Below, in pieces: positions 1 to 38,824 of a stretch of DNA of 38,824 bases (the first letter of the stretch is position 1; each line of letters opens with the position of its first letter). Position numbers and translations under genes: made by a program. Origin of the DNA: a virus; the IMG/VR virus record IMGVR_UViG_3300039190_000131, positions 1-38,824 of that record; one strand, given 5' to 3'. The notes under the pieces are model-generated. The model searched no databases. It was not told the DNA's origin and worked only from the letters and a program-made list of their open reading frames with translations.

Positions 1-79
1 ACCCGGATTAAGTGGCAACTGTACCGCCGCCACTAGAAGTTACGTCTGTAACTCATACTTACGCTGAACCGGGGCCAAC

Positions 80-1615
80 ATGGCTTTTCCAAAGACCGCA
101 GATGCAATTGTCCAGAAGCCCATGATCGGGTTGGACACGTGGAACAACAAACGGCACAACGCGCTGCTCAAACAGGGCACGGAGTTCATGAATCGGTCGG
201 CTTCGATCGCTATCGAGAACTACATCCCCGAACAGTACCTGCTTACCCACTGCACCATCATTGCGTCGGTTGACGTGGATACTCCCAACGTCAAGACGGG
301 AGAGGTGGAGGAAGACGGTCAGAAGATCAACCGGCCCCACGCTGATTACCTGATCAAGCCCGACTGCAACAAGTATATCAACCAGAACGGTGATGCTTGG
401 GAACGCAAACTCCTGATGTCTACCTACAAGACCTTTGTAGGCGCTGAGAACTATGTAGAGCACATTCAGATCCCTGAGCTATCCAAGGGCAAGGTGATCG
501 ACGCTGTTGCCCGTGACTTGGGCGATACGGTCTACATTGACATTCTGGTAGCCACAGACCGCAGTCACGAAGATCTCGTACGCTCCATCGAGGCCGGGGA
601 ACTCAACACCCTCTCGATGGGTTGCACAATTGCCTACTCGGTATGCACCAAGTGCGGCAACAAAGCTGCAGACGAGACAGAGCTGTGCCGCCACATTAAG
701 TACGAGAAGGGTAACAAGTTTGTTGGCCCCAACGGTAAGATCCGCATCGTCGCAGAACTTTGCGGACACCACACAGATCCCGACTCGGTACACTTCATTG
801 AAGCCTCATGGGTAGGAAACCCTGCATTCAAGGGTGCTGTCCTGCGGAACGTCCTCGACTTCAATAAGCCAGAGACAAAAGAGCCTACTCCCTATGAGCA
901 CGACCAGCTACAGAATCTGATCCAGCAGGCGCACACAGCTACACCTACCGCTGATTGGACGGATGCCTTCCTCAAGACAGCTTCTGCCCAGATCCGTAGC
1001 GAGATCCGTGAGGAACTCTCTGCGTTTGCCAATCGTAACGCTTTTGGCGGCGGCGGTGATGATGAAGAGGAAGAGGATAGCGGCGGCGGTGATGAAGGCG
1101 GCGCTATTGAGGAAGTCTCGGATGAACTCAAAGAGAAAGTCAAGAAGAAGGTTATCCGGGACCTCAAAGACGAGATGAAGAAGGAAGATGGCGGAAACGG
1201 TGGACCTCCAAATGAGGACACAAAAGCCATGCCCGAAGCAGAACGTGCTCCGAACGATTCGATCCATCACTCCTACAAGCTGTTTGCCTCTCATTATCTG
1301 AATGAGATTGGTGACGACAAACGTACCAAAAGGGCATTCGCTATCCTGCGCTTGATGCAAAAGGATAACGTCTTCCTTCAACACAAGAGCAGATTTGCCA
1401 ACACAGATATTGTGACGGCAATGTATTTGTATGATCGGGACGGATTGAAGAGCCCGCAGTCTAGGGATCTCTATCTGTGCCTTCAAAAGGTAGGGGGAGC
1501 GTCTAATTACAGTAGTCTGCGGGAGTTCTTGGGTGCATGTATTAAATCGCTAGGCCGAAAGCCCTCTCAAAAAGAGGCGCTATTTCTGATCAAGAGAGCA
1601 AAAATTCTCAACTAA
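80..1615 (+). CDS. Prohead maturation protease, possibly with scaffold-like C-terminal extension
   Basis: This 511-residue protein looks like a capsid maturation serine protease of the HK97/T4 prohead-protease superfamily. Visible elements are VEHIQ with candidate catalytic His128, followed by SKGKVIDAVAR; NTLSMGC with candidate Ser179; and EASWVGNPAFKGAV (about 241-254), which matches the conserved E-x-S-x-V-x2-PA-x3-A segment after the catalytic Ser. A Cys/His cluster (C189-x2-C192, C203, H205) may bind zinc. The region 325-375 is very acidic and Gly-rich, and the last 115 residues are an unrecognised globular-looking extension. The protein is longer than stand-alone proteases, which suggests fusion to core material. 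K299-T-A-S302 matches the putative cleavage signature also seen in the capsid protein and scaffold, so it may process itself. It sits just ahead of the scaffold and capsid genes, as in many phages. The catalytic assignment is by motif only. Confidence 0.72.
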   Translation: MAFPKTADAIVQKPMIGLDTWNNKRHNALLKQGTEFMNRSASIAIENYIPEQYLLTHCTIIASVDVDTPNVKTGEVEEDGQKINRPHADYLIKPDCNKYINQNGDAWERKLLMSTYKTFVGAENYVEHIQIPELSKGKVIDAVARDLGDTVYIDILVATDRSHEDLVRSIEAGELNTLSMGCTIAYSVCTKCGNKAADETELCRHIKYEKGNKFVGPNGKIRIVAELCGHHTDPDSVHFIEASWVGNPAFKGAVLRNVLDFNKPETKEPTPYEHDQLQNLIQQAHTATPTADWTDAFLKTASAQIRSEIREELSAFANRNAFGGGGDDEEEEDSGGGDEGGAIEEVSDELKEKVKKKVIRDLKDEMKKEDGGNGGPPNEDTKAMPEAERAPNDSIHHSYKLFASHYLNEIGDDKRTKRAFAILRLMQKDNVFLQHKSRFANTDIVTAMYLYDRDGLKSPQSRDLYLCLQKVGGASNYSSLREFLGACIKSLGRKPSQKEALFLIKRAKILN

Positions 1616-1670
1616 TCGGGATTTTTTCCGTTTATCCATTTATACACTTGGTCCTATAGCGCCCAACCAT

Positions 1671-1732
1671 ACAGAGGGGTATTCCCTTCTGTATTCAAGA
1701 GGCTCCGGCTTCATAAGAAACACGGTACCGTG
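1671..1732 (+). promoter_or_regulatory. Hairpin and palindrome in the scaffold leader
   Basis: The 140-base gap before the scaffold gene contains an inverted repeat at 1671-1679/1684-1692 (9 bp with one G-U pair, loop TATT) and a perfect 12-base palindrome, CACGGTACCGTG, at 1721-1732. Neither has a U-tract, so they do not look like terminators. They may be RNA-stability, processing or operator elements. The scaffold ribosome site (TGGAGG) follows directly. Confidence 0.4.
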
Positions 1733-1755
1733 ACAGTTTTCTGGAGGTTCAACCA

Positions 1756-3138
1756 ATGAGCAGAAATCGACTATCTTGGAAAGAGCGTCGTCGTCAAGCA
1801 GCTCGTCAAAAACAGGCAGATCCCTACACTATGAATCAGGAACGCACTCACGTGCCGACTGAGGAATATATGATTGGGGACCCTTCCGCATGGGCGGAAG
1901 ATCCTGTTGATGACGTGTCTGATCTAGATGGCACCGAACGCGACGAAATTGGAATGCCTGAGAAGCTCGACTCGACGTACGACCATAAGGACGTCGATCA
2001 GTGGAACAGCTCAGACCAATATGACAACGCTGATACCTTTGAAGCTGGCGACGATCTGGACCGTGAATCTTCGGTCCGTGAAGCTCAGGTACGCCTCGCA
2101 AAGATGCAGCGACACTTCGAGAAGAAAGCCCTTCAGTGCGTGAGAATCGCCAAGGCGCTCTTCCCCGCTGGCAATGACGATCTCATTGCTGAGCAGGCTC
2201 TCGACTTTATGCCTCTTCCTGACGACGCCGTGATCGCTACGGCTCTTCGTCTGGCAGAAGGTGATGAAGAGAAGAAGGAAGAGAAGGCCGAAGAGAAAGG
2301 CGAGGACAAAGAGGCTTCGCTTTCTTCTGAGGAAATGCTTCGCACCATGCTCGCTGAAGAGAAAGGTGAGGAAGAGGACGAAGAAGCTGACGATGCCGAT
2401 GAAGGCAAAGAGGCTTCGGAGGACAAGGCCGAAGAGAAGGCCGAAGAGAAGGAAGAGGACGAAGACAAAAAGGATGAAGGCAAAAAGGACGAGAAGAAGG
2501 AATCTTCGGTCCGTGCCATTATCCGTGAAGAGCTTCGCTCGCTTCTAGCCGCCAAGGATGATGACGGTGGCGACGATGACAAGAAGGACGACGAAAAGGA
2601 CGAGAAGAAGGACGAGAAGAAGGAAGAGAAGGCCGAAGAGAAGAAGGAAGAGAAGAAGGACGACGCCAAAAAGGACGAGAAAGAGTCCAACGTGGACGTC
2701 GATTCCATGCTCTCCGAACTCATGGCCGAAGCTGGCATGGATGAAGATGAAGATGACTCGGACGACGCCAAAGAGGCCGGTGAGGCTGAAGAGGTGGAGG
2801 AAGAGGACGAAGAGAAGGAAGCCGGTGATCTCGACGTCATGCTGAATGGCATGGACGACGATTTCGAGATGGACGCTTCGGAGCTTGGGATCGACCTCGA
2901 TCCGGCTCTGGACCACCTCGACGGCGAAGCCCTTCTCGAAGAGGACGATGAAACCCTTCAAGCGCTGATGAATCGCCACTACTCGGTAGATGGTGACAAA
3001 GGCAAGAAGGCTTCTTCGGGTAGTAAAGGTATTTCGCAACTCGGGCGGGTGAAAGAGGCTGGGGCCAAAGGCGACGATTCGTTGTCGAAAATTTGGCCGC
3101 ATTCTCCCGACGTATCCGGTGTTTTCAACGGTGAGTAA
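1756..3138 (+). CDS. Probable capsid scaffold/core protein, K/E/D-rich
   Basis: The 460-residue protein has a basic N-terminus, a helical segment around 105-165 and a long low-complexity stretch (about 168-350) made of Lys/Glu/Asp repeats. Position between the protease and the decoration and capsid genes, together with extreme charge, fits an internal scaffolding or prohead core protein that is degraded during maturation. It contains eight copies of a K-[EK]-[AS]-[GSN] signature (residues 185, 218, 248, 309, 339, 354, 417, 433). Several are followed by short amphipathic segments such as S-x2-EEMLRTML or SVRAIIREELRSLL. The segment after residue 248 resembles the one following KTAS in the protease. 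I infer that these are protease sites. Start: ATG behind TGGAGG. Function is inferred from context and composition; no fold is recognised. Confidence 0.6.
   Translation: MSRNRLSWKERRRQAARQKQADPYTMNQERTHVPTEEYMIGDPSAWAEDPVDDVSDLDGTERDEIGMPEKLDSTYDHKDVDQWNSSDQYDNADTFEAGDDLDRESSVREAQVRLAKMQRHFEKKALQCVRIAKALFPAGNDDLIAEQALDFMPLPDDAVIATALRLAEGDEEKKEEKAEEKGEDKEASLSSEEMLRTMLAEEKGEEEDEEADDADEGKEASEDKAEEKAEEKEEDEDKKDEGKKDEKKESSVRAIIREELRSLLAAKDDDGGDDDKKDDEKDEKKDEKKEEKAEEKKEEKKDDAKKDEKESNVDVDSMLSELMAEAGMDEDEDDSDDAKEAGEAEEVEEEDEEKEAGDLDVMLNGMDDDFEMDASELGIDLDPALDHLDGEALLEEDDETLQALMNRHYSVDGDKGKKASSGSKGISQLGRVKEAGAKGDDSLSKIWPHSPDVSGVFNGE
2262..2690 (+). repeat. Purine-rich low-complexity coding repeat
   Basis: This is an imperfect tandem array of GAAGAGAAG/GACGAGAAG-type units inside the scaffold gene, encoding repeated KEEK, AEEK and KDEK blocks. 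The strand is almost all purine. It generates long Ser/Phe-rich antisense reading frames that are not genes. Confidence 0.75.
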
Positions 3139-3149
3139 TCACTAGTTGA

Positions 3150-3175
3150 TCTGGGGACGGTAGCCCGTCCCCAGA
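3150..3175 (+). promoter_or_regulatory. Strong hairpin without U-tract before the decoration gene
   Basis: A perfect inverted repeat (CTGGGGACGG and its complement, 3151-3160/3165-3174, loop TAGC, plus one closing T-A pair) lies 12 bases after the scaffold stop and about 70 bases before the next start. No T-run follows, so a simple intrinsic terminator is unlikely. An RNA processing or stability element is possible. Confidence 0.5.
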
Positions 3176-3242
3176 ACTGGACGCGGCGTTCCGCTTTCAC
3201 TGATATAAAGTTCGCAACCAAACTTACGCTAGGAGGTCACAA

Positions 3243-3863
3243 ATGGCTCTTCCCGGTCAAGCATCCGGTGATTTCACCGAAAGCAGCTCTGCTCTACGTA
3301 TTCTGTACGTAGGCACTCGTAATTCGTTCGCAGCGCAGCTTACCACTGACGGATTCACTCAGACGAATCCCCCTCAGGTAACTACCGCTGCCACTGTATC
3401 CTCGACTCTCCCGACCGCGCCAAAGCGTGGTATTCTGGGTGGATCGGTTTGCTTCACTCGTCCAGACGCTGGAAACGGCATGGTCGGTGGACCCACTGGT
3501 TCGGCACCTGCTGAAGGTGTTGTACGCCCGGTAGGTCTTTTCATTAACGATGCCTCTGGCAACGCTTATGAAAACACTCCGGCCCCCGCTTCGGGACAGG
3601 CTCCCTACCTTTCGGGTCAGGGAACCTACGGTCTGCGTCTCTATGAGACTCAGGACCTGAACACGGAGGCAGATCTGAACTGGCAAGTAGGCGATGCAGC
3701 TTACGCCAGTCTGAATGGATACCTCACGAACGTAGCCGACGCTAACAACGCCTTTGAAATGGCTGCCGCTGGCGGTAGTCAGGCCGCACCGACAATGATT
3801 GGTGTCGTCAAGGTCGTGCCGGATTCGGTGCACGCTGAGCTTGTAATCGACCAACGCATCTAA
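3243..3863 (+). CDS. Putative head decoration/stabilisation protein
   Basis: This is a 206-residue, Gly/Ala/Thr-rich, beta-type protein without signal peptide or membrane segment. It has an excellent ribosome site (AGGAGG, 7 bases before ATG) and sits directly upstream of the major capsid gene, the usual place for a head decoration protein. The C-terminal half contains DLNWQVGDAAYASLNGYLT, reminiscent of phage proteins whose surface domain carries a 'vGd-x-Ly-x2-nG-x-lT' stretch. It lacks the K-x-A-S signature near its N-terminus, so it is probably not processed and could be added after expansion. The role is inferred from order and composition; a vertex or minor capsid protein is an alternative. 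Confidence 0.5.
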   Translation: MALPGQASGDFTESSSALRILYVGTRNSFAAQLTTDGFTQTNPPQVTTAATVSSTLPTAPKRGILGGSVCFTRPDAGNGMVGGPTGSAPAEGVVRPVGLFINDASGNAYENTPAPASGQAPYLSGQGTYGLRLYETQDLNTEADLNWQVGDAAYASLNGYLTNVADANNAFEMAAAGGSQAAPTMIGVVKVVPDSVHAELVIDQRI

Positions 3864-3869
3864 GAGTGG

Positions 3870-3885
3870 CTGTCTCGCAAGAGAT
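3870..3885 (+). promoter_or_regulatory. Small hairpin with GCAA tetraloop before the capsid gene
   Basis: TGTCTC-GCAA-GAGATA folds to a 6-bp stem (one G-U pair) closed by a GNRA-type tetraloop, about 40 bases before the capsid start. There is no U-tract. It is the third hairpin in the capsid leaders and may tune expression of this abundant protein. Confidence 0.35.
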
Positions 3886-3922
3886 AGTTCCTCAGTGATC
3901 AATTAAACAGGAGGCTTTTGAA

Positions 3923-4807
3923 ATGCCTGAAAACACTCAACTAGATAATGCGACTAAGCAGGAGCTGATCAGTCGCCACATCAAGACCGCCTCTGGGCGT
4001 GCTCGATTGGCTGCTTCGATGATCCAGCCCCTCCGTAGTCGTCGTGACTATTCCGCAGTTGGCCGCCGTACCTTCATGGTCGAGCAGTTGCCTGATGGAG
4101 CACTTCCGATCTACGACAAGGACCCCGACGTAACTGCTTACGTCGTTGGTGAAGAAGGCGAGAACATTCTCGCTGTCACCAAGCCGCGTCGTGTGATTTT
4201 CCCGCTGTTCGAGATTGCATCGAACCCGGAGATCCCGATCACGCAGATCAAAGAGCGTCGCTTCGACCTCATTGAGCGTAGCCAGCAGCTTGCGAAGACC
4301 ACCATCCAAGCGGCTGAGGACGAGCGTGTATTCGCCGTTCTCGATTCGGTTGCAACCAACGGATTCGATTCGATCCCCGGTCAGGTCAACCCTGACATTC
4401 AGGTGATCGCTCCGATCAGCTCGGCTGTCCTCGCAGACGCCTTTGCTGAAATTGAGAAGCATGATCTCCGTGTCGCTCGTGTCTACATGAACGCCAAGGA
4501 TTACGCGGACATTCGTAAGTTTGGCCGTGAGATCCTCGACATTGAAACTCAGGCTACCCTGCTCAAGACTGGTCTTCAGGCCACTCTTTGGGGCGCTCAG
4601 ATCATTCTGAGCCGTCAGGTTCCGGCTGGTTTCGTATATGTCGCTTGCGAGCCTGAAATGTTCGGTCGCATCCCGGTCCGCACTGAGCTGACCGTTCTCT
4701 CCGCAGACAACCCTCGTGCTCGCACGATCGGTTTCTCGGTATTCGAGAACCTCGGTATCGGTGCTTTCAACCCTCGTGGACTCGTCCGCTTGGTTGTCCA
4801 GCGATAA
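3923..4807 (+). CDS. Major capsid protein (HK97-fold type)
   Basis: The 294-residue protein has the expected order for a capsid subunit: an N-terminal arm, then a core containing PIYDKDPDVTAYVVGEEGEN and KPRRVIFPLFEIASNPEIPI, a long helix with ERSQQLAKTTIQAAEDERVF, and a C-terminal beta segment with TIGFSVFENLGIGAFNPRG. This pattern is typical of the capsid proteins of large contractile phages. K21-T-A-S24 near the N-terminus repeats the putative maturation signature of the protease and scaffold. Cleavage there would leave about 271 residues. The ribosome site is strong (CAGGAGG) and a terminator follows the gene. Identification is from overall sequence character and position. Confidence 0.8.
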   Translation: MPENTQLDNATKQELISRHIKTASGRARLAASMIQPLRSRRDYSAVGRRTFMVEQLPDGALPIYDKDPDVTAYVVGEEGENILAVTKPRRVIFPLFEIASNPEIPITQIKERRFDLIERSQQLAKTTIQAAEDERVFAVLDSVATNGFDSIPGQVNPDIQVIAPISSAVLADAFAEIEKHDLRVARVYMNAKDYADIRKFGREILDIETQATLLKTGLQATLWGAQIILSRQVPAGFVYVACEPEMFGRIPVRTELTVLSADNPRARTIGFSVFENLGIGAFNPRGLVRLVVQR

Positions 4808-4825
4808 GCTGACCGATCCGGTCTA

Positions 4826-4884
4826 GGGGCCTTCTAAGGCCCCACACCGACCCCTCCTAGCTCCGGCTGGGAGGGGATTTTTTA
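4826..4884 (+). terminator. Double hairpin terminator after the capsid gene
   Basis: A first inverted repeat (GGGGCCTT/AAGGCCCC, 4826-4843) is followed by CCCCTCC/GGAGGGG (4851-4857/4870-4876) and then ATTTTTTTA. The second is a canonical intrinsic terminator. It closes the capsid transcription unit. Confidence 0.8.
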
Positions 4885-4944
4885 TGCCTTGGTGTGTTAC
4901 GTGGGTAATCCCTTTGTACTCCACGTTAAGTGTGTTTAGATCCC

Positions 4945-4954
4945 TGTAGATCCT
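4945..4954 (+). promoter_or_regulatory. TGTAGATCCT element before a tagged gene
   Basis: This ten-base sequence lies 22 bases before the ATG at 4977 and recurs at 26931-26940, 21 bases before the ATG at 26962. Both downstream genes start with the same N-terminal module, so it may be a shared leader or promoter element. Two copies are too few to decide. Confidence 0.25.
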
Positions 4955-4976
4955 ATCTTATATGATGGAGTCCCCA

Positions 4977-5306
4977 ATGTCTCTAAAGGATGAACTAATC
5001 AAGCTGGGTGCGTCTCGTAAAGACCTACGCCCTCAGATTCGCCCTATTCTGGCTGAACTGAAAAAGGATGCCTACACGCCCAGCAAGATCATGGACGTAG
5101 GCTTCATCCCGGACCGTGCTGCCGACCTAGCTTTGTATGCAGCAGAGCTTGCAGAAAAGGCGGCGTTCCGTCTCAACTCGCTGGCGTCGAACCCTAATGT
5201 AGACTCTCAAGAGGTGCGTGAGGCAAAGAGCCTGTCGAAGGAAGCCAACAGGCTTGCGGATAAGATTGGTGATCTCGAAGAGGCTCTCCACAGCAAAGGC
5301 GTCTGA
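4977..5306 (+). CDS. Small protein with N-terminal LIKLG/LRPHIRPILAEL-type module
   Basis: This is a 109-residue helical protein. Residues 2-28 (SLKDELIKLG then LRPQIRPILAEL) are the recurrent N-terminal module shared with genes at 17569, 18467, 18895, 26962 and 31410. K30-D-A-Y follows at the conserved distance. The rest (about 35-109) is Ala/Leu/Glu-rich and probably coiled or helical, with no family recognised. I start at 4977, because GGAG lies 6 bases upstream and the module begins here, rather than at ATGs 12-15 bases earlier. It stands alone between two terminators, so it is probably separately transcribed. A packaged internal head protein is one inference. Confidence 0.7.
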   Translation: MSLKDELIKLGASRKDLRPQIRPILAELKKDAYTPSKIMDVGFIPDRAADLALYAAELAEKAAFRLNSLASNPNVDSQEVREAKSLSKEANRLADKIGDLEEALHSKGV

Positions 5307-5331
5307 TAATGTGGGTAGACCCTCTCACTTG

Positions 5332-5363
5332 GCCCTCGGTTAGAAACTAGCCGGGGGCTTTTC
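5332..5363 (+). terminator. Intrinsic terminator
   Basis: A 12-bp stem (5332-5343/5347-5358, two G-U pairs) with an AAA loop is followed by TTTTCT. It lies 25 bases after the preceding stop codon and ends that single-gene unit. Confidence 0.8.
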
Positions 5364-5399
5364 TGTACCTCCGTAAGACATTACTCGTGGAGTAACGAA

Positions 5400-6011
5400 A
5401 TGGAAATCAAAGACAGAGAAGCAATCATCAAGCTCGCCGTACACCCGGAGCTTACAGGGGAGGCTCGTAAGGAGACTCTCAAGATCCTCCGAAAGATAAA
5501 AGACTCCGACTTGATGGAGATCATCGAGGGTCGAGGCCTCCTAGAGAAGTGCGTGGATGCGGGTATCATTGGGATGACCCTTCACGAGCGCTTAGAGGAC
5601 CTCACAGGGCTCGAATGGTACGAGGACTACAACTCCTGCGAGACGTTCTTCGATGGGCGTATGGAGTCTGTGAGAGTCCGCAAGGCAGATGGTGGATACC
5701 AAGCCACGTACTGGTGGAACATCGAAAGTAGGGAAGGGGGGCAATCCGCACGCCCTGTTACAGGATCGGATCTAAAGGGCGTCCTACAGGGCGTGTTCAA
5801 GCAGGCAGGCGAGCCTCTCTCCGACAAGGTGTGCGAGCTTGCAGAGATTGAGAAGCCTGCTCTCAGGAAGGCAAAGAGACTGGCCTACGAAGAGATCTCT
5901 ACCATTGTAGGGGTGGACCCCGACAATCCAGAGGAAGTTTTGAGACGGGTCAAGTCCTATGTTCCCTTGCCAAAAAACCTAGAGGAAGCGAAAGAGAGGG
6001 GCCTAGCGTGA
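5400..6011 (+). CDS. Unknown protein, 203 aa
   Basis: I do not recognise this protein. It is soluble, charged and mostly helical, with a central aromatic segment (GLEWYEDYNSCETFF, then YQATYWWNIES). The first 30 residues (REAIIKLAVHPELTGEA) faintly resemble the second subtype of the N-terminal module (IIKLAYDNPEI), but the match is too weak to call. Start: ATG with GGAG upstream. Its stop overlaps the next gene's GTG start by four bases (GTGA), so the two are translationally coupled. It belongs to the accessory region between the capsid and later structural genes. Confidence 0.65.
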   Translation: MEIKDREAIIKLAVHPELTGEARKETLKILRKIKDSDLMEIIEGRGLLEKCVDAGIIGMTLHERLEDLTGLEWYEDYNSCETFFDGRMESVRVRKADGGYQATYWWNIESREGGQSARPVTGSDLKGVLQGVFKQAGEPLSDKVCELAEIEKPALRKAKRLAYEEISTIVGVDPDNPEEVLRRVKSYVPLPKNLEEAKERGLA

Positions 6012-6502
6012 AGATAGCAGAGAAGATCACCAACCTGAACCAGACGTTGCAGGACCGTAAAGAGGCGCTCCTGACCATCCACGATGCGACCCTCTCCGAA
6101 GTGAGAAAGGCCTTCGAGGATGAAGAGGTGACTGTCAAAAAGGATAGGTTCTCTCCCCGGCACGTCCGCTCCGATGTGGGTATCTTCCGCTTGAACCTAC
6201 ATTTGGGGGAAATTCAGGGAGTGCCACAGCACTTCGAGGTACCCTTCTTAGTCCATTTTGATGGGGACGTGACACGGGTGATCCTCCCGGCAGAGAAGAG
6301 CTTCCGGTTGGACCACGACATTTCATTTATGAATACAGCCTCTCCTGAAGAGCACGTGGGTTACTTCGGCCCCGTGGTACTCAAGACGCAGCACAAGTGC
6401 CTTGACGAGGAGTTCTTTTTGGAGAGAAACGGCTTCCCCCATAAGCTCTGGCGGGTCTATGGGAAAGTCTCGGAGAACCTGCTAAGTTTCTTCGATCAAT
6501 AA
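6008..6502 (+). CDS. Unknown protein, 164 aa
   Basis: This unrecognised 164-residue protein begins at a GTG that overlaps the previous stop. The N-terminal 45 residues are probably helical or coiled (KITNLNQTLQDRKEALL). The remainder looks like a beta-rich domain with short hydrophobic strands (FRLNLHLGEI, FEVPFLVHFDGDVTRVILP). No signal peptide, membrane segment or catalytic motif is visible. It is coupled to the gene at 5400 and the pair probably act together. Confidence 0.6.
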   Translation: MKIAEKITNLNQTLQDRKEALLTIHDATLSEVRKAFEDEEVTVKKDRFSPRHVRSDVGIFRLNLHLGEIQGVPQHFEVPFLVHFDGDVTRVILPAEKSFRLDHDISFMNTASPEEHVGYFGPVVLKTQHKCLDEEFFLERNGFPHKLWRVYGKVSENLLSFFDQ

Positions 6503-6572
6503 GCCTTGACTACACCCGTGGTCCTTCCGTAAGGTACGTACCACACATGAACTGGAAAATGGAGAACGAATA

Positions 6573-7067
6573 ATGGCAGATCAAGAAGATCAAGTAGTAG
6601 CTGAAAATTACGGAGAACCCGTCTATCGCCGTCTGAGTGATGATGGACGTATCTACTGTGAGCACTGCTACGACATTGAAGGGTACGTCTACTACGATAG
6701 CGGTGCTACGTGGTGCCCCAACTGTGCTCACAACAAAGACTGGACGGATAGCGACCAGTACAATGCGGACTACGCTGAAGACCGCCGTCTCCGTAAGGAA
6801 GGCCTCAAAGAAGAGATCGGAGGCTTCACGGGGATGACCGTCTACAAGGTGGAGACGCCTAAGGGTGAGTATGCGTCCAAGAGGATCGGCTACGCTAGAA
6901 ACGGAATGGTCTTTTCAGGTTCCGGCCCACTCAAGAACCACCTTAGGAGCCGTGGTAAAGGCCATAGCAACCGTGACTGTGACGTTGTGGAGTACGAGCT
7001 TGTGGAGAAGAACCGCTGCTCGGTAGAGGAGTACGACGAGCACGACGGCTTCCCTCCCTCGGATTGA
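6573..7067 (+). CDS. Unknown protein with a four-cysteine zinc ribbon
   Basis: The 164-residue protein has C-x2-C (YCEHCYD, about 29-32) and C-x2-C (WCPNCAHNKDW, about 51-54) spaced by 18 residues, a plausible zinc ribbon. After this come a charged linker and a domain with TVYKVETPKGEYASKRIGYA. The role is unknown; nucleic-acid or protein binding is possible. It has its own ribosome site (GAGAACGA before ATG) and is followed by a bidirectional terminator, so it ends the + strand accessory unit. Confidence 0.65.
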   Translation: MADQEDQVVAENYGEPVYRRLSDDGRIYCEHCYDIEGYVYYDSGATWCPNCAHNKDWTDSDQYNADYAEDRRLRKEGLKEEIGGFTGMTVYKVETPKGEYASKRIGYARNGMVFSGSGPLKNHLRSRGKGHSNRDCDVVEYELVEKNRCSVEEYDEHDGFPPSD

Positions 7068-7083
7068 TCGAGCACTCCCCATT

Positions 7084-7123
7084 AAAAAGCCCCTCCTAGC
7101 TACAATGCCGGGAGGGGCTTTTT
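7084..7123. terminator. Bidirectional terminator between convergent genes
   Basis: The repeat AAAAAGCCCCTCC (7084-7096) and its exact complement (7111-7123) give an 8-bp GC stem flanked by A-run and T-run, so it can end transcription from both sides. It lies between the stops of the + gene at 7067 and the - gene at 7127. Confidence 0.88.
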
Positions 7124-7126
7124 GCG

Positions 7127-7663
7127 TTACAGGTGCCTCTTTATGTCTTCCGGTACATCGTCGTGGGTGAAGCAGGCGGCCATAAACACGCGCTTCTGGG
7201 CACTGTTGAGGATACCACGAAGGGGTTTGGGTAGGTTGTTCTTAGTGACCTTTCGGGGGTCGAGACGCCACTCGTATCTACTATCCTCTGTGCGGAATCG
7301 GAAGATACGTTCCTTTGCCATATATTCAGAGACGATGGTACAGCCCACGTTCTCACTGGCATGGTGGTACACGTCCCTGAGCCAGTCGAGGATGCCATTG
7401 TCTCCGGTATAGGTGGACTTTACTACGGGAGTCCAGAAGGCCTTCTCTCCGTGGAACTCACCGCTTCCTCCACATTGTTCGCACGGGTCCTCTATCCACC
7501 GGAATCCCACATACTTCCCCTTACCATCACAGCCGGGACAAGGCTTGGGCTTAGGGGATGCCTCGCACGTCTCTTCGGACTCTTGGGGTGTCTCTTCCTT
7601 CTTCTTGAGAATGAGCTTGACCCCTTTGTACCGATTTCCTACGGCGGTTCCTAACTTACTCAC
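7127..7663 (-). CDS. DnaJ-type zinc-finger protein, unknown role
   Basis: The product of 178 residues carries two CxxCxGxG-type repeats (CPGCDGKGK and CEQCGGSGE), the zinc-binding signature of DnaJ cysteine-rich domains. There is no J-domain, so it is not a DnaJ chaperone. The C-terminal 100 residues are charged, with SRYEWRLDPRKVTKNNLPKP, and are unrecognised. A longer frame exists, but I place the start at a GTG (7663) because GGGAGG lies 6 bases upstream and GTGAGTAA overlaps the previous stop, the usual coupling style here. It is the last gene of the minus-strand cassette. Confidence 0.6.
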   Translation of the reverse strand: MSKLGTAVGNRYKGVKLILKKKEETPQESEETCEASPKPKPCPGCDGKGKYVGFRWIEDPCEQCGGSGEFHGEKAFWTPVVKSTYTGDNGILDWLRDVYHHASENVGCTIVSEYMAKERIFRFRTEDSRYEWRLDPRKVTKNNLPKPLRGILNSAQKRVFMAACFTHDDVPEDIKRHL

Positions 7664-8252
7664 TGCGTGCCTCCCAGAGTTCATCGAGTCTCTGAAACTC
7701 TTGACGTACAACCTCTTGCGCTGTCCTCAGAGCCTCTCCAAAGGCTTCCAACTCCTCTCGACGATCCTCAGGTACATCATCGTACCAGCCGTTCTCTACG
7801 GCTTGTCGGAACCTTTTGTACTCATAGTGGGGCTTGGTTCCGTAGTCGTCACAGAACGAGAAGCCATCTTCTTCGATCTTCCCCTCCCACTTGGATCGTG
7901 GGAGCACAGGGATTGACTCGTAGCCGTCATACACGATGTAGGGTACAGACGTCTCAGGAAGGCCGAACTTTTTGAACCTTCGGATTCGCCCCACCTTCAA
8001 GGCGATCCACCTACAGACCATGAAGGCGTAGTACCGGCTCATACTCCCGGTATTGTAGTTGAAGCCCAGCTTGGACGACCCCCTATCATAGGCGAGCCCC
8101 TCATCAGTACGTAGGCCGTTAACCGTACAGTCTTGCCTATCCTCCACCTCCTCCCAGAGGTCAGAGGCAGGTCGGAAGTTCTCTTCCATGAAGGCGAGCA
8201 TCTCCCGCTTAGCCTTCTGGCTCTTGGTAGATACGGACACTGTGTATCCCAT
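7656..8252 (-). CDS. Unknown protein, 198 aa
   Basis: I do not recognise this protein. It is hydrophilic, with a central region rich in Tyr and Gly (LGFNYNTGSMSRYYAFMVCRW), then VPYIVYDGYESIPVLPRSKW and an acidic, helical C-terminus. There is no signal peptide or membrane segment. Start: ATG overlapping the preceding stop by one base (TAATG). The end overlaps the next gene's start, so the cassette is tightly coupled. Confidence 0.6.
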   Translation of the reverse strand: MGYTVSVSTKSQKAKREMLAFMEENFRPASDLWEEVEDRQDCTVNGLRTDEGLAYDRGSSKLGFNYNTGSMSRYYAFMVCRWIALKVGRIRRFKKFGLPETSVPYIVYDGYESIPVLPRSKWEGKIEEDGFSFCDDYGTKPHYEYKRFRQAVENGWYDDVPEDRREELEAFGEALRTAQEVVRQEFQRLDELWEARSE

Positions 8253-8950
8253 TACTCGTCTCCTCGCTTCTCGATCCTATTCAGGATACGCTCAGCCGTT
8301 TTGAGAGCGTCCTCTTTCTGTCCATTTTCCAGCTCCCTAGCAGCACGTTTCAGTGCTCTCTTAGCGAGGAACCGATTGGTTCTCTGAAAGCCTCGGAACT
8401 CTTCATTGGTTCCGGTATGGGTCGGGACCTCCGACGTCTTCTCGACCTTCTCGACGATCCCCCGGAGGCCTTCGAGGTTCAGGGCATCCTTCTCGGGGTT
8501 GGCTAGGAGAGTCTCCAGAGCCTCAGTACAGGCGGCCAGTTGCTCAGAGCCCTTGTACTTCCAGTGTGGGATGCTCTCGTCAGGCTCGACGGCATCGTAG
8601 AACTCGAAGCCTTCGTACTCACCATCCCGTCGCCCCTCGATTAGGGCCACGGCAGCTTCGAGGCTACCTTCACGGGCTTTCTCAACCCGACGCCAGTCCG
8701 TCATTTCGTTTTCCCAACTGCGGAGCCTATTTCTGTACCGCCGCATCTGGTTGTCGTATTCCTTTTCAGCCCACTCAGGCATCGGGTCAGGCTTCTCCGG
8801 CTCTTCCGGCTTCTCTAGTGACGGCTCGTAGTACCAGCCAGCAGAGTCCCTATCACGGAACACCTGCATACAGATACGGTACCAGTCCTCTTCATCACGG
8901 ATGACGAAGGGGGTATCCCCGTGCTTCTCATTGAAAATGACAATCTTCAT
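8252..8950 (-). CDS. Unknown protein, 232 aa, charged and helical
   Basis: This unrecognised protein starts with MKIVIFNEKHGDTPFVIRDE, a short beta-type start. It continues with a Pro/Glu-rich linker (LEKPEEPEKPDPMPEWAE), a long charged helical stretch, and a C-terminal basic helical region with RFLAKRALKRAARELENGQK. GAGG lies 7 bases before ATG. It is the second gene of the minus-strand cassette and overlaps the next gene by one base. Confidence 0.6.
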   Translation of the reverse strand: MKIVIFNEKHGDTPFVIRDEEDWYRICMQVFRDRDSAGWYYEPSLEKPEEPEKPDPMPEWAEKEYDNQMRRYRNRLRSWENEMTDWRRVEKAREGSLEAAVALIEGRRDGEYEGFEFYDAVEPDESIPHWKYKGSEQLAACTEALETLLANPEKDALNLEGLRGIVEKVEKTSEVPTHTGTNEEFRGFQRTNRFLAKRALKRAARELENGQKEDALKTAERILNRIEKRGDE

Positions 8951-8959
8951 ATTGGTTCC

Positions 8960-9295
8960 TCAGTAGACTCGTAGGCGATTGTGTACTTCTCTCATTTCCC
9001 GGTGGCATTCGTCAATGAAGCGTTCTTCGGAGGTACGGGTATCACGGGGACCCTGCTCCCAATGCTCTGACGTCTCCAGATGCTCTCTATCGAGCCCCTC
9101 AGCAGCTTCGACCTTCTCCAGAAACTCGTCAGCGTCCGGTTCGTACTGAAACTCGTAGTAGTGAACGAACTCGACGCTATCATCGGCCTCGTCATGTGCG
9201 ACGATATGAAAAATACGCATCAGACGGTCTTGGGGGTCCGTAGGATCGACCAGACGGCGGTAGGTCTTGCCAACGAAAAATCGGAGTGTATCCAT
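8960..9295 (-). CDS. Unknown small protein, 111 aa, first gene of the minus cassette
   Basis: This is a small acidic protein, MDTLRFFVGKTYRRLVDP and so on, with HDEADDSVEFVHYYEFQYE in the middle. No family is recognised. I use the ATG at 9295, which has AGAGGA 5 bases upstream, and not the ATG 36 bases earlier that lacks a site. Its promoter must lie in the 170-base divergent gap to the right. Confidence 0.6.
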   Translation of the reverse strand: MDTLRFFVGKTYRRLVDPTDPQDRLMRIFHIVAHDEADDSVEFVHYYEFQYEPDADEFLEKVEAAEGLDREHLETSEHWEQGPRDTRTSEERFIDECHREMREVHNRLRVY

Positions 9296-9389
9296 CGTGT
9301 CCTCTCTTTGTTGTGTTTGTCCCTCTTGCACTAGTGTATACCCTAACAGGACCTAGCCGTCAAAAGAAATCTACGTAGGGGGCGTTGAT

Positions 9390-9415
9390 AATCTATTTGT
9401 GTATCACGGGGGTAG
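9390..9415 (+). promoter_or_regulatory. Candidate phage promoter motif, copy 1
   Basis: The 26 bases starting AATCTATTTGTGTATCAC and ending GGGGGTAG match about 20 of 26 positions at 26900-26925. Both copies are intergenic, lie 36-50 bases before the next + start, and occur where a new transcription unit is expected. This copy is in the divergent gap between 9295 and 9466. It does not resemble a sigma-70 promoter closely, so a phage-specific promoter or operator is inferred. Confidence 0.35.
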
Positions 9416-9465
9416 CTATTGTTTGGTTTACGTGAGTCTATACCCTGCTTCATCGGAGAGTACGA

Positions 9466-9723
9466 ATGGACAGCTCTGATCGCCTGTCTCAGTTTGCCAA
9501 TGGAAATGTAGAGCTGGAGGAAGACCTCCGAAAGCTCGTTGATGTTGGTACGTCGGAGGAGGAGTCACTGGAGGCCTTTCTGGAGGTCCTTTATAACTTC
9601 CTCTCCGATGCGGGCACCCTCACTCTGGGGATGGACGACTTCATTATGTCTCTGGCCTCGACTCACGAAACCCACCTGTACCTACTAAAGCAAAAACTCC
9701 CCGAATATCCTCAGGGAGTCTAA
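9466..9723 (+). CDS. Unknown small acidic protein, 85 aa
   Basis: This is an acidic, helical protein without a recognised family (MDSSDRLSQFANGNVELEED, then GTSEEESLEAFLEVLYNFL). GGAG lies 7 bases upstream of the ATG. It is the first + strand gene after the minus cassette and lies downstream of the candidate promoter at 9390. It is followed after 20 bases by the frameshifted gene at 9744, with which it probably forms an operon. Confidence 0.6.
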   Translation: MDSSDRLSQFANGNVELEEDLRKLVDVGTSEEESLEAFLEVLYNFLSDAGTLTLGMDDFIMSLASTHETHLYLLKQKLPEYPQGV

Positions 9724-9743
9724 CCCCCATCTAGGAGAACCCT

Positions 9744-10566
9744 ATGTCCGGTAAAAATTATCAACCAGCTTCTTAAAGTAGCTGGAGACAATGTAGATCT
9801 CGTTGACGACGTTCACGAAGTTATCAAGTTTCTCCACCAGCGGTATCGTTCGGCATCGGTCTTTGAGAAGACCGCTATCAACGAAGAGACGGAGACACTT
9901 ATTCGCTGGGCGCTCGCTCGTAGGGATGCGTACTCGGAGAAGGAAGTTTCTGACTTCTTCAAGGCCAACATGGGGTGGGAAGCCAAACAGCCGGGCAAGC
10001 ACAGGTGGGCTCAGGGCGATCGTATCGAGATGGTTCCTTCCAAGTGCAAAGACGAGCTGATCCTTCCTGTCATTCAAGACTACTCCGGCAAGACTGGTAC
10101 CGTCGAGAAGACGGAGAAGGAAGACCGTGATCTAGCACCTGAGGGTGGCAGCAAGTACGGTGCTATCTTGGTGCGCCTCGATAGCGGCCAGATGCTCAAG
10201 ATCCCTCGTGGACAGAAGAAGCGTGGCTCCGGTCTGTATACTCCCAAGACGGGCAAGGGTGCGATGATTGAGGTCGTGTACGCTAAGGACCCCAGCGCTG
10301 TTCCCACAATTGAGCAGCTCCAGCAGGCTCAGCAGTACAAAGACAAGGCCCTCGAAGACGAGTTCCGCTCCCTCCGGTACCACTCTGGTCCGGCGAAAGG
10401 CGTCTCGGTCAACAAGCAGGGCCAGCTTTACTTCTCGATGCTGTCACAGCAAAGGTCCGGTCGCTACACGGCGGTTAACCCGGTCAAGGGTACCGTCTAC
10501 TACTTGGGCCTTGTACGCTCTCGTCCAAGCGGTCTTGATCGTGAGCTGGAGAATCTCCTCCGATAA
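9744..10566 (+). CDS. Unknown protein, reading frame broken near its start by an extra A
   Basis: The intact frame from 9970 codes for 198 residues, but the same frame is open and protein-like back to about 9751 (IINQLLKVAGDNVDLVDDV and so on) with no ATG, GTG or TTG in that stretch. An ATG at 9744 with AGGAG 6 bases upstream is out of frame by one. Removing one A from the AAAAA run at 9753-9757 joins them into a 273-residue protein starting M-S-G-K. A sequencing or assembly error, a real mutation, or less likely +1 frameshifting could explain this. The product is hydrophilic, with a basic central domain (HRWAQGDRIEMVPSKCKDE, KIPRGQKKRGSGLYTPKTG) that could be a small beta-barrel. No function is recognised. 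Confidence 0.6.
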
Positions 10567-10574
10567 GGCTAAGT

Positions 10575-11624
10575 ATGTCTCGTAACCACGACGCACTTGC
10601 AAAATTTGCTTACTCCCATCCCCAGCTTCGGGGGGAGCTGGATGGGTTTGTACGCAAGGCTAGCTTGACGGCTAATCTTACGGGCAAAGCACGTAAACGC
10701 ATGAACAGGCTCAAGACGCAGGCTACCCGGCTATGTAGCCAGCTAAGGCGAGCCCGTCGTGAGTACGAGACCTACTTGTATCAAGCGACCGGTCGTAAGG
10801 TAGACTTTGAGGTAGCAGAGCTGGAGCGAGGTACGGGAGTCCAGTACAATGTGCAGATGAAGTTCATTGTGCAGAAGGACTCTACGGAGCCGATGGCTCC
10901 ACGGTTCTATATCGACGTCCGGGTAGTTCCGGGCGAACTCGACGAAGTAGAGATCACGCTGAATGCAGGCTTCATTAGTGCTATCGGAATGAAGCATAGC
11001 AAATTCACGCAGGAGGGCTTCAAGCAGGATGACCTGTCGAGCCCTCCTCAAGTTTTCTCGTGGATCGAGTTCCTTAAAGGGGACTTCCTCAAGGCGAAGC
11101 GAGTAGTACGTCCCTTTGACGGAGGAAGCGCAGAGATGGGTATCCTAACAGCTAAAGTAGCTTCGACACCCCCTGAGGATCTAGAAGAGTACGAGATGAA
11201 AGTGGCGGCAGCCAAAGACATTGACCTACGGGAAGATGCTCTGGGTATGAGCTACGTGATCTCTGATACCATGCCTGACTCCGATGATGTGAGGTGGGCG
11301 CTCTTTACCTTCGGGTCCCACTCGCTGGCTACCTACCTAGACCACGCCGCCTACTACGATGCGGCCTCTCTTGTGAGGCAGGCCCTTCTATTGCTCATGC
11401 GAGATACGGAGCAGGTAGCTATCAGTTGGCTCAAGGCCATGATAGAGGCTCGTAACTTGGCCGACCCGTGTGAGAAATTCCAAGAGTCTATGCTCTCCGG
11501 TGATCATACCGATGTACCTTTCCACGCCGCTGACTGCATTGACCAGTTGGCTCGTGTCAGCCAAGCTCTTGGTTACGAAGCTGTAGCTACGGGCCTCTGG
11601 AACTGCGAAATGCTCATTCGCTGA
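10575..11624 (+). CDS. Unknown protein with divergent N-terminal module, 349 aa
   Basis: The N-terminus (HDALAKFAYSHPQLRGELDG, then R27-K-A-S30) is a divergent copy of the recurrent module and keeps the [KR]-x-A-S ending. Residues 30-75 are basic and helical. They are followed by a beta-rich domain (VQYNVQMKFIVQKD, FYIDVRVVPGELDEVEITL) and a helical C-terminal domain (HAADCIDQLARVSQALGYEA). The family is not recognised. It lies 8 bases after the previous gene and is cotranscribed. If the N-terminal rule holds, the mature protein starts at about residue 30. Confidence 0.6.
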   Translation: MSRNHDALAKFAYSHPQLRGELDGFVRKASLTANLTGKARKRMNRLKTQATRLCSQLRRARREYETYLYQATGRKVDFEVAELERGTGVQYNVQMKFIVQKDSTEPMAPRFYIDVRVVPGELDEVEITLNAGFISAIGMKHSKFTQEGFKQDDLSSPPQVFSWIEFLKGDFLKAKRVVRPFDGGSAEMGILTAKVASTPPEDLEEYEMKVAAAKDIDLREDALGMSYVISDTMPDSDDVRWALFTFGSHSLATYLDHAAYYDAASLVRQALLLLMRDTEQVAISWLKAMIEARNLADPCEKFQESMLSGDHTDVPFHAADCIDQLARVSQALGYEAVATGLWNCEMLIR

Positions 11625-11660
11625 TAGCTCCATCCCTCAAAAAGCTGACTGAAACTTACT

Positions 11661-11702
11661 TACCGTCCTGAGATTTCTACCCCTCCGGGCGGTAATGTTT
11701 TT
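11661..11702 (+). terminator. Possible terminator
   Basis: TACCGTCC (11661-11668) can pair with GGGCGGTA (11687-11694) with one G-U, across an 18-base loop, and ATGTTTTTA follows. The large loop makes it a moderate candidate. It lies between the stop at 11624 and the next gene at 11766, a gap in which a promoter is also expected. Confidence 0.4.
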
Positions 11703-11765
11703 ATAGGATATGTAGGGTGCGAAGAAGCATGTAACCCTTTCATGAGTTGAAGAAGGAGATAAGGT

Positions 11766-12743
11766 ATGGGCAATAATTACACTGAGTACATTGCGGCGAC
11801 GAAGTTCAACATCGGCCAGAACAAAGAGGACAACCTCGTTGTCCCGAAGGGTACCGTCGTCAGTTATGACGGATCTACCGCTGTGATTGACGGTCGGGAG
11901 TATAACTTCCCGAAGCTAGGATCAGCTATCAAGTCGCGGTGGCTCGTCTCCAAAGAAGAGCTAGGGCTCGGCGGTGAGGCTGATTTCAAACCGCAGTCGG
12001 CAGGCATCGAGATGCGCCACCCGACTGATGAAGACGGAGAATCTACTATTGCCAGCACCACGATGGTTGCTGATGAAGAGCGTGAGGTCAACACGATCGA
12101 GGCGTTCAAGAACAGTAGGCACGAGGTCCAGAGCCAAGGTGGCGATGCGGTCAAGGGCGTACAGTTCAAGACCAAGGCCGGTAAAGCGGCTATGGAAGAG
12201 TCGGTGTCCGTCGACCGCCTGAGCCAGAATGCTATTCAGCAGATGGAGAAAGGCACAGAGCGTCACGACAAGCTGGCTCAGTTTCAGGCGCTGGAGAACC
12301 AGAAGATGGAGCGAGAGATCGCTGATCTCAAGAAGCAGCTCGCTTCCCAGCAGCCGAAGAAGCAGGTCCGTGAAGGCATCCAGTTCAATACGGCGGAAGG
12401 CCAAGTTGGAACGGGTACCACCAAACAGGCTTCGAGCGAATATGCCGAAGGTATTTGGGACGGACAGGATGCTCCGGTCGTAGGATCGACCAATGAGCAG
12501 CAGGCCACCGGACAGGAGTCCACGGCGTCTGACTTTGACGTGCAGGACAAAGAGGCTCGCCTCAAGATGGCTCGTCAGATGATGCCTAGCTTCGATTGGG
12601 ACTTCGAGCAGCACTGGAAGACGAAGCTCAAGACTCTCAATGACGATGGACGCCCGCTGTACGTTTGCGCCGTGTACGCCGTCGAGTCGGATGCTATGAA
12701 GAAGCACATTGCCAAGCAGTTCCCTGAGATGGAGCTGGGCTAA
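11766..12743 (+). CDS. Unknown, probably virion-associated protein, 325 aa
   Basis: The N-terminal 70 residues (TKFNIGQNKEDNLVVPKGTV, then STAVIDGREYNFPKLGSAIK) look like a small beta domain. The middle contains two related segments, GVQFKTKAGKAAMEES and GIQFNTAEGQVGTGT, separated by a predicted coiled coil (about 165-205). The C-terminal 60 residues (MPSFDWDFEQHWKTKLKTLN) form another conserved-looking unit. The ribosome site is excellent (AAGGAG, 8 bases). I remember similar N-termini in large myophages but cannot name a function. Confidence 0.6.
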   Translation: MGNNYTEYIAATKFNIGQNKEDNLVVPKGTVVSYDGSTAVIDGREYNFPKLGSAIKSRWLVSKEELGLGGEADFKPQSAGIEMRHPTDEDGESTIASTTMVADEEREVNTIEAFKNSRHEVQSQGGDAVKGVQFKTKAGKAAMEESVSVDRLSQNAIQQMEKGTERHDKLAQFQALENQKMEREIADLKKQLASQQPKKQVREGIQFNTAEGQVGTGTTKQASSEYAEGIWDGQDAPVVGSTNEQQATGQESTASDFDVQDKEARLKMARQMMPSFDWDFEQHWKTKLKTLNDDGRPLYVCAVYAVESDAMKKHIAKQFPEMELG

Positions 12744-12754
12744 TCCTCACGCTA

Positions 12755-12782
12755 GGGGCTCCTCGATCTTATGGGGAGCCCC
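12755..12782 (+). other. GC-rich hairpin without U-tract
   Basis: GGGGCTCC (12755-12762) pairs perfectly with GGAGCCCC (12775-12782) over a 12-base loop in the short gap after the stop at 12743. No T-run follows. It may stabilise the upstream mRNA or act as a weak terminator. Confidence 0.45.
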
Positions 12783-12799
12783 GCCTACAAGGTTTGCAC

Positions 12800-13300
12800 A
12801 TGCACCGGAGAGTCGCCAAAAAGTATCTATCTCGTATCCTGAGCGATCACCTCCAGAGTGCGGTCTCTGAGTCGAGGCTCAACCTCTCCAAGCTAGAGAC
12901 GCTTACAGAGAGAGCAAAGAACCTCATTGAAGAGTCCCCGTATAAGGAAGAGGTCTACAAAGAGGGAGGCGATATGATCTTCCTCTACGAGGCCTCGCTT
13001 GAAAGCCTCCGGGAAAACCTCTCAATCCTCACGTACCTTGTCGAGAAGATCTCCCTCACGGGAGCTGCAGACGATCTAAAACCTGCTATCCGAAAGGAAC
13101 TCGACAAGGCGTTCAAGAGCGCCTCTATTGACGTAGAGGAGCTAGAAGGCTTTCCGACCTACAGGGACCACAAAGGCCCCTCTGACGATGAAGACAAGCC
13201 TGCTAGGACCACAGAGGTTCCCGGCCCTTCTGAAACAGACTGGTCGGATCTATCACCTTCCTATACGCGACCAGAGATGGACGAGGACGTTGTACCGTGA
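12800..13300 (+). CDS. Unknown helical protein, 166 aa
   Basis: The N-terminus, MHRRVAKKYLSRILSDHL, matches the start of the product at 20220 (VARHFLAKVL) residue for residue by chemical class. This is a second recurrent N-terminal pattern in this genome. The body is helical (NLSKLETLTERAKNLIEES; SILTYLVEKISL), and the last 50 residues are acidic, Pro-rich and probably disordered. I use ATG 12800 (AAGG upstream) over the TTG two codons earlier. Its end overlaps the next gene's GTG. Confidence 0.6.
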   Translation: MHRRVAKKYLSRILSDHLQSAVSESRLNLSKLETLTERAKNLIEESPYKEEVYKEGGDMIFLYEASLESLRENLSILTYLVEKISLTGAADDLKPAIRKELDKAFKSASIDVEELEGFPTYRDHKGPSDDEDKPARTTEVPGPSETDWSDLSPSYTRPEMDEDVVP

Positions 13301-13794
13301 ATGCTGAGCATTTGGTACATGAAGTGATTGCCCGATACCGGCTCAAGTATCAGCCGGTTCGGCTTTCTCTCGCTCGCATTAAGAACGCCAAGCGGGTAGA
13401 GGAGATCATTAGTGGTATTGACAGCAAGATTAAGAGCAGGGCCTCAGACGTCCAGCTCCTATCGGTTGACAATAACCAAGTGTCCAATACCCTGACGTAC
13501 AAAGCTACGACAGGCAATGGCGAGTATACCGTGAAGATTCGTGCGGTTCCGGCAGACGGTAGTGAGAAGAAGGTGTGGGAGGCTAAAGACGTCTACCTAT
13601 CCTGCTCTTGTCGTCACTGGAGGTACGGTGGGTGTGAACACCACGCTAAGAAGGGTGACTACCTCTATGCAGAGGATCACCCTCGTGGTACACTAGGCAA
13701 GCCCAATATCAGAGATCCAGAAGGCAACAATTACGTGTGCAAGCACGTCTATCGGGCATTACAGGAAGCTAAGAAAGTCTATATTGACTACTGA
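13297..13794 (+). CDS. SWIM-type zinc-finger protein
   Basis: The 165-residue protein contains a C-x-C ... C-x-H arrangement: C103-S-C105, C113 with H115/H116, and C148-K-H150, within VYLSCSCRHWRY and NNYVCKHVYRAL. This is the SWIM zinc-finger pattern, known to bind DNA or proteins. A basic N-terminal helix region (RYRLKYQPVRLSLARIKNAK) precedes a beta domain. The GTG start overlaps the previous stop (GTGA). I recall similar proteins beside structural genes in other large phages, so a virion-associated role is possible but unproven. Confidence 0.6.
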   Translation: MNAEHLVHEVIARYRLKYQPVRLSLARIKNAKRVEEIISGIDSKIKSRASDVQLLSVDNNQVSNTLTYKATTGNGEYTVKIRAVPADGSEKKVWEAKDVYLSCSCRHWRYGGCEHHAKKGDYLYAEDHPRGTLGKPNIRDPEGNNYVCKHVYRALQEAKKVYIDY

Positions 13795-13807
13795 TTAGGA
13801 GCCTGTG

Positions 13808-14230
13808 ATGGACAAGAAATCTGGAATCAGCCCGTTCGCTAACAAGGTCTTTGAGCTGGCTCGCAACTTCCGTATGACGGGAGAGCTAGTGGCAAAGGCC
13901 GAAGGTGTTCTGGAAGGTCTACTTGCAAGGTGTGAGGACCTCCCCATCCTGCTCGCAGAGCTAGGGTGCGAAGAGGAAGAGCTTTACGAAGCGGCTATGC
14001 GCTATTACAAGCTCAAGGCCGAAGCAGAAGCAATCTCCCAGCTAGCGATTGAATGTCGTGACCGGGCAGAGGCATTAGCAGAAGAGGCGGTGTCGGATGA
14101 ATATTTCGGCCCCTACCTCCAGAGAGAAGTAGTTGAACATCATCAAGGCGTGTTCTCTCCAGAGACTCTTACCGCAGCTCGGAAGGTCTGTGCGAGGTAC
14201 ATGAAGCGCCTCAAAAACAAAGGAAGTTAA
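13808..14230 (+). CDS. Unknown helical protein, 140 aa
   Basis: This is an acidic, Leu/Glu/Ala-rich and almost wholly helical protein (EGVLEGLLARCEDLPILLAE; SQLAIECRDRAEALAEEAV). The family is not recognised. The ATG at 13808 is 6 bases from AGGAG and fits better than the GTG one codon earlier. It sits between two zinc-binding proteins in a tightly packed run. Confidence 0.6.
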   Translation: MDKKSGISPFANKVFELARNFRMTGELVAKAEGVLEGLLARCEDLPILLAELGCEEEELYEAAMRYYKLKAEAEAISQLAIECRDRAEALAEEAVSDEYFGPYLQREVVEHHQGVFSPETLTAARKVCARYMKRLKNKGS

Positions 14231-14231
14231 A

Positions 14232-14627
14232 ATGAAGTACGAATTTGTATGTAGCGCATGTGATCACGTCCAGACGAATGACCTTAGCATCCCTGAGTTC
14301 GAGAAGGCTAAGGAGGCTGGAGTCGAATGTAAGGCATGTGAGGCCACCGCAGACTATCAGTTCAGCACGGCAGGCGTCCAGTTTTGCTTCAAGGGCGATG
14401 CGTGGGCCGACAAGAACTACAAAGAGAAGAAGTACCGGAAGAACCGCTCGAAGTATATGGCACAGCGGCAGGACAAAAACCATATCAGGCCTACGCTCAA
14501 GCCTAACTACAAAGGGCAAGAGGCTGATAGCTGGAAGGAAGCTCAAGAGGCCGCTCGTGATGACGGCAAGCAGACAGCTAGCTACGAGCCTCTTGTACAA
14601 CGTGAAAAGATCCAAGAGGGTAAGTGA
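14232..14627 (+). CDS. FmdB-like zinc-ribbon protein (first of two)
   Basis: MKYEFVCSACDHVQTNDLSI with C7-x2-C10 and a second pair, VECKACEA (C33-x2-C36), is the layout of FmdB-type zinc ribbons, which are common beside phage structural genes. FSTAGVQFCFKGDAW and a basic helical tail with KKYRKNRSKYMAQRQ follow. The gene at 33629 encodes a clearly similar architecture (MAVFEYECGSCGL; ECPACSK). The role is unknown. It overlaps the next gene by four bases. Confidence 0.65.
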   Translation: MKYEFVCSACDHVQTNDLSIPEFEKAKEAGVECKACEATADYQFSTAGVQFCFKGDAWADKNYKEKKYRKNRSKYMAQRQDKNHIRPTLKPNYKGQEADSWKEAQEAARDDGKQTASYEPLVQREKIQEGK

Positions 14628-15586
14628 TCATGGCCTATATCTACCGCAGAAAAACCAACCTCGTTGATATGCTGATCGAGGACCACTTCTGGCTCAAGGT
14701 CTCCGTAGCTGACGGGATTGGGAGTACAGGAGACTACACGCTGATTCTAGGCGACCTTACGTTCGTGGAGACAGACCCCGCTTCTGGTGCAGACGATTCA
14801 GGGACTCTGGCGACTGGACTCAAGGATCAGATCAACGCAGCGTCGGAACCTATCACAGCTTTTGATGGGGCAGCCACTGGCGAGATCCTGATTCGGTACG
14901 ACAAGTACAACCAGAGCCCGGCTGGGATCACCAACCAGAACTTCGAGTACGAGGCCAGCACTACGGACGATGATGGTGAGATTTCCGTGAAGGAGATCCT
15001 CCCGGCGTCTTACAAGTTCAAGAACGCCGCCAATTGGGATGGTACCTTCACAGATATGGAGACGATCTCCTTTGTCAAGGGGAAGAGGTCTACACGTTTC
15101 CGACCGTCTGAGATGCTGGTAGCCAACCAAGTGAGCGCCAATCAGTTGCGTGGGCGAACTAGATTTCTCTTCGACCCGGCTGACTATGCTCTGGTAGACG
15201 AGGACGTTCTCTTCTACAAGCTGTCTACAGTGGTTGATGGAGTAGAGATCGAGGATGGACCTATCCAGATCCTGCTCACCTCGCAACAGTTGATCCAACC
15301 ACGAGCGGTCCTCCTGCTTAACGGTAACACACCTCAGGGAGCGTCCTATGATGATAGGTTGGAGATTCAACTGCCCCGTTACATCGTCGATATGACGATC
15401 AAGAACACGGGGACAACCAACGACTTGAAGGTGTCTTTTGGTGCCGGTTCCGCAGAGCTTACGGTTTCCCCTTCCAGCAGTTTCGGGGATAACCGCCTGA
15501 ATGTGTCTCAGTTGGATATGAGAGCAGTGGGTGGGACTACGGCCACAGAGGTATACATGGTTCTCGCTACGAACTCCTCTCTATAA
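14624..15586 (+). CDS. Probable virion structural protein, 320 aa
   Basis: This is a beta-rich protein with YIYRRKTNLVDMLIEDHFWL at the start, a Thr/Asp/Gly-rich middle and a strand-rich C-terminus (VDMTIKNTGTTNDLKVSFGA). There is no signal peptide. Composition and location suggest a head-tail or tail component, but no family is recognised. I take the GTG at 14624, because GAGG lies close upstream and the stop is overlapped by four bases; an ATG two codons later is equally possible. Confidence 0.6.
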   Translation: MIMAYIYRRKTNLVDMLIEDHFWLKVSVADGIGSTGDYTLILGDLTFVETDPASGADDSGTLATGLKDQINAASEPITAFDGAATGEILIRYDKYNQSPAGITNQNFEYEASTTDDDGEISVKEILPASYKFKNAANWDGTFTDMETISFVKGKRSTRFRPSEMLVANQVSANQLRGRTRFLFDPADYALVDEDVLFYKLSTVVDGVEIEDGPIQILLTSQQLIQPRAVLLLNGNTPQGASYDDRLEIQLPRYIVDMTIKNTGTTNDLKVSFGAGSAELTVSPSSSFGDNRLNVSQLDMRAVGGTTATEVYMVLATNSSL

Positions 15587-15653
15587 GATGGCTGGTCGTT
15601 AAAGTTTTAATATTCTCTCTCAGAGAGTTCTACTCAAACCCGTGGAGGCTTCT

Positions 15654-16280
15654 ATGCTCATTCGATTGGTTCACCAGCAGGGGGACGTTAAAGGTCCTTT
15701 GCTGATCACAGACATTGATTCCGGGCTCCCAAATGAGGAGCACGGTCTATCTCGTAAGCAGCCGGTCTACGTCCCGGTGCACCGCACTTACTTCGGCAGT
15801 GATAATATGGTCAAAATTGACCGTACCAAGGCCGGGTACATTGACCTAGCTCCCAGCGACAAGGTTCGCCTGTCGGCTGATAGGGGTGTTATCAAGGGCC
15901 TAGAGGATAACGGTTTCCTTTCGGTAACTGAGATCCCTACTGGTGCTCTCGATAAGCCTACGATCACAGCAGCTACGTTTGATACTACTGCTGGAGCTGA
16001 CGATGGTGTGGGTACCGCTGATGATGGATCTATCGTCATCACTGGAACCAATTTCACCTCGTACGATCCCTCAACCACCGCTATTATCGTAGGTAATACG
16101 GGTGCTAACACGCCGGTCCCCCTCTCAGAAGATACTGCGGGCGTGACGGTTACGGACACTGAGATTACAATCACAGGAGCTGCGAACCCTTATGGTTCGG
16201 CATCAGGTGATATTGAGACGGTGATTGTGGTTGCTAACGACAAGGCATCCGACACCTTCTTCCCCGTGACCGAAGTCTAA
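15654..16280 (+). CDS. Probable virion protein with Ig-like/IPT-type domain, 208 aa
   Basis: The N-terminal half contains PVYVPVHRTYFGSDNMVKID and SLGARS-free beta segments ending VIKGLEDNGFLSVTEIP. The C-terminal half (about 105-208) reads like an IPT/TIG Ig-like fold: DDGSIVITGTNFTSYDP, then TEITITGAANPYGSASG and IVVANDKASDTFFPVTEV. IPT-type domains are common on phage virion surfaces. The ATG at 15654 is 5 bases from GGAGG, better than an in-frame GTG four codons earlier. Confidence 0.6.
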   Translation: MLIRLVHQQGDVKGPLLITDIDSGLPNEEHGLSRKQPVYVPVHRTYFGSDNMVKIDRTKAGYIDLAPSDKVRLSADRGVIKGLEDNGFLSVTEIPTGALDKPTITAATFDTTAGADDGVGTADDGSIVITGTNFTSYDPSTTAIIVGNTGANTPVPLSEDTAGVTVTDTEITITGAANPYGSASGDIETVIVVANDKASDTFFPVTEV

Positions 16281-16300
16281 TCTAACCCTCTGGGTAATTG

Positions 16301-16663
16301 ATGGATGCGGAACAAGCTCAAACACTACGAGGCGCTCTCGCACAGCATCGTGCGGAGTTCCACGGTATCGACTGGCGGCCAAGGCGGCTGGTCGATACCA
16401 ACGTCGTGTCGACGCTTTTGGAAGTCGTGACGGAGTTTGTGTCTGAGGTTTTGGAGTTACCACTGGATGGCCTGCCAACATCGGGTCGCTTGATGAAGTA
16501 CCAGAAGGAACTTCAAGTGGCTTATGAGCAGATCAGAAGGAACCGATTGTATAATCAGGCTGAGTTCTTCCAGCAGATCGGATTAGTATTCGAGTTGGTA
16601 GGCAAGGTCTTCGAGGATTTGGCGCGTTTAGAACGCATGGGTCACTTAGACCCTTCTAATTAA
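16301..16663 (+). CDS. Unknown helical protein, 120 aa
   Basis: This is a helical protein with AQHRAEFHGIDWRPRRLVDT near the start and a long amphipathic C-terminus (LQVAYEQIRRNRLYNQAEFF). No family is recognised. It starts at ATG 16301; a TTG one codon earlier is less likely. It is located in the structural run, 20 bases after the Ig-like protein gene. Confidence 0.6.
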   Translation: MDAEQAQTLRGALAQHRAEFHGIDWRPRRLVDTNVVSTLLEVVTEFVSEVLELPLDGLPTSGRLMKYQKELQVAYEQIRRNRLYNQAEFFQQIGLVFELVGKVFEDLARLERMGHLDPSN

Positions 16664-16677
16664 ACAGGAGAAAACCA

Positions 16678-17142
16678 ATGGCTAGAATTAGCGTAGTAGG
16701 AACCCCTTTCGAGAAAGTACTTCTTTCCGATCTGGACAAGAAGCAGAGCCTTCGTGAGCACACGATCAACCCTCCGGGACAGGAGCGGTATATCAATCCC
16801 ATCGACAAAGATGCCCTGAAAGAAACCCTTCAAGGTGCTGTGTCAGGTGGAACGGCTGTTCAAGACAGCCATGTTGAGACATTCATTGCCGATACGGTAG
16901 GGGCTGATGATATTTCTACCACTACTCTCGTCAATAAGGTGGGCACGGTCGCTACTGCTGTTGGTGGGACCCCTGCTGTTGTTGGAGGTCTTGGTGAGTC
17001 TCTGCAGGATCATGTTTCGTACTCGTTCGTCGAGACGGGGCACTTCCTCCTTTCCTTCAACGGTGGTGTCCTCAAGGGCCTCGTGGATCTGGGATGGATC
17101 AAGGTATTCACCGACGCTGGTGACGCCCTCTTCAGCCTGTAA
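16678..17142 (+). CDS. Probable virion protein, 154 aa
   Basis: The sequence has MARISVVGTPFEKVLLSDLD, then REHTINPPGQERYINPIDKD and a Gly/Thr/Val-rich C-terminal half ending in HFLLSFNGGVLKGLVDLGW. It is beta-type with no membrane segment. The family is not recognised. The ribosome site AGGAG lies 6 bases before ATG. It is likely structural by composition and context. Confidence 0.55.
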   Translation: MARISVVGTPFEKVLLSDLDKKQSLREHTINPPGQERYINPIDKDALKETLQGAVSGGTAVQDSHVETFIADTVGADDISTTTLVNKVGTVATAVGGTPAVVGGLGESLQDHVSYSFVETGHFLLSFNGGVLKGLVDLGWIKVFTDAGDALFSL

Positions 17143-17259
17143 TCCATGAAGAACCCCTTACGTACCCGACCTGACTACGGGGAGTGTCACGGGCCACCGG
17201 AGGATCAACCCTCTTGGTGCCCGGCACTCCCTCGTGGTCACACCGAAGAAGAGGAAGAT

Positions 17260-18018
17260 ATGAGTGATCGAGTTGCCATGCAAGTCCCCAAGTTTAGGGA
17301 TAAATATCTGGACACCTTTTTCCGTGAGAAGAATCTCCGGGAGAAGGTGTATCACGTTAGTGGACCAGAGAATGACCACTCGATTCCTACAGGTGTAGTG
17401 TTGGAGCATATTGCCTTGACGCGGGGCCGTGAGCGGGAACAGATCAAAGACGTCATTCGCAAAATCGACTTCAAAAATGGTGATCTCCACCACTTCTTTG
17501 AACACCTTGCCAAGGGTATTGCCGCTCAGTACGACCAGCAAGGTCGTCAAGCCACGAAGGAACACACCGTGAAAGATGACCTGATCAAGCTGGGCAACGC
17601 CCACCCCCAACTCCGTGAGCATATCAAGCCTATCCTGCGCTCCCTCAAGGTGGCTCAGTATAGCATCATGCCCTCTGAAATGGAGAAGGACCTTCGCAAG
17701 ATCTTTGGGAATGTGATTTCCGGTTCAAGAGGGAATAGCACCTCTTCCACATGGGCCATTGATGTGGTCCCTGAGTACGGGGAAGATGGGATTGTAGAGG
17801 TTCACCTCACTCACGACAAGATCATGGTGTCGAGCGAAGGTGGCCGCCAGCATCTTCTGACAGCTTCTGCGGAGCCTCAGATCTGGGAAGTCTTGAAGCG
17901 TGACTTTAAGAAGGCCCTGAAAATGGCTGAGCGCAACTCGGATGCCCCTATGGCATACTTCGAGGCTGTGATGCGGGAATCGAAGGCCCCGCGTATGAAG
18001 ATTCTGAGAGAAGTCTAA
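17260..18018 (+). CDS. Two-part protein with internal module copy and internal start
   Basis: The frame from 17146 is longer, but MSDRVAMQVPKFRDKYLD at 17260 (GAGGAAG upstream) matches the style of the gene at 20220. Residues 1-100 form one unit (YHVSGPENDHSIPTGVVLEH; GDLHHFFEHLAKGIAAQ), of a type I recall as a separate small phage protein. The recurrent module follows internally (VKDDLIKLGNAHPQLREHIK, then LKVAQ). It begins at an in-frame GTG (17569) with AAGGA 7 bases upstream. Translation could therefore give both a 252-residue and a 149-residue product. The C-terminal domain is alpha/beta with VVPEYGEDGIVEVHLTHDKI. Confidence 0.6.
   Translation: MSDRVAMQVPKFRDKYLDTFFREKNLREKVYHVSGPENDHSIPTGVVLEHIALTRGREREQIKDVIRKIDFKNGDLHHFFEHLAKGIAAQYDQQGRQATKEHTVKDDLIKLGNAHPQLREHIKPILRSLKVAQYSIMPSEMEKDLRKIFGNVISGSRGNSTSSTWAIDVVPEYGEDGIVEVHLTHDKIMVSSEGGRQHLLTASAEPQIWEVLKRDFKKALKMAERNSDAPMAYFEAVMRESKAPRMKILREV
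17569..18018 (+). CDS. Candidate internal in-frame product starting with the module
   Basis: The GTG at 17569 is preceded by AAGGA with 7-base spacing and starts exactly at the module, as in the free-standing module genes. If used, it yields a 149-residue protein with the same architecture (module, K27-V-A-Q, then domain) as those at 18467 and 18895. It lies wholly inside the CDS at 17260 in the same frame. This is inferred from the start context only. Confidence 0.4.
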   Translation: MKDDLIKLGNAHPQLREHIKPILRSLKVAQYSIMPSEMEKDLRKIFGNVISGSRGNSTSSTWAIDVVPEYGEDGIVEVHLTHDKIMVSSEGGRQHLLTASAEPQIWEVLKRDFKKALKMAERNSDAPMAYFEAVMRESKAPRMKILREV

Positions 18019-18033
18019 ATCTATGGGAGTTGA

Positions 18034-18267
18034 ATGTCAGTACGTAAAGATTTTCGCACGTGTGACCTCTACTTTGCTGCCTTCTTGAAGGCGACGGGCA
18101 TTCCGTTCCTCAAGTCGGCCAAAGTGGGCCGGAAGACGTATTTCGTATTCGAGAACCCGGAGAACATGCGGGAGCTTAGAGACGGTTACTTCTCAGGTAC
18201 GGCCAACGTGTCGGCCCTCCGTCACGCTAATGAGATTCGCAATCTCAAACGTCTCTGCCACCTTTGA
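18034..18267 (+). CDS. DUF5659-like small protein
   Basis: The 77-residue sequence (FRTCDLYFAAFLKATGIPFL; RKTYFVFENPENMRELRDG; YFSGTANVSALRHANEIRNL) follows the pattern of the DUF5659 family as I remember it: an N-terminal T-x-D-L-x-L-A-A-x-L helix, a central FxFE strand and a C-terminal helix. The biochemical role is unknown. GGGAG stands 4 bases before the ATG. Confidence 0.6.
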   Translation: MSVRKDFRTCDLYFAAFLKATGIPFLKSAKVGRKTYFVFENPENMRELRDGYFSGTANVSALRHANEIRNLKRLCHL

Positions 18268-18273
18268 TCTGCT

Positions 18274-18447
18274 ATGTCCGACCAAGACGACAAAAAGAAG
18301 ACACTCAGGGATCTGGTCAATCAGGTGCCCTTTGATGAAGAGCGGTGGTACGAAGAGGCTCGCAAGACGAACTGGCGAGCGGTTGACAAGCAGATAGGGG
18401 CAGAAGCCCATTTCGTAGAGCCGGGCGAAGTCCCCGGTGAAGATTGA
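18274..18447 (+). CDS. Small unknown protein, 57 aa
   Basis: This short frame starts at ATG 18274, six bases after the previous stop, and ends at TGA 18447. It encodes MSDQDDKKKTLRDLVNQVPF, then DEERWYEEARKTNWRAVDKQ and an acidic tail. It fills the gap between two real genes with matching codon use and a sensible hydrophilic sequence. No family is recognised and the ribosome site is weak. Confidence 0.5.
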   Translation: MSDQDDKKKTLRDLVNQVPFDEERWYEEARKTNWRAVDKQIGAEAHFVEPGEVPGED

Positions 18448-18466
18448 GCTGTACTTGGAGAACCTT

Positions 18467-18880
18467 ATGAGCAACCTGAAAGAGCAACTGATCAAGCTGG
18501 GCTCGGATAATAAGAGCCTTCGCCCTCATATTCGTCCTATCCTCGCAGAACTCAAAGAGGCTGGAGGACGTAAGGCCCGCCTTGGTGACGGCCCTGTAGG
18601 CTCGGTTTTGGACAAGTATTGGGATATGCTTCATGATCTGGAACACGATCTCCAAGAGGCAGCCAAGAGCTATAACTTCGCATCATCTTACGTAGAGAAG
18701 GGCGGCAAGAATGATGCAGAGGAAGTTCTCAAGAAGGTCAAAGAGGTTAAGGGGGCAGTAGAGAAGGTTTCCATGAAGCTCTTCCGTGAGCTATTTGAGG
18801 CCGAAGAGAAGTTCACCAAAGAACACGGGCATCCTTCTGAGTATGTAGAGAAGGTGCGTAATGAGATGTACTCTCGCTAA
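18467..18880 (+). CDS. Module-tagged protein, 137 aa
   Basis: Residues 1-29 are a near-consensus copy of the recurrent module (MSNLKEQLIKLGSDNKSLRP, then HIRPILAEL), followed by K30-E-A-G33. The remainder is a long helical domain (DKYWDMLHDLEHDLQEAAKS; EEVLKKVKEVKGAVEKVSMK), unrelated in sequence to other tagged proteins. Start: ATG with GGAG 6 bases upstream, not the TTG ten codons earlier. It is immediately followed by a second tagged gene. I infer a packaged or scaffold-associated cargo protein. Confidence 0.7.
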   Translation: MSNLKEQLIKLGSDNKSLRPHIRPILAELKEAGGRKARLGDGPVGSVLDKYWDMLHDLEHDLQEAAKSYNFASSYVEKGGKNDAEEVLKKVKEVKGAVEKVSMKLFRELFEAEEKFTKEHGHPSEYVEKVRNEMYSR

Positions 18881-18894
18881 CTTAGGTGGCTGCA

Positions 18895-19302
18895 ATGTCT
18901 AACCTCAAAGATCAACTGGTCAAGCTAGGTACCTCCAATACGGATCTCCGTCCTCATATCCGTCCTATTCTAGCAGACCTAGCGAAGGCAGCCGCTCCTG
19001 TGGATTTCTTTGACGAGGCTCGCTCTATTGAGCAAAGCCATCTTGAGGATATGCGTAAGGATTTGGTGAGGCTTGTAAAGAAGGCGGCCCACCAACTAGA
19101 TAAGTACGGCTTCGAGGTGAGTAATAAGAGCGTCTGGGTAAATGCTTACGAGCGGCCTCAGATGGAGATCACCTTCAGATCGGAACCTCTGGAGAAGCGG
19201 AAGGTAGAAAGCATCCTCAGAGATGTTCTGGGTTATGGTGGTTACGTCAAGTCTGTGACTGGAGGGGTCGAATGGTCCTTCTTCGTAGACCTTAGCGAAT
19301 AA
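18895..19302 (+). CDS. Module-tagged protein, 135 aa
   Basis: It starts MSNLKDQLVKLGTSNTDLRP then HIRPILADL, with K31-A-A-A at the conserved distance. The body carries a helical stretch (HLEDMRKDLVRLVKKAAHQL) and a beta region (VWVNAYERPQMEITFRSEP; GGVEWSFFVDLSE). The body does not resemble that of the neighbour at 18467, so only the N-terminal module is shared. Start: ATG 18895 with AGGTGG upstream. Confidence 0.7.
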   Translation: MSNLKDQLVKLGTSNTDLRPHIRPILADLAKAAAPVDFFDEARSIEQSHLEDMRKDLVRLVKKAAHQLDKYGFEVSNKSVWVNAYERPQMEITFRSEPLEKRKVESILRDVLGYGGYVKSVTGGVEWSFFVDLSE

Positions 19303-19328
19303 CCCCTCTTCCCACATAGGAGCACCCC

Positions 19329-20219
19329 ATGCCTCTGGAATTGACACGTGGTTCGATTACTGAGCCTGACGACCTAGATATTGAAATCATTGATTCCGGG
19401 GGCTCTCCTATTGACCCCCACTCCATCACGTACGCCCTGTACGATGTGACAACGGGCTCCGAAGTCCTCATAGGACCCGCTCAGAGGTCCCCTGTACGCA
19501 TCGAGCTGGGTCATTACCACGCCCACTTCCAAGTCCCGGAGAATGCCGCCTACGGCCTCTACAGGATTCGCTGGACTCTCCAAGAACAAGCCGGTGATCC
19601 CTCCTATGAGGTGATGCAGGAGTTCGAGGTAGTCAATGAGTCCCAGCTTCAAGCCCAGCTCTGGACGCCTACGCAGGCGAACATGATTAAGAGGTTCCGT
19701 ACGCTGCTCAGGGACAACAACCCGGACAAACACTATCACTTCCGGCCCCCCACCAGCTCCGGGACAGTCAACGAGTTCAACCGGGTCTTTGCGTACATCT
19801 GGGAGGACGAAGAGCTGTTTGAGTACATGGAGCAGGCTGTCTTCTCAATCAACGCTAGCCCTCCAGAGACACATTTCCACGGCCTTGACGATATGGTCAA
19901 GGGGAAGCGGAACTGGATTCCGTGGATCTTAACCGGTGCTACCATCCACGCTTGTATTGCTCTGAGCCTCAACTGGATTGCCGACGAATTTGACTACAGC
20001 ATCGGAGGGATCTCGCTCTCCATCGAGAAGTCGTCTAAGTACGAGTCCATCAAGCAAAACGCAGAGGGCCGCTTCGACAAGATGATGGATCAGAAGACCC
20101 GTACACATAAGATCATGCGAGGTCTAAAGCAGAGCCGTTATGGCCTTGGTGTGCGATCCAGCTTTGGACCGTCTACTGGAAAGGGCGTCCTCACCCCTCG
20201 CAAATTCGTAGGTGTCTAA
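19329..20219 (+). CDS. Probable neck/connector structural protein, 296 aa
   Basis: The N-terminal 100 residues form a beta domain resembling a bacterial Ig or tail-fibre-type domain (DIEIIDSGGSPIDPHSITYA; YGLYRIRWTLQEQ). The C-terminal 190 residues include DKHYHFRPPTSSGTVNEFNR, YIWEDEELFEYMEQAVFSIN and EFDYSIGGISLSIEKSSKYE, a well-conserved pattern I remember from structural proteins of large myophages near the neck genes. ISLSIEKSSKYESIKQNAEG and the basic tail suggest contact with other virion parts. The ribosome site is AGGAG. The stop codon abuts the next start. Confidence 0.55.
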   Translation: MPLELTRGSITEPDDLDIEIIDSGGSPIDPHSITYALYDVTTGSEVLIGPAQRSPVRIELGHYHAHFQVPENAAYGLYRIRWTLQEQAGDPSYEVMQEFEVVNESQLQAQLWTPTQANMIKRFRTLLRDNNPDKHYHFRPPTSSGTVNEFNRVFAYIWEDEELFEYMEQAVFSINASPPETHFHGLDDMVKGKRNWIPWILTGATIHACIALSLNWIADEFDYSIGGISLSIEKSSKYESIKQNAEGRFDKMMDQKTRTHKIMRGLKQSRYGLGVRSSFGPSTGKGVLTPRKFVGV

Positions 20220-20700
20220 ATGTCGGATCGTATTGCCGCCCAAGTTGCCCGCCACTTCCTAGCCAAGGTCCTCCAAGACACGGGGGAAGAGTCCTTCTAT
20301 GGAGGCCCCTCCTATATGATGAACGTGACGAAGGACCGTTTCGTACACTTCACGTACGAGAGCCGGGCACAGGAAATCCTCGATTCAGGCGCTCTCCTAG
20401 CGAACCCTCCCTACAAGAAGTTCGGGTATCGAGGGCGTACAGGCAGTCTCCGCTATCTGGGGGAGGCTCACTTCGGGCGTTCAGTTTTCCCACCTCAAGG
20501 GCAAAGAGGATCTGGTAGCTATTGTGTTTAGCACCACCAATGAGCCCGATATTGGCTACCCTGAGGAAGTGATCTGGAAGCATGACGTATCCTTTTCAGG
20601 ACGGCCCCGGATTGTATCCTTTTCAGAGGGGAAGAGAATTCTAAAGAGTACCCCGGAGAGAGTCCCCGATGGTACGGTAGTCAACTATTATAGGGCCTAA
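20220..20700 (+). CDS. ADP-ribosyltransferase-like protein, frameshifted
   Basis: The frame from ATG 20220 stops at 20531, but after KKFG the sensible protein continues in the +1 frame (IEGVQAVSAIWG, GVQFSHLKGKEDLVAIVF, GYPEEVIWKHDVSF) to TAA at 20700. Removing one G from GGG at 20424-20426 gives a single 159-residue protein. RFVHFTYESRAQEILDSGAL resembles the H-x-T plus 'SG-x-L' start of ADP-ribosyltransferase/RNA 2'-phosphotransferase-like folds, and PEEVIW could supply the late Glu. That assignment is weak. The N-terminus, MSDRIAAQVARHFLAKVL, matches other genes here. Error, mutation or frameshifting cannot be separated by sequence alone. Confidence 0.6.
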
Positions 20701-20776
20701 AGGTCGAAGATCTACTTATGCGACAGGTACGTTGAAGTTCCACCAGTGCTACCTACCCTAAGATATGGAGGGGTTT

Positions 20777-21157
20777 ATGTGGGCTAAAAACAGTGCATTG
20801 TTTGAGTATCACCCGTCGTCGAATTCAGATTTCACCTTTTACTACCTCCCAATCCCCAAGCCTGAGCAGAAGGTCCAGCGCCGCCGCTATAACGAGTACC
20901 GGAACACGACAGAGTTCATGCAGTCCCTTCTGCGTAAGAGGTTGGTTCTCGTATCCGAGAGTTCCGGCCACACCGTCTACCGCTATGAATGGCCTAGCGA
21001 TATTACGGGGCAAGATCACCTGCTCTCTCGTATCCCTAACGGTGTCGTGATTGAACTAGGTGCCGCCATTCTTGGTTGGATGCGCTCGCAGGACGAGGAT
21101 GCCTCACGCTTTATGGAGCGTGTGGTTGGAGACCTCAAAGACGCTCTGACCCCCTAA
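20777..21157 (+). CDS. Unknown protein, 126 aa
   Basis: This is a hydrophilic protein with FEYHPSSNSDFTFYYLPIPK at the start, then basic RRRYNEYRNTTEFMQSLLRK, and a strand pair RLVLVSESSGHTVYRYEWPS before a helical C-terminus. No family is recognised. Start: ATG 20777, 5 bases after GGAGG, preferred over ATG four codons earlier. The gene ends at a terminator. Confidence 0.6.
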   Translation: MWAKNSALFEYHPSSNSDFTFYYLPIPKPEQKVQRRRYNEYRNTTEFMQSLLRKRLVLVSESSGHTVYRYEWPSDITGQDHLLSRIPNGVVIELGAAILGWMRSQDEDASRFMERVVGDLKDALTP

Positions 21158-21181
21158 ACATCGGTTATTTCCTTATACTTA

Positions 21182-21210
21182 GGGTACGGTAGCTAGCCGT
21201 ACCCTTTTCT
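21182..21210 (+). terminator. Intrinsic terminator
   Basis: GGGTACGG (21182-21189) pairs perfectly with CCGTACCC (21197-21204) around a 7-base loop, followed by TTTTCTTTT. It ends the long structural run that starts at 11766 and lies only 19 bases before the next start codon. Confidence 0.85.
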
Positions 21211-21228
21211 TTTGCGTGCGTCCTTATT

Positions 21229-22554
21229 GTGCCTAAAGACAGGAAGCCTACAACTAAGGAGCGCCAGAACCCTACGCACCCGCTCCCTCCTTTGAATTCG
21301 AGTGCCATCTGGTCCTTTGCCTCGCAACAGAAGGCTATTGACCTGTATTGGGATGATCCTGCAGCGATCCCCAATAACTCCGGCTTCGATATTCTGGGGG
21401 TCAATGTGTACCGGTCCTTCGACTCTGAGTACGGACCCTATTTTCGTCTGAACCAGAATCCGATCGGGGCAACCTTCTACAGGGATGCCACGACCATTGA
21501 TGACGTGGTGGATGAAAATGTGTCCACTCGATTCCTCGCTAGAGGGGACGAGAACGGCGATTGGATCTTCCGGGTCCAGAACTACCCGATGGTCAAGCCG
21601 GGCGATCCTAAGGTAACTGCAAACAGCGCAGACGACGTGACGGTCACAATTGATGGACAGGAAGTGAAAGCAGCTCGTGTCTATGGTGAGACCGGTGAAG
21701 TACAGCTCCAGACGGCCTACGAATATGATGCTGCTACCAATCAGCGAAATGATCCTGTGCTGCCACACGCTAACTCAGTGGTGACGTGCTCGTACTCTTA
21801 CAATACGAACCTGATCTCCAACGAGCTATTCCAGCGTACCTTTTACAGGATCACAACGGTTGGGTACGATCAGTGGGACGGCCAACTCAAAGAGACTCCG
21901 CTCAACTGGACGAGCGCAGTTCATATCCACGAGACAGAGAAGCTAGATTACATCTGGAAGGATGCGATCAGGCGGAACCGGTGGATTCTTGATCAAGGTG
22001 GGGAGAGGGTCAAGGCCTTTATCCACAAGTACCGAGGCGTTCAATGTGGGTGTTATGCCCGCTTTGACGATCCTCACCCCTACAATCAATGTGAGGTGTG
22101 CTTCGGCACCGGGGTGAAGGGGGGATATGAGGGTCCGTATGAGATCCTTCTGGCTCCCGCAGACGGAGCACGGTCTATTCGCCAGTCGGATAGAGGTCGA
22201 GGCGAGGAAAAGACCTACAATACATGGACAGGACCACAGCCCCTTATGTCTCAGAGGGACTTTATCGTCAAGCTCAATGGCGACCGGTACTCGATTGGTC
22301 CGGTGTCGATGCCTACGAACAGGGGCACGGTATTGCAACAACATTTCGATGTGAACCTTCTCGCCAAGAATGACATTCGCCATCTTGTGCCTGTGACGGG
22401 CACAGATAGCTTGGCATTCCCTGAGACGAGAACAATGGATCACGAGGACGACCCGGATGAAACCCGGTATCCTCAGATCACAGACAGTGATTCCTCCCCT
22501 GACGGGATTGAGGAACGAGGCCGCACTCCGGTGTGGGAGAATATCAATAGTTGA
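21229..22554 (+). CDS. Virion structural protein with FN3-like and Ig-like modules and a Cys cluster
   Basis: This 441-residue protein has an FN3-like start (QKAIDLYWDDPAAIPNNSGF; ILGVNVYRSFDSEYGPYFRL). An Ig-like module follows (about 110-195: FRVQNYPMVKPGDPKVTANS, DDVTVTIDGQEVKAARVYG) that is clearly related to the repeats of the tail sheath. Next are a four-Cys cluster (QCGCYARFDDPHPYNQCEVC, then FGTG) and a conserved C-terminal domain with SQRDFIVKLNGDRYSIGPVS. I recall the C-terminal arrangement from large myophages but not its exact role; neck, baseplate or tail completion are options. It starts at GTG without a clear ribosome site, right after a terminator. Confidence 0.6.
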   Translation: MPKDRKPTTKERQNPTHPLPPLNSSAIWSFASQQKAIDLYWDDPAAIPNNSGFDILGVNVYRSFDSEYGPYFRLNQNPIGATFYRDATTIDDVVDENVSTRFLARGDENGDWIFRVQNYPMVKPGDPKVTANSADDVTVTIDGQEVKAARVYGETGEVQLQTAYEYDAATNQRNDPVLPHANSVVTCSYSYNTNLISNELFQRTFYRITTVGYDQWDGQLKETPLNWTSAVHIHETEKLDYIWKDAIRRNRWILDQGGERVKAFIHKYRGVQCGCYARFDDPHPYNQCEVCFGTGVKGGYEGPYEILLAPADGARSIRQSDRGRGEEKTYNTWTGPQPLMSQRDFIVKLNGDRYSIGPVSMPTNRGTVLQQHFDVNLLAKNDIRHLVPVTGTDSLAFPETRTMDHEDDPDETRYPQITDSDSSPDGIEERGRTPVWENINS

Positions 22555-22566
22555 TTGGAGTAAGTT

Positions 22567-23094
22567 ATGGAAGATCGAAAGTACAAGATCATCAATGCCG
22601 ATACAGTAGCGGTACACAAAGTGTCGACTCCTGCATGGGACAATCCTCAGGTAGCGGAGATGTACGAGACAGGTTCGAGATCTGTCCCTCCTTTACCTCC
22701 TTTTTCACCGGGAGAGGATATGGATATGGGGAGTGATGAATTCTGGGAAGACCTTCCTCAGGAGCTAAAGGATGCTGTCCGGGATAGCATCATCTCAGAG
22801 CTAGATGGCAAAGCGCTCCACGAGGATACACTTGACTGGAACTTCCTCGAAGAGAAGGCCAAAGAGGATCGACTTCGGGTAAAGGCCCAGAAGCGTCTGG
22901 ATTACATGGCTAGGACGGCGGTATCTAACACCCTCGATAAGATGGCCGATTTCGTTGGGAAGGTTCGTGGTGAGATTTCAGGCCTCAGTGAGAAGGTGGC
23001 ACCTCCGTTTACCACACCGCCCCTCAATCCGGTCGATCTCCTGAAAAGCCTTAAATCCGGGAAGGGTATTGAGATTTTCAGGAGGAAGTCATGA
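22567..23094 (+). CDS. Unknown, probably structural, protein, 175 aa
   Basis: This is a hydrophilic protein with MEDRKYKIINADTVAVHKVS, a Pro-rich patch (SRSVPPLPPFSPGEDMD) and a long helical segment (NFLEEKAKEDRLRVKAQKRL). The C-terminus is Pro/Lys-rich. It has no recognised family. GGAG lies upstream of the ATG. Its stop overlaps the next start by four bases (ATGA), so the two are coupled. Confidence 0.6.
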   Translation: MEDRKYKIINADTVAVHKVSTPAWDNPQVAEMYETGSRSVPPLPPFSPGEDMDMGSDEFWEDLPQELKDAVRDSIISELDGKALHEDTLDWNFLEEKAKEDRLRVKAQKRLDYMARTAVSNTLDKMADFVGKVRGEISGLSEKVAPPFTTPPLNPVDLLKSLKSGKGIEIFRRKS

Positions 23095-23675
23095 TCATCT
23101 CCCGATGGGGTCTTGTTGGAGCCATGAGGTGGGAGCCAAAGGATTACGCTACTGACGTACTCCAGAGGTGCTACGAGGTGTATATAGAAGGTGGGACCCT
23201 CAGTAGTGACACCGGTCTGGTTTACATGGAGAACGGCATCCTCAAGGCGTCCTTTGGGCGTCGTCAGGGGCATTCCCATTCGATCCATCAATTCACTGAG
23301 AACCACCCTGAGATGGAGTTCTGCGTAGTCAAGAATACCTTTGATCAGGTATATATGGGCCGGAGAGAGCACGGGCATAACAATGTCCGCTGGGCCTCCC
23401 TCTCTCGTCTGGATAATTTGCGTGGTTGTCGTCCCGATGCTGTCTTTTTTGATGTGTGTCAGCGGGATTACATGGCTCAGCAGCAAGAGATCCGAAATCA
23501 CATTGGGCCATTCAGGGCTATGGGAATCCCCGTGATCGTCTTGATTAGCGATGCTGTAGATCCCCGTAGCGTAGGTCCTACGGTCATTGAAGCACAGGCA
23601 CCAAAGAATGTACTAGATAGGCTGGGATACCGGTATGAAATCGCAAAAGACAGGCGAAAAACTACTTCGCAGTGA
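23091..23675 (+). CDS. Unknown protein with a terminase-like Walker B-type segment, 194 aa
   Basis: The middle of the protein reads HGHNNVRWASLSRLDNLRGC, then RPDAVFFDVCQRDYMAQQQE. A 'LRG-x-RPD-x-V-x-FD' run before a polar helix resembles the region around Walker B in terminase-type ATPases, but the catalytic Glu would be Val (DV) and no Walker A is present. It may therefore be a degenerate or structural relative, or the likeness may be chance. VIVLISDAVDPRSVGPTVIE later looks Rossmann-like. It overlaps the previous gene by 4 bases and the next small gene by 41. Confidence 0.55.
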   Translation: MIISRWGLVGAMRWEPKDYATDVLQRCYEVYIEGGTLSSDTGLVYMENGILKASFGRRQGHSHSIHQFTENHPEMEFCVVKNTFDQVYMGRREHGHNNVRWASLSRLDNLRGCRPDAVFFDVCQRDYMAQQQEIRNHIGPFRAMGIPVIVLISDAVDPRSVGPTVIEAQAPKNVLDRLGYRYEIAKDRRKTTSQ

Positions 23676-23823
23676 GGCGTTCACCCGTCTCGCCAACCAG
23701 CACGGGTACCGATTGAACCTGTCTGTACGTGCGTCGGAGGAACCCGTCCTCTACCGCATGTTTCTAAATCGTCAGGCGGCACACGCCCGCCAAGTCTGTT
23801 CTGTGAGGGACAGAGGGAGATGA
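23635..23823 (+). CDS. Small basic protein, 62 aa
   Basis: A 62-residue basic protein (MKSQKTGEKLLRSEAFTRLA, then NQHGYRLNLSVRASEEPVLY) overlaps the previous gene by 41 bases and fills the otherwise empty 150 bases before the next ATG. The overlap and poor ribosome site make it less certain. No family is recognised. Confidence 0.45.
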   Translation: MKSQKTGEKLLRSEAFTRLANQHGYRLNLSVRASEEPVLYRMFLNRQAAHARQVCSVRDRGR

Positions 23824-23824
23824 T

Positions 23825-24328
23825 ATGGGAAAAGGAAAGTACAGACTACGCGGCATCTACGGTAAGCCTCTCGTAAAGGGTACGCCCTTAGAAGATGAAG
23901 CTGATCGAACGAAGCTCCTAGAAGAGACTGGACGTGAGGCTATCAAAGAGGTGCAGAAGGAAATCAGCCGCCTCTCTTTCAAGGGCCAGCCTACTGACCT
24001 ACTCAATAGCTTCACGTATGAGGTGGAGGGTAAGAGTACCTTGGTGCTCAGTTCAGACCATCCGGCAGCAAAGTATCTTAACCGGGGCGTCAAGCCTCAC
24101 CAGATGAAGTACCTTGAGGGAGCTACTGTCCCCATTGTCACTGACGACGGGGAAGTGAAATTCAGAACGGCCACCCCTAAGTCGATGCGGGACGGTAAAT
24201 GGCAGCACCCCGGCATCAAGGGTAAACACTTCCTAGAAAGGGGCGTCGAAAAGGCTCGTGAAAAGATCAAGCAGAAAGTGGCTGAAGATATTAAAGAACG
24301 GATCAAGAAGCGGTTCAGAGGCGAATAA
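23825..24328 (+). CDS. HK97 gp10-like neck/tail completion protein
   Basis: The 167-residue protein has a helical first half (LLEETGREAIKEVQKEISRL), the segment SSDHPAAKYLNRGVKPHQMK, and WQHPGIKGKHFLERGVEKAR near the end. The HPG-x-K-x-FLE-x-G-V-E-K-A run is typical of HK97 gp10-like proteins, which act at the head-tail joint. A basic helix ends the protein. The ribosome site GGGAGA precedes ATG. Position among structural genes fits. Confidence 0.6.
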   Translation: MGKGKYRLRGIYGKPLVKGTPLEDEADRTKLLEETGREAIKEVQKEISRLSFKGQPTDLLNSFTYEVEGKSTLVLSSDHPAAKYLNRGVKPHQMKYLEGATVPIVTDDGEVKFRTATPKSMRDGKWQHPGIKGKHFLERGVEKAREKIKQKVAEDIKERIKKRFRGE

Positions 24329-24338
24329 GGGGTCGCAC

Positions 24339-24992
24339 GTGGAGAAATTTCTAGTCATTGAGGGGAAGGTTGTTGGCGGCCACAGGCTTGCCGACTTAGG
24401 TGTGGACGTACCTTACCAAAAAGAGGTTACGCTCAACTACGACCGGGCCAATTGGAGCCGTGATTTGAATCACGCTCTCCAGAACGGCCAAGTCAAGAAG
24501 GTGAGGGTGATCAGCGGTAATGAAATGTCTACCCGTAAGCCGACGCCTAAGAAGAAGAGGAAGGTGACGCCGAAGAGGCCCAAGTCGCCTACCCCGACCC
24601 AGCAGGTGAGTGCTGAGCCTGAGAAGTCCGCTCCCACGAGCGAGGAAGAAAACAAGCGGCTACGGAAGATGAACGAGGATCTTATAGAGCGAACCAACCA
24701 GCTCTTTGAGCAGCAACAGAAGCTAATGGAACAGCTCTCCAACTTCATGGAGCAACCTCCTACTCAATACGTACCTACCAACCAGCCTCTTGCTTCTGGA
24801 TCTACCACGCAGGAAGAGGACGAAGATGATACTCCGACCTTCATCCCATCGAAGATCCGCTCCGGTAAGGCGAAAGCCAACAAGGGGAGTGAGGTAGAAG
24901 CTGAGAGGAAGGAGAGTAAGAGCTTTGCTAGTGCTGCGGAAGCCCTCAAGGCGATGCGGCAGGGACAAGAGGACGAGGACGACAATGAGTGA
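24339..24992 (+). CDS. Unknown structural-type protein with coiled coil, 217 aa
   Basis: The N-terminal 60 residues (FLVIEGKVVGGHRLADLGVD, then VPYQKEVTLNYDRANWSRDL and KKVRVISG) form a small conserved-looking domain. It is followed by a Lys/Pro-rich linker, a coiled coil (ENKRLRKMNEDLIERTNQLF) and an acidic disordered end. I start at GTG 24339 (AAGGGG, 6 bases), because the longer frame begins inside the previous gene. It overlaps the next gene by 8 bases. The function is not recognised. Confidence 0.6.
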   Translation: MEKFLVIEGKVVGGHRLADLGVDVPYQKEVTLNYDRANWSRDLNHALQNGQVKKVRVISGNEMSTRKPTPKKKRKVTPKRPKSPTPTQQVSAEPEKSAPTSEEENKRLRKMNEDLIERTNQLFEQQQKLMEQLSNFMEQPPTQYVPTNQPLASGSTTQEEDEDDTPTFIPSKIRSGKAKANKGSEVEAERKESKSFASAAEALKAMRQGQEDEDDNE

Positions 24993-26898
24993 TCTCCCTA
25001 AAAAAGTCGCAGCTACCTTCATGCTCGACCTCTTGGTTGATCGTAAGGCAAGGGTAGCTTCGGCCCACACGATGGAAGAAGCCTTTGGGCAGTTTGACGA
25101 GCTGGTGGATGCTATCTCTGACGAGCCTGAGATGATGGGTGACGTCATTGAGTCCCTTGTGAACATGGGCGACCTACGGTATGAGGATGGGGCTTTTTAC
25201 TACAAAGATGGCCTCAAACTTGGCTCACAAGGACGACCCGTGCTTGCTGATAAACACAAACAGTCAATCGCCCTGATGCGGTTTCTCTCAAACGTCGCAT
25301 CGAAGTACGGTGTAGGCGAGCACGTCTACGTCGTAGGCGGTGCGGTACGTAACTTCGTTATCGACCGTCCTATCAAAGACATTGACGTTGTTATTGACTC
25401 CGTAGCCCTAGACGGCAAGGGGTCTGAGTGGTTCGCTAAGGCCCTCGAAAAGGCTATTCCTGCTACCACGTCCCTGCAGACCAACCAGTACGGTGTGGCT
25501 ATCCTCACGGTCAACGAGGAGTGGTTGCTGGATGGTACCAACCTGCAAGGGGAGGTTATCGAGATAGCGAATGCCCGTAAGGAATCTTACGGTGGGGAAG
25601 AGGGCAAGGGTTACAAACCGCACATGGTCGAGCCCTCCACTATCGAAGAGGACATTGAGCGTCGTGAATTCACCTTCAATACGCTCCTGTGGCAGCTCTC
25701 TGAGTTGGCTCAGGGACCGGACAAGGCTGAAATCATCGACCTGACGGGTTGCGGCCTCGACGATCTGGAAGAGGGTGTCATGAAGTGCCCCTCCGACCCG
25801 GACAAGACCTTCTCCGATGACCCGACCCGTATGCTTCGGGCCGTCAAGTTCATGGTCAAGTACGGTTTCAGGATCGACCCCATTGTTGAGGATGCGATTC
25901 GTCGGAACGCCCAGAAGCTCAAACAGGCTCCGCAGAATGCTATCAGTGAGATCCTGATTAACGACATTCTCCAAATGAGCCAGTCCAAAAAGACGCTCTC
26001 CGTACTCAAAGAGCTGGGGCTCCTAGACGTCGTGGCCCAGATGCTCGAAAAGGACAAGGCCTTCCGTAAGACGCTGGCGAATTGGGCGTCACGGGATGCT
26101 AAGATCCTCTTCCTGTTCGATATGATGGAAATAGGCCTTCCTCTACACAGTAGGCTGCGCTTCCTCGATGATGCTCAGATGGCCCGGCTACGACAGGTCG
26201 CTATAGAGCTTGACGCCAAAGAGGCGGATAGCTTTGTGGACCTCTTGAAGCAGCCGGGCCGCCAGATGGATACCCGTGAGCTACTTACGGAGTTCGATCT
26301 CCAAGGGCCGGAAATCCGAAACCTTATGGGGACTGCCCGTGATGTTCTTCTGGAGCAGCCCTCTCTGCGTAAGAGCCCTCGAAAACTGACGGAGGCGGTC
26401 CAGAACCGTTACCGCTCACGTATCTCCAAGGTCGCCGGGTACTACGACATTCCGAAGAAGAAGCCGACCATTGAAGAAGTGGTCCGTCTGTGGATGGAAG
26501 GGCACAAAGGGCTCGATGCAAAGATCCACGGCTACTATGACGTGAGAGAGCTGTGGCCCCTTCGTGAGTACACGTGGGACCGAGACTCTGCACGTGGTGG
26601 TATGATGAATATCGACGGGGAGTGGAAGGACCTCCGGGGTCCTCAGAAGTGGGATGCCCTGAAAGCTGATATGAAGAAGAACGGCTGGCGCAAAGAAGAG
26701 CAGCCGCTCATTCTCCAAGTCGGCAAAGACGGGAAGGCCAAAGTCAGCGAAGGGAACCACCGCCTTGCTCTGGCTCGTGAGCTTCGGATGCGAAAGGTAC
26801 CGGTCATGTTTGACTTCCGTACCTCTGTGTCGGGAGGCAAAACGGTCGTGGATGACTCCCCCTCTGTGGACGATCTGCTGGACCAGATGGGCTTTTGA
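24985..26898 (+). CDS. tRNA nucleotidyltransferase-like protein with ParB-like C-terminus
   Basis: The product has 637 residues. Residues 35-79 form a winged-helix-like segment (DELVDAISDEPEMMGDVIES). The class II nucleotidyltransferase (CCA-adding/poly(A) polymerase) core follows: VYVVGGAVRN (G118-G-A-V-R122), D132-x-D134 in RPIKDIDVVID, then RREFTFNTLLW and DDPTRMLRAVKF. A helical RNA-binding-type region continues to about 400. The C-terminal part (about 545-612) ends with SEGNHRLALARELRMRKVPV, which matches ParB/sulfiredoxin-type domains. No HD domain is visible. The fusion inside a structural gene run is unusual; tRNA repair during infection or RNA tailing are possibilities. Start: ATG 24985, overlapping the previous stop. 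Confidence 0.75.
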   Translation: MSDLPKKVAATFMLDLLVDRKARVASAHTMEEAFGQFDELVDAISDEPEMMGDVIESLVNMGDLRYEDGAFYYKDGLKLGSQGRPVLADKHKQSIALMRFLSNVASKYGVGEHVYVVGGAVRNFVIDRPIKDIDVVIDSVALDGKGSEWFAKALEKAIPATTSLQTNQYGVAILTVNEEWLLDGTNLQGEVIEIANARKESYGGEEGKGYKPHMVEPSTIEEDIERREFTFNTLLWQLSELAQGPDKAEIIDLTGCGLDDLEEGVMKCPSDPDKTFSDDPTRMLRAVKFMVKYGFRIDPIVEDAIRRNAQKLKQAPQNAISEILINDILQMSQSKKTLSVLKELGLLDVVAQMLEKDKAFRKTLANWASRDAKILFLFDMMEIGLPLHSRLRFLDDAQMARLRQVAIELDAKEADSFVDLLKQPGRQMDTRELLTEFDLQGPEIRNLMGTARDVLLEQPSLRKSPRKLTEAVQNRYRSRISKVAGYYDIPKKKPTIEEVVRLWMEGHKGLDAKIHGYYDVRELWPLREYTWDRDSARGGMMNIDGEWKDLRGPQKWDALKADMKKNGWRKEEQPLILQVGKDGKAKVSEGNHRLALARELRMRKVPVMFDFRTSVSGGKTVVDDSPSVDDLLDQMGF

Positions 26899-26899
26899 G

Positions 26900-26925
26900 A
26901 ATCTATTTATAGTACACGGGAGTAG
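26900..26925 (+). promoter_or_regulatory. Candidate phage promoter motif, copy 2
   Basis: AATCTATTTATAGTACAC followed by GGGAGTAG closely matches 9390-9415. It lies directly after the stop at 26898 and 36 bases before the ATG at 26962, with TGTAGATCCT in between (26931-26940). This is the most likely place for a promoter serving the tagged protein and the genes behind it. Confidence 0.35.
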
Positions 26926-26961
26926 TGACTTGTAGATCCTCTGTACCCTTGGAGTACCCTT

Positions 26962-27447
26962 ATGTCAGATCTCAAAGCGCAACTGATCAAGCTAGGAAAT
27001 GAGAACGAGAGCCTCCGACCCCACCTCCAGCCTGTAATTGCTGAGCTTGGCAAACAGGCAGGTACGCTGAAAAAAGAAGCAAAGGTCGATATTAAGTTGG
27101 TGCGTGATTCCATCATGGAGATACAGGTGTCCGTCGAGGTTGAGTCCTCAATGTCCGGCCCCCTCTATATCCGGCATTACGAGGATCAACTCAGCGAAGC
27201 CAAAGAAGCGGTTTTCGATGCTTTCCGTGTCGTCAGGAATGACTTTCATCGGATGGCATCTAGCCGTGATTGGAAAGTGGACAGCGGGGTTACGGATGGC
27301 ATGACGGTGGAGCTTGGCAAGGACACCTTGAAGCTGTCCAACGTCCTTAATTTCAGTGCCACTGATCGAAGCGGCATGATGGATGAACAACAGACAAAGA
27401 CCCTCACGGAGCACAGCAATAAGCTCCTCAAGTCAAACGGCTACTAA
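26962..27447 (+). CDS. Module-tagged protein, 161 aa
   Basis: Residues 1-30 are MSDLKAQLIKLGNENESLRP then HLQPVIAELG, followed by K31-Q-A-G34. The body is a beta-alpha domain (VSVEVESSMSGPLYIRHYED; VFDAFRVVRNDFHRMASSRD) ending in a polar tail. No family is recognised. GGAG is 7 bases before ATG. The gene starts a new transcription unit and ends next to the selfish-element region. Confidence 0.7.
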   Translation: MSDLKAQLIKLGNENESLRPHLQPVIAELGKQAGTLKKEAKVDIKLVRDSIMEIQVSVEVESSMSGPLYIRHYEDQLSEAKEAVFDAFRVVRNDFHRMASSRDWKVDSGVTDGMTVELGKDTLKLSNVLNFSATDRSGMMDEQQTKTLTEHSNKLLKSNGY

Positions 27448-27455
27448 ACCATATC

Positions 27456-27896
27456 ATGGTGAAGCGTATTGACATACCCAGAGGATACCTCAAGACGGCT
27501 CTCGAAGAGGGACGTACCTATGGGGATATAGCATCCGAGTTTGGGTGCAGCGCTTCGACCGTGGGTAAAAGGGTTAAAGAGTACGGACTGAACAACGAAG
27601 ATAGTAGTAACGTGAGTGAAAGCCAAAATAGGAGATCGGATATGGACGAAGAAAAGACACAGCAGGTAGAAAAGACACAGCAGGTCCTAGATACATTTGA
27701 GATTCCTTCTATAAAAACCCGAAACAGAAAAGTGTCGTCTCAAGATGACCTTTTTGCGGAACGTTATCACGAAATTGTGGAAGCGGTTGTTACAGACGGA
27801 AATATCGTGGCTGATTTAATTGAGGATATGGTCAACGAAAACCGTCTCCAGATTCACAACGGAGCGGTTTATTACAGAGATCGTAAAATCCTCTAA
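27456..27896 (+). CDS. HTH protein, chimeric, 146 aa
   Basis: The N-terminal 45 residues (YLKTALEEGRTYGDIASEFG, then CSASTVGKRVKEYGL) are a helix-turn-helix that aligns with the N-terminus of the adjacent homing endonuclease (LGKLFGCNGKIISRELKRHG). The C-terminal 60 residues (ERYHEIVEAVVTDGNIVADL, IEDMVNENRLQIHNGAVYY) align with the winged-helix-like segment of the nucleotidyltransferase at 24985. A Glu/Gln-rich linker joins them. It may be a DNA-binding regulator or a remnant recombined between a homing gene and a phage gene. It lies 8 bases after the tagged gene. Confidence 0.6.
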   Translation: MVKRIDIPRGYLKTALEEGRTYGDIASEFGCSASTVGKRVKEYGLNNEDSSNVSESQNRRSDMDEEKTQQVEKTQQVLDTFEIPSIKTRNRKVSSQDDLFAERYHEIVEAVVTDGNIVADLIEDMVNENRLQIHNGAVYYRDRKIL

Positions 27897-27960
27897 GAGT
27901 TATCAAAGGTAGTTAAAGAGTTGGCAGATACGCCGACATCCTCCATAGGAGAAGAACATT

Positions 27961-28875
27961 TTGTCGTTTGAAGATAAAGTTAAAATAGGTAAGTGTGGAC
28001 GTAAATCTATAGACAAAGTCGATCTTGAAAAGGCTCTACAACTTGATCCTGATACTACACACTCAAAATTGGGGAAACTATTTGGATGCAACGGAAAAAT
28101 CATCAGTCGTGAGTTGAAACGACATGGTTTGCGCACCAAAAAGTGGTGTGAACGTAAACATTCAGAAGAAACCAAAAAGAAGATCAGCCAAACACGCATT
28201 GAATCAGGTATTGCTGAAGGGAAAAATAATCCTAATTATGGAGACAAAGATCGCCCTTGGTTAGTGGGAGATGAAAACCCGTTACGCCAATGGCACAAGG
28301 AAAACCCCGATTTTGGTGATAATCAGAAAGGCAAAAATAATCCTATTCATCAGGTGAAACATTTGTATGATGATCCTGAATATGTGAAACGAATCACTCG
28401 TGGGATTAGAGCACATGTAGATGAAAAACGTGGCAGTACCTATGAAGAAGTTTACGGGGAAAAGCAGGCTAAAGAATACAAGCAAAAACTTAGAGAAGCC
28501 TCACCAGCACGCATCTCTAAAATCAAGCAATCTGAAACTAAGCCCGAGAAACTCGTTAAAGAGTTATTAGAGAGTTTAGATGTAGTGTATGAATCTCAGG
28601 CTGTAGTGGGCTATTACACTGTAGATTTTTTGCTGCCTAATCAGGACGTGGTTGTGCAAGCAGACGGAGATTTCTGGCACGCTAATCCAGAGTTTTATGG
28701 GGATGACGAATTATATGCACTGCAAAAGAAGAACCGTAGGATCGACGCGTCTTGTAATTCGTTTTTAGAGGACCGTGATTACACGGTTGTTAGGTTTTGG
28801 GAGAATGACCTTTATAATCATTTGGATGAATGTAGGTCCGAATTGGTGCAACACCTAGGAGATGTAGGTGAGTAA
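27961..28875 (+). CDS. Vsr-like homing endonuclease with HTH and NUMOD-type motifs
   Basis: The 304-residue protein begins at TTG with AGGAG 9 bases upstream. Residues 15-58 are an HTH. Residues 66-130 contain HSEETKKKISQTRIESG and repeated G-K-N-N-P elements, typical of NUMOD3-type DNA-binding repeats. The C-terminal domain (about 193-300) has VDFLLPNQDVVVQADGDFWH (D222, D235, D237, H240) and NRRIDASCNSFLEDRDYTVV, then RFWENDL, the pattern of very-short-patch-repair-like (EDxHD) homing endonucleases. The gene is visibly AT-richer than its neighbours, which points to transfer. Its stop overlaps the actin-like gene's GTG, so it sits exactly between two phage genes. Confidence 0.8.
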   Translation: MSFEDKVKIGKCGRKSIDKVDLEKALQLDPDTTHSKLGKLFGCNGKIISRELKRHGLRTKKWCERKHSEETKKKISQTRIESGIAEGKNNPNYGDKDRPWLVGDENPLRQWHKENPDFGDNQKGKNNPIHQVKHLYDDPEYVKRITRGIRAHVDEKRGSTYEEVYGEKQAKEYKQKLREASPARISKIKQSETKPEKLVKELLESLDVVYESQAVVGYYTVDFLLPNQDVVVQADGDFWHANPEFYGDDELYALQKKNRRIDASCNSFLEDRDYTVVRFWENDLYNHLDECRSELVQHLGDVGE

Positions 28876-31033
28876 GAAAAAGAAAGAAGAAAAACAGACG
28901 GAAAAATCTGGTGAAGATGTTGAGGGAAGCAAGGCGACGAAAGAAGTCAAGCCTACTTTGGGATGTTCCGTAGATATCGGTACGATGAATCTTGTGTCCG
29001 CTCGTAAGATCGGTACGTCGATTGAAACCAAGCGCGTTCGAGATGCCTTTCTCGACGTCGATTCCGACCGCAAGAAGATGTTGAACCTCCGGGGCACTAG
29101 CTACGTCGAGTATGAGGACCAGCTCCTCATTCTGGGTGATGCTGCGATGGACCTCGCTCAGTTGCTCAAAACTGAGGTTCGGCGTCCGCTATCCCAAGGT
29201 CTGATCTCCGCATCCGAGATTGATGCTCTCGAAGTCCTCTCCATCCTTATCGAGCAGGTAGTGGGGGAACCGCAGGAAGCTGGGGAGCACTGCTACTACT
29301 CCATCCCCGCTGCACCTCTAGATATGCCCGACCAAGACGTTGTGTATCACGAGGCTGTGTTCGGCCAGATCCTAGAGGAGCTGGGGTACAATGCTATCTC
29401 CGGTAACGAGGCGATGGCTATCGTCTATTCGGAGTGCGCTCAGGATAGTTTCAGCGGTATCGGCATCTCCTTCGGGTCCGGTATGGTTAACTGTGCTCTC
29501 TCGTACATGACCATGCCTATCATGGAGTTCTCATTGGCTCGATGCCTGTCTAAAGATTTCCCGATTGATACGCCTTCTGGTATGAAACCAGTTTCGGGAA
29601 TCCGACCCGGTGACTTGGTATTAGGTCAGGACGGAGCATATACCGAAGTCCTAGAAGTATTTAACAACGGGCATCGTGAAGAACTTTATCAACTCCAACT
29701 AGAAGGTCTGCCCTTTGCACCGGTTGATGTTACAGGTGATCACAAAATTAGTGTTCGCCGTGGCGCTCAGTGGGAGTGGGTAGCAGCACAGGATGCTCGG
29801 GAGGGGGACATCGTAGGGGTACCTCGTATCCCCTACCGTGGGAACCACAGCTCGTACTATTTTTGCCGGGAAGATGGTCAAAATGTCACGGTTACGAAGT
29901 CTCGCAACTTGGGTAGATTTTTGGGGATGTTCTTAGGGGATGGCAGCACCTGTCTTTATAAGAACGGACAGGGCAATTCTGGGGGTCGAGTTCGTTTGGC
30001 GTTTAACCGGAAGGATGCACAACTGGTCCAGAAATACCAAGATGTTATTAACGACCTCTTTGGTCGGTTTCCATCTGTGGTGTCTAGGACTGAGGTTGAA
30101 ATGGATCTTATCAACCTTGAATACCATAAGATTGCAGACCATCTCAAGAGTAAATGTTATAATGGGGTGGGGGATAAGATCCTCCCGCTTCCTGTACACG
30201 AAATTCCCGATCAGATGGCAGTAGGGGTACTAGAGGGTCTATTAGATAGTGACGGGTCACGGACGGAAAAAGGTTTCGAGTTTTATAACACGTCTGAGAC
30301 TCTTGTCCGCAGCATGAGTCACCTTCTGAATAGATTTGGCATCTGGCATACAATCGAGAAACGAGATCCAAGGCAAGGTGGTGTAAACTCAAGAGGAGTT
30401 CAGATCGAGGGCCGTAAGGATTCTTACACAGTTCGTATCAGAGATGCGGTAGCGGTTTCCGTGTTGGGAGCCCTTATTTCCAAGGAGGGCAACTCTTTGC
30501 GGTACCCCTCTGGGCATTTTGCGGAAAGGAAAGTGCTTTCCGTTGAGACTATCCCCTATGACGATGATGTGTATGATATTTCCATTGGAGAATCCCATCA
30601 TGCTTTCGCGACGTGGGGTGCTGTCGTACACAACTGCGGCGACTGGATTGACCAGAACGCTTCGAAGGCTGTGGGTTCGACCGCTTCCCGCCTCTGTTCC
30701 ATCAAAGAGAAAGGGATAGACCTCACGAACCCTCAGAGCCGTGAAGAGGAAGCGATTGTCGTCTACTACAAGGCGCTGATCAAGTACGCCCTCGACAATA
30801 TCGGCAAGCAGTTCAAGAACACACAGAATGACACGGAACTCAAAGAAGCTATCCCCATCATCGTGTCCGGGGGAACATCGTTGGCCGGTGGATTCCTCGA
30901 ACTGTTTTCCGAAGTGTTTGAGAAGCAGCGTAAGAAGTTCCCGATTGAGATCAGCGAGATCCGAATGGCAGAAGATCCCATGACCTCTGTGGCTCAGGGT
31001 CTTCTGGTTCAGGCACAGCAAGAGTACCTCTAA
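28868..31033 (+). CDS. Actin-like ATPase precursor interrupted by an intein
   Basis: The precursor has 721 residues; removal of the intein (residues 226-589) leaves a 357-residue actin/Hsp70/MreB-superfamily ATPase. Extein motifs are a charged N-terminus (1-30), phosphate-1 CSVDIGTMNLVSA (33-45), phosphate-2 GIGISFGSGMVN (197-208) and, after the intein, adenosine motif IIVSGGTSLAGGFLELFSEV. The intein splits the conserved 'G-G-D-x-x-D' element: ligation gives LAR-CGDWID, where Cys replaces the first Gly and serves as +1 nucleophile. Phage actin-like proteins are known to form filaments that position DNA or virions; that role here is inferred. GTG start overlaps the homing endonuclease stop. 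Confidence 0.82.
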   Translation: MSKKKKEEKQTEKSGEDVEGSKATKEVKPTLGCSVDIGTMNLVSARKIGTSIETKRVRDAFLDVDSDRKKMLNLRGTSYVEYEDQLLILGDAAMDLAQLLKTEVRRPLSQGLISASEIDALEVLSILIEQVVGEPQEAGEHCYYSIPAAPLDMPDQDVVYHEAVFGQILEELGYNAISGNEAMAIVYSECAQDSFSGIGISFGSGMVNCALSYMTMPIMEFSLARCLSKDFPIDTPSGMKPVSGIRPGDLVLGQDGAYTEVLEVFNNGHREELYQLQLEGLPFAPVDVTGDHKISVRRGAQWEWVAAQDAREGDIVGVPRIPYRGNHSSYYFCREDGQNVTVTKSRNLGRFLGMFLGDGSTCLYKNGQGNSGGRVRLAFNRKDAQLVQKYQDVINDLFGRFPSVVSRTEVEMDLINLEYHKIADHLKSKCYNGVGDKILPLPVHEIPDQMAVGVLEGLLDSDGSRTEKGFEFYNTSETLVRSMSHLLNRFGIWHTIEKRDPRQGGVNSRGVQIEGRKDSYTVRIRDAVAVSVLGALISKEGNSLRYPSGHFAERKVLSVETIPYDDDVYDISIGESHHAFATWGAVVHNCGDWIDQNASKAVGSTASRLCSIKEKGIDLTNPQSREEEAIVVYYKALIKYALDNIGKQFKNTQNDTELKEAIPIIVSGGTSLAGGFLELFSEVFEKQRKKFPIEISEIRMAEDPMTSVAQGLLVQAQQEYL
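29543..30634 (+). mobile_element. LAGLIDADG-containing intein, 364 aa
   Basis: The element runs in frame from Cys1 (TGC 29543) to Asn364 (AAC 30632-30634), followed by Cys+1. Splicing blocks are visible: CLSKDFPIDTPSGMKPVSGI (block A), VTGDHKISV with T64-G-D-H67 (block B), VYDISIGESHHAFATWGAVV ending H-N (blocks F/G). Two LAGLIDADG helices, FLGMFLGDG (about 126-134) and LEGLLDSDG (230-238), keep their acidic residues, so the homing endonuclease looks active. The nucleotide composition is somewhat richer in A/T than the exteins. Confidence 0.9.
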
Positions 31034-31034
31034 T

Positions 31035-31811
31035 ATGATCCGAAGACGCATTACAAGTCGGCGGGGCCGATTCGTACAGCTATCGAATGGAGCCCTCAAA
31101 GGCCTCGCCAAGGCAGTCAAGCTACATGTTGACCGTACCTTGGTGCAGTTCCTCCGTGGGTACAAGTCAAAGGGTAAAGCACCCTACGACTCCGTACAGG
31201 AGGTTCTTGAGAAGCTCAATTCCATCTACTGGAATGATATGAGCTTGGGGCAGCGAGAGAAGGGTTTCCTGAGAGATCTTCACGACAAGATCAAGAAGGA
31301 GTCTCAACAGGCTCCACCCCCGGCAGACCCTAAGAGGCCTAGTCGGAAGAGTCCCGGTAAGATGACTCTGGATGAAATCAAACGCAGACAGAAGCAACGG
31401 AGAAGTTTCGTGGAAGATCTCAAGACCCGACTAATCAAGCTGGGCTCCGATAACAAGAGCCTTCGACCCCATATCCGACCTGTTCTTGCTGAGCTGGAGA
31501 GGGAGGCTGCTGGTACGCTACGAGATATGCACGAGCAATTTGCTATGCAGATCCAAGAGATGGCGGCTAAGGAAGCCAAAGGGCATCCCGATGTGGCCGA
31601 TTCAGAGGCAGATGTGCTGGGCAGCCTGAGTATTGACCTCGTGGACGGTACTGAATGGATGATCTCCGTCTCAGTCCAAACGGTCTATAAGTCGCCGGGC
31701 ATCTTGGTCCAGCTATGGAAAGATAGCTCCAAGTACGATAACCGCAAGTTTGAAGCCCGCACGAGCCCTCGCAAAATCGCCAAAGAGATCGTCAAAATCG
31801 TCACCCACTAA
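31035..31811 (+). CDS. Two-part protein with internal module copy and internal start, 258 aa
   Basis: Residues 1-118 are basic and helical (RFVQLSNGALKGLAKAVKLH; LNSIYWNDMSLGQREKGFLR) with a Pro/Lys linker. The recurrent module follows (VEDLKTRLIKLGSDNKSLRP, then HIRPVLAELER-E-A-A). The module begins at an in-frame GTG (31410) with GGAG 7 bases upstream, so a 133-residue product may also be made. The C-terminal domain has a beta segment (SLSIDLVDGTEWMISVSVQT) resembling those of other tagged proteins in style only. It starts one base after the actin-like stop. Confidence 0.65.
   Translation: MIRRRITSRRGRFVQLSNGALKGLAKAVKLHVDRTLVQFLRGYKSKGKAPYDSVQEVLEKLNSIYWNDMSLGQREKGFLRDLHDKIKKESQQAPPPADPKRPSRKSPGKMTLDEIKRRQKQRRSFVEDLKTRLIKLGSDNKSLRPHIRPVLAELEREAAGTLRDMHEQFAMQIQEMAAKEAKGHPDVADSEADVLGSLSIDLVDGTEWMISVSVQTVYKSPGILVQLWKDSSKYDNRKFEARTSPRKIAKEIVKIVTH
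31410..31811 (+). CDS. Candidate internal in-frame product starting with the module
   Basis: GTG at 31410 has GGAG at 7-base spacing and begins exactly at the module (M/V-EDLKTRLIKLG), giving 133 residues with R31-E-A-A at the usual distance. The arrangement is the same as at 17569. This rests on start-site context only. Confidence 0.4.
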   Translation: MEDLKTRLIKLGSDNKSLRPHIRPVLAELEREAAGTLRDMHEQFAMQIQEMAAKEAKGHPDVADSEADVLGSLSIDLVDGTEWMISVSVQTVYKSPGILVQLWKDSSKYDNRKFEARTSPRKIAKEIVKIVTH

Positions 31812-31824
31812 ATAGGGTACCCCT

Positions 31825-33588
31825 TTGTACCACTACCTCACAAGAGCAGTCAAGAAGCGGATCATGGAGACGCTTCGCTTCTGCTTCGATGCCAACCCCC
31901 GGCATCGGGACGTGGTTAAGCACATTCGAGAGAAGTACGAGTTCTCAGAGCGGCCCCAGAAAGGGATCGTCGTTCAGAGTGCTAGTGCTACTCCGAGGTC
32001 CCTGTCGGCTGACAATTACATGGGGACCCTCTACTCTCACGTGATGCTGGCACAGGTAGACTCCCATCGTGGTGCGTCTATTGAGTGGGTACGAGAGGAC
32101 GATAGGGCTATCCGAGATAATGGTGGCGCTTTCCCTACAGAGCCGGGCGTCTACTATATCCAGATCGAGGATATTACGCCCCAAGGCGACGTACCTGAGT
32201 TCCAGTTCTGGGTTGACCCTCTACTTACAGAGTATGACGAGCCTGTGATCACCTTTGACACAGGCACCGAGACGAACGCTATTCTAGCGCACGCTCCTGT
32301 TCTAGAGGACTCTGTAAACCTCTATCACTACCCGGACGCCCTACTCTTCGAGGGAACGGCCCTCACCTTTAGGGCGGCACAGAGCCTCTACATCGGAGGG
32401 TCTGAGACCGATCTACTTCTGGGCCACGAGGAAGGATACGTATCCGTCTCCACTCAAACGCAATCAGGACCGTTCACGATCCAGTCTACGACCAACACGC
32501 TAGAGCTGGAAATCAACGGGACCCCTATCACTGTGACTCTGCCTACAGGGAACCTTCTAGCAGACGAGGTGATGGACGAGATCGTAGCAGAAGCAATGTC
32601 AGAGAGTATTGACGGGACTACCTATTCCGTGAGTGTAAGCTCGAATGCCGTGACTATCGAAGCGGATCAGAGCCTACAGGTTGGTACAGGGTCTGCGAAC
32701 ACACCGCTGGGACTTAGCAGCGGCTACGTAGCTCCCGAAGTCACGGGGCTCATGGTGCAGCCGCATGTACCTGCGGACGCCACCTTTCAAGCGGTAGTTG
32801 ACGGCACCACACACCAGTTCACCCTGCTATCAGGAAATAGAGAAGTAGACTCTATCGCCCTAGAAATAGAGCAGGCGTTTTCGGCCACCTCTCTAACGGT
32901 CGATACAGCGCCGGGCGGCGACTATAGCTTGGACCCGGCTACAGGGGAGATCACTTTTCTCCACGACTTCGAGCCGGGCACGAAGATTACAGCGGACTAT
33001 AAGTACCCGGATGATTCCCAAGGTCCTTTCCCTATCGGCGGGGGTGAAGTCTCAAATAGCGAGGCCATTCCGGGCGTAGTCATTGCCTTCGGTACCCATC
33101 TGGAGGACGGTGACGTGATGGCGATCGTCGTAGAGGAGGAACGCTCCGATGTGTCTGACGTGTATGGGGGCAAGTTCGATATGTCGCTCGACTTCGACAT
33201 TATCGCACGTGACTCGATGACACGAAGCGAAATGGTAGACCTCATTATTATGTACCTGTGGCAGTGGCGACGTGAGAGGTTGGCCGAAGAAGGGATCATT
33301 ATCGAGAGCGTCTCGATGGGTGGTGAGTCTGAGGAACCTTACGATGATACAGGTGACGACTACTACTATCTATCGAGCATCTCCCTTTCCCTGATGACGG
33401 ATTGGGAGATCCACATAGCCAAGCCACTTCATATCAGACGCATCACGCCTACCACGTACGACTATGATGCCCGTATGGCAGAGCGCAGCTATATGGAAGA
33501 GCGGCCTGATCTCTTCCTTACATCTGAGATGGACCTATCGCAGGTCTATTTGGTGGATGGCAAGGGTGGGATCGAGCGTATCCGCTAA
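31825..33588 (+). CDS. Beta-modular virion structural protein, 587 aa
   Basis: The N-terminal 60 residues are helical (ITETLRF-type start, then RHRDVVKHIREKYEFSERPQ). A beta region with GVYYIQIEDITPQGDVPEFQ follows. A module at about 210-310 (GPFTIQSTTNTLELEINGTP, ending GSANTPLGLSSGYV) clearly matches one in the tail sheath (GPYEIVAGTNDVLSLEVDGD, ending GSANSTLGFLAGQ). The last 200 residues (MAIVVEEERSDVSDVYGGKF; DLIIMYLWQWRRERLAEEGI) form a different, alpha/beta domain. A head-tail or tail-terminator-linked structural role is likely but not proven. It starts at TTG 31825 after AGGG; ATG 31864 is an alternative. Confidence 0.6.
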   Translation: MYHYLTRAVKKRIMETLRFCFDANPRHRDVVKHIREKYEFSERPQKGIVVQSASATPRSLSADNYMGTLYSHVMLAQVDSHRGASIEWVREDDRAIRDNGGAFPTEPGVYYIQIEDITPQGDVPEFQFWVDPLLTEYDEPVITFDTGTETNAILAHAPVLEDSVNLYHYPDALLFEGTALTFRAAQSLYIGGSETDLLLGHEEGYVSVSTQTQSGPFTIQSTTNTLELEINGTPITVTLPTGNLLADEVMDEIVAEAMSESIDGTTYSVSVSSNAVTIEADQSLQVGTGSANTPLGLSSGYVAPEVTGLMVQPHVPADATFQAVVDGTTHQFTLLSGNREVDSIALEIEQAFSATSLTVDTAPGGDYSLDPATGEITFLHDFEPGTKITADYKYPDDSQGPFPIGGGEVSNSEAIPGVVIAFGTHLEDGDVMAIVVEEERSDVSDVYGGKFDMSLDFDIIARDSMTRSEMVDLIIMYLWQWRRERLAEEGIIIESVSMGGESEEPYDDTGDDYYYLSSISLSLMTDWEIHIAKPLHIRRITPTTYDYDARMAERSYMEERPDLFLTSEMDLSQVYLVDGKGGIERIR

Positions 33589-33628
33589 AGTGTTTATATC
33601 TGTCTAAGGGTAGTCAAGGAGGTATGTA

Positions 33629-34087
33629 GTGGCAGTTTTTGAATATGAATGTGGTAGTTGTGGCCTTCGGAAGGAGAAACTTTTTCGGAGCGAGCCCCCG
33701 GACCATATTGAGTGTCCTGCCTGTAGCAAGGAAGCCCGACGTATGTTGTCGGACTTCGGTTTTCAGTTTGCTGACGGGAAGGTGCTGGGTAATACCGGAG
33801 TAGACTCACTGGATAACGATCACGATAAAGCAATTGGTCGTGATGCAAAAACCCGGTGGGAGTACGTCAAAGATCGGAATTCGCGGAAGAGAAAGATTCA
33901 GCGAGAGGTCGCTGGCAAAGATGGTGAGGCTAAAGTTCCTCTTCAGCTCAACCAAGACGGGGAATATGAGCCTTTGCCTGAATCTGGACTAGATCGCTTT
34001 AGGAAGCTCCACACTGAGTACGATCAGATGCTTACTGAGCATCGTAAGGAGCGGCGTGAAGCGGATAAGACCGGACAAGAGGAATGA
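33629..34087 (+). CDS. FmdB-like zinc-ribbon protein (second of two)
   Basis: MAVFEYECGSCGLRKEKLFR with C8-x2-C11 and HIECPACSKEARRMLSDFGF with a second C-x2-C is an FmdB-type zinc ribbon. A charged helical tail (TRWEYVKDRNSRKRKIQREV; RKLHTEYDQMLTEHRKERRE) follows. The architecture parallels the gene at 14232, including FGFQFADGK in place of GVQFCFKGD, so the two are likely paralogues. GTG start with a full AAGGAGG 6 bases upstream. It precedes the tail sheath. Confidence 0.7.
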   Translation: MAVFEYECGSCGLRKEKLFRSEPPDHIECPACSKEARRMLSDFGFQFADGKVLGNTGVDSLDNDHDKAIGRDAKTRWEYVKDRNSRKRKIQREVAGKDGEAKVPLQLNQDGEYEPLPESGLDRFRKLHTEYDQMLTEHRKERREADKTGQEE

Positions 34088-34163
34088 CCCTCGATATTGT
34101 ATTGATATTCGCAGTCACTGACATACCCGCATGTCTTTTATGCTAACGTAGGTGAGGTTTGCC

Positions 34164-37100
34164 GTGGCAAATGGCCCATTTGAAAGTTACGCTCCTCCCG
34201 GAGTCTACACAAGAACTCAAGTAGAACGGGACACGTCGGGACCGCCGACTGGCAACCGCATCCCTGTTCTCGTAGGTGTAGGCCGGGAGACGCTCTCGCA
34301 GAGTGAATTGGAACTGGTACGTGGATCTTCTGGATCTGTGGACCAGCGAATCGTCGATGAAGACGTGAATGAACGCTTCATTCTAGACGACTCCAATCCC
34401 TCCAATCCAGTCCTTGGTTCTAAGGACGGAGAGGTTGCCAAATTCCAAGTTCAAAACTATCCGCTCGTAACCGGCAACGGACGTGGTGCTGTCACCAATG
34501 ATCCGCAGCAGGTTACTGTAACTGTTGACGGGGCTCTTGTACAGCCTGCCGCCGTTGATGGTTCACGTGGTGTTATCACCCTTCAGGTAGCCCCTGCCGA
34601 AGATGCAGAGGTGCGGGCCACGTACTTCTTCAACCGTACCGACACACAGGCCGAAGATGACCTGTCTGGTCAGGTTACGGACGAGAAGGCCCTTCTTCTG
34701 GGCGCTATCACTGGCCCCTACGAGATTGTGGCGGGCACGAACGATGTGCTGTCCCTCGAAGTAGATGGGGATTCGGTAACGGTCGATCTTACGGCTGGAG
34801 CCGTACGTACGGCTGCCAACATTGTCAGTGACATTACAGCCGCAGCCATCGTAGGCTTGACTGCTAGTGTCGATACTGACAACCAAGGTAACGATCGAGT
34901 CCAGCTCGAAGCTGATGCCTCTTTGGCTATCCTCAGTGGATCGGCTAACTCGACGCTTGGCTTTCTGGCGGGACAGAAGAGCAACCGCAACCGTGTGTTC
35001 CACACTTTTCAGAGCCCGCTTGTTACCGGTGACAATGGTGGCGTGATCACTACAGATCCCGCTGACGTTACGGTATTCGTGGATGGCACTCAGGTAGTGC
35101 CTTCGGAAGTAGACGGAACCAATGGTTCGGTGACTCTAGCTCAGGCCCCGGCAGTCGGAGCTAAAGTAGTTGTACGTTACTACTACAACACATGGCAGGA
35201 TACCTTCGACCACCTCCCGAATACGGGAATCCGTCGTGTCCACCGTGTGGGTATCAGCCCCGGACGTACGGACTACATTGAAGGTCAAGACTATGTGGTA
35301 GATTCCAATGGCCGTATCCTCTGGGGATCGGCTGCTACGGTTGAGTCCGGCCAGCACACTGGCGGCGCAGAGTTCTTCGACGATACACAGATCAGCACCA
35401 CGCTGGTCGACAATCGTATGTACTTTGAAGAGGTAGAGCGCTTTGTGAATCGCTCGACCACGCCCGCTCAGGTTTCCAATAACACGGTGGTTCTCTCGAA
35501 CATGCCAACGATTGGTAATGGCCGGAGCACCACGCTGGATTCCGACCTCTACGGTAGCCTCTCAAGCAACCGTGCCGGTGTTCTCACACACCGCCCGGAG
35601 CTAGTGAAGGTCTATCATGGTGTGACAGAGGTTGACGCTCAGGCGGCAGGCCCTGTTGAAGTGGTAGACGTAGATCCTGCGACCCGCAAAGTAACGGTTG
35701 CAGAAGAGATCCCGGCCAATCATAAGGTCTGGGCTACCTACTGGTACAACAGGCTTCAAGACGACACTCTTACCTTCTCAGTGCTATCGGCCTCCACGGC
35801 TACTAGTGCTGGGCAGTATGAGGTCAACAGCTCGCTACTTGGTGAGTCCCTGTACGACGTAAGGTTCGGTACCAAGAGTAACACCTCCTTCACGGTACAG
35901 TGGCCCTCCGGTGTGGAGTCGAGCCCTGATGCCTTTGTGACGGGAACCGATGGTGTAGACGAGACGGTGACGGTCACGTTCACCAGCCTTGCTGCTCAGG
36001 CGGCTGTATTCGTTAACTCCGAGGTAGGTCCGTACGACCTGTATTCCGGGGCAAGTGATACGCTTGATCTTGACGTGGACGGTAATTCAATGTCCATCAC
36101 CCTCAGTGGTGATGCCATTAACCAGCCTGCGGAGCTTACAGGTGACGCCCTTGTGGAAGCCGGGCTAGATTCCCTCGACGCCGCAACAACTGCGGACTTT
36201 GAGGTGTCTGTCAACGGCGTAGAGTTCACGGTGGATCTTACTGGAGTGACCTTCGTGGACACTTCTGTTACCACAGACTGTGCTACCACGTTGGCCGCAG
36301 CCATTGATACCGTGATTACAGCGGAGGGTGCTGCAACTGCAAACGGCTCTCAGCTAGTAATCACGTCTAACGACGATGGACCCAATAGCAGCGTCGAGAT
36401 TCTCGATGGAAACGCTAATGAGTGGGTTGGTTTTGAGGAAGGCGATGCTGCCTCTCAGCACCGTCCCGATGCTGCCGATATTGCAGCCGGTCTTAACGCC
36501 GATGGTACTTTCGGCCCCGCTGCTACAGCGGATACCGTAACGGTTGCTGGGGAAGGTACATACCTTCGTATCACCAGCGATACCACGGGATCAAGCAGCA
36601 CGCTGGCGTTCACGGGCGGTAATGCACTGAACGACACAGGCCTTGGTATCGAAGCCGGTGATGGTGCGACGGGAACGGACGCATCTGACGGCTTCAACGT
36701 AACCTCCAGCCGCAATGACGGCCTTGGTTCCTCTGGTTCCGGCGTTGTAGGACAGACCTACACCGATGATCAGACGGGCCTTCGCTTCACGGTGCTGGAG
36801 CCTACCACCGGTGACTACCCGGATGCTGAGAGCTTCACGCTTGATGTTACGGACACGTTCACCACAGGCAATGCCGTTGTGGTGCGCTCTGTACCCGGCC
36901 TAGAGGTTACGGTTGACAACACCACTGACGTGGGCGTTGGAGATACAGCTCTGGTCAAGACCTACAACAAGAGCGGCGAAGAGCCGGGCATTGGTGATTT
37001 CTACTATATCACCTACGAGTACGAGAAGTCTGACTTCTCCACTCGCCTGTTCACTCGCTTCCGGGACATTCAGCGTAACTACGGTGAGCTGAGCCCGAAT

Positions 37101-38039
37101 AACCCGCTGACGATGGCCTCCTACCTCGCTATTCTTAACGGAGCGGTGATCGTAGGTTGCAAGCAGGTTCTTAAAGAGCCGGGCTTCAATCAAGCCACGT
37201 CGCAGTCCTACCTCGACGCTCTAGAAGAGCTGGGCAAGCCGCTGACTGCAGGCAATACCCCGGACCTCTTGGTGCCGCTCACGTCTGATCCCGATGTTAT
37301 GGGCGCTTACGTAAGGCATTCTGAGATCCAGTCGAGCCAGCGGTTCCGTCAGGAACGTCGCTGCATCTTCGGTGTCTCTTCGGGTACACGCCCAGAAGAG
37401 GCTAAGGAGATCGCAGAGGGACTTGGTAGCTCACGAGCTATTCTGGCCTACCCGGACAGCGCAATCGTCTCACTGACGAACGAGGCCGGTCAGGAAGAGA
37501 GCTTCATCGTAGACGGTACTTATATCGCAGCCGCCCTCGCAGGTGTGCTGGTAAGTCCGCAGTTCGATGTGGCTACTCCGCTCACTCGCCGTCGTCTCAC
37601 AGGATTCCGTCGCCTCAATCGGGCAATGGATTCCGTCGAGATGAACCAGCTTGCTGTGTCCGGCGTTACGGTCCTCGAAGATAAGGGTACGTTCCTGCAA
37701 GTGCGTGACGGTCTGACAACAGACGTGTCCACTCGCTTCACGAGCACACCCTCCATTGTTGCTATTCAGGACCACGTAGAGCAGCAAAGCCGGAACTCTC
37801 TGGATCGGTTCATCGGGCTAAAGCATATCACGTCGCGTGCTCAGGACGTAGAGCTTGCCCTCACCGGCCTTCTCAACTCGCTCAAAGAGCAGCAGATCAT
37901 TGCTGACTTCAAGGGCGTACGAGCTGAGCCTGACCCGGACGACCCTACGACTCTGCGAGTGACGGCGTTCTACGCTCCGATCTTCCCGCTCAAGTACATT
38001 CCCATCATGTACCAGATCGGAAGCACTAGCTCACTATAA
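34164..38039 (+). CDS. Tail sheath protein, exceptionally long (1291 aa)
   Basis: The ends identify a contractile tail sheath: FESYAPPGVYTRTQ at the N-terminus, and at the C-terminus EESFIVDGTYIAAALAGVLV, TPLTRRRLTGFRRLNRAMDS, VLEDKGTFLQVRDGLTT and FYAPIFPLKYIPIMYQIG. Sheaths are usually some 400-900 residues. Here about 800 residues of beta modules lie between: Ig-like copies near 70-165, 275-350 and 415-535 (VTVTVDGALVQPAAVDGSRG; VTVFVDGTQVVPSEVDGTNG), and 'GPY..tLdlDVDG'-type copies near 182-272 and from about 620. They would decorate the tail exterior. I start at GTG 34164 because GAGG lies 6 bases upstream; an in-frame GTG four codons earlier is possible. Confidence 0.88.
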   Translation: MANGPFESYAPPGVYTRTQVERDTSGPPTGNRIPVLVGVGRETLSQSELELVRGSSGSVDQRIVDEDVNERFILDDSNPSNPVLGSKDGEVAKFQVQNYPLVTGNGRGAVTNDPQQVTVTVDGALVQPAAVDGSRGVITLQVAPAEDAEVRATYFFNRTDTQAEDDLSGQVTDEKALLLGAITGPYEIVAGTNDVLSLEVDGDSVTVDLTAGAVRTAANIVSDITAAAIVGLTASVDTDNQGNDRVQLEADASLAILSGSANSTLGFLAGQKSNRNRVFHTFQSPLVTGDNGGVITTDPADVTVFVDGTQVVPSEVDGTNGSVTLAQAPAVGAKVVVRYYYNTWQDTFDHLPNTGIRRVHRVGISPGRTDYIEGQDYVVDSNGRILWGSAATVESGQHTGGAEFFDDTQISTTLVDNRMYFEEVERFVNRSTTPAQVSNNTVVLSNMPTIGNGRSTTLDSDLYGSLSSNRAGVLTHRPELVKVYHGVTEVDAQAAGPVEVVDVDPATRKVTVAEEIPANHKVWATYWYNRLQDDTLTFSVLSASTATSAGQYEVNSSLLGESLYDVRFGTKSNTSFTVQWPSGVESSPDAFVTGTDGVDETVTVTFTSLAAQAAVFVNSEVGPYDLYSGASDTLDLDVDGNSMSITLSGDAINQPAELTGDALVEAGLDSLDAATTADFEVSVNGVEFTVDLTGVTFVDTSVTTDCATTLAAAIDTVITAEGAATANGSQLVITSNDDGPNSSVEILDGNANEWVGFEEGDAASQHRPDAADIAAGLNADGTFGPAATADTVTVAGEGTYLRITSDTTGSSSTLAFTGGNALNDTGLGIEAGDGATGTDASDGFNVTSSRNDGLGSSGSGVVGQTYTDDQTGLRFTVLEPTTGDYPDAESFTLDVTDTFTTGNAVVVRSVPGLEVTVDNTTDVGVGDTALVKTYNKSGEEPGIGDFYYITYEYEKSDFSTRLFTRFRDIQRNYGELSPNNPLTMASYLAILNGAVIVGCKQVLKEPGFNQATSQSYLDALEELGKPLTAGNTPDLLVPLTSDPDVMGAYVRHSEIQSSQRFRQERRCIFGVSSGTRPEEAKEIAEGLGSSRAILAYPDSAIVSLTNEAGQEESFIVDGTYIAAALAGVLVSPQFDVATPLTRRRLTGFRRLNRAMDSVEMNQLAVSGVTVLEDKGTFLQVRDGLTTDVSTRFTSTPSIVAIQDHVEQQSRNSLDRFIGLKHITSRAQDVELALTGLLNSLKEQQIIADFKGVRAEPDPDDPTTLRVTAFYAPIFPLKYIPIMYQIGSTSSL

Positions 38040-38050
38040 TAGATAGAGAT

Positions 38051-38086
38051 GGGGGCCATAAGGCCCCCTCAACTTGTAATTTTTAG
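38051..38086 (+). terminator. Probable terminator after the sheath gene
   Basis: GGGGGCC (38051-38057) pairs with GGCCCCC (38062-38068) over loop ATAA. A T-rich stretch ending ATTTTT follows after a short spacer (38069-38085). The delayed U-run makes it a weaker terminator than others here. Confidence 0.55.
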
Positions 38087-38106
38087 ACACTAGAAGGTGC
38101 CCTGTT

Positions 38107-38824
38107 ATGACTGATCTACGCAAAGCCATCATCAAGCTCGCCTATGACAATCCTGAGATCCGAGAGGACCTCGTACCTCTGCTCTCCGAGATGGTGAGCG
38201 AAGGTCGTTTTGAGGAAGGCAAGCCCGCCGATCCTACCGAGAATATGACGGAGGAAGAGGCTGCCGAATGGGAGCTTATGAATGAGAAGTACAAGGACAA
38301 GTTCAAAGACGAGGAGAAGGAAGCGTCTCTGCACGACAACCTTGTGCGTCTTGCTTACGAGAACCCAGAGCTTCGTGACGACCTCGTGCCCCTTCTCCGG
38401 GATGCGGGCAACAAAGACACCTTCAAAATCGCAGAATTCCCCCACGAGGGTTACGCTATGAGACGCACCGAAACGCACAGACGCCGCTTTGCCTTCGACA
38501 CCTCCGACGCCGAGGACCACTTGGCCGGTTGGGACCGAGACGGCACCCGTCAGCACATCCCTGGATTCCTCACCTGGGCTTGGGATATGAGAAAGGAAAC
38601 CCTCAAGGATCTTGATCGTAGAAATTACGGGGCCATCGCTGAGGAGTTGGCGTACAGCGCGAAACAGGATCCCGCCTATCGGGATGAGTCCTATGCGGAT
38701 CTTGAAGCTGGGTTCGTCGACTATCTCAAAAACTGGCGCACCGAACTCCTTGAGGCCCTTGATGAGAGTCTTTCCGACAGGAACGCGTCGAGCCGAAACC
38801 GGCAGGCCGACGGATCCACATTCA
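38107..38824 (+). CDS. Protein with two tandem module copies (3' end beyond window)
   Basis: 239 codons are visible and open to the edge. Residues 1-30 (MTDLRKAIIKLAYDNPEIRE, then DLVPLLSEM) are subtype-2 of the recurrent module. After an acidic linker, E-K-E-A-S precedes a second copy (LHDNLVRLAYENPELRDDLV, then PLLRDAG). The following region (RRFAFDTSDAEDHLAGWDRD; IPGFLTWAWDMRKETLKDLD) is unrecognised and helical. KEAS before copy two is identical to the scaffold's repeated signature. AAGG lies ahead of the ATG. Confidence 0.68.
   Translation, partial: MTDLRKAIIKLAYDNPEIREDLVPLLSEMVSEGRFEEGKPADPTENMTEEEAAEWELMNEKYKDKFKDEEKEASLHDNLVRLAYENPELRDDLVPLLRDAGNKDTFKIAEFPHEGYAMRRTETHRRRFAFDTSDAEDHLAGWDRDGTRQHIPGFLTWAWDMRKETLKDLDRRNYGAIAEELAYSAKQDPAYRDESYADLEAGFVDYLKNWRTELLEALDESLSDRNASSRNRQADGSTF

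Follow-up and report, generated by a model that had tools for sequence, protein, structure and literature searches.

Large Multi-Domain Sheaths in Described Phages

Contractile tail sheaths considerably larger than those of model phages have already been described. In a 2022 study, Evseev et al. modelled sheaths with five or more domains and lengths of up to 1283 aa (PMC9230969). According to the accessible text of that study, the added domains are often Ig-like and lie away from the tube, with adhesion, appendage formation or stabilisation proposed as their roles, and the overall plan of the sheath was compared with that of flagellin (Evseev et al., 2022; PMC9230969). Type 3 sheaths in this scheme have three or more domains with the extras placed between the core parts, and occur mostly in phages larger than 100 kb; examples include the sheaths of LacPavin_0818_WC45 (1283 aa), Mad1_20_16 (1248 aa) and Atu_ph07 (1086 aa). 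Thus, on the text available for that paper, both large multi-domain sheaths and the idea that they serve adhesion were published in 2022, and neither is new.

Two further systems are useful for comparison. In T4 gp18, domain III is formed by residues 20-87 and 346-510, and domains I and II (88-345) lie further outward (PMC8570332). The Tunturiibacter phage Tunturi_5 has been isolated, and the accessible part of its description reports a contractile tail of 167 nm, observed in both the extended and the contracted state, that is typical for myoviruses; no mention of a tail fringe was found in that text.

A Sheath Core Assembled From Both Ends of the Chain

The window analysed here comprises an entire virus record of 38,824 bp that is probably a fragment; it contains the following gene:

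34164..38039, plus strand: tail sheath protein gene, stop included; 1291 aa, GTG start

The frame is open throughout, and its predicted product has a mass of 136.5 kDa and a pI of 4.2. A Shine-Dalgarno-like stretch, AGGTGAGG, lies directly 5' of the GTG at 34164, and the nearest upstream in-frame GTG (34152) falls within it. The initial annotation had assigned this gene to a tail sheath, and the assignment held up well. In tblastn searches of phages, full-length relatives were found in isolate phage Tunturi_5, where the protein is annotated as "tail sheath" (E 2e-59), and in a 485-kb uncultured phage (E 5e-111). Relatives of the C-terminal part, from about residue 944, included the sheaths of phage G and of mycobacteriophages such as Phabba and Phrappuccino. 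A scan of IMG/VR then yielded 358 loci encoding relatives, of which 80 were kept.

The standard sheath ends that had been proposed are also borne out, and correspond to two segments:

34164..34388, plus strand: N-terminal sheath core part (aa 1-75, with a YAPPGVYT motif); fixed length, conserved, aligned in the model from about residue 30 with phi812 from about residue 32
36972..38036, plus strand: C-terminal sheath core (aa 937-1291); matched by profile, solved structure and model

In profile comparisons, the family profile matched the Phabba, Phrappuccino and phage G sheaths at 99.7-99.9% over residues ~937-1286, and the C-terminal core profile retrieved the solved sheath of Staphylococcus phage 812 (phi812) at 2.1e-9. 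The latter match came with the profile; a single-protein sequence search of solved structures gave nothing useful. Structure prediction, which had been suggested as a check, recovered the sheath core from both ends of the chain. The AlphaFold2 model, built from residues 1-1200 (the last 91 being omitted) with 46 relatives, has a mean pLDDT of 84.2 and a pTM of 0.58, so the placement of domains relative to each other is uncertain. By VIA-align, this model matched the phi812 sheath with a Z of 26 and an rmsd of 2.4 over 225 aligned residues (30..1193 versus 32..487), and T4 gp18 (3foa) with a Z of 17.5 (28..1156 versus 21..510). All of the matches listed were contractile tails or injection systems, with both chain ends pairing with one sheath core. 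Foldseek agreed, and its matches also included other sheath models of 1117 and 1137 aa. The product of 34164-38039 is therefore a contractile tail sheath protein in which residues 1-75 and 937-1291 constitute the standard core.

Two other origins for the unusual chain were considered. Fusion of two genes during assembly is ruled out by relatives from many contigs, each with one continuous frame in the same order. A prophage origin is unsupported: in a one-genome-per-species collection, relatives were found on only two contigs, both in metagenome-assembled bins.

Composition of the Insert

Between the core parts lie ~860 residues of beta-modules (76-936), ~760 of which (76-838) precede the last module, E; the initial reading had put the insert at roughly 800 residues. 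As judged from sequence, the insert is composed of fixed modules in the order A1-A2-C1-A3-D1-E together with two slots, delimited as follows:

34425..34649, plus strand: module A1, beta-sandwich (aa 88-162); Pfam DUF2460 3.7e-9, C-terminal part of that family
34677..34979, plus strand: module B1, flagellin D2/FliD fold (aa 172-272), occupying slot 1 between A1 and A2; AlphaFold2 model, Z 11.0 to Vibrio FlaA
34980..35198, plus strand: module A2, beta-sandwich homologous to A1 (aa 273-345); profile searches
35199..35456, plus strand: module C1 (aa 346-431); profile searches
35457..35771, plus strand: module A3, distant A copy (aa 432-536); profile searches
35772..36011, plus strand: module D1 (aa 537-616); profile searches
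36012..36677, plus strand: slot 2 (aa 617-838), with a variable array; further beta segments besides two degenerate B modules
36678..36971, plus strand: module E (aa 839-936), the final domain ahead of the core, with a last part common to the phage G sheath

With a core and at least seven modules, the chain has the three or more domains, extras between core parts, that define type 3 sheaths. As far as their published description goes, the three named examples resemble it in length, in a core drawn from both termini and in having at least five domains; they belong to large phages, as the window sheath probably does.

The Ig-like modules proposed at first inspection are recognisable in the A family. 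Within-chain profile searches identified A1 and A2 as clear beta-sandwich copies (iE 5e-16) and A3 as a weak one; C1, D1 and E are single modules. The DUF2460 (PF09343) match on A1 scored 36.8 bits against a cut-off of 30.4 and covered only profile positions 89-175 of 205. The A-module profile had no significant match among solved structures. Single-module profiles showed no homology to the phage G, Phabba and Phrappuccino sheaths except for a weak signal between E and phage G, and the idea that C1 represents the ancestral domain II is accordingly unsupported.

The GPY-type modules of the initial annotation likewise proved real: two GPY motifs were located, near residues 185 and 622, both within modules of a single family, B, of which the first adopts the flagellin D2/FliD fold. 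The same within-chain searches placed degenerate B copies in slot 2 at ~611-678 and ~675-761. A separate AlphaFold2 model of A1-B1-A2 (pLDDT 89.3, pTM 0.65) matched Vibrio cholerae FlaA 172-275 at B1, with a Z of 11.0, an rmsd of 2.1 and 92 aligned residues, and FliD topped its Foldseek list. B1 thus shares a fold with flagellin D2 and FliD D2-D3, but the likeness is limited to that outer domain and B1 lies within a phage sheath. A Pfam search with the whole protein, admitting E values of up to 1, reported no flagellin family. Other structural matches to the A1-B1-A2 model begin just before B1 and finish after it while aligning only ~70 residues; in the model, B1 therefore probably sits as an insertion in a loop of the A2 domain. 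In the accessible text of Evseev et al. (2022; PMC9230969), as available in the open-access literature, we found no description of flagellin-fold modules or of slot variation.

Position of the Insert and Number of Copies

The alignment of model residues 28-1156 with T4 gp18 21-510 indicates that the insert replaces domains I and II. Because these domains lie outward in T4, the insert should face outward as well, a prediction based on the topology of the model. Each of ten relative records (174-437 kb, none certified complete) carries a single sheath-like gene, so the extra domains should be present on every subunit, although a second, divergent sheath gene in the relatives is possible. These two observations favour the original proposal as far as outward domains on every subunit are concerned; its suggestion of adhesion to host surfaces or mucus is unsupported.

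Length Variation Among Relatives

The chain had been described as about twice the usual size. This is correct relative to T4 (659 aa) and phage G (579 aa), but not within its own family, where it is at the small end: the 60 complete relatives of the first collection span 1204-2041 aa, and the 1291 residues of the window protein exceed only Tunturi_5. The relatives come from contigs of up to 437 kb, and the window record is 38.8 kb.

Among 49 representatives, the segments corresponding to residues 1-615 and 850-1291 vary little in length, and the segment 615-850 ranges from 160 to 994 residues. Slot 2 itself measures from 0 to 980 aa among relatives. In a table with a small number of truncated or duplicated entries, total length tracks slot 2 (r 0.97), and length minus both slots is ~951. 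Averaged over sequence pairs, the identity of A2 is 0.61, that of the C-terminal core 0.49 and that of B1 0.39; slot 2, with 40% gaps, reaches 0.32. The fixed modules keep their lengths, and most show a conservation close to that of the contractile core; A2, the most conserved module of the chain, exceeds it. Sequence comparison thus suggests that slot 2, and to a lesser degree B1, behave like freely exposed, fast-changing sequence, and that they are the sole parts to do so. The order A1-B1-A2-C1-A3-D1-[array]-E-core is kept across the representatives; because the module models derive from the alignment of this same family, the order serves as a description and does not test the arrangement independently.

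Using the Tunturi_5 protein as query, a second scan extended the range downward. Two loci, L097 and L098, have frames of 940 and 925 aa that contain the scaffold but lack both B1 and slot 2, and Tunturi-like forms carry other content in slot 1, up to 200 residues long. Tunturi_5 gp326 (1204 aa) is a full-length homologue (32-34% identity) that shares the scaffold modules and likewise has a terminator gene upstream. In contrast to the window protein, its slot 1 contains at most a weak B-type module, and its slot 2 is shorter and has no B match. Bacillus phage G gp178 (579 aa) has the core and the last part of E, with 26% identity over 864-1287, but none of the modules A to D was detected in it, it lacks slot 2, and its outer domain comprises ~100 residues; the phage G sheath is 240 Å in diameter. 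In the tree, full bootstrap support joins the window protein to those of L013 (1517 aa) and L001 (1526 aa), and the adjoining group holds that of L019 (2041 aa). As these nearest kin are all longer, the simplest reading is that the window sheath has probably lost ~230 aa. The L019 relative (10788-16910 of that locus) has five B-type module matches in slot 2.

Proposed Role of the Insert

We consider it likely that the insert is a fixed, outward scaffold that gives the sheath a thicker or stiffer wall, with the slot modules as its outermost, variable surface. The protein would be the sheath subunit of a contractile-tailed phage of the jumbo type. Both ends of the chain fold into the usual sheath core, which would wrap the tube and drive contraction. 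Where T4 gp18 has its domains I and II, the chain would depart from this core to form an outward arm, built from the fixed beta-domain scaffold A1-A2-C1-A3-D1-E with two places for plug-in modules. The first, slot 1, lies between A1 and A2 and would take one flagellin-D2-type module; slot 2, between D1 and E, would take an array that grows and shrinks. The fixed scaffold would pack against neighbouring subunits, and the slot modules would meet the medium or the host. We infer the lateral packing from the kept length and core-like conservation of the fixed modules, which could also reflect folding constraints rather than contacts between subunits; exposure of the slots and any function of their surface are likewise proposals.

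The adhesion idea of the initial annotation can be developed into a coat in which the modules offer many weak binding sites for host surface glycans or for mucus, raising encounter and residence before the baseplate attaches. The accessible text of Evseev et al. (PMC9230969) raises the same hypothesis, and several features agree with it: the outward site of the insert, the frequency of Ig-like modules on virions, the outer position of the flagellin-type domain in flagella, the rapid change of slot 2, and a weak PHROG match of A1 to a family labelled as glycoside hydrolase (5.8e-4). Most of the insert, however, is fixed in length and conserved at about the level of the core, which is unexpected for host-facing adhesins, and a Pfam search matched no carbohydrate-binding family. 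Since most of the insert follows the evolutionary pattern of the core, a thick structural arm with variable tips is favoured over a general adhesin coat, which we regard as rather unlikely; adhesion by the slot modules is possible. The same conservation of A, C, D and E is also in keeping with the opposite extreme, in which the entire insert, slots included, interlocks neighbouring subunits to make a long and thick tail stiffer, without engaging any external ligand. The domain added to the phi812 sheath has been suggested to stabilise the sheath disk (accessible text of PMC9230969), but a slot that ranges from 0 to 980 aa among relatives is unlikely to form one fixed lattice contact, and we hold this reading only tentatively, if a little less doubtfully than the adhesin coat.

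In a further alternative, the arms would serve as attachment platforms along the tail for separate proteins of the fibre or whisker type. Whiskered tails are known from jumbo phages, among them CBB and Erwinia phage Y3 (PMC5259590; PMC13282480), but no partner fibre gene was identified, the whiskers of Atu_ph07, with its listed 1086-aa sheath, are described as mainly capsid-associated, and the Tunturi_5 tail is reported, in the text available, as typical for myoviruses. This makes anchoring the least probable of the alternatives. Slightly less improbable, and still speculative, is a widespread jumbo-phage sheath lineage whose sheath acts as a rod for surface display: flagellin-fold modules would be exchanged, amplified or lost at two sockets of a fixed structural arm, so that the tail would bear, over its full length, a host-facing coat able to expand.

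For the window gene itself, novelty is modest. The most interesting part is the family-wide slot architecture, in which hundreds of viruses combine one fixed domain set with one variable region, along with the occurrence of a flagellin outer-domain fold within a predicted phage sheath. In the family, one conserved core comes with a natural series of lengths between ~925 and 2041 aa, and there is a cultured relative, Tunturi_5; the effects of added modules on tail thickness, stability and adsorption are therefore directly comparable. In this way, the vague idea that large phages decorate their sheaths becomes testable.

Neighbouring Genes in the Window

Upstream of the sheath gene are genes for a capsid protein (3923-4807; PHROG 1e-51) and for a protease-like product (80-1615). 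Closer to it, or sharing its modules, are the following:

33629..34087, plus strand: conserved zinc-ribbon protein adjoining the sheath gene; Pfam Zn_ribbon_8 5.6e-9, matches in 69 fetched loci
31825..33588, plus strand: tail-terminator-like protein, 587 aa; C-terminal 402-541 matches the Tunturi_5 "tail terminator" and phage G gp177
32458..32724, plus strand: B module within the tail-terminator-like protein (about aa 212-300); iE 2.3e-13
21568..21726, plus strand: A module inside the ORF 21229-22554; iE 7.3e-10

In the terminator-like relatives of L060 and L075, the alignment flanks the B-module region and does not cross it, a pattern that suggests gain or loss of this module among relatives. 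No tube or tape-measure gene was recognised before the window end, so the tail context is partial.

A Volactin-like actin gene (28868-31033; Pfam 8.2e-70) is split at about aa 225-590 by an intein that contains a LAGLIDADG domain. Close copies of the intein-bearing gene occur in L013 and L014, and the matches in L001, L002, L017, L018 and L060 omit the intein stretch. By tblastn, the Volactin-like protein was matched in 47 fetched loci, and in those listed it lies a few kb before the sheath. Immediately preceding the intein-bearing gene is an endonuclease-like gene (27961-28875) with a weak NUMOD3 match and a Vsr/DUF559-like C-terminus, whose product is possibly a homing endonuclease. A 657-aa protein (24925-26898) carries a tRNA nucleotidyltransferase-like domain at about aa 133-377. 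Finally, six copies of a short common motif (e.g., LKEQLIKLGSDNKSLRPHIRPIL) occur in five predicted proteins of the window, starting on the plus strand at 18488, 18916, 26983, 31431, 38128 and 38341. The motif is close to the N-terminus in four, had zero occurrences in shuffled sequence, and could be a sorting or packaging tag.
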